A DNA stretch of 46,014 bases from Terriglobales bacterium (GTDB taxonomy: Bacteria; Acidobacteriota; Terriglobia; Terriglobales; Acidobacteriaceae), in the NCBI GenBank assembly GCA_035764005.1, contig DASTZZ010000067.1, positions 1 to 46,014 on the forward strand, given 5' to 3'. A program made the position numbers and the translations under genes. The notes below the pieces were generated by a model. The model saw only the letters and a program-made list of their open reading frames with translations, had not been told where the DNA came from and did no database searches. Shown here in pieces: positions 1 to 46,014 of this stretch (position 1 is the first letter of the stretch; every line of letters starts with the position of its first letter).

Positions 1-79
1 GCTTTGCATGCCGGCAGCTCGACATCCGTTCCACTGCCTGGCGCTTCTCTTCTACCGTCCAACGTCGATATCGCCTCAT
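1..79 (-). CDS. IS3-family-like transposase OrfA, N-terminus only (runs off left edge)
   Basis: Only the first 26 codons lie in the window; the gene starts with ATG at 79 and continues leftwards. The translation begins MRRYRRWTVEEKRQAVERMS, which resembles the start of the helix-turn-helix OrfA proteins of IS3-type elements (basic N-terminus, then W-x-x-E-E-K-R-Q-A-V). A GGAGAG sequence sits 3 bases upstream of the ATG, a short but plausible ribosome binding site. About 40 bases further upstream lies a TGACCCCC motif of the kind that ends IS3-family elements. The family is inferred from short sequence only; the catalytic DDE part would be outside the window. Confidence 0.55.
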   Translation of the reverse strand, partial: MRRYRRWTVEEKRQAVERMSSCRHAK

Positions 80-138
80 CTACTCTCCATTCGCTGTAGA
101 TAGGGATTTTCTCTCCTGTCTCACTTTTGGGGGTCACT
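1..138 (-). mobile_element. Left end of an IS3-like insertion sequence (partial)
   Basis: Read on the minus strand, the element would begin near 132-138 with TGACCCCCAAAAGTGAGACA, similar in style to IS3-family terminal inverted repeats (TGA followed by a C-run, an A-run and a G-rich part). An untranslated leader of about 50 bases and the transposase OrfA start at 79 follow. The other end is outside the window, so neither the inverted repeat partner nor a target duplication can be checked. Confidence 0.5.
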
Positions 139-672
139 CCAAGAACAGCGATTAGTACAGGGATTTGGAGTTCTGCAGACAAAAAATCACTCAATTCTGC
201 CCAGAATTTGAAAAATTTTCCTTGGGGCAGGGAATTAACAGGGATTCGTGTCATTTGCGCCGCAAGCTCTAGATTTCCAGGAGCTTAGGATGGTTTGCGG
301 CAAGAGGTCACAAAAATATCAGGGATCTTGCAAGGATTTTTTCGTTCCAAATCGGAACTCGACCAGGCCGGACTGCGTTCGAGGAATCGGCGGCCAATTC
401 GGGCTGGAGTTCCTGAATTCCAGCCAAAGATGGTCTTGACATGTTGTCTTCGAATATGCCGACGTTAAGAATTGTTACGTTTGTCCAACAAATGTGCGTT
501 GTCTCCTATTTCATCCTGGCAGCTTGCTCGGCGATACTCCCAACCGTAAGCGAATGTAGAACCCGAAGTGTGTCGTGTAGCTGCGCGCACGAATCGGGTC
601 ATTAGGCCGGAAGCGGAAGACGAGCTGGCTTCCGGAGTCATACCAGAATTGCCCAACTGAGAGGGAACGAAT
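139..672. other. Long gene-free leader upstream of the TonB-dependent receptor
   Basis: I see no convincing gene here. The stretch holds an imperfect inverted repeat at 402-425 (GGCTGGA / TCCAGCC arms), a TTGACA hexamer at 436-441 without a good -10 at normal spacing, and a hairpin at 607-635 in the presumed 5' leader of the receptor gene. It probably contains the receptor promoter, but I cannot place it. Confidence 0.5.
607..635 (+). promoter_or_regulatory. Leader hairpin upstream of TonB-dependent receptor
   Basis: CCGGAAGC (607-614) pairs perfectly with GCTTCCGG (628-635) around a 13-base loop, ending 37 bases before the receptor ATG. No T-run follows, so it is not an obvious terminator. 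It could be a leader structure or a transcription-factor site; function unknown. Confidence 0.3.
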
Positions 673-3600
673 ATGTCAATTCACGTGCGTCGTTTTCTGC
701 GCTTCGTCCTGTGTGTCGGATCGCTAACGTTCTTCAGTCTGCTCACCTTTGCGCAGTCTGACTTGGGAAGAATTTCCGGATTCATAAAAGATCCGTCAGG
801 CGCCACGATTCCCAACGCCAAGGTCACAGTGGCAAACAAAAGCGGTCTGCAGCGCTCGACCGTCACCAACGAGTCGGGGTATTACACGGTTACCAACGTT
901 CCGCCGGGCCTGTACACGGTGACTGCAGAAGCCACCGGGTTCCAGAAATTTCAAAGCGCTGATAACAAACTCGATCCCTCCAGCAACCTCGTAGTCGATG
1001 CAACGCTGTCCGTCGGCGCGACCACGCAAACGGTCGAGGTGTCAGCATCAGCGGTGCAACTGCAAACCGAATCGGCAACAGTGCAGAAACTCGTCAACCG
1101 TGAGCAGATTGACTCTCTAGAACTCAACGGTCGGAACCCGATTTTTATGGCCAACCTGGTTCCGGGCGTCCGCGGCACCAACATCGTTGGTCTTTCGATC
1201 GGTGTCGGAGGTCTTTCGACCAACATTAACGGTGCTCGCACACCTGAGAGTCTGGTCACTTACGATGGCGCACCCGCTATGCGCACGCGTTCCAATGGCG
1301 CTATTCTCGGCCAGCCTGATGTGGACTCAGTACAGGAAATTCAGGTCCTCACGGCCGATTATTCGGCAGAATATGGCCGTTCATCCGGCGGACAGATCCG
1401 CATTGTTTCTAAGAGCGGTACGCAGACGTTCCACGGCTCGGCCTTCGAATATGTACGTAACACCATCTTCAACGCGAACTCCTGGTCCCGCAATCAGAAC
1501 CCGCTTACCCAATTCACGGCTCCGGATCATTACAACCAGTTTGGATACAACATCGGTGGGCCGGTCTATATACCGAACCATTTCAATTCCAACAAAGACA
1601 AGCTCTTCTTCTACTGGGGGCAGGAGTGGGTAAAACGTGTCTTTACCGACACGAGCTCCCAGACCGTACCAACGCTCGCCATGCGCGAGGGTGATTTCAG
1701 AGAACTTCTGACCAACCCCATCTTTGGGTACACAGCGACTACGGGAGTCATTAAGGACCCGACCACCGGTACGCAGTTCGTGGCCTCGTCCAATCCCGCC
1801 GACCCGAACTTCAGCCCTGCCTGCACCGGCGCTGCTACTTGTGCGAACGTGATTCCAGCATCGCGCGTCAGCCACAATGGCCTTGGCATTTTGAACTCCT
1901 GGCCGGTGCCGAACCTCACGGTACCGATTGGCAACAACAACTGGACTGCTTTCGCGAAGCACCCACAGAATCAACGCAAAGACACTCTTACCCTCGATTG
2001 GAATGCAACCGACAAACAGCGCCTCAGCTTCCATCGTTTCAATTATGCGTGGTTTGAGTACCAGCCATTGGACGGCGGAACGAACGAAACTCCGAAGTTC
2101 TTCGATCGGCCGAACTACACTTACTCGCTGAACCATACTTGGACAATCAGCCCGACCAAAGTCAATGAAGTCCTGTTGTCCTACAGTCAGGATGTCGTTC
2201 ACATCCCCATCGATGCCGCGAACTTCCTGGATCGCACCAAGGGCGCAGCTCAGGGCCCGAATCTCTTCGGCGTCAATTACAACTACATCTTTAATGATGG
2301 ATCGAAGTTGCTGCCGACTCGTATTCCGAGCGTCAATATGTCGAAGTTTTCCACTCTCAACGGCGGACCGTATCCGTCACACTCCGCCGGCCCGGTTGGT
2401 GACCTCTCCGACAGCTTTACCTGGGTAAAGGGAAATCACACCTGGAAGTTCGGTGGCTTGTACGAATACTCAGGTGAGAACGACAACGACGAAATCAACG
2501 TATCGGCTTGCTCGACCTGCACCAACAACCAGAATGGCCAATTCCAGTTCGTGGACAGCCGCGCAGGCGGAACGGGAGTAGCGGCTGCAAACGCAGCCCT
2601 CGGCCTGTTTGATCGCTATTCAGAAATCGGCCACCGCGCCTACACCGTCTTCCGCGGCAGCATGTGGGAAGCTTTCGCACAGGATACCTGGAAGGTCTCG
2701 CAGAACCTCACCCTGACTCCGGGCGTCCGCTATTCGGTGATCGTTCCCTACCATACCTGGTGGGGAAATCAGGCGGTGTTCGATCCGCAGTTCTACGACC
2801 CATCGCTCGCAGTCACGGTCGATCCCAATACGGGATTGATCCTTGGCACACCAACCCTGCAGCAGCTCTATAACGGGATGGTCATTCCCGGCAGCGGATT
2901 CCCCTCTGACGCCAAGAACCACATTCCTGAAGCCAATACCAGCCAGTGGAACTTCTTGTTCCGCGGAGTGTCGGATCACTACTCCGACATTCAATGGAAT
3001 GACATTCAGCCACGGTTGGGTGCTGCTTACCAGTTGAATAACAAGACCGTTCTGCGTGCTGGAGCGGGCCGTTTCTACACCCGACTGGGAGTTAGTGACT
3101 CTATCTTTCTGGGAGGCAATCCGCCATTCCAGCCAATGGCAAGCTTGACGAACGGTCAAGTGGATGCTCTTGGGCCAAGCTCGGCCTCAGCCATTCCGCT
3201 CGTGGTTACCACTCAGAGCAAGGAGTTCCAAAATCCCGAAGCCTGGAACTGGAACGCTTCAGTGCAGCGCGAGTTGCCGTGGAACCTGATTGCCAATGTC
3301 GCTTATGTGGGCCGTCGCGGCTTGCATCTGCAGCGCGAGGCGAATATCAACCAACCTACGACCGCTACCATCGCAGCAAACCCGGGGGTTAAGAACATCG
3401 ACGCACTCAGGCCTTACAAGGGCTTTGGATCTATACGCGAGACTGATAACGTCGCTAATTCTAAGTACAACTCCTTGCAGGCGAGTTTGAGCCGTCGTTT
3501 CGTGAACGGCCTGATGTTTGGTGTTTCCTACACGCTTTCCAAAAGCATGGACAACGGCTCCAACCAACGCGATGTCGTTCCTGACACCTACAACACGAGC

Positions 3601-4194
3601 ATGATGTGGGGGCCGTCGGAGTTCGATACCCGCAATATCCTGATGATCAATTACCTGTATGAACTGCCGTTCTTCCGCAGCCAGTCCAGCCTCGTTGGGA
3701 AAGTACTCGGCGGATGGCAACTTAGCGGTATTACGCAGTTCCAAAGCGGCACGCCCTGCAGCGCTGCACAATCCAAGGACTACGCTGGCGTAGGACTGGA
3801 TTCCAACTTTGGTTGCGGCGTCAACGGGCAGTATTTCTCGTGGGACGGCAAGCTCAGCACTCCACATACCTTCGGATCCTCCGGCCAATGGATCTGCTGC
3901 GCTTCCGACTTCACTGCGCCCGCTCCTGGAACCTTCGTGACGCAACAAGTTCGCGACATCATCTATCAGCCGGGATTCCAGAATTGGAACATGGGCCTGT
4001 TCAAGAAGTTCGCAGTGAATGAACGAGTCAACTTCCAATTCCGCGCTGAGGCCTTCAACGTCTGGAACCACCCGAACTGGGGCGGCACCAGCGGTGGCGG
4101 GCTACAGCTCGATCCAACCAGCAAGAGTTTCGGACAAGTGCTGACCAAAGGCAGCGAACGCAACCTTCAACTCTCGTTGCGCGCGGAGTTCTAG
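673..4194 (+). CDS. TonB-dependent receptor with carboxypeptidase-regulatory-like domain
   Basis: A 1173-residue outer-membrane protein of the Oar/SusC-like type expanded in Acidobacteria. A signal peptide (residues 1-28, ending LLTFAQ) is followed by a carboxypeptidase-regulatory/Cna-B-like beta-sandwich domain (about 30-120; GRISGFIKDPSGATIPNAKV). A plug domain comes next (about 130-260; SVQEIQVLTADYSAEYGRSSGG), then a very long beta-barrel ending in an aromatic residue (SLRAEF). Such proteins take up oligosaccharides or peptides using TonB energy; the substrate cannot be read from the sequence. GAGGG at 661-665 supports the ATG. No SusD-like partner is adjacent. A strong hairpin terminator follows, so it is probably transcribed separately from the PTS genes downstream. 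The product family is very clear. Confidence 0.93.
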   Translation: MSIHVRRFLRFVLCVGSLTFFSLLTFAQSDLGRISGFIKDPSGATIPNAKVTVANKSGLQRSTVTNESGYYTVTNVPPGLYTVTAEATGFQKFQSADNKLDPSSNLVVDATLSVGATTQTVEVSASAVQLQTESATVQKLVNREQIDSLELNGRNPIFMANLVPGVRGTNIVGLSIGVGGLSTNINGARTPESLVTYDGAPAMRTRSNGAILGQPDVDSVQEIQVLTADYSAEYGRSSGGQIRIVSKSGTQTFHGSAFEYVRNTIFNANSWSRNQNPLTQFTAPDHYNQFGYNIGGPVYIPNHFNSNKDKLFFYWGQEWVKRVFTDTSSQTVPTLAMREGDFRELLTNPIFGYTATTGVIKDPTTGTQFVASSNPADPNFSPACTGAATCANVIPASRVSHNGLGILNSWPVPNLTVPIGNNNWTAFAKHPQNQRKDTLTLDWNATDKQRLSFHRFNYAWFEYQPLDGGTNETPKFFDRPNYTYSLNHTWTISPTKVNEVLLSYSQDVVHIPIDAANFLDRTKGAAQGPNLFGVNYNYIFNDGSKLLPTRIPSVNMSKFSTLNGGPYPSHSAGPVGDLSDSFTWVKGNHTWKFGGLYEYSGENDNDEINVSACSTCTNNQNGQFQFVDSRAGGTGVAAANAALGLFDRYSEIGHRAYTVFRGSMWEAFAQDTWKVSQNLTLTPGVRYSVIVPYHTWWGNQAVFDPQFYDPSLAVTVDPNTGLILGTPTLQQLYNGMVIPGSGFPSDAKNHIPEANTSQWNFLFRGVSDHYSDIQWNDIQPRLGAAYQLNNKTVLRAGAGRFYTRLGVSDSIFLGGNPPFQPMASLTNGQVDALGPSSASAIPLVVTTQSKEFQNPEAWNWNASVQRELPWNLIANVAYVGRRGLHLQREANINQPTTATIAANPGVKNIDALRPYKGFGSIRETDNVANSKYNSLQASLSRRFVNGLMFGVSYTLSKSMDNGSNQRDVVPDTYNTSMMWGPSEFDTRNILMINYLYELPFFRSQSSLVGKVLGGWQLSGITQFQSGTPCSAAQSKDYAGVGLDSNFGCGVNGQYFSWDGKLSTPHTFGSSGQWICCASDFTAPAPGTFVTQQVRDIIYQPGFQNWNMGLFKKFAVNERVNFQFRAEAFNVWNHPNWGGTSGGGLQLDPTSKSFGQVLTKGSERNLQLSLRAEF

Positions 4195-4217
4195 CGCGGC
4201 GGGAAACCTGCTGTCGT

Positions 4218-4250
4218 CCACCCGCCAGCTTTCATGGCCCTGGCGGGTGG
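4218..4250 (+). terminator. Rho-independent-like terminator after TonB-dependent receptor
   Basis: A perfect 11-bp stem (CCACCCGCCAG / CTGGCGGGTGG) around an 11-base loop lies 24 bases after the receptor stop and is followed by a pyrimidine-rich run (CTCTTTCTTT, 4258-4267) rather than a pure T tract. Confidence 0.6.
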
Positions 4251-4434
4251 ATGCCGGCTCTTTCTTTAAGAACCGGGGCAGCTCTTACCATCAGCAGAAT
4301 AGAAACTCAGAGGGATTGCGTTTGGTCGGCTTCCTCGAAGCCGGGAGAACGCAAATCACTTACGGCAGAAGTTCGGCTCTTCCCATTTCGGGGACGACTC
4401 GGTTCACTGCCGGAAATTCAAAAAGGGCCAAAGT

Positions 4435-4734
4435 ATGAAGATCGTTGCTGTAACCGCGTGTCCTACGGGGATCGCGCACACCTACATGGCGGCCGAGCAG
4501 CTCGAGAAGACCGCCAAAACACTCGGGCACCAGATCAAAGTCGAAACCCAGGGCGCAATGGGAATCGAGAACGAACTGAAAGAGAGCGACATTCGCCAGG
4601 CGCAGGTCGCGATCTTTGCCGTCGACATCGAGATCGAAAACCGCGAACGCTTTGATCAAATCAAGGTCATTCGCGTTCCGGTGCAGGACGCCATTAAAGA
4701 CCCGGTTGGTGTCTTTAAAAGAATTCAAGGCTAG
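4435..4734 (+). CDS. PTS fructose-type EIIB component
   Basis: A stand-alone 99-residue IIB domain of the fructose/mannosylglycerate PTS family. The phosphoryl-accepting cysteine is Cys9 in the signature VTACPTGIAHT, followed by MAAEQLE and the conserved KVETQGAMG segment. In the family, IIB receives phosphate from IIA and passes it to the sugar held by the membrane component IIC. Here IIB stands alone and no IIC is encoded next to it. AAGGG 8 bases upstream supports the ATG. The HPr-EI-IIA gene starts 3 bases after its stop, so the two are surely co-transcribed and the partner IIA is the C-terminal domain of that protein. Family assignment is secure; transport function is doubtful without IIC. 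Confidence 0.9.
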   Translation: MKIVAVTACPTGIAHTYMAAEQLEKTAKTLGHQIKVETQGAMGIENELKESDIRQAQVAIFAVDIEIENRERFDQIKVIRVPVQDAIKDPVGVFKRIQG

Positions 4735-4737
4735 TTC

Positions 4738-7278
4738 ATGAGTCAGGGAGTCTGTAATCCGGTGGAGTTCAAGTTCGTTTGTCCGCTGCCGAATGGACTC
4801 CATGCCCGTCCGGCAAGCCAGTTGGCGGAATTCGCCGGCGGCTTTGCTTCAGAACTCTCCCTGACAAACTTAAGAACCGGCGCCGGAGCCAATCTCAAAA
4901 GCACGCTGGCGATTATCTCCGCCGATGTTCGCAGCGGCGATGAATGCTCGGTGCGCATCGTCGGGACAGATGAAGAATCGGCACGCGCAGCTCTGCGAGC
5001 ATATATCGATCAGAGTCTTCCGTTCAGCGATCAACCTTTGAGTGCGCCTGATGAGAGCCGCAAACCGATCGCTCTGCCGCGAGCGCTTGCACACCTTACG
5101 ATTTCTTATCACTCCGGTGTAGCAGTCAGCGCGGGAATCGGAAAAGGCAAAGCTGTCGTGATAGGCGGGATGCATCTTCCCGAAGCGTTGGAAGAAGAGC
5201 GCGCCGAAGATCCAAAACGGGAAGAGCGCAAGATCGAGCGTGCGCTGGCTGCGGTTCGCGAGCGCATTAAAGGCATGCTGTCGCGATCGATGTCACCGGC
5301 GGAAGCCGGCGTCCTGAAAGCTCATCTGGCGATTCTGGACGACATTTCACTTTCTGACAAGGTGAGCCAACTGATCGCCGAAGGACGCTCTGCAGGACAA
5401 GCCCTTATTGAAGCCGCCCAGCATTTCATCTCCACATTGCAGCAATCAACCAGTGCGTATATTCGCGATCGCGCTGTAGATCTTCAGGAGATTTGCCTGC
5501 GGGTGCTGGAAGAACTCTATGGTTCGCGGTTCACTGCTCCGGCACTGCAATTGAGCGAACCCAGCGTGGTGGTGGCGGAAACCCTCGCACCGCAACAGTT
5601 GCTCAGCTTTGATTCTCGCTGGCTGCACGGCATCGTGTTGGAGTATGCCGGAACCACTTCGCATACGGTGATCCTTGCTCGCTCTCTGGGAATTCCCACG
5701 GTCGTCGGCGTGAAGGATGCTCCTGTGCTCTTTTCTCAGGAACACGACGTGGTCGTGGATGCGAACCGCGGCTTGGTGATTCCCAACGGCACCGCTGCCA
5801 TTCAGCGTTTTTACGATCGGGAGCGCCGCGTGCAAGAGGCGCGCCAGAATGCGCTGCTTCGCGACGGTTATGGTCGCGCCGCCACCCGCGACGGTCAGCG
5901 ACTCGAGGTGGCGGCAAATGTTTCATCCGGAGAAGAAGCCATCGTCGCGTTCGCGAACGGCGCTGAGTCCATCGGACTGTTTCGCACCGAGATGCTTTTC
6001 ATCGGCAGAGATGAGGCGCCGGACGAAGAAGAGCAATTCTCGATCTACCGTGAAGTCGCGCGCTCGGCAGGGAAGCGGCCGGTCATCATCCGCACCATCG
6101 ACATTGGCGGCGACAAGCCTGTTCCAAATCTGAATCTTCCGGCTGAATCGAATCCCTATCTGGGATTCCGCGGCATGCGCATCTATCAGGAGCACCGCGA
6201 TCTCTTTCGCGCGCAACTCCGCGCCTTGTTGCGCGCCTCGGCTTTCGGGCGAATCCAGATCATGGCGCCGATGGTCTCGACCATTGAGGAAGTGCTTTGG
6301 TTGAAGGCGCAGTTTGCCGAGTTGAAACAGGAGCTAAACGAGACGGGAATCTCTTTCGATGAAAACATCCCTTTGGGGATCATGATCGAAGTTCCGTCGA
6401 TTGCCTTCATTCTCGACCAACTGTGCACCGAGCTTGATTTCTTCAGCATCGGAACCAACGATCTGAACCAATACTTTCTCGCCGTCGATCGCGACAATGC
6501 AAAAGTGGCCGCCCTTTCGCGCGTCCACCATCCCAGTTTTTTGCGCTTTTTGCGGCACATCGTCGATGGAGTTCACGAACACGGCAAATGGGTCGGAATG
6601 TGCGGCGAGATGGCAGGCGATCCCGCGAACCTGCCGATCCTGATCGGATTGGGACTCGACGAGATCAGCGCCGCCTCGCCGCAAATTCCCATATTGAAAC
6701 AGAAGATTGCTGAACTCTCGGCTGCCGAATGCCGGCTCATCCTCGATCGCATGACGAGTGCGGCGCAGGTGAAAGACGTGGAGATGTTGCTCGCGGAAGC
6801 GCAATCGCAAGTCGTGGAGCAGGCGCTGCTCTCGACTGACCTCGTGATCGTTGGCTCTGACAGCGAAACGAAAGAAGAAGCGATTCGTGAGCTGGTCGAC
6901 GCCTTGTACATGGCCGGACGCACGCAGGATCCCGATCGGTTGGAAGAAGTTGTCTGGCAGCGCGAGAGCGCGTACTCCACCGGCTTGGGCCATGGCTTCG
7001 CGATTCCGCACTGCCGCAGCGACGCAATCAATGCGAACTCGGTCGCCGTCTTGAAACTCAGCAAGCCAGTAGAATGGGCTGCGCTCGACGGCAAGCCGGT
7101 GAGCATGGTGATCCTGCTTGCGGTGCGCGAGTCCGATGCGAATAACAGTCACATGCAGGTGCTGGCGAAGCTGGCCAGACGGTTGATGAACGAATCGTTC
7201 CGGCAGGAACTCGGAAGATTAGAGCGGCCGCCGGAGATCATGGCGTTTTTGTCGCGCGAGCTGGAGTTGGGGAATTGA
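4738..7278 (+). CDS. Multidomain PTS phosphotransferase HPr-EI-IIA(Fru)
   Basis: An 846-residue fusion carrying the soluble phosphate relay from PEP. Residues 10-95 are an HPr domain with His22 in PNGLHARPAS. Residues about 115-680 are Enzyme I, with phospho-histidine His309 in GTTSHTVILARSLGIPTVVG and a PEP-binding half containing the active-site Cys622 (GMCGEMAGDP). Residues about 690-846 are a fructose-type IIA with His758 in GFAIPHCRSD. All four phosphoryl-transfer residues are present, so the chain PEP-EI-HPr-IIA and then the neighbouring IIB looks intact. FruB-like fusions with other domain orders are known. The absence of IIC suggests either a permease elsewhere in the genome or a regulatory role. 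The gene follows IIB by 3 bases; AAGG lies 8 bases before the ATG. Confidence 0.92.
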   Translation: MSQGVCNPVEFKFVCPLPNGLHARPASQLAEFAGGFASELSLTNLRTGAGANLKSTLAIISADVRSGDECSVRIVGTDEESARAALRAYIDQSLPFSDQPLSAPDESRKPIALPRALAHLTISYHSGVAVSAGIGKGKAVVIGGMHLPEALEEERAEDPKREERKIERALAAVRERIKGMLSRSMSPAEAGVLKAHLAILDDISLSDKVSQLIAEGRSAGQALIEAAQHFISTLQQSTSAYIRDRAVDLQEICLRVLEELYGSRFTAPALQLSEPSVVVAETLAPQQLLSFDSRWLHGIVLEYAGTTSHTVILARSLGIPTVVGVKDAPVLFSQEHDVVVDANRGLVIPNGTAAIQRFYDRERRVQEARQNALLRDGYGRAATRDGQRLEVAANVSSGEEAIVAFANGAESIGLFRTEMLFIGRDEAPDEEEQFSIYREVARSAGKRPVIIRTIDIGGDKPVPNLNLPAESNPYLGFRGMRIYQEHRDLFRAQLRALLRASAFGRIQIMAPMVSTIEEVLWLKAQFAELKQELNETGISFDENIPLGIMIEVPSIAFILDQLCTELDFFSIGTNDLNQYFLAVDRDNAKVAALSRVHHPSFLRFLRHIVDGVHEHGKWVGMCGEMAGDPANLPILIGLGLDEISAASPQIPILKQKIAELSAAECRLILDRMTSAAQVKDVEMLLAEAQSQVVEQALLSTDLVIVGSDSETKEEAIRELVDALYMAGRTQDPDRLEEVVWQRESAYSTGLGHGFAIPHCRSDAINANSVAVLKLSKPVEWAALDGKPVSMVILLAVRESDANNSHMQVLAKLARRLMNESFRQELGRLERPPEIMAFLSRELELGN

Positions 7279-7283
7279 GCTCC

Positions 7284-7407
7284 GCAACGTCAGTACCGTT
7301 CGCGGTAGCGGATGGGTTGATCTGCAACGTCAGTACCGTCCGCGGTAGCGGATGGGTTCGTCTGATTTCGAAGAAAGCACCCATTCGCTACCGCGAACGG
7401 TACTGAC
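7284..7407. repeat. REP-like repeat: two direct copies and one inverted copy
   Basis: GTCAGTACCGTTCGCGGTAG and the bases after it form a 29-bp unit at 7289-7317. The unit recurs with a 40-bp period at 7329-7357 and in inverted orientation at 7379-7407, so the second and third copies can fold into a long hairpin with a 21-base loop. It fills the gap between the PTS fusion and the alpha-mannosidase and could attenuate or stabilise the transcript. A diverged copy pair occurs at 37052-37129. Confidence 0.85.
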
Positions 7408-7446
7408 CGATCTTAATCTGGCATTCAAATTATGGAGAAGCGACTA

Positions 7447-10400
7447 ATGCAGACGATACAACGGCGGTGCATGCTGTTGTTCTTGTCAGTAACTTTCTGT
7501 TTCAGTATGGCGTTCGCGCAAAACGCCACGAAATCATCTTCAGCTCAGAATCAAAAAAAATCCGCGTCCGCGGCTGCGCCGCAAGTGAAAGCCCTGCCCC
7601 CTGCCTCGCCGGTTGATCTGAGTAAGCAACCGACGCTGTACGTCGTCGGCTACGCGCACCTCGATACCGAGTGGCGCTGGCAATATCCGCAGACCATCGA
7701 TGAGTATCTGAGCAAGACGCTGCGGAATAACTTCTATCTTTCGGACACCTATCCGCACTACATCTTCAACTTTACCGGGGCGAATCGCTATCGCCTGATG
7801 AAGGAGTACTACCCGGAAGGCTTCGCGAAGCTGAAGAAGTATGTTGCCGCGGGCCGCTGGTTTCCGGCCGGATCTTCGATGGAAGAAGGCGACGTAAACT
7901 CCCCGAACGCCGAGTCGATCTTCCGCCAGATCCTTTATGGGAACAACTTCTTCCGCCGCGAGTTCGGCGAAGCCAGCAACGAGTACATGCTGCCCGACTG
8001 CTTCGGCTTCCCGGCTTCGCTGCCCAGCATTCTGCATCACGCGGGAATCAAAGGATTCTCGACCCAGAAGCTCTCAGCGGCATGGCAGCCGGCGCCGCAC
8101 GTCGGCGGTCCGGACTCGCCGGAGAAGACACCCGAGGGCATTCCGTTTAACGTCGGCATCTGGGAAGGCACGGATGGCAGCACCATCATCGCTGCGCTCA
8201 ATCCACTGAGCTATGGCAGCCAGGTTACGTACGATTTGAGCAAGACTCCGCCTCCGCCACCTCCTCCGGATCCCAATTTGACAGAGCGGCAAAACGCATT
8301 CCGCACGCGTCCGCAGGAAGACTGGGTGAAGCGCATTCAGATCAACGGCGATCTGACGGGCATAAAGGCTGACTACCACTACGTTGGCACCGGCGACATC
8401 GGCGGAGCTCCGAATGAGTATTCGGTGAAGCTGATGGAGGGAATTGTCACCAGATCGAAAGCAGTGATTCCCAATCCGCCGGCAAACCCCCGCGAGTGGG
8501 AAGCCGAGCAGGAGCCCGGGAAAGCGGAATCGCAGCCGGTGCAGGTGGGCAATGGTCCGATTCACGTCGTCTGGTCGAAGGCCGACCAGATGTTCATGGA
8601 CATCCTCAAGTGCTGCAAGACCGACAAGATGCCGCGCTACAAAGGCGATCTTGAATTGATCAACCACTCCGCCGGCTCCCTTACATCCGAGGCTTACCAG
8701 AAACGCTGGATGCGCAAGAACGAGCTCCTCGGCGATGCCGCCGAGAAGGCTTCTCTCGCCGCAGCATGGCTTGGAGGCAAAGCGTATCCGCAGGATCGGC
8801 TCAACGCTGCATGGACGCTGGTGATGGGCGGACAGTTCCACGATCTGCTTCCCGGCACGGCGACTCCGAAAGCATTTGAATTCGCGTGGAACGACGACAT
8901 CATCGCCATGAACCAGTTCGCCGGCGTGCTCAAGAGCGCGACCGAAACTGTGGCTTCGGCGTTGAATACACAAAGCCAGGGCACACCAGTTGTCGTTTAC
9001 AACCCGCTCAACATCGAACGTGAGGATGTAGTTGAAGCGCACCTGAACTTCGACGGTGGCGTTCCCAAATCGGTTCGTGTAACCGGTCCCGATGGGAAGG
9101 AAACGCCGGCGCAGGTTTCCGAAGACGGCGAGGGTAAGGCCAAAGTCGTGTTCGTCGCGAAGGTCCCGTCAACCGGCTATGCGGTGTTCGACGTTCAGCC
9201 CTCCACTGAGGCCGCTCCCAATTCGGAACTGAAGGCTTCGGAATCTTCACTTGAGAACGCGCGCTACGTCGTAAAGCTGAATGGCGATGGCGACGTCTCC
9301 AGCGTCTTCGATAAGAAACTGAACAAGGAACTGCTCTCCGCTCCGATTCGTCTCGCGATTTCCACGGATAATCCCGAGCACTGGCCGGCGTGGAACATGG
9401 ACTTCGAAGACGAGCAGCGCGCGCCGAAGGCGTACGTTGGTGGCTCGCCGAAAGTTACTGTCATCGAAAACGGTCCGGCTCGCGTTGCTCTTCAAATCGA
9501 ACGCGAAACCGAAGGCTCGAACTTCGTGCAAACGATTCGACTGGCTGCGGGCGATGGCGGCAATCGCATCGAGTTCGCTAACAAAATCAACTGGGACACT
9601 AAGGAAGTCAACCTGAAGGCCACGTTCCCGTTCAGCGCCGCCAACAAAATGGCGACCTACAACTGGGATGTCGGCACGATTCAGCGTCCGAACGAGGAGC
9701 CCCGCCAATTTGAAGTCGCTTCGCATCAGTGGATCGATCTCACCGATCAGAGCGGCAGCTACGGCGCAACGGTTCTTACGGATTGCAAGAACGGTTCTGA
9801 TAAGCCGAACGACAACACCATCCGCCTCACGCTCATTCGCACTCCGGGCACGCGCGGCGGATATCACGATCAGGGCACGCAGGACATCGGCCACCACGAC
9901 ATCCTCTTCGGAATCGCCGGACACGATGGCGACTGGCGCTCCAGCCAGACCGATTGGCAGGCGCAGCGCTTGAACGATCCGCTGGTTGCCTTCGAAGCCA
10001 CCAAGCATCCTGGCTCGCTCGGCAAGCAGTTCTCGCTGGTGAAGGTAAACAACAGCCGCATTCGCGTGCTGGCGCTCAAGAAGGCCGAGCACAGCGACGA
10101 GATCGTCCTGCGCGCAGTCGAGCTCGACGGCAAGCCGCAGAACGATGTCCGTTTTACTTTCGCAGCGCCGGTAACTGCAGCGCGCGAAGTCAACGCGCAA
10201 GAGCAGCCGCTGGGCGCCGCGCATGTACAAGGCGGAGCACTCGTTACGTCATTTACCGCATACGAGCCGAAAACCTTCGCCCTGCGAATCGGCGCCGCTC
10301 CGAAGAAGGTTGCCGCTCCTCAGTTTGCTGCGGTGAAGCTGCCATATCAGGTGTCGGTCGCGACCTACGATCACCAACCCGCTGCCGGATGCTTCGACTG

Positions 10401-11064
10401 CTCCTACGATCGGCCGACGCAACCGCAAGGCAAAGCGCTGCCCGCGGAAATGCTGCCGGAAAAAATCGACTACGCGGGCGTGACCTTCACACTCGCGCCG
10501 TCAGCCAAAGCCGACGCGGTGATCGCCGAAGGCCAGCAGATCAAGCTGCCCGCAGGCAAATACAACCGCCTTTACATTCTCGCTGCCGCTTCGAACGGCG
10601 ATCACAAAGCGGATTTCAAAGTGGGAGACAAAACCGCCAACCTGAACGTGCAGGAATGGACCGGCTTCGTTGGTCAGTGGGACGACCGCATCTGGAAAGA
10701 GGTCATCGAGAATCCGGCAGAGATCGGACCACCGACGTACAACCGTCATCCGCGCGTGGATGAATACGGCGAGATGATTGGGTTGCGTCCGGGCTTCATC
10801 AAGCGCGCCGACATCGGCTGGTACGCCTCGCATCGTCATGACGACGCTGCTCGCAACGAGGCGTATCAGTATTCGTATCTGTTCGTTTACCCAATCGATA
10901 TTCCTGCGGGAGCAACTACGCTAACGCTGCCGCACAACCACAACATCAAAATCCTCGCTGCGACTGCAGTAAACCAGGCGCAACAAGCCTGGCCGGCGCA
11001 GCCGCTGTACGACGTGCTGGAAGGCGCAGAAGCGCAGAACCAAAGCCAGACGGCAATGAAGTAA
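7447..11064 (+). CDS. Secreted GH38 alpha-mannosidase
   Basis: A 1205-residue glycoside hydrolase family 38 protein with an N-terminal signal peptide (LLFLSVTFCFSMAFAQ). Zn-site residues appear in AHLDTEWRW (His71, Asp73), the catalytic nucleophile is Asp184 in LPDCFGFPASLP, and a third zinc histidine is His465 in QFHDLLPG. The long C-terminal half resembles the beta-sandwich domains of GH38 enzymes plus an extra family-specific extension. I chose ATG 7447 because GGAGAAG (7434-7440) lies 6 bases upstream; an upstream in-frame ATG at 7432 has no such site. In E. coli a GH38 enzyme (MngB) is paired with a fructose-type PTS for mannosylglycerate, which makes the PTS neighbours interesting. This protein, however, is exported, so it should cleave its substrate outside the cytoplasm. 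Substrate linkage is unknown. Confidence 0.9.
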   Translation: MQTIQRRCMLLFLSVTFCFSMAFAQNATKSSSAQNQKKSASAAAPQVKALPPASPVDLSKQPTLYVVGYAHLDTEWRWQYPQTIDEYLSKTLRNNFYLSDTYPHYIFNFTGANRYRLMKEYYPEGFAKLKKYVAAGRWFPAGSSMEEGDVNSPNAESIFRQILYGNNFFRREFGEASNEYMLPDCFGFPASLPSILHHAGIKGFSTQKLSAAWQPAPHVGGPDSPEKTPEGIPFNVGIWEGTDGSTIIAALNPLSYGSQVTYDLSKTPPPPPPPDPNLTERQNAFRTRPQEDWVKRIQINGDLTGIKADYHYVGTGDIGGAPNEYSVKLMEGIVTRSKAVIPNPPANPREWEAEQEPGKAESQPVQVGNGPIHVVWSKADQMFMDILKCCKTDKMPRYKGDLELINHSAGSLTSEAYQKRWMRKNELLGDAAEKASLAAAWLGGKAYPQDRLNAAWTLVMGGQFHDLLPGTATPKAFEFAWNDDIIAMNQFAGVLKSATETVASALNTQSQGTPVVVYNPLNIEREDVVEAHLNFDGGVPKSVRVTGPDGKETPAQVSEDGEGKAKVVFVAKVPSTGYAVFDVQPSTEAAPNSELKASESSLENARYVVKLNGDGDVSSVFDKKLNKELLSAPIRLAISTDNPEHWPAWNMDFEDEQRAPKAYVGGSPKVTVIENGPARVALQIERETEGSNFVQTIRLAAGDGGNRIEFANKINWDTKEVNLKATFPFSAANKMATYNWDVGTIQRPNEEPRQFEVASHQWIDLTDQSGSYGATVLTDCKNGSDKPNDNTIRLTLIRTPGTRGGYHDQGTQDIGHHDILFGIAGHDGDWRSSQTDWQAQRLNDPLVAFEATKHPGSLGKQFSLVKVNNSRIRVLALKKAEHSDEIVLRAVELDGKPQNDVRFTFAAPVTAAREVNAQEQPLGAAHVQGGALVTSFTAYEPKTFALRIGAAPKKVAAPQFAAVKLPYQVSVATYDHQPAAGCFDCSYDRPTQPQGKALPAEMLPEKIDYAGVTFTLAPSAKADAVIAEGQQIKLPAGKYNRLYILAAASNGDHKADFKVGDKTANLNVQEWTGFVGQWDDRIWKEVIENPAEIGPPTYNRHPRVDEYGEMIGLRPGFIKRADIGWYASHRHDDAARNEAYQYSYLFVYPIDIPAGATTLTLPHNHNIKILAATAVNQAQQAWPAQPLYDVLEGAEAQNQSQTAMK

Positions 11065-11065
11065 A

Positions 11066-11117
11066 CAGAACCGGCGGCGGTAGCCGCTGGGCCGGAGATG
11101 GCCGAATGGCTATCTCC
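11066..11117. repeat. Two-module dispersed repeat (GGCGGTAGCCG module plus hairpin)
   Basis: Directly after the mannosidase stop, CAGAACCGGCGGCGGTAGCC (11066-11085 and on to 11091) is followed by the hairpin GGAGATGGCC-GAAT-GGCTATCTCC (11094-11117). The same two modules occur at 14254-14387 and 22973-23155. Confidence 0.8.
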
Positions 11118-11170
11118 AGGTGCACTTTGCCGCGCGCATTTTCGCAACGCTCGGCAGGTCGATCAGCCTG

Positions 11171-11335
11171 TCATCCTGAAGCGCGTTTTTTGCGCGAAGG
11201 ATCTCCCGAGATGCGTCGTTCTGAAATGCCGCCGGTATGGCTCCTCGGCAAAAGTGCAGCTTGGCCGAAGAGCCAAGAAAGTTCACTTTACTTTGAACAT
11301 TCCCGGAGATCCTTCGCGCAAAAGATGCGCTTTGA
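11171..11335. repeat. Nested palindromic intergenic repeat, split on its right side by the IS
   Basis: The left arm (11171-11207; TCATCCTGAAGCGCG, then GCGCGAAGGATCTCCC) is complementary to the right arm (11305-11335; GGAGATCCTTCGCGCAAAAG, then GCGCTT). A second inverted repeat (11239-11248 with 11265-11274) is nested inside. The missing end of the right arm, CAGGATGACA, is found 1.46 kb away at 12792-12801, on the other side of the insertion sequence. Repeats starting TCATCCTGA and ending GGATCTCC are, to my knowledge, frequent in acidobacterial intergenic DNA. Confidence 0.8.
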
Positions 11336-11339
11336 TTAC

Positions 11340-11355
11340 ATAACCACGACGGCTC
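11340..11355 (+). repeat. Left subterminal inverted repeat of the IS
   Basis: ATAACCACGACGGCTC; all 16 bases are the exact reverse complement of 12773-12788. Confidence 0.9.
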
Positions 11356-11416
11356 CAGACGCCAAGTAGACTGAGGTTGCTTAAAGACCAAGTCGCTCGG
11401 GCGAAAGGAGCCAGTC

Positions 11417-12520
11417 ATGTGGATTATAGGCTGTGATTTTCATCCGAGTGGTCAGCAAGTGTACGCGGTGAACCAGGAAGGCGGCGAGGTAGTGGAGCAG
11501 TGGCTGCAGCATGGAGAGAGTGAGGAGGTGGACAAGTTTTATTCCAGCCTGCCGCCGGGCAGTGAAGTGGGGGTGGAGACGAGTGGGAACATGCGCTGGT
11601 TCGAGCGCAAGCTGGCCCAGTACGGGCACAAGCTGCGTATCGGAGACGCGGCCAAGATCCGGGGCAAGGACACGCGCAAGCAGAAACATGATCGGCGCGA
11701 TGCTGAGCATATCTGCCAGCTGATGCTCAAAGATGATTTTCCGGAGCTGGAATGGGTACCGACGCTGGAAGAGCGCGATCTGCGGCAGTTGCTGCTGCAC
11801 CGGCACAAGCTGGTGCGGATGCGAGCGCAGGTAAAGAACCAGTTGCAGCATATTGCGCTGAATCAGGGCCGGCAGAAGAAGTGGCAGCTATGGACCAAAA
11901 CGGGACAAGAGCTGCTCCGGAAGCTGGAGCTGGAGCCATGGACAGCGCGGCGGCGGGACGATCTACTGAAGCTGCTGGAGTCGCTGAACGGATACTGCGA
12001 AGGGCTGGATGCGGCCGTAGAGCAGGCGGCCCAGCAACGAGCCGAAGCGCGTCTGCTGAGGACGCATCCGGGAATCGGGCCGGTGATCAGTTTGGCGGCG
12101 GTGCTCACGTTGGGCAATGTCGGGGAGCGGTTTGAGACCAGTCGCAAGTTGGTCAGCTACCTGGGATTGAATCCGGCGGAGGATTCCAGCGGCAAGCGCC
12201 GGCGGCTGGGCTCGATCAGCAAGCAGGGCAGCAGCTTTATGCGCTTGCTGCTGATCCAGGGAGCGCAGACGGCGGTGCGCGGGGACGCGGAATTAGCCAG
12301 GCAGTATCGTCGCCTGGCGGTGAAGAAGAACAAGGGCATCGCCAAGGTGATGGTGGCGCGCAAGCTGGCGGTGCGCGTGTTCTGGATGCTGAAGACGAAC
12401 AAGACGTATCCGGAACTGGTTCGTATGCGGGGTAGCTCGAGTCATCCTGTGGTCGCAGGCAAAGAGACCGACGCTTTGAGTGAGCGCCCCGCCTCCTCAT
12501 CAGGCCGAAGCAGAATCTAG
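11417..12520 (+). CDS. IS110-family DEDD transposase (recombinase)
   Basis: A 367-residue protein with the two domains of this family. The N-terminal RuvC-like DEDD domain has Asp7 in GCDFHPSG, Glu54 in GVETSG, and Asp92 and Asp95 in KHDRRDAEH, so the complete catalytic tetrad is present. The C-terminal Transposase_20 domain contains HPGIGPVISLAAVLTLG and the segment SKQGSSFMRLLLIQGA, where the conserved serine sits. IS110 recombinases move DNA without DDE chemistry and are guided by a bridge RNA made from the non-coding part of the element. AAAGGAG at 11404-11410 supports the ATG. No stop codon or frameshift interrupts it, so the enzyme is probably functional. Confidence 0.93.
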   Translation: MWIIGCDFHPSGQQVYAVNQEGGEVVEQWLQHGESEEVDKFYSSLPPGSEVGVETSGNMRWFERKLAQYGHKLRIGDAAKIRGKDTRKQKHDRRDAEHICQLMLKDDFPELEWVPTLEERDLRQLLLHRHKLVRMRAQVKNQLQHIALNQGRQKKWQLWTKTGQELLRKLELEPWTARRRDDLLKLLESLNGYCEGLDAAVEQAAQQRAEARLLRTHPGIGPVISLAAVLTLGNVGERFETSRKLVSYLGLNPAEDSSGKRRRLGSISKQGSSFMRLLLIQGAQTAVRGDAELARQYRRLAVKKNKGIAKVMVARKLAVRVFWMLKTNKTYPELVRMRGSSSHPVVAGKETDALSERPASSSGRSRI

Positions 12521-12772
12521 GCCGGAGACGGTGAGGAGTTTGCACTAGGAATCATGGTCGGAGTATCAGACCGGATAGATGGTTGGTGGAACCAGACAAG
12601 GGTTTCCATCGAGGGATTCAAGCAAAGCACGAGTGACCTGGTCTTGAGCAAAAGCAACAACAAAACCAACGGCAACCCCTTCCTGATAAGGGAAAAGCGC
12701 CGGCGCAAAAACAACATCGCTCGTGCTCACGGGAGAGGTGTCGCCCGCAGAGTTCAAAATCAGATCTTGACA
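12521..12772 (+). ncRNA. Candidate bridge RNA region of the IS1111-type element
   Basis: This 252-base non-coding stretch lies between the transposase stop and the right inverted repeat, where IS1111-type elements are reported to encode their bridge RNA. Short hairpins can be drawn at 12556-12572 (GGTC/GACC), 12580-12594 (TGGTT/AACCA) and 12677-12692 (CCCTT/AAGGG), and 12697-12706 is a palindrome. The exact RNA ends, promoter and guide loops are not determined. The call rests on position, length and the visible hairpins, not on an alignment. Confidence 0.4.
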
Positions 12773-12788
12773 GAGCCGTCGTGGTTAT
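12773..12788 (-). repeat. Right subterminal inverted repeat of the IS
   Basis: GAGCCGTCGTGGTTAT, the exact reverse complement of 11340-11355, ending about 3 bases before the junction with host DNA. Confidence 0.9.
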
Positions 12789-12794
12789 AGACAG

Positions 12795-12818
12795 GATGAC
12801 AAATCGTGTTTTGTCATC
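12795..12818 (-). terminator. Hairpin downstream of GIY-YIG gene
   Basis: GATGACAAA pairs with TTTGTCATC over a 6-base loop (9-bp perfect stem), 15 bases beyond the stop of the minus-strand GIY-YIG gene. There is no T-run on the minus side, so termination is only a possibility. Part of the stem is the remnant of the repeat split by the IS. Confidence 0.35.
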
Positions 12819-12833
12819 GTTCTGCTACAAGCA

Positions 12834-13277
12834 TCACGATCCACCACTCGCGGCCATTGCCTTGGGGTTGTTCGCGCCGAGCATTTTGCGCAGCGTCTTG
12901 GGAATTTCAATCCTCTTGAACTTCGGCGTGGATTTGTTTGTCGCGCGTGGGATAGCAGCTATGAGAATTGCCTCCAATTCCAGCATTTTTGCTCCTGCAT
13001 TTTTGACCGTCTTTTGAAGAGCGAAAGCCGAGAAATAATCCCAGTGCGGATAGTACCGATCAGTCACTTTATTGGCGTGATCGTGAAGACGCCTAAATAG
13101 GTCACCCGCCTTGCCCACGTAGTAAAGTTCGTCGCCTCTATAAAGGATGTACACGCCTGCCACGCGCAGGTCCTGGATACTCTTTATGTGAAGACGGCCA
13201 CTTTCGTCTTTGAAACGAAAGACCTCACGCGGCCACATTCGGAAAAATTTGAAATCCTTCAACGCTATATTCGACAT
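12834..13277 (-). CDS. GIY-YIG domain protein, small
   Basis: A 147-residue protein with a GIY-YIG nuclease-like fold: GVYILYRGDELYYVGKAGDL (residues 41-60; GIY is GVY, YIG is YVG), followed by an arginine in FRRLHDH, a glutamate in MLELEA and an asparagine in RATNKS, the usual catalytic set. It has no added DNA-binding domain that I recognise. I chose ATG 13277 because GGAGGGG lies just upstream; the frame is open to 13427, but that start would overlap the divergent uppS. It is transcribed divergently from uppS and convergent with the IS. Stand-alone GIY-YIG proteins can be nucleases in repair or mobile elements; the role here is unknown. Confidence 0.75.
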   Translation of the reverse strand: MSNIALKDFKFFRMWPREVFRFKDESGRLHIKSIQDLRVAGVYILYRGDELYYVGKAGDLFRRLHDHANKVTDRYYPHWDYFSAFALQKTVKNAGAKMLELEAILIAAIPRATNKSTPKFKRIEIPKTLRKMLGANNPKAMAASGGS

Positions 13278-13377
13278 CCCACCCCTCCGGGCCGCGAATT
13301 CTAGCATGACCTCATAGGAACCTTCCCTCTCACTTTGCCACCCACCCTCCGACCGTGTTAACGTACTACTTTGCGGC

Positions 13378-14211
13378 ATGAAGCACTTGCACCAAAACAG
13401 TGGCAGGGTTGAGGAGCTGTTAACCAAGGAGCGGGAGATCTACTCGCATCTCGATGCTTCGCGTTTGCCTCGGCATATTGCCATCATCATGGATGGCAAC
13501 GGGCGATGGGCGAATCGGCGGCATTTGCCGCGGTTTGTGGGGCATCGGTCGGGGGTGCAGACGGTGCGGGGCGTGGTCGAGACGGCGGCTCGCATTGGGC
13601 TTCCCTTCCTTACGCTTTATGCGTTTTCGGCGGAGAACTGGAAGAAGCGTCCGGCGGCTGAAGTTGAGTTCCTCATGCAGCTTCTGCGGCAGTACCTGAA
13701 GCAGGAGGTGCCGCGGCTGAATCGGAACAATGTTCGGCTCACGTACATTGGGCGCATCTGGGAGCTGCCGGAGAATGTCCAGCAGCGGTTGAAGTGGGCT
13801 GAGGAAGAGACCGCCGGCAACACCGGCATGGTGCTCACGCTCGCGCTCAACTACGGCGCGCGCACAGAGCTTGTCGATGCCTTCCGCTCGATCATCGACG
13901 CGGCGCGCAACAACGGCGGCATCGATCATCTGCACATCGATGAAGAGCTGGTCGCGCGACATCTATATGGAAGCTTGCCGGATCCTGATCTGGTGATCCG
14001 CACCAGCGGCGAGCTGCGCGTGAGCAATTTCCTGCTTTGGCAGATTGCTTATGCGGAGATCTACGTGACCTCCAAACTGTGGCCCGACTTCGAGGGTACC
14101 GATCTGCTGCATGCCATCGCGGATTATCAGCGGCGTGAGCGCCGGTATGGCGGGTTGGGGTCGAATGGGAATGGCCATCATGCCCGTGAACTCGTCGGCG
14201 CGCGCAAGTAG
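13378..14211 (+). CDS. uppS: Isoprenyl transferase (undecaprenyl diphosphate synthase)
   Basis: A 277-residue cis-prenyltransferase that condenses isopentenyl diphosphate onto farnesyl diphosphate to make the C55 lipid carrier for peptidoglycan and surface polysaccharides. The catalytic aspartate is Asp39 in IAIIMDGNGRWA. Other signatures are LTLYAFSAENWKKRP, LTLALNYGAR and PDPDLVIRTSGELRVSNFLLWQIAYAEIYV. It is somewhat longer than the usual 250 residues through an N-terminal lead of about 30 residues and a basic tail. The ATG has no strong ribosome binding site, so the exact start is less sure than the product. It heads the same-strand run uppS-cdsA-dxr-rseP, a common bacterial gene order. 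Confidence 0.95.
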   Translation: MKHLHQNSGRVEELLTKEREIYSHLDASRLPRHIAIIMDGNGRWANRRHLPRFVGHRSGVQTVRGVVETAARIGLPFLTLYAFSAENWKKRPAAEVEFLMQLLRQYLKQEVPRLNRNNVRLTYIGRIWELPENVQQRLKWAEEETAGNTGMVLTLALNYGARTELVDAFRSIIDAARNNGGIDHLHIDEELVARHLYGSLPDPDLVIRTSGELRVSNFLLWQIAYAEIYVTSKLWPDFEGTDLLHAIADYQRRERRYGGLGSNGNGHHARELVGARK

Positions 14212-14253
14212 CCTTTGACGGCACTATCCTTCCACGCGCGCGGGTGATGTAAT

Positions 14254-14387
14254 CAGAACCGTCGGCGGTAGCCGATGGGGCAGCCGCTTGTTTTGCGGTT
14301 GCGCTTCACGAGAATTCCAGCAGCATCGAGACATTCGGAGCTGGCCTTGGCGGCCATCTCCGACCCATCGGCTACCGCCGACGGTTC
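14254..14387. repeat. Two-module dispersed repeat between uppS and cdsA
   Basis: CAGAACCGTCGGCGGTAGCC (beginning at 14254 and running on to 14280) is repeated in inverted form at 14364-14387. Between them lies the hairpin GGAGCTGGCC / GGCCATCTCC (14337-14361). Both modules match those at 11066-11117 and 22973-23155. It may act as a transcript-stabilising or attenuating structure within the cluster. Confidence 0.85.
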
Positions 14388-14415
14388 CGTTGCGCAGTGC
14401 CGGCCACCATAGTCT

Positions 14416-15354
14416 ATGCAGCGAGTGCTTACAGCTCTAATTCTGATTCCCATTGTGGTACTGGTGGTGTTTAAGGCGCCGTTTTGGCTTTATGCACTGG
14501 TGCTTGCTGTTTTGGCGATGCTTTGCACGCAGGAGTATTTGAAGATCGTCGAGGCGCATCAGCTTCGGCCGCTGCGGATTTTGACTTACTTGGCTGTGCT
14601 TGCTGTTTTGGGCGATTACTATCTGTCGATAGCGTTGCGCGGCCAGCGTCCATCGGGCGCTACGGGCTGGCAGATGACGCGCGATCCTTTCTTTCAGTAC
14701 ACGGTGCTGCTTGTCGTTGTTAGTTTGGCGCCGCTGATTCTGCTGGCTTGTGCGATGCACCTCGAAGATCTGCGGCAGGCGCTGCCTTCGGCTGCGGCTT
14801 CTTACATGGCCGTGCCTTACATCGGAATCACTTTGGGATTCCTGCTTTTCGCGCGGGGGTTGATTGCTGATGGCGCGTTTGCCGTCTTCTTCTTAATGCT
14901 GGTGGTTTGGACAGGCGATATCTTCGCTTACTACGTCGGGCGCGCGATCGGAAAACATAAGCTGGCGCCACGCATCAGTCCGGGAAAGTCTTGGGAGGGT
15001 GCTGGGGCGTCGATCATCGGAAGCATGATTGTCGGCACGCTGCTGCTGGTGTACAACACGCCTGTTGCTCAGGCGTTCACGAATTGGAAGTTGTTGGGTC
15101 ATACCAGTGCCCTTTCGGGAATCGCGCAGCCGAAGCACAACGCGGTTTGGGTGGCCGTGCTCGCTTCGGCGTGTATCAATATCGCGGCACAGATTGGCGA
15201 TCTGGTTGAGTCGATGATGAAGCGCGGCGCGGGGATGAAGGATTCGGGCGCGCTGCTTCCAGGCCACGGAGGCGCGCTGGATCGCGTGGACGCGCTGCTC
15301 CTGGCCTCTCCGATGCTGTGGTACTATTGCTCATTCGGCCTCATCCACTTTTAG
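14416..15354 (+). CDS. cdsA: Phosphatidate cytidylyltransferase
   Basis: A 312-residue polytopic inner-membrane enzyme making CDP-diacylglycerol from CTP and phosphatidate, the branch point of phospholipid synthesis. Several hydrophobic helices are visible from residue 1 (LTALILIPIVVLVVFKAPFW onwards). The family signature lies near the C-terminus: SMMKRGAGMKDSGALLPGHG followed by GALDRVDA, containing the K-D and H-G-G-x-x-D-R-x-D residues. The SPGKSWEG motif earlier in the chain also fits. It follows uppS across a repeat-containing gap and precedes dxr. Confidence 0.94.
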   Translation: MQRVLTALILIPIVVLVVFKAPFWLYALVLAVLAMLCTQEYLKIVEAHQLRPLRILTYLAVLAVLGDYYLSIALRGQRPSGATGWQMTRDPFFQYTVLLVVVSLAPLILLACAMHLEDLRQALPSAAASYMAVPYIGITLGFLLFARGLIADGAFAVFFLMLVVWTGDIFAYYVGRAIGKHKLAPRISPGKSWEGAGASIIGSMIVGTLLLVYNTPVAQAFTNWKLLGHTSALSGIAQPKHNAVWVAVLASACINIAAQIGDLVESMMKRGAGMKDSGALLPGHGGALDRVDALLLASPMLWYYCSFGLIHF

Positions 15355-15364
15355 GAAAACACCA

Positions 15365-15437
15365 GCGCTAAAGCGCAATCGTGGGAGGCGCTTTGGAGAA
15401 GTCCGCTGAAGCGGACTCCCCCGACTAAAGTCGGGGG
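15365..15437. repeat. Three consecutive short hairpins between cdsA and dxr
   Basis: GCGCTAAAGCGC (15365-15376), AGTCCGCTGAAGCGGACT (15400-15417) and CCCCCGACTAAAGTCGGGGG (15418-15437) are three palindromes, each with a CTAAAG or CTGAAG centre. The last is a perfect 8-bp stem on a 4-base loop with no T-run. They look like a compound REP-type element rather than a terminator, since dxr and rseP lie directly downstream. Confidence 0.75.
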
Positions 15438-15484
15438 CTACACCCGAAAAGAAGTCGAGACTCCCACCGAGAGCCGTACATAGT

Positions 15485-16768
15485 TTGTCGATCCCACGAA
15501 GCGTGAGTAACTCCTCTAAGCCAGCTCCTCCCCAGAGCTTTTCTCCCGATTCAGTCAGACGCATCGCCATACTCGGCTCTACCGGTTCGATTGGCGTGAG
15601 TACGCTGAAGATCGTTGAGGCATATCCAGAACGATTCAGCGTGGTCTCGCTTGCTGCGGGAAGAAACGTCGATGCAGCATTTGAGCAGTGCCGCCGGTGG
15701 AGTCCCAAAATGGTATCGATGGCCGACGAGGAGTCGGCGTCGAAGTTGGGCGCGCGAGTGCACTCGGCTGGACTCGCGACCGAGGTTCTCTCCGGTCCTG
15801 CTGGTGTAGTGAAGGTCGCCACGCATCCGGACGCCAACTTTGTGGTTAGCGCGATCGTTGGAGTCGCCGGGCTTGAAGCTACTTACGAAGCTGTGAAGGC
15901 CGGCAAGGCTGTTGGGCTGGCAAATAAAGAGTGTCTGGTCGCGGCAGGCGAGCTGATCACTGCCGAGGCTCGTCGTCAAGGCAAGCCGCTGCTGCCCATC
16001 GATAGCGAGCACAACGCGGTGCATCAGTGCATGCGCGGAGGACGTCTCCACGAGGTTAGCGCGGTCTGGCTGACGGCCTCCGGCGGGCCGTTTCTTCATA
16101 CACCAAAGTCACAATTTGCTAGCATAACGGTGCAGCAGGCGCTGAATCATCCGACCTGGAAAATGGGCAAGCGCATTACTATCGACTCGGCCACGCTGAT
16201 GAATAAAGGATTCGAGGTGATCGAGGCCTGTCGATTGTTCAACTTGCCGCCGGAGCGGGTGAAGGTGATTGTGCATCCGCAGTCGACCATTCACTCTTTG
16301 GTGGAATTCCACGACGGCAGCATTCTTGCTCAACTGTCGGTCACGGATATGCGGCTACCGATCCTGTACGCGCTTACCTATCCTGAACGGCTGGATTCAG
16401 AATTGAAGTTCGATCTCAACAGCCTGAAAAAGCTCGATTTTTGCCCACCAGATACAGAGAAGTTCCCTTGCCTGCGGCTGGCGTACGAGGCCGCGGAAGC
16501 TGGAGGGGCTAAGACGGTTGCCTTAAACGCCGCCGACGAAGTCGCAGTAGCGGCTTTTCTCGATGGCCTGATAGGATTTGAAGATATCCCCCGCACAATA
16601 AAGAAGGTGTTGGACGAAACTAGAGCCAGTCATCCTGAATCTATTAGGGAAGTGTTGCAAATGGATGCTGAGGCGCGTGGGCTGGCAGCCGATCTGGTAG
16701 GGACTGAAAGACCTCTGGTGGCCGCCGGCAGCGGTGTACACTCAAGCTCGGCAACCCGGAATAACTGA
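15485..16768 (+). CDS. dxr: 1-deoxy-D-xylulose 5-phosphate reductoisomerase
   Basis: A 427-residue enzyme of the non-mevalonate isoprenoid pathway, converting DXP to MEP with NADPH. It has the nucleotide-binding GSTGSIG motif at the N-terminus, the metal/substrate region LLPIDSEHNAVHQC, the loop WLTASGGPF and the MNKGFEVIEACRLF and HPQSTIHSLVEF segments. The frame opens with TTG at 15485; GTG at 15503 is an equally possible start, since neither has a strong ribosome binding site and the family usually begins a few residues before GSTGSIG. The rseP gene starts 4 bases after its stop. The pathway supplies precursors to UppS two genes upstream. Confidence 0.95.
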   Translation: MSIPRSVSNSSKPAPPQSFSPDSVRRIAILGSTGSIGVSTLKIVEAYPERFSVVSLAAGRNVDAAFEQCRRWSPKMVSMADEESASKLGARVHSAGLATEVLSGPAGVVKVATHPDANFVVSAIVGVAGLEATYEAVKAGKAVGLANKECLVAAGELITAEARRQGKPLLPIDSEHNAVHQCMRGGRLHEVSAVWLTASGGPFLHTPKSQFASITVQQALNHPTWKMGKRITIDSATLMNKGFEVIEACRLFNLPPERVKVIVHPQSTIHSLVEFHDGSILAQLSVTDMRLPILYALTYPERLDSELKFDLNSLKKLDFCPPDTEKFPCLRLAYEAAEAGGAKTVALNAADEVAVAAFLDGLIGFEDIPRTIKKVLDETRASHPESIREVLQMDAEARGLAADLVGTERPLVAAGSGVHSSSATRNN

Positions 16769-16772
16769 TTAA

Positions 16773-18122
16773 ATGCAATCTCTGATTAGCGTTGTTATCG
16801 CATTGGCGGCTATGGCTTTCGTACTGGGAGTCATGATCCTGGTGCACGAATTTGGTCACTATGCCGTCGCCAAGATGTGCGGCGTGCGCGTTGAAGTGTT
16901 CTCTCTCGGCTTTGGTAAGCGTCTGCTTGGATTCCGGCGCGGCGACACCGACTATCGCATCTCGGCTCTACCCTTGGGCGGGTATGTGAAGATGTCGGGC
17001 GAGAATCCGATGGAGGCTCGCACTGGGGATCCGGGCGAATTCATGTCGCATCCGCGGTGGCAGCGATTTCTGATCGCGATTGCCGGGCCGGCGATGAACG
17101 TCGTTCTCGCGCTGGGAATCGTCACCGGCGTGTACATGATTCATTACGAGCACGACTGGTACATCGATCAGCCTTCGCGTGTGGGCTGGGTCGAGGAAAA
17201 CACTCCGGCGGCGAAAGCCGGGCTGAAGCCGGGCGATCTGATCACGGACATTGCCGGACAAAGCAACCCACTTTGGGAAGATACGCGGGCGAAGATCGCG
17301 ATCAATCCTGGACAGCCGATTCCCCTGATCGTGAAACGCGGCGATCAGACCATCAACACGACTCTTACTCCCGACACGTACGGTCCCAGCCGAATTGGCG
17401 AAGCGGGGCTTGAACCTGCGGCGGGAGTGGTCATCGACTCGACGGAGAAAAACATGCCCGCCTACAAAGCCGGCATCCGCGAAGACGATGAGATTCTCGC
17501 CATCAACGGCATTGGCGTGCACTCTCCCGGCGAGCTGACTCATTTCCTCCAGGAAAACAAGAGCAAGCCGGTCGAAGTGACGGCAATGCGCGACGGCAAG
17601 GTGTCCAAGTACGACATTACTCCGGTGCTGGGCTCCGATGGCGAAGGGCACGAGAAGTACCTGGTCGGGATTACGGTTGGCGTTCGTCAGGCGGTGGACA
17701 AGCTTCCCTTCCCGAAGGCGCTGAGCCGCTCGGTTGAGCAGAACAAGAAATACGCGATGCTGCTGATCGAGCTGGTTGAGAAGATGGTGCAGAAGAAGGT
17801 CTCGGTCAAGATGATGAGCGGACCGATCGACATCGCTCGCGTCTCCGGCGAGGCCGCAAGAGAGCCGGGATGGACTCCGTTGCTTCTGCTGATGGCCGGC
17901 ATCAGTCTCAATTTGGGAATCTTCAATCTCTTTCCAATTCCCATTTTGGATGGCGGGGTGATCCTGCTGCTATTCATCGAGGGCATTATTCGACGAGACA
18001 TCAGCATTCAGATCAAAGAGCGCATCTATCAGGCTGCATTTGTCTTCCTGGTGCTGTTCGCCGCGATGGTGATCTTCAACGACATCACCAAGCTGCCGGG
18101 ATTCTCGAATCTGCTCCGGTGA
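16773..18122 (+). CDS. rseP: RIP zinc metalloprotease (site-2 protease)
   Basis: A 449-residue inner-membrane intramembrane protease. The zinc motif HEFGH is at residues 25-29 in the first transmembrane helix. Two PDZ regions follow, recognisable by TPAAKAGLKPGDLITDIAG and MPAYKAGIREDDEILAINGI. The third-helix motif NLFPIPILDGG provides the aspartate ligand, and further hydrophobic helices close the C-terminus. Family members cleave anti-sigma factors or signal-peptide remnants during envelope stress. It ends the uppS-cdsA-dxr-rseP cluster. The start ATG lies 4 bases after dxr, implying translational coupling. Confidence 0.94.
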   Translation: MQSLISVVIALAAMAFVLGVMILVHEFGHYAVAKMCGVRVEVFSLGFGKRLLGFRRGDTDYRISALPLGGYVKMSGENPMEARTGDPGEFMSHPRWQRFLIAIAGPAMNVVLALGIVTGVYMIHYEHDWYIDQPSRVGWVEENTPAAKAGLKPGDLITDIAGQSNPLWEDTRAKIAINPGQPIPLIVKRGDQTINTTLTPDTYGPSRIGEAGLEPAAGVVIDSTEKNMPAYKAGIREDDEILAINGIGVHSPGELTHFLQENKSKPVEVTAMRDGKVSKYDITPVLGSDGEGHEKYLVGITVGVRQAVDKLPFPKALSRSVEQNKKYAMLLIELVEKMVQKKVSVKMMSGPIDIARVSGEAAREPGWTPLLLLMAGISLNLGIFNLFPIPILDGGVILLLFIEGIIRRDISIQIKERIYQAAFVFLVLFAAMVIFNDITKLPGFSNLLR

Positions 18123-18168
18123 AGGTCGGTCCGCTTAGCAGAGGACGACGCGTGCAGAAATTCCCAAT

Positions 18169-18375
18169 TTAGACCGCGAGCCGAACCTGTGCAGTATTGG
18201 CGCGTATCCAGCTTGCGACCGGCGTGCGCAGGGCGAAGTGCATGCGTACATCTTCGGCATCGAGCTCGCGCCAGTGTCCATCTTTGTTACGGAACTGAAC
18301 CTGGCCATCGAGGATTCGGTATTCGTTATAAGTACCCGGAAATTCCAGGCGGAATGAAGGTAAGTAGTGCTCCAT
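18169..18375 (-). CDS. Small hypothetical protein
   Basis: A possible 68-residue protein beginning MEHYLPSFRLEFPGTYNEYR with no signal peptide or membrane helix. An in-frame TTG at 18399 would add 8 residues; neither start has a good ribosome binding site. It lies convergent to rseP. Composition is normal for a real, mixed alpha/beta cytoplasmic protein, and DGQVQFRNKDGHWRELDAED looks like a folded beta-hairpin domain. I do not recognise a named family. Confidence 0.5.
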   Translation of the reverse strand: MEHYLPSFRLEFPGTYNEYRILDGQVQFRNKDGHWRELDAEDVRMHFALRTPVASWIRANTAQVRLAV

Positions 18376-18432
18376 GGCTATTTCAGGGATAGATGCCAAC
18401 TTGTGCCAATCCGGAACTGCTGCCGAAAATTC

Positions 18433-19824
18433 TTATCGAATTTTTCCCACGAAGATGAAGTATGAACCCGGCCAGAGCGGGGCGGGAATCGATCCTCTGG
18501 CTCGCGCCGTAATCACTACGTTGTAGGCGCCTTCCGTAATGAGTGTCTCTAACGGAAGCGCCTGCGCTTGCGGTTCTACTAAAGCCAGGTATTTCAGAAA
18601 ACCGAGCACATCGCGGGTGCCTGAATATCCGGGAGCAGCAAAGCTGATTTCGGTGTCTCCTCCGCCGAAGTGCCAGGCCAGCGAGGCAGTAAGCTTTACT
18701 GCGGCTTCGTACTCTTCGTCACTCACGTCGGCCGGTCCGGGATTGTCGAAGATGATCTTCAGCTTGCGTTCATCCTCGCGGGTGAACTCACGAACCATCA
18801 CGGTGTGCGAGCGAGCTGTGGCCTTCCAGTCGATGTGACGCGCTGCATCTCCGGGAACAAACTCACGGATCCGATATAGATCGTTGCTCCTGCCGGCCAC
18901 GAAGATCTCGAACTCACCGCGAAGCGCCGGCAAAATCGTGAGTGTCTGCTCGCGCGCTTCTACTTCGGGCAGCACCACCAGCTCACGCTCAAAGGGCATG
19001 AGACGCGTCTTGATGATGAACGAGAATGGAAACCGTGTAGCTAAACCCAACGCATTCTGGACGTAGCTGCCACGGCGTGGAAATGTAAGCTCCACGGTTG
19101 CGGACTCGGCATGACGGCTGGGGAGATAAGGAAAGTAGACGGTGCCGCTGAAGATCGACGGCTTGAGTTTTTCTGGCGCGAGTTTTCTGAGCTGGTAGTC
19201 CGGAATTCGGAACCATTGGCGATTGCCGGAACGAAACGGCGGGAACCCAATTTCCGTGCGCTGCCAGCGCCAGCGATGCCGTTTATCGGGAATCTCTGGA
19301 ACTACGCTGATCGAAAATGACGGCAGCCAGCCGTCGTTGCGTACGCTGACTGAACCAAGGAAAGCTTTATTGGCAAACACATGCTCGGGGAGCGTGAGCT
19401 TCAGATTCAGTCGGAACAGAACAAGACTTGAAGCAATACCTGAAACTAAAACCGCAGCCAACATGGCAGCGACCACTATGAACAAAAGATTGTTTCCGGT
19501 ATTCAGGGCAGCGATGCCGATTACCAGAACGGCGACGAGATAGATGATTCCCTCGCGCGTGAGTTCATAGCGAACATTGAAGCGCATATGCTCGGCGGCA
19601 ATGCGGCGCGTGAGGTACGGAATTGTTGCCAGACCAACAACGACCGCGGTGATCAGAGCCAGTGAAGCGGTGATCGCTGTCCCAAGAAGATTACCTTGAT
19701 CGCGAAAGCTGGTAGAGAGCACCGCGAACGCGAAAGAGAACAATAACCCGAGCAGCGCGATGAGAAAGCGCACCCAGGCTTCTGCATCGACTTCGGCGAA
19801 GAACCGGTTGAATCTAGCGGGCAC
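18433..19824 (-). CDS. DUF58 domain-containing membrane protein
   Basis: A 463-residue protein with four hydrophobic N-terminal helices (two pairs: RFLIALLGLLFSFAFAVL and TAVVVGLATIPYL; YLVAVLVIGIAAL and LLFIVVAAMLAAVLV). A beta-rich region follows, then the DUF58 signature REFVPGDAARHIDWKATARS and a von Willebrand-like C-terminal region. DUF58 proteins usually accompany MoxR ATPases; none is adjacent here. I chose GTG 19824, which overlaps the end of the dedA gene by 11 bases and has GAGAG 7 bases upstream. The frame is open further (to 19986), but that would lie wholly inside dedA. It is co-transcribed with dedA. Confidence 0.85.
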   Translation of the reverse strand: MPARFNRFFAEVDAEAWVRFLIALLGLLFSFAFAVLSTSFRDQGNLLGTAITASLALITAVVVGLATIPYLTRRIAAEHMRFNVRYELTREGIIYLVAVLVIGIAALNTGNNLLFIVVAAMLAAVLVSGIASSLVLFRLNLKLTLPEHVFANKAFLGSVSVRNDGWLPSFSISVVPEIPDKRHRWRWQRTEIGFPPFRSGNRQWFRIPDYQLRKLAPEKLKPSIFSGTVYFPYLPSRHAESATVELTFPRRGSYVQNALGLATRFPFSFIIKTRLMPFERELVVLPEVEAREQTLTILPALRGEFEIFVAGRSNDLYRIREFVPGDAARHIDWKATARSHTVMVREFTREDERKLKIIFDNPGPADVSDEEYEAAVKLTASLAWHFGGGDTEISFAAPGYSGTRDVLGFLKYLALVEPQAQALPLETLITEGAYNVVITARARGSIPAPLWPGSYFIFVGKIR

Positions 19825-20422
19825 GCGCCGCTCTCTTTCGCTCGCGACGCCACAGGAAGAGCAACCCGATGATCGCCAGAATCGCGAAGACGAGCTGCAG
19901 ATCGTCAAGCTCGCCCATGAACCACTCCCAGCGGCTGCCAAAGAAGTACCCCAGCGAAGCGACGACTGAAACCCAGAGCACCGCACCCAGAAAATTGAAG
20001 AGCACGAACTTTTTCCATGGCATCTTCAGTACACCGGCTAGGGGACCGGCGAGAATCCTGAGGCCGAAAACAAAGCGGGCGAAGAAGACGGTGAAGCTAC
20101 CGTAGCGCAAAAAAAATCGCTCGCCGCGCGCGAGATGCTCTTCAGAGATACGAAAGATCCGCCGCTGGTGATCAAGCAGCGGACGACCGCCGCGACGTCC
20201 GATCCAATATCCAAGGTTGTCGCCCAAAGTGCAGGCGATCACTCCAACCACAATCACTCCCCAAAGGGTCAGCTTGTGTTCAGAAAAAGCCAGCGCTGCC
20301 GCAAACAGCAACGTCGTCTCGCCGGGTAAAGGGATGCCGGCGTTCTCCAGCAGGAGTACGAACGCGACCGTCCAGTAGCCATACTCAGCAAAATATTTAC
20401 GCAGCAGATCGAGTAGGTGCAT
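19814..20422 (-). CDS. DedA family membrane protein
   Basis: A 202-residue polytopic protein of the DedA/SNARE-associated family, implicated in undecaprenyl-phosphate or phospholipid flipping and membrane homeostasis. Signatures include the re-entrant ENAGIPLPGETTLLFAAAL, GDNLGYWIGRRGG, the RYGSFTVFFARFVFGLRILA segment with its key arginines, and LAGVLKMPWKKF. Its end overlaps the DUF58 start. It lies within 10 kb of uppS, although a functional tie is only suggestive. Confidence 0.9.
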   Translation of the reverse strand: MHLLDLLRKYFAEYGYWTVAFVLLLENAGIPLPGETTLLFAAALAFSEHKLTLWGVIVVGVIACTLGDNLGYWIGRRGGRPLLDHQRRIFRISEEHLARGERFFLRYGSFTVFFARFVFGLRILAGPLAGVLKMPWKKFVLFNFLGAVLWVSVVASLGYFFGSRWEWFMGELDDLQLVFAILAIIGLLFLWRRERKRAARAR

Positions 20423-20458
20423 GCGTCCTGCCGAAGAATAGCAGAGGGGGAAGGAATC

Positions 20459-20602
20459 GGGTCATCGGGTCATCCGGTCATCGGGTCATCGGGTGAAGTG
20501 AACAGCAACGCCGTTTCCCTTCTTGTTCGCTGTGCTGAAAAAGCCGAGGCGATGCATCCTACATTAGCTTTCAGATCACCCGATGACCTGATGACCCGAT
20601 TC
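20459..20602. repeat. GGGTCATC octamer repeats, direct array plus inverted array
   Basis: About 4.5 tandem copies of the octamer GGGTCATC (one with CGGTCATC) lie at 20459-20494, and the complementary array (GATGACCC units, three copies) at 20576-20602. The two can fold together across an 80-base loop. The inverted array includes the last codons of the alpha/beta hydrolase gene, encoding its SSGHRVI tail. Confidence 0.85.
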
Positions 20603-21455
20603 CCAAATACTTCAGCACGATCCGGCTGAACTCTTCCGGGTTCTCCTCATAGGGTAGATGGCCTATTCCGGGCATCACGACCATCTTCGCTCCCAGGGCT
20701 TGCTGAAGTTGATGTCCGGACTCGAGTTCGACTACAGGGTCGTGATCTCCCCAGATGAGCAATGTCGGTATGTTGCGGAGTTCTGAGAGTTTTGGTCGGA
20801 GCGCTTCGACTTCGGTGATGAAGGTCTGCAGACTCGATCGAATGTGACCGGTTATTCCGCGTTCGCGCAGCGGCTGTCTGTAACCAGCGCCGATGCCTAG
20901 TGCAAGGATGCTGCTCTCGCCGCACATGCGTTTAATGGCATATTCCCATATTGGGACCGGAGCAAATGGAGCAAGGCGAATGAATATGCCGCCTGGTCGG
21001 CTGAGATAGAAGTTCACCACGCGGTGGTAGCCGCGAGCAAACGGATTTGCGGGCGAAACCAGAATCAACCGGCGGATGCGGTGTGCAGCCGTCGCGGCAA
21101 GTTCCATCGCGACGGCTCCGCCGTGGGAACTACCTAAGAGATCAGCCGACTCAATACCCTCGCGAGCGAATAGTTGGAGGATTCGAGTTGCTGTCGGTCG
21201 CAATGAAGCGTCGGCCCCGGCCACGCGCAGATCCGGAATAAACAGGCGAAAGTCGCGCGAGAGATCTGGGGAGACCAGTCGGAAAGAAAAGGACGAAGCC
21301 ACAATGCCGTGCAAGAGTACGAGAGGAGCGCCAGTTCCCTGCGCCAGATAACGCAATTTTCCACCGGAGACATCAGCCCAACGCTCCTCCGCTTCAGGAG
21401 ATGCCGTGTCTGATGCATCGCGAGCTGACGACGATTGTGTTCTGTTTGCAGGCAC
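20571..21455 (-). CDS. Alpha/beta-fold hydrolase
   Basis: A 294-residue alpha/beta hydrolase. The catalytic triad is visible: Ser110 in the nucleophile elbow GSSHGG, an aspartate in WGDHDPVVEL and a histidine in GIGHLPYEENPEEF; LVLLHG carries the oxyanion-hole motif. The start is GTG at 21455 with weak upstream signals. A Ser-rich N-terminus of about 25 residues precedes the fold. No transmembrane helix is seen. The substrate is unknown; relatives include esterases, haloperoxidase-like and lipid hydrolases. The C-terminal residues are encoded by a repeat (see 20459-20602), so the tail has probably been extended recently. Confidence 0.85.
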   Translation of the reverse strand: MPANRTQSSSARDASDTASPEAEERWADVSGGKLRYLAQGTGAPLVLLHGIVASSFSFRLVSPDLSRDFRLFIPDLRVAGADASLRPTATRILQLFAREGIESADLLGSSHGGAVAMELAATAAHRIRRLILVSPANPFARGYHRVVNFYLSRPGGIFIRLAPFAPVPIWEYAIKRMCGESSILALGIGAGYRQPLRERGITGHIRSSLQTFITEVEALRPKLSELRNIPTLLIWGDHDPVVELESGHQLQQALGAKMVVMPGIGHLPYEENPEEFSRIVLKYLGIGSSGHRVI

Positions 21456-21509
21456 AACTCAATTTTATTGAAAGAACCAGGTGCAACGGGCTGAGCGAGT
21501 CCAGACGAG

Positions 21510-21543
21510 AATGGGCTCCTGATGCGACGATCAGGAGCCCATT
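21510..21543. terminator. Perfect 14-bp hairpin between the SPFH protein and hydrolase genes
   Basis: AATGGGCTCCTGAT pairs with ATCAGGAGCCCATT over a GCGACG loop. It lies after the minus-strand SPFH gene and before the hydrolase start. No T-run follows on either strand. It is plausibly a terminator or processing site for the SPFH transcript. Confidence 0.5.
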
Positions 21544-21545
21544 CC

Positions 21546-21573
21546 GCTCTACAGATCCTGCTCTACAGATCCT
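21546..21573. repeat. 14-bp tandem duplication
   Basis: GCTCTACAGATCCT occurs twice head to tail, beside the hairpin at 21510-21543. No function is evident. Confidence 0.7.
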
Positions 21574-21613
21574 ATTAATCAATTAACTCCTGAATGCGGA
21601 TCATCGGGTTGCG

Positions 21614-22948
21614 TCATCTGCCGCCCGGATGGCTCGACGGTGCCGGTGGATCGTCTCCCTGCTGTTGGAACACCTGCGGCGCCTTAAGAACGTCGTTCGC
21701 AAAGAAGAACTTCCCGTCAGCCGGCACCATCATCACTTGAATTTTGTCGGAAAGCTTCTCCGCGACAATTTTGTTGATCAGCAGCGGATTCTGCTTCAGG
21801 GCCATCGCCTCGCCCTGCAGGCGCTCCTTATCCGCAGCCGCAACCACGCGAATACGATTCGCTTCGGCCGACGCCAGCAACTGTTGCCGTTCCTGCTCCG
21901 CCTTACTGTCGATGACCTTCGCTTGCGCTTCAGCCTCTGCATTCTGAATCGTCGCCTGCTTGCGTGCTTCGGCTTCGAGCTTGGTCTGCTCGATCTGCTT
22001 TTGCTTCAGCGGCAGCGTGTACTGCATAGCGTCGGACTCTGCTTTCGCCTGCAGTACTCTGACCTGCGCTCCGGCTTCCGCCTGCTTTACTGTCCGAACC
22101 TTCTGAGCCTCAGCCTGATATTGCGCAATCTGTACCTGCTTCTTCTCGATCTCGGTCTGCACTGTGAGCCCTTCGTCTTCCTGCTCTTTCTCGATTAGAC
22201 CTTCGAGTCCGCGCGCATAGTCGGTTGGCAAAACGATGTCACGAAGCATCACTTCTTCGACCGTGATGCCGTCGCGCTTGAGCTTCTGCGCGATCTGCTC
22301 TGCTGCAGCTTTGCGAATCTCTTCCCGCTTGCGTGCAAAGACATCGCGAATCGTGTAGTTGGGCACGATCTCGCGGAAAACCGTCGCCACGACGGGAGGC
22401 ACGACTTCAGTATCTATGTCCGACGGGAGATTGTTGTGGATATAAGCCAGGCGATTGGGATCGAGCTTATAGCGGACTGTAATCGCGAGCCCAATCGTCA
22501 GGCCTTCCGTCGCCGTCACATTTAACGTCTCGTGGCGCTTGGCCTTCTCGCCTTCGAGGCTCTGATCAACGTTGCCGGTCGTGAGCATGTGCGTCCGCGT
22601 GTCATAGATCGCCAGAGTTTCAAAAGGGGATTTGAAGTGGATTCCAGGATAAAGCGTGGTCGGCTCAGTTCCGGAAATCTGGCTGACAAGAATTGCCGCG
22701 TGTCCCGCCGGAACAATGTCGAAGGTAGTGGCCAGCAGCAGGAGCACGAGACCGGCTCCGCTGATGTATCCCGCCAGGCGGACGCGCAGCTTGAGTTCAG
22801 GTTCGCTGAGTTTTTCTGTTCCACTCTCGGCAGCTTCGATTTGCCGACGAGCACGGATGTAGTTGTAAACGTCGAGGCCGAGAACGACAGCCGCTGCTAC
22901 CAGCAGCGCGTCTCCGGCAGTAATGAGCAAGAACTTCAACAGCAACAT
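21614..22948 (-). CDS. SPFH-domain (stomatin/prohibitin-like) membrane protein
   Basis: A 444-residue protein with two N-terminal membrane helices (LLLKFLLITAGDALLVAAAVVL and AGYISGAGLVLLLLATTF). An SPFH/band-7 domain follows (about 78-260; VPAGHAAILVSQISGTEPTTLYPGIHFKSP), then a long charged coiled coil rich in A, E, K and Q (about 260-400), and a QQQ/proline-rich tail. Such proteins form large oligomeric scaffolds in bacterial membranes, often with a protease or NfeD partner; neither is adjacent. AAGGAG upstream of the ATG supports the start. The next gene on the minus strand upstream encodes a tiny membrane protein. Confidence 0.88.
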   Translation of the reverse strand: MLLLKFLLITAGDALLVAAAVVLGLDVYNYIRARRQIEAAESGTEKLSEPELKLRVRLAGYISGAGLVLLLLATTFDIVPAGHAAILVSQISGTEPTTLYPGIHFKSPFETLAIYDTRTHMLTTGNVDQSLEGEKAKRHETLNVTATEGLTIGLAITVRYKLDPNRLAYIHNNLPSDIDTEVVPPVVATVFREIVPNYTIRDVFARKREEIRKAAAEQIAQKLKRDGITVEEVMLRDIVLPTDYARGLEGLIEKEQEDEGLTVQTEIEKKQVQIAQYQAEAQKVRTVKQAEAGAQVRVLQAKAESDAMQYTLPLKQKQIEQTKLEAEARKQATIQNAEAEAQAKVIDSKAEQERQQLLASAEANRIRVVAAADKERLQGEAMALKQNPLLINKIVAEKLSDKIQVMMVPADGKFFFANDVLKAPQVFQQQGDDPPAPSSHPGGR

Positions 22949-22972
22949 TGGGATTCTCCTTCAAAACTCTCA

Positions 22973-23155
22973 ACCGAACCGGCGGCGAGATACCGGGTCC
23001 CCAGCAAACGCCGGCTTGCGATTGCTGCGGTGCTGGTAGCCGGTGGGTCCGAGCTGGCCGCATGGCCAGCTCCGAGTGCCGCGAGACCGCAAGCACTCTG
23101 GAAAAGCGCAGCCGCAGGTGCGCGGCTGCCCCACCGGCTACCGCCGGCGGTTCTG
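22973..23155. repeat. Two-module dispersed repeat upstream of the SPFH gene
   Basis: A decayed copy (ACCGGCGGCG at 22978-22987 and a second partial copy CTGGTAGCCGGTGGGTCC at 23033-23050) faces an inverted copy CCCCACCGGCTACCGCCGGC (23129-23148, on to 23155). The hairpin GAGCTGGCCGCATGGCCAGC (23051 on to 23072) lies between. The modules match those at 11066 and 14254. Confidence 0.8.
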
Positions 23156-23163
23156 TAGCGGCG

Positions 23164-23370
23164 TCACACCCTTTGCAGCCGCGGACGTTGTCCGGCCAGC
23201 AACCTCGTGCTGGCTTGCGGCTGCGCCGCAACCCGCGCTGCCTCGGCGCGTTTCACGCCTGCATCCATCGCGCGGATGGTCCACGTGATTAGCGCCTCTC
23301 CGATAAAAAGTGCGATCAGCACCGATCCGGTAAATACGCCTGCGATTGCCATCATTCCTGTGAGTTCCAT
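23164..23370 (-). CDS. Small single-pass membrane protein
   Basis: A 68-residue protein with one clear hydrophobic segment (MMAIAGVFTGSVLIALFIGEALITW) and a basic, alanine-rich cytoplasmic tail. ATG 23370 is preceded by GGAGG at 8 bases, a good ribosome binding site, which is the main support. The frame is open up to 23409, but that start lacks such a site. It stands between an L,D-transpeptidase and an SPFH protein on the same strand, flanked on both sides by dispersed repeats. No family is recognised. Confidence 0.6.
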   Translation of the reverse strand: MELTGMMAIAGVFTGSVLIALFIGEALITWTIRAMDAGVKRAEAARVAAQPQASTRLLAGQRPRLQRV

Positions 23371-23422
23371 TGCCTTGTCCTCCGATCCGCTGAAGTCGCC
23401 ATCCATCACCTAGGTACTGCTC

Positions 23423-23446
23423 CCGCCGCTACCGCAGCGGGTTCTG
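23423..23446 (-). repeat. Solo diverged copy of the GGCGGTAGC repeat
   Basis: CCGCCGCTACCGCAGCGGGT followed by TCTG is an inverted, diverged copy of the module found at 11066, 14254 and 23129. It abuts the stop codon of the L,D-transpeptidase gene. Confidence 0.65.
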
Positions 23447-24103
23447 TTACTGCTGTGCCGGCTCTCCGCTCATTGCCGCTATGGTTGAACTTGCGTTGCT
23501 CTCAACGGCGCTTGTCGCCGAAGCAGTCACGACATTTTCTGTCGTCATCTCGGTTGGCGCCGAGCCGAAGATCGATTCCGTTTCGGGATCAGCCGCCGCG
23601 CGAATCTCGACCTGATCGCCCACCTGTACATCTGCAAAGAGCTCTTCGAGATCTTTGCGGTGCATGCGAATGCATCCGTGCGAAGCTGCTTTACCGATCG
23701 AGTTCTCGACGTTAGTTCCGTGAATTCCATATCCCTTCGTGCTCAGACCAATCCAGCGCGTCCCCAGCGGATTGTTCGCGCCCGCGGGAATCACCTTGCC
23801 GGGGTGGTAGTAAGTTGGGGACACCAGGCGGTTTTTCACTTCAAAGGTTCCGAATGGGCTGGGGCTGTTCGCCGCCCCTACTGCTACGGGATAAACTTTT
23901 TTCACCTGTCCGTTTTCAATCAGAGCCAGCTTGCGATGAGGAATGCTGACCACGATGCGGCGTCGATGCTCCGGGCGCACCGGGGACGCCGATACGCTTT
24001 GAGCAGCTGCGTGTCGTCCGGCCATCGCAGCAAGAACAAAGGTGACCAAAACTCGTGCTATTGGCCTTTCTGCCGCGTGAAGTCGTTTTCTCTGTGCCTG
24101 CAC
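23447..24103 (-). CDS. L,D-transpeptidase (YkuD domain), exported
   Basis: A 218-residue periplasmic peptidoglycan cross-linking or lipoprotein-attaching enzyme. A basic N-terminus and hydrophobic stretch (VLVTFVLAAMAGRHAAAQ) form a signal peptide. The YkuD domain spans about 50-170 with His128 in GYGIHGT and the catalytic Cys144 in ASHGCIRM. The C-terminal 45 residues are low-complexity Ser/Ala/Thr. GTG at 24103 is supported by AAGGAG 7 bases upstream. Its acceptor substrate is not evident. Confidence 0.92.
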   Translation of the reverse strand: MQAQRKRLHAAERPIARVLVTFVLAAMAGRHAAAQSVSASPVRPEHRRRIVVSIPHRKLALIENGQVKKVYPVAVGAANSPSPFGTFEVKNRLVSPTYYHPGKVIPAGANNPLGTRWIGLSTKGYGIHGTNVENSIGKAASHGCIRMHRKDLEELFADVQVGDQVEIRAAADPETESIFGSAPTEMTTENVVTASATSAVESNASSTIAAMSGEPAQQ

Positions 24104-24336
24104 CGTTTTTCTCCTTGCTTTACACTGGAAGAAGTTGCAGGTCAGCGGCCGCGAGACCCGGCCTTAATAATCAACGACTTAGAGCGTTCGAAGGCTTGAG
24201 TCGTGGAGCAATGGGGACACTAGGCGTGTCTGTCAAGACACAGAGGCGGCTTGCAGAAGCACGTTACGAACCCAGTAGCCAACGACAACGCACGTTGCGC
24301 GATACGGTAGTAGGAAGCTAATCCTTGGAGGTGGTC

Positions 24337-24534
24337 ATGCCAGTCAGTCAGACTTTTAAGAAACGGGAACGAGAGCGCGCGCGCCGCGAACGTCAGGCGG
24401 AAAAAGCCAGAAAGAAGGCGGAGCGCAAGCTTGAACCGAAGCCCTCTACCGACGGCATAACGACAGGATCGAGTGCTGCCGAACTATTCGATGAGAACGG
24501 TGAACCCCGCCAACTGGATTTCCACGATTTCTAA
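24337..24534 (+). CDS. Small highly basic protein of unknown function
   Basis: A 65-residue protein starting MPVSQTFKKRERERARRERQ, whose first half is a charged Arg/Lys/Glu helix and whose second half is acidic (AAELFDENGEPRQLDFHDF). GGAGG just upstream of ATG 24337 gives strong support for translation; an in-frame TTG at 24325 is less likely. It has no signal peptide or known domain. The charge pattern suggests nucleic-acid or ribosome contact, but this is only inference. Confidence 0.6.
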   Translation: MPVSQTFKKRERERARRERQAEKARKKAERKLEPKPSTDGITTGSSAAELFDENGEPRQLDFHDF

Positions 24535-24619
24535 CCTACTTACGCTCGGCAACGAAGTTAGCAGCGAAAGTTAGGTCTCTCTCCGTTGCGCATAGGAGAG
24601 GCCAAACGAAAATGATCCA

Positions 24620-24647
24620 GTCCAGACGCGGCATACCGCGTCTGGAC
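24620..24647 (-). terminator. Hairpin terminator for the SpoIIE-type phosphatase gene
   Basis: GTCCAGACGCGG and CCGCGTCTGGAC form a perfect 12-bp stem with a CATA loop between two convergent genes. On the minus strand a T-containing run (CATTTTCGTTT) follows a few bases later, so it most likely serves the minus-strand gene and possibly both. Confidence 0.6.
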
Positions 24648-24675
24648 CGACCAGGCAGAGCGGCATATTTCTGAT

Positions 24676-25758
24676 TCAGCTTCGTTTGATAATGAAGACT
24701 GTTTTGTCGTCGATGCGATCCTCTTCTCCGATTTGCCGGAGATGGTCATCGTCTCTGGTTGCGTGCGCTAGCAAAGCATTGCAGATGTCTCTCGCCGATT
24801 CCCAATAATGATCACGCATGACTGACTCGAGGTGCCGGAGCTCTTCTTCTTCGTTCCCGTCGTAAACACCATCCGTGTACAGAAACAGGATGTCTCCTGG
24901 ACTCATGAGCGTGATCTCAGCCACGTCGGATGAACTCGCTCCTCTGGGCCGGATCTGCATCGAAAAATACCGGTTGCGATCGGGATGGTCCTCCGGGATC
25001 TGCAGACCTAATGGAAGAAATTGCAGCATTCGGTCCTTAGGGATTTCTACGAACCTGCGGAATTCGGCGGAGAAGACGAGCGGCGGTGGGTGTCCGAAAT
25101 TCACGAATCGGAAATACCCATATGGATGCACTTCTCCGTACAACATAGTCGCGATCTCGCGCGCGTAGTCCTTCTCGGTTCTGCCAAGCGCATTTCGAGC
25201 CGTGACCGAGTGCGCGAGCCGCAGGTTGATATTTTCAAACAGCGCCGGAGTGGTTTTTCCGTGTTGATCGAGTTCAGCGAGCATGAACGCATGAAACGTG
25301 TCGTGAACGGTCGAAGCAATTTTGGCGGAAATCAGCCCGTGGCCCTGCGCATCGACCAGTAGAACGCCAGCCATGTTGTAGAGCTCGCGCAGATTTTCAG
25401 AAATCCTGATTTCTTCAGAGCTGCGGGCGCGCCGGTACTCGATTTCCATTTCGGGCTTATAATCCGACCGCGACTTCAACCATTGCACGTGGTCGTCCAC
25501 TGAATTGCGGCACATTGTTCCGGGTGGAAGCGGCTCAAGAAATTCATTGGCGCGCTTCTGCGCCTGCTGAATTCGCGTGTCGAGATCGTATCGCTGCTGG
25601 AAATTTATATATTCAAATAGATCGCCGCCGACTGTCCCCACTGGAACGGAATTCCCATACATCTCGATTCCCAGGAGATGCGGAATTGCTCCCTCAACCG
25701 GCATGAGCCGCTTGCGCAGATATTCATCGATGCCTTCATCGGCGTAGGGTCCGGCCAT
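24676..25758 (-). CDS. PP2C-type SpoIIE-family serine phosphatase with an inserted segment
   Basis: A 360-residue cytoplasmic phosphatase. PP2C motifs in order: VGGDLFEYI (metal aspartate Asp46), LLVDAQGHGLISAK, MLYGEVHPYGYFRFVNFGHPPPLV, LFLYTDGVYDG and DDKTVFIIKRS. In SpoIIE/RsbU relatives the first two motifs are about 20 residues apart; here nearly 90 residues, rich in charged helix (DTRIQQAQKRANEFLEPLPP onwards), separate them. Such phosphatases usually act on anti-sigma-factor antagonists. ATG 25758 is preferred; a GTG at 25773 is possible. No kinase or anti-sigma antagonist is adjacent. Confidence 0.82.
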   Translation of the reverse strand: MAGPYADEGIDEYLRKRLMPVEGAIPHLLGIEMYGNSVPVGTVGGDLFEYINFQQRYDLDTRIQQAQKRANEFLEPLPPGTMCRNSVDDHVQWLKSRSDYKPEMEIEYRRARSSEEIRISENLRELYNMAGVLLVDAQGHGLISAKIASTVHDTFHAFMLAELDQHGKTTPALFENINLRLAHSVTARNALGRTEKDYAREIATMLYGEVHPYGYFRFVNFGHPPPLVFSAEFRRFVEIPKDRMLQFLPLGLQIPEDHPDRNRYFSMQIRPRGASSSDVAEITLMSPGDILFLYTDGVYDGNEEEELRHLESVMRDHYWESARDICNALLAHATRDDDHLRQIGEEDRIDDKTVFIIKRS

Positions 25759-25999
25759 GACAAGACTCTGCACTGTAGAACGTGATCAGCGCAAGTTGTG
25801 GAGAATCCTGATACCTGCATTTCGAGAAGTAGAACCAGCCTTGCAGCCTCAGCAGATCAAGGTGACTCTGTTCCTATACATCGGCCCTGGCGTGAATCGG
25901 AACGGGACTGGAGGATCGGTATTTAGCGCTGCGCTGGCTCATGTGTGGGAAAGACGTTGATGTCGATGGGCGCGGCTGCTGCCTGCTTCCAGACATTGG

Positions 26000-26027
26000 T
26001 TGACATTGGATATTTTATCCATACAAT
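26000..26027 (+). promoter_or_regulatory. Sigma-70-like promoter of the DUF5695-like gene
   Basis: TTGACA (26000-26005), a 16-base spacer and TACAAT (26022-26027) make a near-consensus promoter about 140 bases before the ATG at 26170. The boxes match the pattern at 31510-31537 and 34925-34952. Confidence 0.65.
26007..26021. promoter_or_regulatory. Candidate operator between the -35 and -10 boxes
   Basis: TGGATATTTTATCCA is a perfect inverted repeat (6-bp arms, 3-base centre) exactly filling the promoter spacer, a position typical of repressor sites. The regulator is unknown; it differs from the LacI-type site at 34954. Confidence 0.45.
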
Positions 26028-26169
26028 GTTGCCCACGTTGACAATGACCATGCAGTGAGCTTTGAACGAGACGGCCCGGACTCCGACCTAATCCTTGCGT
26101 TGCTACCGCTGCTGCACGCTGCTGCATTCGTCCTGCTTCCCTGCTCGTCCAATTTGAATCGAGAGCCTG

Positions 26170-28962
26170 ATGAACAATTCGCGTTGGAGAAAAGCAATTT
26201 GGTGTTCCTTTTTTCTGATTAGTGCATTTGCAGCGCTGAGCTACGTCGCTGCTCAACAGCGCACGCCGCCCCCACCCACTCCTGGACCGATGTTGAGCGA
26301 CGGGACGATGAGCTTGCAGACTCCCGAGCTCGAATTGAGCCTGGTGCGCTCGTCGCAAACCGTAGCTGCTCTGCATCCGACGCAGGACAAGAGCTTTGAT
26401 TTCACTCCTGGTGACCTGCTGGTTCAGCGTTCGCACGACGGCTACTACCATTTGGGCGACATTGATCTGCGCTTGCGCGAGGGCACCTCCGGTGAATGGA
26501 AAAGCTACTCGACCGCTCTCGCGCGGGCGCCGGTCACTGCGCTTCCCGCTTCGGGAAATGTTCTGGCGGCCGCCGACCTTTCTCCAACTTTGCCGGCGGA
26601 TATTCCTCTCGAGATCACGCGAAGCTGGCAGGTCGAAGATGGGAAGCTGGTTCTGCGGTTTGCTTTGAAAAATAAGTCTTCGCAGCCTGTTCAGATCGGA
26701 TCGCTAGGCATTCCGATGGTGTTCGATAACGTACTGAATAACCGAACCCTCGAGCAGGCACACGCCATCTGCTCCTTCTACGACCCGTACGTTGGAATGG
26801 ACGCCGGATATCTACAGGTCACGCGCCTGAATGGCCATGGGCCAGCCCTTCTCGTGATTCCTGACGGCCAAACACCGTTTGAAGCCTATAGTCCCATTTT
26901 GGGACCGCATAGAACTCGGGGATCGAGTGAGCCGCCGGCTCCCCAGATTTTTACTGATCCCACTCCGCGCGGAATGACCTTCGAGGGCTTCTATGACTGG
27001 ATGGTTCACACCGTTGCTTTTGCCGAGAATGAATGGAAAAAAGCGCAGCAGTGGAATCCGCCTACAGAGTTGACGCTCGCACCAGGAGAATCGAAGACCT
27101 ACGGTCTTAAATTCTTAGTGTCCGACTCCATTCGTGACATGGAATCCACGCTAGCGGCCAATGGTCGGCCGGTCGCGGTGGGAATTCCAGGATATGTGGT
27201 ACCCACCGACCTCGATGTCCGGCTGTTCCTCAAATACGGCCAGCCCGTGCGTTCTATTTCGGTCGAGCCTGCTGGAGCACTGACCTGGCACAACGATGCT
27301 CCGGCAAACAATGGATGGAAGGCGTACACGCTGAGAGGACACACGTGGGGCCGGGCGCGGCTGGTCGTAACGTACGAAGATGGCCTCGTTCAGGCGATTC
27401 ATTATGACGTCATCAAGCCTGAGCGTGAGGCGGTCGCGGACCTGGGTCGCTTCCTCACTACCAGGCAATGGTTTGACGCTCCGAATGATCCCTTTCATCG
27501 CGCTCCGTCGGCCATCAGTTACGATCGCGAGGCCAATCAAATCGTCAAGCAAGACAGCCGCGTGTGGATCGCGGGCTTGAGTGATGAAGCCGGCGCGGGT
27601 TCGTGGCTCGCGCTGGTGATGAAGGAATTTGGCCAGCCGGACAAGCAGGAGCTTGCGAAAGTTCAGCAGTTCGTCGACGGCGTGCTCTGGGGACATCTGC
27701 AATACAGCGACGGCGAGAAACAGTACGGAGTACGCAAAAGCCTCTTCTACTACCAGCCTGACGAACTCCCGCCAAGCTACTACCGCGACGATCTGAACTG
27801 GCACGGTTGGACGAGCTGGAGCAAGAAAGCTTCCGAGCAGGTGGATCGTTCGTTCGATTACCCGCACGTAGCGGCGGCGTATTGGGTCATGTATCGGCTG
27901 GCTCGCGATCGCCAGGGCTTAGTCACTAACCATGACTGGCGCTGGTATCTGTCGCACGCCTATGAGACCTCCATGGCGATGACGAAATTTGCCGCCGGCT
28001 ATGCCCGGTTTGGGCAGATGGAGGGCGACATCTTCGTGAAGATTCTCGACGATCTTCGCCGCGAAGGTATGACGACGGAGGCTCAGAGTCTCGAAGCGAA
28101 GATGCGCGAACGCGCTGATCGCTGGAAGCAGGAGCCGTATCCGTTTGGCAGCGAGATGCCGTGGGATTCAACCGGCCAGGAAGAGGTCGATGCCTGGACT
28201 AAATTCTTTGGCTTCGAGGAAAAAGCGGAAGTCACGCTCGATGCCATTTTGGGATACATGCCCACTCTACCCCATTGGGGATACAACGGCAGCGCACGCC
28301 GTTTCTGGGATTTCCTCTATGCAGGAAAGTATCCACGCTTAGAGCGGCAGCTTCATCATTATGGCTCCGGACTCAATGCCATTCCTGTGCTCGCAGCCTA
28401 TCGCGAGCATCCCGATGACTTTTATCTGCTGCGCGTCGGATACGGAGGCACGATGGGCGCTCTCACCAACATCGATCAGGACGGCTTTGCGTCGTGCGCA
28501 TTTCATGCATTCCCGGACATGCTCAAGTTTGATCCCTATTCGGGAGACTACGGTCCGAACTTCTTTGGTCACGCGCTGAACACGGCGACTTATATCGTCG
28601 ATCATCCCGATTTTGGCTGGGTAGCATTCGGGGCAAACTTAACAGCCCAGAATGGGATTGTAAAAGCCAAGCCGCTCGATTCATTCCGCAACCGGATCTA
28701 TCTCGCGCCAGTCGGACTGTGGTTGACGTTGGATTCGGGAGAGTTCTCCGAGGTGGAATTCGATTGGCGCACCCACAAAGTCCGAGTTGGCCTGGCTCCT
28801 CGCAGCGACGGGACAGCAAAGGCGCTGCTGCGCATCGACCAACCCGCCAAGCCGGACTCAGCCAAGGAATACCAACTCGCAAAGTCGTTCCCCAGTGAGC
28901 GCGGCGCATACGCAGTTCCGCTTGGAGCCTCGATTACGTGGGTAGAGCTGCGAGAGAAATGA
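26170..28962 (+). CDS. Secreted DUF5695-like protein, putative glycoside hydrolase
   Basis: A 930-residue exported protein (signal peptide about 1-28: FFLISAFAALSYVAAQ). The N-terminal half is beta-rich and the C-terminal half (about 520-800) looks like an (alpha/alpha) toroid, with many aromatic and acidic segments such as YYRDDLNWHGWTSWSKKASE, WDSTGQEEVDAWTKFFGF and LPHWGYNGSARRFWDFLYAG. I associate it from memory with DUF5695 proteins, which accompany carbohydrate loci; no reaction is established from sequence. It has its own promoter with an operator-like repeat and lies next to a LacI regulator and ahead of GH31 and GH127 genes. A glycosidase or lyase acting on plant polysaccharide is a reasonable but unproven guess. 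Confidence 0.6.
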   Translation: MNNSRWRKAIWCSFFLISAFAALSYVAAQQRTPPPPTPGPMLSDGTMSLQTPELELSLVRSSQTVAALHPTQDKSFDFTPGDLLVQRSHDGYYHLGDIDLRLREGTSGEWKSYSTALARAPVTALPASGNVLAAADLSPTLPADIPLEITRSWQVEDGKLVLRFALKNKSSQPVQIGSLGIPMVFDNVLNNRTLEQAHAICSFYDPYVGMDAGYLQVTRLNGHGPALLVIPDGQTPFEAYSPILGPHRTRGSSEPPAPQIFTDPTPRGMTFEGFYDWMVHTVAFAENEWKKAQQWNPPTELTLAPGESKTYGLKFLVSDSIRDMESTLAANGRPVAVGIPGYVVPTDLDVRLFLKYGQPVRSISVEPAGALTWHNDAPANNGWKAYTLRGHTWGRARLVVTYEDGLVQAIHYDVIKPEREAVADLGRFLTTRQWFDAPNDPFHRAPSAISYDREANQIVKQDSRVWIAGLSDEAGAGSWLALVMKEFGQPDKQELAKVQQFVDGVLWGHLQYSDGEKQYGVRKSLFYYQPDELPPSYYRDDLNWHGWTSWSKKASEQVDRSFDYPHVAAAYWVMYRLARDRQGLVTNHDWRWYLSHAYETSMAMTKFAAGYARFGQMEGDIFVKILDDLRREGMTTEAQSLEAKMRERADRWKQEPYPFGSEMPWDSTGQEEVDAWTKFFGFEEKAEVTLDAILGYMPTLPHWGYNGSARRFWDFLYAGKYPRLERQLHHYGSGLNAIPVLAAYREHPDDFYLLRVGYGGTMGALTNIDQDGFASCAFHAFPDMLKFDPYSGDYGPNFFGHALNTATYIVDHPDFGWVAFGANLTAQNGIVKAKPLDSFRNRIYLAPVGLWLTLDSGEFSEVEFDWRTHKVRVGLAPRSDGTAKALLRIDQPAKPDSAKEYQLAKSFPSERGAYAVPLGASITWVELREK

Positions 28963-28978
28963 GCAAACCGCGGCAACA

Positions 28979-30010
28979 CTAAACTGAAGTTGGGCCGGTT
29001 GATTCGCGAACCACCAGCTCAGGATCGATGAGCAGTTCGCGAGCGTTCGACTTCGTCTCTTCTGAGACGAGCCTTTCAAAGGCGATGTGACCAATACGGT
29101 CTCGGGGAATGTGTACCGACGTGAGCGACGGTGAACTGAATTCAGCGAGGCGGATATTGTCAAAGCCTGTGACAGAGATCTCCTGGGGCACGCGAACGCC
29201 GTGCTCGCGCAGATAACGCAAGACTCCAACCGCCATGAAGTCGTTTACACAGACGATCGCTGTCGGCCGCTCGGAAGAACTCATAAGCTCATGCGCAGCG
29301 TGACGACCACCTTCGAGGCCGTCGTCAGCGGCAACGGTTTGTACGGCCTGACAGCCGAATTCGCGAACGGTTTCCAAAAACGACTGACGACGATCGCCGA
29401 TTGGCCGCAGCGTCGAGTGGTGACCGGCAAACGCCATTCGTCGATGTCCTATGCTGTGCAGATACTGCACAATCCGGTGCATCCCTTTGCGGTAATCGAC
29501 TCGCACATTCGTGATGTTCTCAGCGGTCGAGCCAACATCGTAGAAGACAGTGGGAATGTGACTGTCGATGATCAGGCGAATGAGATCGCCGTGCATCTCC
29601 GAAACAATCGCCGCGAGGCCGGCGACGCGCCATCCGATCATTAGCCGAATGCTCGCGAGCAACTGCTCGGGACTGTAGTCAGTGTTGGCAACAACGACTT
29701 CATAGCCGCGCGCATGAGCGTCTGATTGCAGGGTGCGGAAGATGTCGAGGAAGAAGGGATTGTCCATGTTGGACACAATGATCCCTAAAGTCCGACTACT
29801 TCCACGAGCCAGCGAACGAGCGTGCAGGTTGGGATGATACTTGAGCTCCGTTGCGGCCTTCATCACGCGGGCGCGCGTCGTGTTCTTCACAACTGACAGG
29901 TTGTTTAGAACGCGGGAAACCGTGGCGACGGAAACACCCGCCTTTTTTGCCACAGCCTGCAAACTCATATTTCCCGTATTCGGTTTGATGGTCTTGAACC
30001 TGCCCGGCAC
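28979..30010 (-). CDS. LacI-family transcriptional regulator
   Basis: A 343-residue repressor-type regulator. The DNA-binding helix-turn-helix is SLQAVAKKAGVSVATVSRVL at residues 16-35, followed by the hinge helix region (NLHARSLARGSSRTLGII) and a periplasmic-binding-protein-like sugar-sensing domain (NPFFLDIFRTLQSDAHARGY; PTAIVCVNDFMAVGVL; VTGFDNIRLAEFSSPSLTSV). The frame opens with GTG at 30010; ATG at 29968 (MSLQAV) is an alternative. It lies convergent to the DUF5695-like gene, within the carbohydrate locus. A perfectly spaced LacI-type palindrome before the GH127 gene (34954-34967) is its likely target; a weaker one lies just upstream of its own start. Confidence 0.92.
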   Translation of the reverse strand: MPGRFKTIKPNTGNMSLQAVAKKAGVSVATVSRVLNNLSVVKNTTRARVMKAATELKYHPNLHARSLARGSSRTLGIIVSNMDNPFFLDIFRTLQSDAHARGYEVVVANTDYSPEQLLASIRLMIGWRVAGLAAIVSEMHGDLIRLIIDSHIPTVFYDVGSTAENITNVRVDYRKGMHRIVQYLHSIGHRRMAFAGHHSTLRPIGDRRQSFLETVREFGCQAVQTVAADDGLEGGRHAAHELMSSSERPTAIVCVNDFMAVGVLRYLREHGVRVPQEISVTGFDNIRLAEFSSPSLTSVHIPRDRIGHIAFERLVSEETKSNARELLIDPELVVRESTGPTSV

Positions 30011-30017
30011 TCGGATT

Positions 30018-30031
30018 GTAAGTGCGCTTTC
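30018..30031. promoter_or_regulatory. Weak candidate LacI-type operator upstream of the LacI gene
   Basis: GTAAGTGCGCTTTC is a pseudo-palindrome (G-x-A-A-G-x-G-C-x-C-T-T-x-C) with a GC centre, 8 bases upstream of the GTG start. It could serve autoregulation. Symmetry is imperfect. Confidence 0.25.
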
Positions 30032-30077
30032 CTCTCGTGCTCAAGCGGTTCTGTTAAGAAACGTACATCCAGAGGAT

Positions 30078-31472
30078 TCAGTGCGCATTACTGAAATCCG
30101 CCACTCCAACTTTGACCAAAGTGTTGCGCGGACGCCTGGCTTCCGCCGCGCGCGCGGTCGGATCGGTCGCCGTGGGTGCGGGCTTCTCCGTCCAGACTCC
30201 ATACACGCGACCGTTGAGGGCCGCGATTCCCGTGTAGTCGCCCATGAAGGCTTCGTAGGCTCGGAACGGCTCAGTGGTCCACGCGTAATTCTTGAAGGAA
30301 CGACCTCCATCGCTGGATCGTGCGAGGGTCACGGTCTGTTGCTCGTTGTTCTTGGAATTGCGGCGGTCATAGAAAATGACGTATGCATCGCTCGTCGCGG
30401 GATCAACTGAGAGCCACTGAAAATACTGATCGGCGCCGTCGTGTTGCGCGTCATCGTTCACGCGCACGGGTGCGGACCAGGATCGGCCTTCGTCGTCAGA
30501 GGTTGCGCAGAAAACGTCGACATCGCCATTGCGGTAATCGCTCCAGGTCACGTACAGCCGACCATGCTTTCCTGCCTTCGGCGCGAGTGCGATTTGGGGA
30601 AAGCCATTTGCGCGTGCCACATCCTGAACCTTGAACATGATCGGCGCGGTCTGGACGATCTTTCGCGGCTTATCGAAGCTCTGACCACCATTATGGGAAA
30701 TGGCAAGCATCATGTCATTGCCGTCGTTCCATACGACGTACAGCGTTCCATCCGGCGCTACTACACCGTCGAAACCCTCAAGCGCGCCATTGTCGTCGCG
30801 CGGCAACCCGCGATGCGTGTCGATCTCGATGGGCTTCGACCAGGTCTCGCCGCCGTCAGTGGAACGCGTCAATAGGATTTCCGAGTCCTGCAGCGTCCAA
30901 CGAGTCCAGCCGATGTACAGATTTCCAGCGTATTTGCTTTGTGTGGTATCCGAGACGATGTACGGCTTGTCTTCCCACGGAGGATTCTGCTCGGTGCTGT
31001 CGTGCGCGATGACGGCAATATCGTTCGCTTCCCAGGTCTTGCCGCCATCGAGCGATCTGCGCAGGTAAAGTCCATTGCGGGAGGAGTTGTGTCCCCAATA
31101 GTTGTAGGTGCCGAGCTTGTCGAAAGCCATGTAGGAGATGATGGCGTGACCGCGCGTATCAAACACGACCGACACGTCTCCGGAAACCCTGTAGCGCGTT
31201 GACTCTACGCCGGTGGCGAGTTGCCAATGATTGCCGCCGTCAGTGGAGTAGGCGGCATGCGCGTTGTCCTGGAAGACAGCGACTACCTGCTCAGGATGTT
31301 TGGGATTGATCGCGACGCCCGGCTCCGTGAAATATCCCGGTTCCGGGGTCAGCGCTGAGACGGATGATTCCGGCGCAGTCGGAAGTTCTTGAGCATAAGA
31401 AGTCGCCAGTAGCAGGCAAGCGAACAACGAGAAAACAAGAAGCTTCGACAGGGCACGTCCGAGAGCGGTCAT
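30078..31472 (-). CDS. Exported Asp-box (BNR) repeat protein, sialidase-like fold
   Basis: A 464-residue secreted protein with a signal peptide (LLVFSLFACLLLATSYAQ) and a beta-propeller of the sialidase/BNR type. At least six Asp-box repeats are seen: STDGGNHWQ, SLDGGKTWEA, STDGGETWSKP, SHNGGQSFDK, SDDEGRSWSAP and SSDGGRSFKN. I do not see the catalytic arginine triad or FRIP motif needed for a true sialidase, so the enzymatic role is open. GGAGA 6 bases before the ATG supports the start. It is transcribed divergently from the GH31 gene over an 89-base region holding a palindromic promoter, which suggests joint control. Confidence 0.75.
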   Translation of the reverse strand: MTALGRALSKLLVFSLFACLLLATSYAQELPTAPESSVSALTPEPGYFTEPGVAINPKHPEQVVAVFQDNAHAAYSTDGGNHWQLATGVESTRYRVSGDVSVVFDTRGHAIISYMAFDKLGTYNYWGHNSSRNGLYLRRSLDGGKTWEANDIAVIAHDSTEQNPPWEDKPYIVSDTTQSKYAGNLYIGWTRWTLQDSEILLTRSTDGGETWSKPIEIDTHRGLPRDDNGALEGFDGVVAPDGTLYVVWNDGNDMMLAISHNGGQSFDKPRKIVQTAPIMFKVQDVARANGFPQIALAPKAGKHGRLYVTWSDYRNGDVDVFCATSDDEGRSWSAPVRVNDDAQHDGADQYFQWLSVDPATSDAYVIFYDRRNSKNNEQQTVTLARSSDGGRSFKNYAWTTEPFRAYEAFMGDYTGIAALNGRVYGVWTEKPAPTATDPTARAAEARRPRNTLVKVGVADFSNAH

Positions 31473-31509
31473 AGTTCTCCAATATCCTTTATTGCTGCCA
31501 AATCGCCGT

Positions 31510-31537
31510 TTGCAGGCGAAGCGGCATTGTATACAAT
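31510..31537 (+). promoter_or_regulatory. Promoter of the GH31 gene with overlapping palindrome
   Basis: TTGCAG (31510-31515), a 16-base spacer and TACAAT (31532-31537). The -10 is the right half of the perfect 12-bp palindrome ATTGTATACAAT (31526-31537), which gives a TACAAT on both strands. The palindrome resembles sites of FadR-type GntR regulators (GTATAC core) and may control both divergent genes. No GntR gene lies in the window. Confidence 0.5.
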
Positions 31538-31561
31538 ATCCATATCAGCAGCACAGACACT

Positions 31562-33778
31562 GTGAGCTCAAAAAACCTGCCTCGCCGAAACGCGCTGAAG
31601 TTGTTGGGCGGTGCAATTGCCGCAAGCTGCCTCGATTTGCCTACTCTGCTCCTCGCTCAAGAGCACATTCAGATCGCCGGCCGGGAAGCACGGATTTCCA
31701 TCTCGACAATCAGTCCCCACACTGCTCGTATTCAGATCGCTGAATCTGGCTCTGCTCCCGGAGCGCAGATCGATGATGGTGCAGTTCTCGAAGCCCAGCT
31801 GCGATCATCCACGCCCCGCAAGAGTGTGACAGGCCCTCGCGTCTCAATCCAACGTAATCCGCTAACGATTAAGGTGTCGGACACCGACGGCAAACCTGTA
31901 CAGGAATTGCGAGTTGACGAAGAGAGCGGCGCAGTAACTTTTCTGCTCGGCGATGGTCCTATTTTGGGAATGGGCGAGGGGGGTCCTCAGTTCGACCGTC
32001 GCGGGAATCTCGATCCCATGCGGAGCGGTCAGGGCGGATATCACCTTCGTACTTACGGCGGGCGCGTCCCCATCCAGTGGATGATCGGGACCTCGGGTTG
32101 GGCTATGTTCGTACACCAGCCGCTCGCCACCTTCGATCTCACCGATTCCGAAGGCAAGCTCACAGCGAATGATCCGAAAGCTGCGTTACCGATCGACACT
32201 TTCGTTGTTAGCGTAAAGGAACCGGCGCAGGCAATGGCGGAATACGCGCGCATTACGGGACATCCGGAGATGCCGCCGCTGTGGTCGCTCGGTTATCAGC
32301 AATCGCATCGCACCATCACCAGTCGCGACGAGATCCTTTCTATTGCGCGCACCTTCCGCGAAAAGAAGCTGCCGTGCGATGCGCTGATCTATCTCGGAAC
32401 CGGCTTCTGTCCATCAGGATGGAATACGGAAAACGGATCATTCCAATTCAATCGGCGGGCTTTTCCTGATCCCAAAGAGATACTCGACGAATTCCATCGT
32501 TTGAATTTTCGCGTGGTGCTGCACGCAGTGATCCTCACACGCACGCTGCGCGGGAGTGTCCATGACACTTGTAGCCTGCCGCGATTTGATGAAACGGAAG
32601 TGAGCTGCTACTGGGACGCGCATCGCAAAGATTTTGCTCTAGGCGTGGATGGGTGGTGGCCAGATGAAGGCGACCCTCTCGACGCAGCTTCGCGGCTCAC
32701 GCGCAATCGCATGTACTACGAAGGGCCGCAGCTTGATCATCCAAATCAGCGGCCTTACGCGCTGCACCGCAATGGCTATGCGGGAATGCAGCGCTACGCA
32801 CCTTTTCTTTGGTCGGGCGACGTGTACTCTACGTGGGAGACACTGCGTAACCATATTCCGATTAGTATCAATACGGGACTCTCGGGAATCCCATTTTGGG
32901 GCACCGACACCGGTGGTTTCGTTCCGACGAAAGAATTTAACGGCGAGCTTTTCGTTCGCTGGTTTCAGTTCAGCGCGTTCTGTCCGCTGTTCAGGGGACA
33001 TGGGCGCGATTGGAAGCTGCGTTTGCCATGGCAATGGAATACCGGAGAGCTTGGGCCAAATGAAATCAGTAACTACGGCGAAGCTGCGAATCCCGATCCC
33101 AGCGAGCTGCATAATCCCGATGTCGAGCCGATCTGCCGCAAGTATCTGGAGCTACGCTATCGACTGCTTCCCTATCTCTACACTGCCGTGCGCGAAAGTC
33201 ACGAAACTGGACTGCCGATCATCCGCGCGCTGTGGCTGCATTATCCGAACGATCCCAAGGCCGTCAATCGAGCGGACGAATATCTGTGGGGACGCGACAT
33301 TCTCGTCGCACCGGTAACGGAAAAAGGCGCAACCACAAAGACAGTTTATCTGCCAGAAGGCGATTGGTATGACTTCTGGACCGAAGAGAAGGTCACAGGC
33401 GGCCGGGAAGTAAATCGTCCGGTAGACTTGGCGACCATACCTCTATACGTTCGGGCAGGAGCGATTCTTCCGTTTGGCCCGATCAAGCAATTCACGAGCG
33501 AGAAGTCCGAGGAGCCGCTGGCGTTTGTCGTCTATCCCGGAGCGGGGTCTTCCGGCACGATCTACGAAGATGACGGCAACAGCTTCGATTACCATCGCGG
33601 CGAATGGATGAAGATTGGAGCGCGATGGGACGGACAACAAAAGCGGCTGTCAGTTCGCCTTCTTCCCGGCTCGCGTATGCTCCCGCCGTTGCGGCGGAAG
33701 ATGGAAGTCCGTCTGGTTCCCGAAAAGGGAACGCATGCATTCGATTTCAGCGGTCATCCGATCACGGTTTCGATCTAA
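31562..33778 (+). CDS. GH31 family glycoside hydrolase, Tat-type signal
   Basis: A 738-residue retaining alpha-glycosidase of family 31. A twin-arginine-like leader is at the N-terminus (NLPRRNALKLLGGAIAASCL). In the (beta/alpha)8 barrel, the likely nucleophile is Asp368 in GVDGWWPDEGDP and the likely acid/base Asp420 in FLWSGDVYSTWETL; GIPFWGTDTGGF and FCPLFRGHGRD line the active site. Family activities include alpha-glucosidase, alpha-xylosidase and alpha-galactosidase; I cannot choose between them. The start is GTG at 31562, with no clear ribosome binding site. It is convergent with the thioredoxin-like gene (8-base gap) and divergent from the Asp-box gene. Confidence 0.88.
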   Translation: MSSKNLPRRNALKLLGGAIAASCLDLPTLLLAQEHIQIAGREARISISTISPHTARIQIAESGSAPGAQIDDGAVLEAQLRSSTPRKSVTGPRVSIQRNPLTIKVSDTDGKPVQELRVDEESGAVTFLLGDGPILGMGEGGPQFDRRGNLDPMRSGQGGYHLRTYGGRVPIQWMIGTSGWAMFVHQPLATFDLTDSEGKLTANDPKAALPIDTFVVSVKEPAQAMAEYARITGHPEMPPLWSLGYQQSHRTITSRDEILSIARTFREKKLPCDALIYLGTGFCPSGWNTENGSFQFNRRAFPDPKEILDEFHRLNFRVVLHAVILTRTLRGSVHDTCSLPRFDETEVSCYWDAHRKDFALGVDGWWPDEGDPLDAASRLTRNRMYYEGPQLDHPNQRPYALHRNGYAGMQRYAPFLWSGDVYSTWETLRNHIPISINTGLSGIPFWGTDTGGFVPTKEFNGELFVRWFQFSAFCPLFRGHGRDWKLRLPWQWNTGELGPNEISNYGEAANPDPSELHNPDVEPICRKYLELRYRLLPYLYTAVRESHETGLPIIRALWLHYPNDPKAVNRADEYLWGRDILVAPVTEKGATTKTVYLPEGDWYDFWTEEKVTGGREVNRPVDLATIPLYVRAGAILPFGPIKQFTSEKSEEPLAFVVYPGAGSSGTIYEDDGNSFDYHRGEWMKIGARWDGQQKRLSVRLLPGSRMLPPLRRKMEVRLVPEKGTHAFDFSGHPITVSI

Positions 33779-33786
33779 TGAATGAT

Positions 33787-34845
33787 TTACTTAGCATCGA
33801 AGTTCTGCTGGCAATCGTTGCCGTAGGTAAACGAATGCAGCGTGAAGCCCTTTCCTTCAGGGGCAAGCGTCAGCAGATGCGATGCCAAAGCCGGATTCTT
33901 AATTACGTAGTACATTCTCGGCTCACTCACTTCGATATAAGAACCTTGCGCGTCGGTTTTCACGTCAGCCCCCGAGGCATAGCCCAAAGGCGTGCCATCC
34001 TGCGAGACATCAACTCGCACTGGTTTCTTGGGATCGTCCACACTCATGACGGCGTAAACCGAGCGCGCGTGATACCTGAGCATCGCTTTGTTGTCGTGCT
34101 TATCGGCAGAGGTAACGCCATCGTGATCGGTACGCCAACTGCCGTCGAGGATCACGCGCCCGTCGTCGGGCTCCTGGTTGGCTTTGAAGTGCACGACATA
34201 TCCGTCCTCGTACTTCTCGCGATTCTCGAGCGCTCCGCGGCCAAACCAGTCACCGACGTAAGTTTCTTCCGTCACTCGCCCGCACTGCGGCGCGAAAGTG
34301 TTCTCGTCAGGATCAAGCGGAATCTTTGCGACCTCGGGATGCTGCGGCAGCAGCAGTTCGCGAATCTTGACTTCCATCGGAGCGTTGTTGCCCTCGCCTT
34401 CGATGTGCATCACGATGTCGCCGCTGGGATCGATGAGATGCCGATTCGGCCACGATTCGGATTTGTAGGCTTTCCAGATGGAACCATTCACGTCGGCAAC
34501 GATCGGCCATGGCAATTGGAATCGCTGCGCAGCGCGGCGAACGTTTTCTGGCTTGTATCCCATCGCGAACTCGCCGAAATGCACACCGATGATCTCGAAA
34601 CCGTACGGATGGTATTTCGCGTACCAACGCTTCAGCACGGCAAAATCGCGGATGCAGTTAATACAGGTGTATTCCCAGAAGTCGATCAGCACCACGCGTC
34701 CGCGATATGCCTTGATCGAATGCGGCACCTTCGCGTCTTTATCGAGCCAAACTGCGTCGAACGAAAAATCAGGAGCTCGTTCTGTGTAGGCGCAAGCTGT
34801 TATCGAAAAAAGGAGCACAAACAAAAATGAGAGGAGTCGCTGCAT
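33787..34845 (-). CDS. TlpA/DipZ-like thioredoxin-fold exported protein
   Basis: A 352-residue envelope protein. The N-terminus is a signal sequence ending FSITAC (lipobox-like I-T-A-C18), so it may be a lipoprotein; cleavage after ACA is the alternative. A redoxin domain follows (about 25-175) with the Cys61-Ile-Asn-Cys64 active site in FWEYTCINCIRDFAVL. The C-terminal region of about 170 residues (TFAPQCGRVTEETYVGDWFG onwards) resembles the extra domain of DipZ-type proteins. I chose ATG 34845, preceded by GAGGAAAG; the frame is open to 34896 without support. It is transcribed divergently from the GH127 gene, whose LacI-type operator lies between them. GH127 depends on a zinc-bound cysteine cluster, so a thiol-redox partner is an attractive but untested idea. 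Confidence 0.8.
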   Translation of the reverse strand: MQRLLSFLFVLLFSITACAYTERAPDFSFDAVWLDKDAKVPHSIKAYRGRVVLIDFWEYTCINCIRDFAVLKRWYAKYHPYGFEIIGVHFGEFAMGYKPENVRRAAQRFQLPWPIVADVNGSIWKAYKSESWPNRHLIDPSGDIVMHIEGEGNNAPMEVKIRELLLPQHPEVAKIPLDPDENTFAPQCGRVTEETYVGDWFGRGALENREKYEDGYVVHFKANQEPDDGRVILDGSWRTDHDGVTSADKHDNKAMLRYHARSVYAVMSVDDPKKPVRVDVSQDGTPLGYASGADVKTDAQGSYIEVSEPRMYYVIKNPALASHLLTLAPEGKGFTLHSFTYGNDCQQNFDAK

Positions 34846-34924
34846 ACTTTCCTCGCAGACTTTCGTCGATTCTATGCAACCGCTTTCATTGCACAAATTG
34901 AAGACAACTAACGTTATTTTACGA

Positions 34925-34952
34925 TTGCGCAGTATCGCGAGATGCGTACAAT
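34925..34952 (+). promoter_or_regulatory. Promoter of the GH127 gene
   Basis: TTGCGC (34925-34930), a 16-base spacer and TACAAT (34947-34952), directly followed by the LacI-type operator at 34954. Spacing and -10 are identical to the promoters of the DUF5695-like and GH31 genes. Confidence 0.5.
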
Positions 34953-34953
34953 C

Positions 34954-34967
34954 TGTAAACGATTACA
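34954..34967. promoter_or_regulatory. LacI-family operator upstream of the GH127 gene
   Basis: TGTAAACGATTACA (flanked by C and G, giving 16 bp) is a LacI/GalR-type palindrome: arms TGTAA and TTACA with a central CG and only the A/A pair flanking that CG unmatched. It starts one base after the -10, over the expected transcription start, the classic place for repression. The LacI regulator at 28979-30010 is the obvious candidate to bind it. Confidence 0.7.
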
Positions 34968-35052
34968 GCGCAATCTACGAAGTTTTTGGAAGCTTGGCTT
35001 CCCACTTAATCGGCCTGCGGATCCCCGAACCCGCAGCACGGAGCAATTCGTA

Positions 35053-37038
35053 ATGACACTTACCAACGTTTCCCGTAGAAAGTTCATGGCCGGAGCTGCT
35101 GCCGTTGCCGGCGCGGCGGTTCTTCCTTCTTCAGCAAACAACCTGTTCGCGCAAGATCCCGTGGTCAATTCCATCGACAGCACGGGCAAACCGGTGAACC
35201 GGGAACGGGTGCCTTGGGCGGCAGTTCCCTTTCCCATGAAGCAGGTTCGTCTGCTCGAAGGAACTTGCTCCCGCGTGCAAGAGAAGAATCGCCAATATCT
35301 GCATTCACTACCGAATGACCGGCTGGCGTACTCGTTCAACATCACTGCCGGCCTCCCTTCGTCTGCTGAACCATTCGGCGGCTGGGAAAAACCAGATTCC
35401 GAGTTGCGCGGACACTTCAACGGCGGCCATTATCTCTCAGCCGTGGCTCTGATGTACGCGAGCACGGGCGATGAGGATCTCAAGAAGAAGGGCAACGCGC
35501 TCGTCTCTGATTTGCGCAAATGCCAGGTCGCTAACAAGAACGGATATCTCAGCGCATTTCCCGACGAGTTCTTCGACCGTCTGCGCGATCGCGTTCGCGT
35601 CTGGGCACCGTTCTACACCATCCACAAAATCATGGCCGGAATGCTCGACATGTATGTGCACACCGGCAACACCGAAGCGCTTCAAGTCGCCGAAGACATG
35701 GCCGGGTGGGTAGGAATGTGGACGGGTCCGCTCAGCTACGAGCACATGCAGCGCGTGCTTGGCACCGAGTACGGCGGCATGGGAGAGGTGCTCTGCAATC
35801 TTTATGCGGTTACGGGAAAGTATCAGTACCTCGGCGCTGCGCATCGTTTCGATAAGAAAGCCTTCTTCGAACCGCTGGAGAACCATCGCGACGAACTGAA
35901 GGGATTGCACGTGAACACGCACATCCCGCAAGTGATTGCAGCGGCTCGTTCATACGAACTCACGCACGATTCGAAGTATCACGACATCGCCCAGTATTTC
36001 TGGGATGAAGTCGTCAGCGAGCGCTCTTACTGCAACGGTGGGACCAGCAACGGCGAGGGCTGGCAAACCGATCCTGGCAAACTCTCGACTCAGCTTGGTC
36101 CGAGCACTACTGAAGATTGCTGCGCCTACAACATGCTGAAGCTCACGCGGCATCTGTTCGGCTGGTCGCCTGAGGCGCGCTATATGGATTACTACGAACG
36201 TGTCGTCTTCAATCACCGTCTTGGCACCATGGATCCTGAAACGGGAACCACGATGTATTACTACCCAATCGGCGTAGACCTCTGGAAGACGTATGCGACG
36301 CCAACCGACTCATTCTGGTGCTGCAACGGAACCGGAGTCGAGGAATTCGGGAAGCTCAACGACACGATCTACTTCCATGATGACAACTCAATCTACGTAA
36401 ATCTCTATGTACCGTCTGAAGTGAGTTGGCCAGAGAAAAAGCTGAAATTGCGGCAGGACACTGATTTTCCGCGGCAGCAAGGCACAAAGCTCACCATCAC
36501 GGCACAGCAGCCGACTGATGTTGCCATACGTTTACGCATCCCATATTGGGCCAATGGTGGAAGTGTGAAAATCAATGGGCGTCCTCTGCCGGTCTTTTCC
36601 AGCCAAAGCAGCTATCTGACGCTGCGTGGTCCGTGGAAGAACAATGACACTATCGAGCTCAGTCTCCCCATGGATATTCACGGTTCGCAGATGCCGGATG
36701 ACCACACGGTTCAGGCCCCGATGTACGGACCTCTGGTGCTCGCCGCGAAACACGAAGAAGCGCCTCGCGATCGTTGGTACGGCGATACCGGCCCATTCGA
36801 ACATCGCGAGCGCGGATCAGGCCCGCGTCCCATTCCGGAACTACCGGGAGCAAAGGGCAAGGTAGACGATCCAGCAAGTTGGATTCGCGCAGGAAACCAG
36901 CCGCTGACCTTCGAAGCTGCGGGAGAGTCTGGAGCGCAAGCCCTGGTGCCGATCAACGATATCGTGCACGAACGCTATGACGTGTACTGGAAGATAACTG
37001 CTACCGGGGGCGAGAGACCCCGTACATCGACAACGTAA
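35053..37038 (+). CDS. GH127 beta-L-arabinofuranosidase (DUF1680), Tat-exported
   Basis: A 661-residue enzyme with a twin-arginine signal (NVSRRKFMAGAAAVAGAAVL). The (alpha/alpha)6 barrel carries the family's zinc-cysteine site: Glu354 and Cys356 in EDCCAYNMLKL, and Cys423 and Cys424 in FWCCNGTGVEEFGKL. These match the pattern of Bifidobacterium HypBA1, where one cysteine is the nucleophile. A C-terminal beta-sandwich follows. Characterised GH127 members cleave beta-L-arabinofuranosides, including those on hydroxyproline. ATG 35053 has GGAG 9 bases upstream; an earlier in-frame ATG at 34942 is rejected because it overlaps the promoter and operator. Tat export suits a protein that must fold around zinc in the cytoplasm. 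The neighbouring hydroxyproline operon supports a role on hydroxyproline-rich glycoproteins. Confidence 0.88.
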   Translation: MTLTNVSRRKFMAGAAAVAGAAVLPSSANNLFAQDPVVNSIDSTGKPVNRERVPWAAVPFPMKQVRLLEGTCSRVQEKNRQYLHSLPNDRLAYSFNITAGLPSSAEPFGGWEKPDSELRGHFNGGHYLSAVALMYASTGDEDLKKKGNALVSDLRKCQVANKNGYLSAFPDEFFDRLRDRVRVWAPFYTIHKIMAGMLDMYVHTGNTEALQVAEDMAGWVGMWTGPLSYEHMQRVLGTEYGGMGEVLCNLYAVTGKYQYLGAAHRFDKKAFFEPLENHRDELKGLHVNTHIPQVIAAARSYELTHDSKYHDIAQYFWDEVVSERSYCNGGTSNGEGWQTDPGKLSTQLGPSTTEDCCAYNMLKLTRHLFGWSPEARYMDYYERVVFNHRLGTMDPETGTTMYYYPIGVDLWKTYATPTDSFWCCNGTGVEEFGKLNDTIYFHDDNSIYVNLYVPSEVSWPEKKLKLRQDTDFPRQQGTKLTITAQQPTDVAIRLRIPYWANGGSVKINGRPLPVFSSQSSYLTLRGPWKNNDTIELSLPMDIHGSQMPDDHTVQAPMYGPLVLAAKHEEAPRDRWYGDTGPFEHRERGSGPRPIPELPGAKGKVDDPASWIRAGNQPLTFEAAGESGAQALVPINDIVHERYDVYWKITATGGERPRTSTT

Positions 37039-37051
37039 TTGAACTACTGAA

Positions 37052-37129
37052 GTCAGTACCGTTCCCGGTAGGGAATGGGTCAGAGATAAAGGCTCCTCTA
37101 CACCATTCGTTGCCGCGAACGCTACTGAC
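37052..37129. repeat. REP-like inverted pair between convergent genes
   Basis: GTCAGTACCGTTCCCGGTAG and following bases (37052-37080) face an inverted diverged copy (37102-37129; ACCATTCGTTGCCGCGAACG at its start). They are the same family as 7289-7407. The pair can form a large hairpin between the convergent GH127 and VPS10-like genes and could terminate both. Confidence 0.8.
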
Positions 37130-37164
37130 GAGGCGAGTCCAGGCTCTTCTATCTCGGCGTCGTC

Positions 37165-40100
37165 CTAATCATTCCCAGCCGGAGTTGTGCTGGTCGCTTT
37201 GCTTGGAGCCGAAACCCCAAGAGGCACTGCCCCATGTTCAAGAAGCGCCCTATTGAATGCCGGAAGGTGCTGCTCCATTAAATCCTTGTACTCTGTTTGA
37301 ACGCCGGTGAGTTCCTGCTCGATTTCGTTGAGCAGGCCGATGCTGGTGTCAGTTGGTGCGAAGTCCTCGCCACCGGCCACGTCGCCGGCTCCCACACCTA
37401 CCTCTCCATCAAGCCACAGCAGGTTGTAGTAGATCTTGTACGCCTCGACGTAGTACTTATCGTCGCTCGTGGTAAGTGCTTTGGAGACGAGCTTGTACTC
37501 GACATTCTGCATGCGGTGATCCATGTCTTGGACCGATTTCACCATATCTTGATTCTTACTTTCGGCATACATCCGTTCCAAATCCCCCAACTGCTTGCGC
37601 GACCATTCAAGGTTGTTAATCATGTCGGCAGTCTTGGTCACGTCGTCGCGAATGCGCAACTGCAGCTTAACCGAGCGCTGGATGTCTTCATCCGATGTTG
37701 TGATCTTCGGATCGCGTAGCACTTCGAGCGGCTGAGTGAATGATTCGCCATCAACTGTCAATTTGACTGTGTACTTTCCTGGAGCGACGAGTGGGCCCGC
37801 GGGGTTCGTTTCCATACCCCAGTGTGTGATCGGCCGCCAATCGTGTCCACGAAAGCGCGGTTCTTCCCAGATGTGTGGATTCTCCGGTGGCGTGGTGCGC
37901 AGCCGCACCGCAGTCGGACCTTCGTAGTGCAGATCCCAAAAGCTGCGATTCAGCCCAGCGTGTGCCGGAGGCTCCAGCGAGCGCACTACCTCGCCGGAAG
38001 AATCAACGATCTCGATTTGCACACGGCCTTTCGGTGCAGCCTTCAGCTCGAAATCAATGAGCGCTCGCGGATTACGCGAGAACCTGTAAGCAGCTCGATT
38101 GGCGAAGAGTCTAACCGCAGCATCGTTGGAGTTTCCGGCCTTCTGCTCGAGAGAACTAATGTCATCAAGGATGTAGAGGCCTCGACCATAGGTTGAGACC
38201 ACCAGATCATGAAATCTTTTTTGAACGATAATCCAGGAAACCGTTGCGTGCGGCAGTCCTGCCTGTAGATTCGTCCAGTGCTCACCATCGTCCGATGAAT
38301 AATAGAGCGCATTGCCGGTTCCGGCGAAGAGCAGTCCTTTCTTGTTGGGATCCTCGGCGACTGTGCGCACGTACGAAAGCGGGCCTTTCGGGATTCCTCC
38401 CGAAATGAGAGTCCAAGACTTGCCGAAGTTCGTAGTCTTGTAAATAAATGGATCGCGATTGTCCATCAAGTGATAGTCAACCGCGACATAAGCCGTGCCC
38501 GGGTCGAAAAAGGAAGGTTGAATGCTGGTGACGGTTCCCCACGCTGGCATCGGCATGCTGCTCGTGACGTCGTTCCAGTGGCTGCCATCCCGCGTGTACC
38601 AGACTTTGCCGTCATTGGTTCCCGCCCAGATCAGGTTCTTTTCTACGGTTGAAGGAGCAATTGCGAAAACGACTTCTCCGTAAAACTGACCGAGATTGTC
38701 GCCAACAATGCCGCCCGAAGATACGATGCGGCTAGGATCCTGAGTTGAGAGGTCAGGGCTGATCACGCTCCAACTTTGTCCTGCGTTGGTGGTCTTGAAA
38801 ATCACCTGGCAGCCGTAATAGACAGTGTTGTGATCGAAGGGATCAATCGCCAAAGGCGGAGTCCAGTGACAGCGGTACTTGCTCTCGTTCGGCGCTGAAT
38901 CCAGAGTATGCCGCCACGGACTTACCGAACGCGCTTCCTTGATACGCGCATCGTAACGCGTAACTTCATCTCCGTAACAGGATGCCCATACGATGTTCGT
39001 ATCGGTTGGATCAGGGATGGTGAACCCAGACTCGCAGCCGCCAAGACGGTGCTCCCAACCAACATCGCCGTTGAATCCAAATCCCGAGGACGTGCTCGGG
39101 CCGCGCATCGTGCCATCGTCCTGCATGTTGCTGTAAACGTAATAGGGGACCTGGTCATCCACGGCGACGTGATACATCTGTCCTATCGGCAGAGTTACTC
39201 GCTGGAACCCGCGTCCGTGTACCTGAGTGATGATCAGGCCGGCGTCGTTGGTAATCACAAAACGATCGGCATTTTGGGGATCGATCCAGATGTCGTGATT
39301 GTCGCCGCCCCAAGGGACCGTCTCAAAAGTTTCGCCTCCATCGAGCGAGCGATGAAAGCTGCTGTTGGAAATCAGCACCTCATTCTCGTCGCTGGGTGAA
39401 ACCGCAATGCGGATGTAATAGCCGGCACGGCCGATTAATGATCGGTCCCAATTTGAAACTCGCCAGCTCCGACCAGCATCGTCTGAGCGCCAAACCGATC
39501 CTTGGTCAGCAGTTTGAATCAGCGCATACACGCGGTTGGAGTCGGTCGGCGCGACCGCAACATCGATTTTCCCCACCGGGGAATGCGGTAGTCCGTGGCC
39601 TTCGATTTTCTCCCACTTACTGCCGCCATCACGGGAAACATAGATGCCGCTGCCCGGTCCGCCGCTGAATTCGCCATACGTATGCATCACCACTTGCCAT
39701 GTGCCCGCGAAGAGAACTCGTGGGTTTTGCGGATCCATCGACAGCCCTGAGCACCCCGTGTTCTCGTCAACAAAGAGCACACGATCCCAATGTTCTCCGC
39801 CATCCGTCGTTCGATACACGCCGCGCTCCTGCTGTGGCCCGGTCAGTCGGCCTTCGGCGCAGACGAAGACGGTGTTCGCATCGGAAGGATTGATGATGAT
39901 GCGAGCAATGCGCCCAGTCTGATCGAGTCCCATGTGTTTCCACGATTTTCCCGCATCGACAGACTTGTACACCCCATCGCCGCCGACATCACTATCGCGA
40001 ATCGCCCAAGGCTCGCCCGTTCCGGCCCACACAGTAGATTTGTCGGAACGCGCGACAGCAAGCGCTCCGATTGCAGCTACAGGCTCGTCTTCAAAGATGG

Positions 40101-40356
40101 GTTCCCAACGATTGCCGCCATCAATTGACTTCCAAATTCCGCCGGATGCCGCTCCGGCATAGTACGTACTTGGATCTCCAGCAATACCCGTAATGGCAGC
40201 AATGCGATTACCCACAACGGGACCAATGAATCGAAAGCGAAAGCCTGCTTCGCCGCCGCCGCCGCGTCGACGTTGGGCGGCCATAGTGGCTGCGAGCAAA
40301 GTGATGACGAGAACGACAAACAGCATTTTCAGGAAGGACTTCGACATCGTCACCAT
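37165..40356 (-). CDS. Exported VPS10/sortilin-like Asp-box repeat protein
   Basis: A 1063-residue secreted protein (signal peptide MLFVVLVITLLAATMAAQ, then a Gly/Arg-rich linker). About ten sialidase/Ycf48/VPS10-type repeats follow, for example GGIWKSIDGGNRWEP, GVYKSVDAGKSWKH, GVYRTTDGGEHWDR, GIYVSRDGGSKWEK, VFKTTNAGQSWSV and YYSSDDGEHWTNL. The C-terminal 300 residues hold an Ig-like domain (RVQIEIVDSSGEVVRSLEPP) and a helical region. Such proteins are numerous in Acidobacteria and lack a proven reaction; often they are labelled 'glycosyl hydrolase'. It begins 39 bases after the aldehyde dehydrogenase gene on the same strand, so it may be the last gene of the hydroxyproline operon. AAGGAAG precedes the ATG. 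A nearby in-frame ATG at 40347 is possible. Confidence 0.82.
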   Translation of the reverse strand: MVTMSKSFLKMLFVVLVITLLAATMAAQRRRGGGGEAGFRFRFIGPVVGNRIAAITGIAGDPSTYYAGAASGGIWKSIDGGNRWEPIFEDEPVAAIGALAVARSDKSTVWAGTGEPWAIRDSDVGGDGVYKSVDAGKSWKHMGLDQTGRIARIIINPSDANTVFVCAEGRLTGPQQERGVYRTTDGGEHWDRVLFVDENTGCSGLSMDPQNPRVLFAGTWQVVMHTYGEFSGGPGSGIYVSRDGGSKWEKIEGHGLPHSPVGKIDVAVAPTDSNRVYALIQTADQGSVWRSDDAGRSWRVSNWDRSLIGRAGYYIRIAVSPSDENEVLISNSSFHRSLDGGETFETVPWGGDNHDIWIDPQNADRFVITNDAGLIITQVHGRGFQRVTLPIGQMYHVAVDDQVPYYVYSNMQDDGTMRGPSTSSGFGFNGDVGWEHRLGGCESGFTIPDPTDTNIVWASCYGDEVTRYDARIKEARSVSPWRHTLDSAPNESKYRCHWTPPLAIDPFDHNTVYYGCQVIFKTTNAGQSWSVISPDLSTQDPSRIVSSGGIVGDNLGQFYGEVVFAIAPSTVEKNLIWAGTNDGKVWYTRDGSHWNDVTSSMPMPAWGTVTSIQPSFFDPGTAYVAVDYHLMDNRDPFIYKTTNFGKSWTLISGGIPKGPLSYVRTVAEDPNKKGLLFAGTGNALYYSSDDGEHWTNLQAGLPHATVSWIIVQKRFHDLVVSTYGRGLYILDDISSLEQKAGNSNDAAVRLFANRAAYRFSRNPRALIDFELKAAPKGRVQIEIVDSSGEVVRSLEPPAHAGLNRSFWDLHYEGPTAVRLRTTPPENPHIWEEPRFRGHDWRPITHWGMETNPAGPLVAPGKYTVKLTVDGESFTQPLEVLRDPKITTSDEDIQRSVKLQLRIRDDVTKTADMINNLEWSRKQLGDLERMYAESKNQDMVKSVQDMDHRMQNVEYKLVSKALTTSDDKYYVEAYKIYYNLLWLDGEVGVGAGDVAGGEDFAPTDTSIGLLNEIEQELTGVQTEYKDLMEQHLPAFNRALLEHGAVPLGVSAPSKATSTTPAGND

Positions 40357-40395
40357 ATGATTCCACTTCCTTTCAATACGATGAGTAGCGCCGGA

Positions 40396-41979
40396 TTATG
40401 AACTGAGAGTCTCGCGCGAGAGTGCCCCGTTGACAGTTCGCCAAATTCCGAGCGGATTCCCATTCTGCAACTCCTGAGGAAGTGCTGCATCGGGAAAATT
40501 CTGGAAGCATACCGGTCTCGCGAAGCGCAAAATTGCCAGGGTGCCGACCGACGTAAACCGCGAGTCGGAGGTGGAAGGATATGGTCCGCCATGCACCATT
40601 GCATGACTCACCTCCACACCGGTCGGATATCCGTTGAAAACGAGGCGGCCGACTTTGTGCTCGAGAATTTCGACCAGGTCGGCGTAGTCGCGCAAGTCCT
40701 GCTCGGTGCCGTGAATCGTTGCGGTTAGATGTCCTTCGAGTCCTTCGGCAAAGCGGAGCAACTTCTCACGCCGCTGATATCGCACGATCAGTGTGGACGG
40801 TCCGAAGAGTTCGTCGGCAAGATCATGCTCCGACAACACGTCATCCATCTCGGCTTCGAATAGAGTCGTGGCAGCGCGGAATCCAGCATCTTTCGGTCGG
40901 GATGATGAGATCTGACGTAATTTCGTCCGTTGCGCCAATCCCTGTTCGTACGATTTGCATATACCCGCGGTGAGCAGAACGTGGTCAGAAGCTGCGCTGG
41001 TAAGTTCTCTCAGCTTGGCGGATAGCCGCTCTGATCCTTGATTTGGGCCGAGAAGAACCAAGCCTGGCTTCGTGCAAAACTGCCCGGCTCCGAGGGTGAA
41101 AGAGCCGTATAGTCCAGTCGCAATCTGCTCTGCTCTTTCAGCTGCGGCGTGTGGCAGCACGAACACAGGATTGGTGCTGCTCATCTCAGCGAAGAAAGGG
41201 ATGGGATCAGGTCGAGCCGCAGCCAGGTTCATCAGCGCACGACCACCGGTGCGGGAGCCAGTAAACCCTCCCGCTTTGATCGCAGGATGCTGGACCAGCT
41301 TGCTTCCCACCTCGGTACCGGAATCGAACAGCAGCGAAAAAGTTCCTTCGGGAGCGCCACCAGCATGACAAGCTTCGATGATTGCTCGACCCACCATCTC
41401 GCTTGCTCCAGGATGGGCGGGATGGGCCTTGGCCACGACTGGATTTCCAGCAGCGAGAGCAGATGCTGTATCACCTCCCGCAACCGAAAACGCCAGCGGA
41501 AAATTGCTCGCGCCGAAGACTGCCACAGGTCCAATGGGACGCAGCATGGAGCGAATGTCCGCTTTCGGCAGAGGCTTCCGATTTGGATCTGCCAGGTCGA
41601 TTCGCGCATTTACCCAAGAGCCTTCCTCGACGACTGAAGCAAAGAGACGAAGTTGATTGCAGGTGCGAGCAAGTTCTCCTTTAAGGCGATCCTGACCTAA
41701 TGCAGTCTCAAGAGCTGTGCGATCGATGAGTTCCTGTCCAAGAGCTTCGATCGCACTGGCGACCTGCTTCAGCAGACTTGCCTTCTGCTTCCCTGTCCAT
41801 CGGCGATAGCTTCGAAAGGCTGACTTGGCGAGTCTTGCTGCTCGGTCGACATCCGCGGCATCGGTTCGGTGGAAATCAGGAGGAACGGTTTGGCCGGTCA
41901 GAGGATTCATCGCCCGAAAGGGAGTCCCATTTCGGGAGGCAGCTTCAAAGCCGATGAGCGATTCTCCGCGAAGGTCCAT
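40396..41979 (-). CDS. 2-oxoglutarate semialdehyde (2,5-dioxovalerate) dehydrogenase
   Basis: A 527-residue NAD(P)-dependent aldehyde dehydrogenase with catalytic Glu265 (FFAEMSSTNP) and Cys302 (GAGQFCTKPG), and FGASNFPLAFSVAGGD in the cofactor-binding part. These variant motifs are typical of the 2-oxoglutarate semialdehyde dehydrogenase group of about 520 residues. In hydroxyproline, L-arabinose and glucarate degradation, it makes 2-oxoglutarate. Its place 11 bases after the DapA-like deaminase gene fits the last step of 4-hydroxyproline breakdown. The ribosome binding site is weak (GAGA). It could also serve oxidation of L-arabinose released by GH127, if the rest of that route exists elsewhere. 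Confidence 0.9.
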   Translation of the reverse strand: MDLRGESLIGFEAASRNGTPFRAMNPLTGQTVPPDFHRTDAADVDRAARLAKSAFRSYRRWTGKQKASLLKQVASAIEALGQELIDRTALETALGQDRLKGELARTCNQLRLFASVVEEGSWVNARIDLADPNRKPLPKADIRSMLRPIGPVAVFGASNFPLAFSVAGGDTASALAAGNPVVAKAHPAHPGASEMVGRAIIEACHAGGAPEGTFSLLFDSGTEVGSKLVQHPAIKAGGFTGSRTGGRALMNLAAARPDPIPFFAEMSSTNPVFVLPHAAAERAEQIATGLYGSFTLGAGQFCTKPGLVLLGPNQGSERLSAKLRELTSAASDHVLLTAGICKSYEQGLAQRTKLRQISSSRPKDAGFRAATTLFEAEMDDVLSEHDLADELFGPSTLIVRYQRREKLLRFAEGLEGHLTATIHGTEQDLRDYADLVEILEHKVGRLVFNGYPTGVEVSHAMVHGGPYPSTSDSRFTSVGTLAILRFARPVCFQNFPDAALPQELQNGNPLGIWRTVNGALSRETLSS

Positions 41980-41990
41980 GTTGTCTCTTC

Positions 41991-42920
41991 TCAGCGCTGC
42001 AGCGCTGCAGCGGCGCTCGATCCTGCGGTGACTTTGGGTCGATTGGCGAGCGCCTGCTTCACAATTGCGCGGGTCTCCTCCAACTCCTTTCCGACTAGCT
42101 GAAGGCGCGGCGGACGCACTCGACTGTTTCCCATGCCGACGATCTCTTGCACCAGCTTGATGAGCTGAACAAATTTGGGAACTGTATCCATGCGCAGCAG
42201 CGGCAGGAACCAGTAATAGAGTTCGAGCGCTTTTTCGCGATCGCCTTTCGTCGCGTACTCGAAAAGATCCACCGACTCACGTGGAAGTGCATTTACTAAC
42301 CCCGCGATCCAGCCGACGGCGCCTACACCAAGTGCCTCTACGATCGCGTCATCAACTCCGACAAAGACTTGCATTCCGCCATTCAGCAAGGCCCGAATGG
42401 CACTCACGCGACGAACATCGGCGCTGGATTCTTTTACAGCATGCAGATTCGAATGCTCGGCAGCAAGCTGAGCAATCTGCTCAGGTAAGAAATCCGTGCC
42501 GTAGGCAATCGGATTGTTGTAGAGCATCGTCGAGAGCGGAGTTGCCCGCAGGACCGCGGAGATATGCGCCATCATCTCGCGCGCATCACCTTGATATACA
42601 TATGGCGGCAACACCATTAATGCGTCGCATCCCAGGTCGGCTGCCCCTTTTGCCAATGCAACCGATTCCGCCGTGCTGAGGGAAGAGATCGACGCAACGA
42701 CCGGAGCGCGCCCGCGAACTGCGTTGATGCACGTGCGCACAACCGCGAGCTTCTCATCGAAACTCAAGGTGGCACCCTCGCCGAGAGAACCTAAGGCGAC
42801 AATTCCCGTGCAGCCGTTGTCGATCAGCCAGCGGCAGTGCTCAGCCAAAAAGCCATGATCAACCCGCAGAGATTCATCAAAGCAGGTGGTGATTGCCGGC
42901 ATCACGCCGCGCCATTTCAT
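41991..42920 (-). CDS. DapA-family lyase, probable 1-pyrroline-4-hydroxy-2-carboxylate deaminase
   Basis: A 309-residue TIM-barrel enzyme of the dihydrodipicolinate synthase/N-acetylneuraminate lyase family. The Schiff-base lysine is Lys163 in LHAVKESSADVRR, with Tyr134 in TMLYNNP and the GSLGEG loop at 44-49. In hydroxyproline operons this family member deaminates pyrroline-4-hydroxy-2-carboxylate to 2-oxoglutarate semialdehyde, and its position between the D-hydroxyproline dehydrogenase genes and the aldehyde dehydrogenase gene argues for exactly that. AAGGAG 9 bases upstream supports the ATG. By sequence alone other aldol or dehydratase activities cannot be excluded. Confidence 0.85.
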   Translation of the reverse strand: MKWRGVMPAITTCFDESLRVDHGFLAEHCRWLIDNGCTGIVALGSLGEGATLSFDEKLAVVRTCINAVRGRAPVVASISSLSTAESVALAKGAADLGCDALMVLPPYVYQGDAREMMAHISAVLRATPLSTMLYNNPIAYGTDFLPEQIAQLAAEHSNLHAVKESSADVRRVSAIRALLNGGMQVFVGVDDAIVEALGVGAVGWIAGLVNALPRESVDLFEYATKGDREKALELYYWFLPLLRMDTVPKFVQLIKLVQEIVGMGNSRVRPPRLQLVGKELEETRAIVKQALANRPKVTAGSSAAAALQR

Positions 42921-42932
42921 TGTGTTCGCTCC

Positions 42933-44210
42933 TTAAACCCTGACTTCAGGCCCACTCTCTTCAGTTGCCATAAGGCTCTCGACTCGCGCCTCGATTATCG
43001 GTGGACGCACCGATTCGGCACTCCAGCCAAATAGAAATTCTGTCGCAGCGCCGCAGATGCGGCCTTGACACGGCCCCATGCCGCAACGCGTATACAACTT
43101 TGCTTCGCGCCAACTTCGACATCGCGCCAGCCGGTCGAAGCGCACATCCTCACAGCGACATATGAACGTGTCTTCGCGCGCGAGCTTCTTCAGTTCTTCG
43201 CGCAACTCAAATGCATTCTCCACCGCATTCGCGAATTCACGATGACGTGTTCGTGCTCGGAAAAGCCTCCGGGCCTTTTGCGGCTGTCCTGCGGCCACGG
43301 ATCCTGCAATCTGGCCTTCGACAATGGCGAGATCAACGCCGCCGATTCCTGTCGGCTCTCCAGCGCAGTAGACGTTTGCGATGGAGGTCTGCTGCAGTTC
43401 GTTCACCGGTACAGCTCCAGCGTTGATCTCGCAGCCCAGCAAGCTGGCGAGTTCCAGATTAGGTACCAGATGAAAACCGCACGCAAGATAGTCACATTCG
43501 ATCTCGAACTTTTTTGCTCCCTGCTGGAGAACAACGCTGCGCAGACAATCGTCACCCTTCGCTTCTACCGCCCAACAGCCAAATCGAAACGGAATGCCGG
43601 CCAAACTGCCGAATATTCCAAGCGCCTGCGCCAGTTTTCGTGGATATCGCCACAGAGTACTTCCGAAGGCGACGACGGATTTGCCTGGAGCCTGCTCGGC
43701 AATCAGTTCTACTTTCGCGCCATGGCGCTTCAGATACACAGCAACGGGCAAAAGCAACGGCCCTGTACCGGCGACAATGACGTGCTTGTCCCGAATTGGA
43801 ACCCCTGCTTTTGCCAACGCCTGCAGGCCGCCTGCTCCCATCACGTTTGGCAGCGTCCACCCCGGAAAGGGCAGGAACCGTTCGCGCGCACCGGTGCAGA
43901 GGATCAGGCGTGCGTAGTTGATCTCCCGCATCCCGTCGGCGCTCTCGGCAACCAGAACTCCTGGACGCACCTGGTCAAAAATGCGAAAACCGCGCAAGAT
44001 CTCGACACTCAAGCTCTTTAAGCGCTGATTCCATTTGCGTGCCGCACGGACCGATGGATTCGCTTCTTCTCCTCGCCAGATCTGTCCACCCAGTGCGGGG
44101 TTGTCGTCGAGGAGCAGAACACTCGCGCCGCACTCGGCAGCGCTCACAGCTGCGGCGATGCCCGCCGGTCCTCCGCCGGCAACGACAATGTCCCAACTCT
44201 GCCTATTCAT
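42933..44210 (-). CDS. D-hydroxyproline dehydrogenase, FAD/NAD(P)-type subunit (HcnB-like)
   Basis: A 425-residue flavoprotein. An N-terminal FAD-binding Rossmann fold (VAGGGPAGIAAAVSAAECGA), a second dinucleotide-binding motif (HVIVAGTGPLLLPVAVYLKR) and a GIGGVDLAIVEGQIAG flavin motif are visible. The C-terminus has a BFD-like [2Fe-2S] domain: CRCEDV and RCGMGPCQGRICG supply four cysteines. This matches the large subunit of HcnABC-type cyanide synthases and the three-subunit D-hydroxyproline or opine dehydrogenases. Its start overlaps the ferredoxin-like gene by 8 bases, and all three subunits are encoded together, consistent with a membrane-associated complex feeding electrons to the respiratory chain. 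Confidence 0.86.
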   Translation of the reverse strand: MNRQSWDIVVAGGGPAGIAAAVSAAECGASVLLLDDNPALGGQIWRGEEANPSVRAARKWNQRLKSLSVEILRGFRIFDQVRPGVLVAESADGMREINYARLILCTGARERFLPFPGWTLPNVMGAGGLQALAKAGVPIRDKHVIVAGTGPLLLPVAVYLKRHGAKVELIAEQAPGKSVVAFGSTLWRYPRKLAQALGIFGSLAGIPFRFGCWAVEAKGDDCLRSVVLQQGAKKFEIECDYLACGFHLVPNLELASLLGCEINAGAVPVNELQQTSIANVYCAGEPTGIGGVDLAIVEGQIAGSVAAGQPQKARRLFRARTRHREFANAVENAFELREELKKLAREDTFICRCEDVRFDRLARCRSWREAKLYTRCGMGPCQGRICGAATEFLFGWSAESVRPPIIEARVESLMATEESGPEVRV

Positions 44211-44451
44211 CGGTGTTTATCTGCATTCCGTGCCTACATAGCATCTGGCAGCTCTTGACGTGGCGCACGCCGTCAACTGTCACTCGACATTCGAAGCACA
44301 CTCCCATGCCGCATAGCGGGCCGCGCGGCTCTCCTGAAACCGAGCGGCGGAAACTCGAATTCCCTGCAATGAAGACAGCCGCTGCAACTGTCGTTCCGGC
44401 AGGCACCGTCAACTCTCTCCCATTAAGGGAAATCGCGAAAGCATCAGGCAT
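44203..44451 (-). CDS. D-hydroxyproline dehydrogenase, [2Fe-2S] small subunit (HcnA-like)
   Basis: An 82-residue ferredoxin-like protein. Cysteines Cys47, Cys52, Cys55 and Cys68 (CGMGVCFECRVTVDGVRHVK around them) fit the plant-type [2Fe-2S] pattern of Fer2_4 domains. ATG 44451 lies inside the end of the preceding gene (8-base overlap), and the stop overlaps the start of the next by 8 bases, so translation is tightly coupled. The frame is open up to 44589, but that would lie inside the upstream gene. It should carry electrons between the two flavin subunits. Confidence 0.85.
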   Translation of the reverse strand: MPDAFAISLNGRELTVPAGTTVAAAVFIAGNSSFRRSVSGEPRGPLCGMGVCFECRVTVDGVRHVKSCQMLCRHGMQINTDE

Positions 44452-45568
44452 ACACGTGCTCCCGCGAGTGGCGCGACGGCAGGTATGGCTCAAAGGGAAT
44501 CGCCGGCTTGCGTCCGAGAATCTGATCGACCAGCAGCTTTGCGGTTCCGAGCGAAGTGGTAATTCCGAGTCCTTCGTGGCCAGTCGCAAACCACATGTTC
44601 GGCTTTTTTACGGATGGACCAATCAGCGGCAACTTGTCGGGAGTAGCCGCGCGAAACCCGGTCCAGCAGCGCACGACCGCTTTTTGTGCCAAATCGGGCA
44701 TGTACTCGCAGGCACGCGCCAGCATTGCGCGAATCATCTGGCGATCGATCGCGGTGTCCTCGGCGCCATACTGGCGCGAGGAACCGATCAGGATCTGTCC
44801 GGTTGCGCGTGGCTGCACGTTGAAAGCAACAGAGTCGGCCGTGACTGAGTGCGCGCTTTTCAGATAGCCGAGTTCCACAAGCTGATGGCGAACATAGCCA
44901 GGGTAGCGATCAGTGATAGCCAGATGTCCCTTGCGCTTCTTAATTTCGAGACTCGCATCGAGTTCCGGCGCCCAGGCGCCGGTCGCAACCACCGTGATTC
45001 CCGGATTGAAACTGCTGCCGTCGCGCAGACTGAATCCGACTTCGCTCACTGCGCTCACTCTTCCCTGAATCACAGTGGCTCCGCAACTTTGCGCTAGCGA
45101 CCACAACCAGCGCGCGGCAGTAGGTGGATAGAGCACTCCGTCTTCGGGAACGAGCAGTCCGCCGGCCAAGCCTTTGCGCAGATTAGGCTCAGCCTCCGCG
45201 AGAGCTCGAGCATCCAGGATTTCGCAGGGCACACGACGTGCGCTGTAGTAAGCCTGTTTGCGACGAACTTCGATCATCTCTTCTTCATCTGCAGCCACCC
45301 AGATGGTTCCAGTGGTTTCAAACTCAACATCTTCAGGAAGCTCGTCCTTGAGATGCAGCCACAACTGCTGCGAGTAGCGAGTCAGAGCAAACTGCGCGTC
45401 GGAGTCATCCATGGCGACGATGTGTCCCATGCCTGCGGCCGTTGCGCCTCCGCCGACAATTCCTTCCTCTATGATCGCCGTCTTCAGTCCCGCCCGCGCG
45501 CACTCCAGCGCACACGCTGCGCCGACGATGCCAGCGCCGACGATCACGACATCGAAATTCTGCGACAT
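44444..45568 (-). CDS. D-hydroxyproline dehydrogenase, D-amino-acid-oxidase-type subunit (HcnC-like)
   Basis: A 374-residue FAD-dependent oxidoreductase of the DAO family. The FAD fold is VVIVGAGIVGAACALECARA, and the C-terminal flavin motif is MWFATGHEGLGITTSLGTAK; RCWTGFRAATPDKLPLIGPS is typical of this group. It is the catalytic subunit that oxidises cis-4-hydroxy-D-proline to the pyrroline. ATG 45568 shares one base with the stop of the epimerase gene (TGATG), showing coupling. The frame is open to 45622 without support. Confidence 0.87.
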   Translation of the reverse strand: MSQNFDVVIVGAGIVGAACALECARAGLKTAIIEEGIVGGGATAAGMGHIVAMDDSDAQFALTRYSQQLWLHLKDELPEDVEFETTGTIWVAADEEEMIEVRRKQAYYSARRVPCEILDARALAEAEPNLRKGLAGGLLVPEDGVLYPPTAARWLWSLAQSCGATVIQGRVSAVSEVGFSLRDGSSFNPGITVVATGAWAPELDASLEIKKRKGHLAITDRYPGYVRHQLVELGYLKSAHSVTADSVAFNVQPRATGQILIGSSRQYGAEDTAIDRQMIRAMLARACEYMPDLAQKAVVRCWTGFRAATPDKLPLIGPSVKKPNMWFATGHEGLGITTSLGTAKLLVDQILGRKPAIPFEPYLPSRHSREHVYA

Positions 45569-46014
45569 CAATGACTCGCAACCATCTCGTGAGCGGTTCC
45601 CGGTGCGGGAATGCCGTAGCAAAAAGGATCGCGCTCATCGAGCACCAAATATCCTTCGCCATTCACGAATGCCGATCCGGTGATGCTCGGAATCACTTCA
45701 CCGTTCTGCACCGTGATTGAAGCCTCAAACAAACTGCCGATGATGCTTTCCTGTCTCCACTTCTGTCCCGGCTGAAGTTTGCCCTCGGCATAAAGACACG
45801 CAACCTTAGCGCTCGTTCCCGTCCCACAAGGGGAACGATCGTAGGCTTTTCCCGGACACAGAACGAAGTTCTTGCTGTCCGCGTCGGTACGATCAGCCGA
45901 CTCGAAAACCTCTACATGATCGATCTCCGCTCCATCTCTGCCGGTAATTCCATTCGCGGTGAGAGTCTGTCGAACAGCCCAGGTAAAGTCGATAAGCTGT
46001 TCGAGGTTATTCAT
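45568..46014 (-). CDS. 4-hydroxyproline 2-epimerase (proline racemase family), C-terminal part
   Basis: The last 148 codons of a proline racemase-family gene; the usual length is about 310-340 residues, so the first half lies beyond the right edge, and the ATG at 46014 is most likely an internal methionine. The second catalytic cysteine is visible in DRSPCGTGTSAKVACLY (Cys63 of the visible part); the first cysteine is outside. In this operon the enzyme should convert trans-4-hydroxy-L-proline to cis-4-hydroxy-D-proline, the first step. Distinction from proline racemase or the trans-3-hydroxyproline dehydratase rests on the neighbouring genes. Confidence 0.85.
   Translation of the reverse strand: MNNLEQLIDFTWAVRQTLTANGITGRDGAEIDHVEVFESADRTDADSKNFVLCPGKAYDRSPCGTGTSAKVACLYAEGKLQPGQKWRQESIIGSLFEASITVQNGEVIPSITGSAFVNGEGYLVLDERDPFCYGIPAPGTAHEMVASH

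Follow-up and report, generated by a model that had tools for sequence, protein, structure and literature searches.

The window (the whole stretch of DNA analysed, 46,014 nucleotides from a Terriglobales bacterium) is likely, at a probability of about 0.75, to be part of a locus for the utilisation of hydroxyproline-rich glycoproteins (HRGPs). The genes, their coupling and their conserved linkage are demonstrated, while the substrate, enzyme activity, export and co-expression in the host are inferred. The features of the window are:

26170 to 28962, plus strand: DUF5695 protein, distant relative of PL27 rhamnose-glucuronate lyase (PF18951, 1321 bits)
28979 to 30010, minus strand: LacI-type regulator (PF00356, PF13377)
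30078 to 31472, minus strand: BNR-repeat protein (PF13088)
31562 to 33778, plus strand: GH31 protein (PF01055, 211 bits)
33787 to 34845, minus strand: thioredoxin/TlpA-like protein, probably unrelated (PF17991, PF00578)
35053 to 37038, plus strand: putative GH146-type beta-L-arabinofuranosidase with Tat-like signal, 661 aa (PF07944, 368 bits)
37165 to 40356, minus strand: VPS10/sortilin-like BNR protein, 39 bp after the aldehyde dehydrogenase gene (PF15902, 95 bits)
40396 to 41979, minus strand: aldehyde dehydrogenase (ALDH), probable 2-oxoglutarate semialdehyde dehydrogenase (PF00171, 155 bits)
41991 to 42920, minus strand: DapA-family protein, probable pyrroline-4-hydroxy-2-carboxylate deaminase (PF00701, 197 bits)
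42933 to 44210, minus strand: D-hydroxyproline dehydrogenase, pyridine-nucleotide-oxidoreductase-like subunit (PF07992, 91 bits)
44203 to 44451, minus strand: D-hydroxyproline dehydrogenase, small 2Fe-2S subunit (PF13510, Fer2_4, 81 bits on the longer ORF 44206-44589)
44444 to 45568, minus strand: D-hydroxyproline dehydrogenase, DAO-type FAD subunit (PF01266, 238 bits on a longer ORF)
45568 to 46014, minus strand: 4-hydroxyproline epimerase, 3' part (PF05544, 128 bits; top NCBIfam match 4-hydroxyproline epimerase)

The glycosidase at 35053-37038 had been named GH127 in the initial annotation, and this name failed. Comparison with reference structures gave 329 bits to 5OPJ, 206-207 bits to 8K7X/Y and 46-74 bits to the remaining superfamily structures; the assignment of PDB entries to GH146 follows PMC10850190 in part. 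GH127 sensu stricto is ruled out by a score of just 46 bits to HypBA1 and by the absence of the PF20737 C-terminal domain in a Pfam profile search, a domain that the host's other paralogue carries. The enzyme is thus of the GH146 type by sequence; its beta-L-arabinofuranosidase activity, including that on hydroxyproline (Hyp) arabinosides, is inferred. The Glu-x-Cys and Cys-Cys site that had been described at these coordinates was confirmed as E354, C356, C423 and C424 (numbered from the ATG at 35053), all invariant columns in a 14-sequence alignment. Such residues bind Zn and act in catalysis, a role also given in PMC10850190. The start MTLTNVSRRKFMAG is Tat-like, a motif spotted by eye without a signal-peptide program; export is inferred. 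GH146 includes characterised enzymes that release arabinose from Hyp, with relatives from Xanthomonas and Bifidobacterium cleaving Ara-Hyp (PMC10850190, PMC6085000). The best solved relative of the window enzyme, BT0349 (329 bits), is active on arabinan-derived oligosaccharides (PMC10850190).

The distance from this gene to the end of the ALDH gene (40396) is 3.36 kb, in agreement with the 3.4 kb originally given, and only the VPS10/sortilin-like gene lies between. Read along the minus strand, the operon comprises the epimerase, the DAO-type, 2Fe-2S and pyridine-nucleotide-oxidoreductase-like dehydrogenase subunits, the DapA-like deaminase and the ALDH. Overlaps join its first four genes (TGATG at 45570-45566, followed by two of 8 bp) and the later intergenic gaps are 12 bp and 11 bp. 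Gene content and overlaps show that the operon is real and coupled; co-expression in the host is inferred. D-Hyp dehydrogenase is a three-subunit enzyme, and the DAO, Fer2_4 and Pyr_redox genes, which overlap at their ends, satisfy this criterion, the start of the 2Fe-2S gene having been picked from the sequence; a beta subunit with a DAO domain has been described (PMC6608401). Identity to the proteins of the Xanthomonas-type operon is 51% for the DAO-type subunit, 44% for the pyridine-nucleotide-oxidoreductase-like subunit, 60% for the deaminase and 37% for the ALDH. The deaminase falls under the DapA equivalog cut-off (175 bits versus the 206 needed). The ALDH reaches 105 bits with the curated 2-oxoglutarate semialdehyde dehydrogenase model (cut-off 770), and its specific name, as opposed to its family, therefore rests on operon context.

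The claim of a complete Hyp pathway held in part. The contig end truncates the epimerase gene, leaving just its 3' 148 codons in the window; contig C82, which has an exact 141-bp end in common with the window, supplies the 5' part, and thus the pathway is incomplete inside the window. Of the two catalytic-Cys motifs, C82 encodes MCGHG and the window SPCGTG. Two full-length relatives of the epimerase scored 419-429 bits, slightly below the cut-offs of 442-450, and that of the Xanthomonas-type genome G361 scored 447 bits, above a cut-off of 442. A DPP-IV-type peptidase, a GH27 alpha-galactosidase, a TonB-type receptor and a permease are encoded on contigs C100 and C82, which exact 141-bp overlaps connect with the window. 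In the host contigs examined (C67, C82 and parts of C100 and C65; not the whole genome), neither GH121 nor GH43 was seen, nor any GntR gene by profile; of the GH146, GH121 and GH43 that make up the Xanthomonas-type HRGP system, the host thus shows GH146, the other two being unseen in this partial set. The suggestion that the ALDH also serves arabinose is not supported: the host has an L-arabinose isomerase, which makes the isomerase route available.

Conservation beyond this genome, one of the three refutation tests proposed initially, was run and passed. GH127/146 and epimerase genes lie within 25 kb of each other in 27 of the 70 genomes of the host's order that have both, representing 15 genera, where about one would be expected, and this linkage exceeds chance. 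This expected number presumes that genes are spread evenly over 5.2 Mb and takes only listed GH hits into account, the underlying PF07944 list stopping near 214 bits. Counted among the 27 are the host itself, a partial epimerase-family match (G172, 44 bits) and a partial GH (G027), and genomes within one genus are not independent. Among 12 genomes chosen by hand for their long contigs, GH127/146 was linked to the epimerase in seven (0.46 expected) and DPPIV_N, counting matches >90 bits only, also in seven (0.25 expected); the GH3 control was linked in one (0.98 expected). Two further genomes with the gene on a contig >1.4 Mb (G102, G132) were omitted and are unlinked by listed hits, so that 7/14 is the fuller GH figure.

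Gene families were also counted in 92 epimerase stretches and 20 random stretches. Because the profiles derive from the window and 20 linked loci whose genomes recur among the 92, the comparison is partly circular and the Pfam-based 12-genome test is the cleaner one; moreover, some genomes repeat (G025 three times; G001, G011 and G207 twice each) and contig ends truncate some of the stretches. The VPS10/sortilin-like family occurs in 12/92 epimerase stretches versus 0/20 random ones, the GH31 family in 4/92, 0/20 and 8/80 GH146 loci, the BNR-repeat protein in 3/80 GH146 loci, and the DUF5695 family in 13/80 GH146 loci and 8/92 epimerase stretches. The DUF5695 protein matches 5NO8 by profile (E 4.4e-18) and its model matches PL27 by Foldseek (E 5.2e-22, ~15% identity), with a mean pLDDT of only 61. 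Its assignment as a GH121 was rejected: the single-sequence search gave no PDB match and the profile search gives PL27. Of 249 genomes from the order, 22 carry an uncharacterised family of ~780 aa, X788, and in 21 of these an epimerase-family gene is present too. Our searches matched X788 to nothing in Pfam, NCBIfam or PDB, and the mean pLDDT of its model is 62, for which reason only a predicted helical-barrel, glycosidase-like fold is accepted. Both X788 and the PL27-like DUF5695 travel with the locus; their functions are inferred.

The linkage recurs outside the phylum. In Dyella/Rhodanobacter, GH127/146 is linked to the Hyp epimerase in 7/7 genomes. Of 19 Xanthomonadales genomes selected by eye with two bit-score limits, 15 are linked, two of them (G250, G252) being also among the Dyella/Rhodanobacter seven; in the four unlinked genomes the best GH and epimerase-family genes are on different contigs and nearness is therefore not strictly excluded. 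Genome G361 encodes, in a single run on one strand, the epimerase, three dehydrogenase subunits, deaminase, ALDH, an M24 prolidase-type protein, two DUF885 proteins, a permease, DPP-IV, X788, GH121, GH43, DUF6055, GH146 and a TonB plug protein. Its GH121 scores 713 bits to HypBA2; relatives of this protein sought among the proteins of the loci collected by then were weak matches (<=91 bits), with GH43 proteins among the best. Ten of 80 GH146 loci have Hyp genes by the scoring rule, many stretches being short; the figure rises to 17/80 when L200 and six Rhodanobacteraceae stretches that end short of the epimerase are added. Two of the ten are from Gemmatimonadota; the idea that the system extends to this third phylum was rejected, because the neighbour gene tested in L220 has its best match in trans-3-Hyp dehydratase (360 bits, below the cut-off of 550) and is not an epimerase. 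L210 has a similar gene and was not scanned; both loci stay within the ten and the 52 'hyp' tree rows. In the GH146 tree, the clade of Xanthomonas-type enzymes is linked in 14/14 rows (five acidobacterial ones were taken from linked loci, the nine Xanthomonadales ones were not) and the BT0349 group in 0/5. The window enzyme is outside the former, in a second clade with 37/100 rows labelled linked and, to our knowledge, no characterised member.

We propose that exported GH146 (window), GH27 (adjoining contig), and GH43 and GH121 (relatives) would strip Hyp beta-arabinosides and Ser alpha-galactose from extensin-type proteins. Proline-specific peptidases (the DPP-IV family, with prolidase-like and DUF885 proteins in relatives) would cleave the bared proline/Hyp-rich chain, and the amino-acid permease would take up the products. 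The order of the subsequent reactions is that known for the Hyp pathway: the epimerase would convert L-Hyp to D-Hyp, the three-subunit dehydrogenase D-Hyp to the pyrroline, the DapA-like deaminase the pyrroline to 2-oxoglutarate semialdehyde, and the ALDH the latter to 2-oxoglutarate. That one locus strips arabinose from Hyp and then burns the Hyp, as initially suggested, is supported by the conserved linkage and because the accompanying peptidases, permease, alpha-galactosidase, GH43 and GH121 are the genes that extensin dismantling would need; enzyme activity and co-induction are inferred.

The rival that survives best, although unlikely, is that the real target is AGP or an HRGP mixture, GH146 taking beta-1,3-Araf caps, DUF5695 taking rhamnose caps like PL27, and Hyp coming from the AGP core. 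DUF5695 does resemble the PL27 AGP lyase in profile and fold, and one Bifidobacterium GH146 acts on AGP (PMC10850190); AGP galactanases were outside the search. However, the GH121, GH43 and GH146 of G361 match the extensin trio of PMC6085000, and GH27 would suit extensin Ser-alpha-Gal (PMC9266454). It is very improbable that these are plant-litter gene islands in which GH146 degrades pectic arabinan independently of Hyp catabolism. The acidobacterial genomes are GH-rich (111 GH3 matches in the 12 genomes) and BT0349 acts on arabinan-derived sugars, but GH3 lacks the linkage seen for GH127/146 and DPP-IV, a negative control that speaks against a generic GH island; in addition, all BT0349-group rows are unlinked and the linkage recurs in Xanthomonadales. 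We give equally little credence to an operon for free Hyp, collagen or general proline-rich peptides with GH146 as a passenger. In its favour, none of the scored glycan or peptidase genes was seen in 36 of the 72 stretches that combine epimerase, DAO and deaminase, and a known Hyp regulon is described without glycosidases (PMC6608401; 'glycos' 0 occurrences); the order-wide and 12-genome statistics and the glycosidase set of G361 argue against it. Chance adjacency in a single genome, suggested by the absence of an epimerase match in 3/3 other searched genomes of the host's genus, is all but excluded by 27/70 against about one expected.

Under the preferred HRGP reading, a bolder proposal can be made, to which we lean only slightly: soil Acidobacteriota and Xanthomonadales share a conserved glycoprotein-utilisation locus whose prize is Hyp, deglycosylation and proline-specific proteolysis opening the backbone as carbon and nitrogen food, with X788 as a new enzyme family of the pathway. 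Hydroxyproline-rich proteins, extensins among them, make up a fraction of the plant wall that resists breakdown and contains nitrogen, and a locus taking sugar, peptide and modified amino acid would, if this is true, be a genetic marker for HRGP turnover in soil. X788 and DUF5695 are two uncharacterised families thereby given a predicted substrate. Why Xanthomonas retains these glycosidases when it cannot use arabinose was a question raised in a 2018 paper (PMC6085000). Hyp as food would explain the retention of HypBA1, HypBA2 and HypAA, and the question would become directly testable.

Three known systems, and one further enzyme, invite comparison. The bacterial trans-4-hydroxy-L-proline operon (epimerase, D-Hyp dehydrogenase, deaminase and KGSA dehydrogenase), for example the HypR regulon of Streptomyces coelicolor, has the same enzyme kinds as the host operon. 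HypR is a GntR/FadR-type regulator, a kind found in 33 of the 72 loci with epimerase, DAO and deaminase. The relevant sections of PMC6608401 name no glycosidases, whereas the operon of the host is embedded in a locus for glycans and peptides. The DUF5695 protein distantly resembles the Bacteroides PL27 L-rhamnose-alpha-1,4-D-glucuronate lyase BACCELL_00875 in sequence and fold but differs in its low identity (~15% in the Foldseek alignment), a match of substrate and catalytic residues not being established. Bifidobacterium longum HypBA1/HypBA2/HypAA (GH127, GH121, GH43) likewise removes beta-arabino-oligosaccharides from Hyp, and the Bifidobacterium GH146 Bll4HypBA1 acts on Ara joined to backbone Hyp in HRGPs (PMC10850190). 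The window enzyme differs from HypBA1 in not being a GH127, and the Bifidobacterium system is described as arabinose foraging, Hyp catabolism and prolyl peptidases being unnamed in the relevant sections of that paper. Xanthomonas euvesicatoria XeHypBA1, XeHypBA2 and XeHypAA (XCV2724, 2729 and 2728) are GH146 (called GH127 there), GH121 and GH43 enzymes acting on Hyp-arabinosides, with an adjoining prolyl oligopeptidase gene (PMC6085000); their role is left unexplained in that paper, where 'epimerase' has 0 occurrences. The Hyp-catabolic part is added here, from Xanthomonas-type genomes and as gene linkage, to the Xanthomonas glycosidase set.

The hydroxyproline (Hyp) operon lies at the right end of the window, and the ends of its first four genes overlap. 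Both cysteine motifs of the epimerase are present, divided between the window and host contig C82.

Features of the window relevant to the locus
45568-46014, minus strand: epimerase, 3' part
44444-45568, minus strand: DAO subunit
44203-44451, minus strand: 2Fe-2S subunit
42933-44210, minus strand: pyridine-nucleotide-oxidoreductase-like subunit
41991-42920, minus strand: DapA-like deaminase
40396-41979, minus strand: ALDH
37165-40356, minus strand: VPS10/sortilin-like gene, 39 bp past the ALDH gene, directly after the Hyp operon
35053-37038: inferred GH146-type protein, 661 aa, twin-arginine start, PF07944
26170-28962: DUF5695 protein, distant relative of PL27 rhamnose-glucuronate lyases

A GH38 protein (7432-11064) and an IS110-family transposase (11417-12520) are encoded on the left side of the window.

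The initial annotation had assigned the window glycosidase to GH127. Pfam family PF07944 spans GH127 plus GH146. Among solved structures, the enzyme scored 329 bits with 5OPJ, which we take to be BT0349 (deposited molecule names differ), and 206-207 bits with 8K7X/8K7Y, taken to be Bll3HypBA1 (the molecule names give Bifidobacterium beta-L-arabinofuranosidase); BT0349 and Bll3HypBA1 are the GH146 structures (PMC10850190). The score was 46 bits with HypBA1 (3WKW) and 46-74 bits with the other listed superfamily entries. A Pfam scan did not find the GH127 C-terminal domain in the window enzyme; it is present in the second paralogue of the host, encoded on contig C65 (23% identity to the window enzyme over 347 columns). 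Because the structure scores favour GH146 and this domain is absent, the enzyme is inferred from its sequence to be of GH146 type, and the GH127 label did not hold. The revised identity favours the extensin/Hyp hypothesis, since Araf-beta1-Hyp is a substrate of the GH146 members XeHypBA1 and Bll4HypBA1 (PMC10850190).

The window is one of 131 contigs of a 5.1 Mb genome. Exact 141-bp overlaps connect its end with the end of C82, and the start of C82 with the end of contig C100. A single assembler graph would be expected to leave overlaps of equal length, which strongly argues that the three contigs adjoin, short of a finished assembly. C82 carries an amino-acid permease gene, oriented divergently from that of the epimerase, together with genes for a GH27 alpha-galactosidase, a TonB-type receptor and TPR and FG-GAP/UnbV proteins. 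It also has a partial match to DUF5695, and X788, an uncharacterised family of about 780 aa, is represented there by its second part (L155:67-1488). C100 supplies the first part of X788 (L291:11691-12641), an amidase and a DPP-IV-family peptidase. Between the amidase and X788 sits a 718-aa protein without a Pfam match (L291:9456-11612). Extensins carry Ser-alpha-galactose (PMC9266454), which the GH27 enzyme might suit, its substrate being inferred.

The X788 members scanned had no match in Pfam, NCBIfam or the PDB. The family occurs in 22/249 genomes of the order (E 1e-30), 21 of which also have the epimerase family, versus 90/249 overall (Fisher P 1.5e-9). The predicted X788 model (pLDDT 62) is similar, at low TM-scores, to glycosidases and phosphorylases with an (alpha/alpha)-barrel, including HypBA1. 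Profile (E 4.4e-18) and fold comparisons both match the window DUF5695 protein to the PL27 lyase BACCELL_00875, and DUF5695 recurs in GH146 loci and Hyp loci. Gum arabic is an arabinogalactan protein from which PL27 enzymes free rhamnose (PMC8377490), and on the basis of this kinship a function is predicted for the unnamed Pfam family.

The pairing of glycosidase and Hyp genes recurred across the order. PF05544 exceeded its cut-off in 90/249 genomes and PF07944 matched in 187/249. Seventy genomes had an epimerase-family hit over the cut-off as well as a listed PF07944 hit; in 27 of them, spanning 15 genera, the two genes lay within 25 kb on one contig (~1.0 expected). For 12 hand-picked genomes in which a long contig bears the epimerase, GH127/146 lay within 25 kb of it in seven (0.46 expected, P 6e-8), as did DPPIV_N, counting only matches over 90 bits (7/12; 0.25 expected, P 1e-9). 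The GH3 control (111 matches) was near it in 1/12 (0.98 expected).

Gene content was compared between 92 stretches centred on an epimerase-family gene and 20 stretches taken at random, which came from 20 of these genomes. Absent from all random stretches were the DPP-IV family (18/92), permease (17/92), GH146 (13/92), VPS10 family (12/92), DUF5695 (8/92), two DUF885 clusters (7/92 each), GH43 (6/92), F5/8-type GH127 (4/92) and GH31 (4/92); GH27 (8/92 versus 1/20) and TonB-type receptors (25/92 versus 4/20) were not. Of the 72 stretches having epimerase, DAO and deaminase, 36 included one or more glycan or peptidase genes (1/20 controls) and 8 included both kinds; a permease was present in 16/72 and a GntR regulator in 33/72. 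The other 36/72 had no glycan or peptidase gene in reach, so the Hyp operon seems to stand alone as well.

A FastTree phylogeny was built from 122 GH146 rows. Xanthomonas-type enzymes fell in a clade that was linked in 14/14 cases (support 86; an inner group of 12 at 100), and the BT0349 group was linked in 0/5. The other large clade, mostly ~650-aa enzymes and containing the window, was linked in 37/100; the row nearest the window (L178, 78% identity) is labelled unlinked, a label that includes many short stretches.

Outside the phylum, a GTDB contig scan with the GH146 alignment returned at least 591 pattern matches, 588 of them relatives. Ten of the best 80 stretches, those analysed, had either an epimerase-family gene or both DAO and deaminase; two were Gemmatimonadota cases, set aside. 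There a proline-racemase-family gene lies beside GH146 (L220:4928-5965 and L210:7443-8480); for the L220 copy the nearest family is trans-3-hydroxy-L-proline dehydratase, whose cut-off it does not reach, and the gene may serve a different Hyp isomer route. All seven Rhodanobacteraceae stretches (Dyella, Rhodanobacter) combined Hyp-pathway genes (in L215 just the ALDH) with a DUF885 gene, and five also had a permease or GH27. Whole-genome searches found a full-length epimerase in 7/7, at coordinates fitting ~9-14 kb from GH146; a shared contig was verified in L246, G250 and G252 and inferred from coordinates elsewhere. PF07944 was sought in 200 Xanthomonadales genomes and PF05544 in the 44 that matched; limits of 300 bits or more (GH) and 290 bits or more (epimerase family) left 19. 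In fifteen, including G250 and G252 from the seven above, a single contig held both genes no more than 40 kb apart (8 at up to 19 kb, 7 at 30-40 kb). The four unlinked genomes (G268, G279, G296, G441) have BT0349-group enzymes, and their epimerase-family protein scores higher and is encoded on a different contig.

The clearest case found was genome G361, a single-strand gene run with one small ORF among the genes and a divergent AraC-type PAS regulator. It encodes epimerase, DAO, a 2Fe-2S-sized protein (78 aa), oxidoreductase, deaminase, ALDH, an M24/prolidase-type peptidase, two DUF885 proteins, permease, DPP-IV, X788, a GH121 protein, GH43, DUF6055, GH146 and a TonB plug protein. The GH121 protein scores 713 bits with HypBA2 (6M5A) over residues 774-1593, and its called ORF likely starts too early. 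In this Xanthomonas-type run the DUF6055 protein lies between GH43 and GH146, at L288:13414-15240; its membership of the Svx/AvrXca peptidases, which are predicted to cut extensin (PMC9266454), is raised only as a question. The GH146 of genome G435 falls in the same clade and, like XCV2724, is 791 residues long, and the G435 epimerase scores 668 bits with PDB 4JUU, which we take to be from Xanthomonas campestris; we therefore infer that G361-like genomes are Xanthomonas-type.

In the open-access literature searched, with most subscription papers outside, no paper joined Hyp epimerase or catabolism with extensin, which does not show absence from print; nor did any join hydroxyproline, epimerase and arabinofuranosidase in Xanthomonas, or describe a hydroxyproline/extensin polysaccharide utilization locus. 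Latescibacteria were earlier proposed as extensin users via GH127 (PMC4454575), with no mention of Hyp catabolism in the sections bearing on it. In Xanthomonas, XCV2724, 2728 and 2729 have been characterised, and an adjacent prolyl oligopeptidase gene was noted, a pseudogene in that account; the species cannot use L-arabinose, and the paper asks why these enzymes exist there (PMC6085000). Hyp catabolism encoded in one gene run with such glycosidases, as in G361, is a possible answer.
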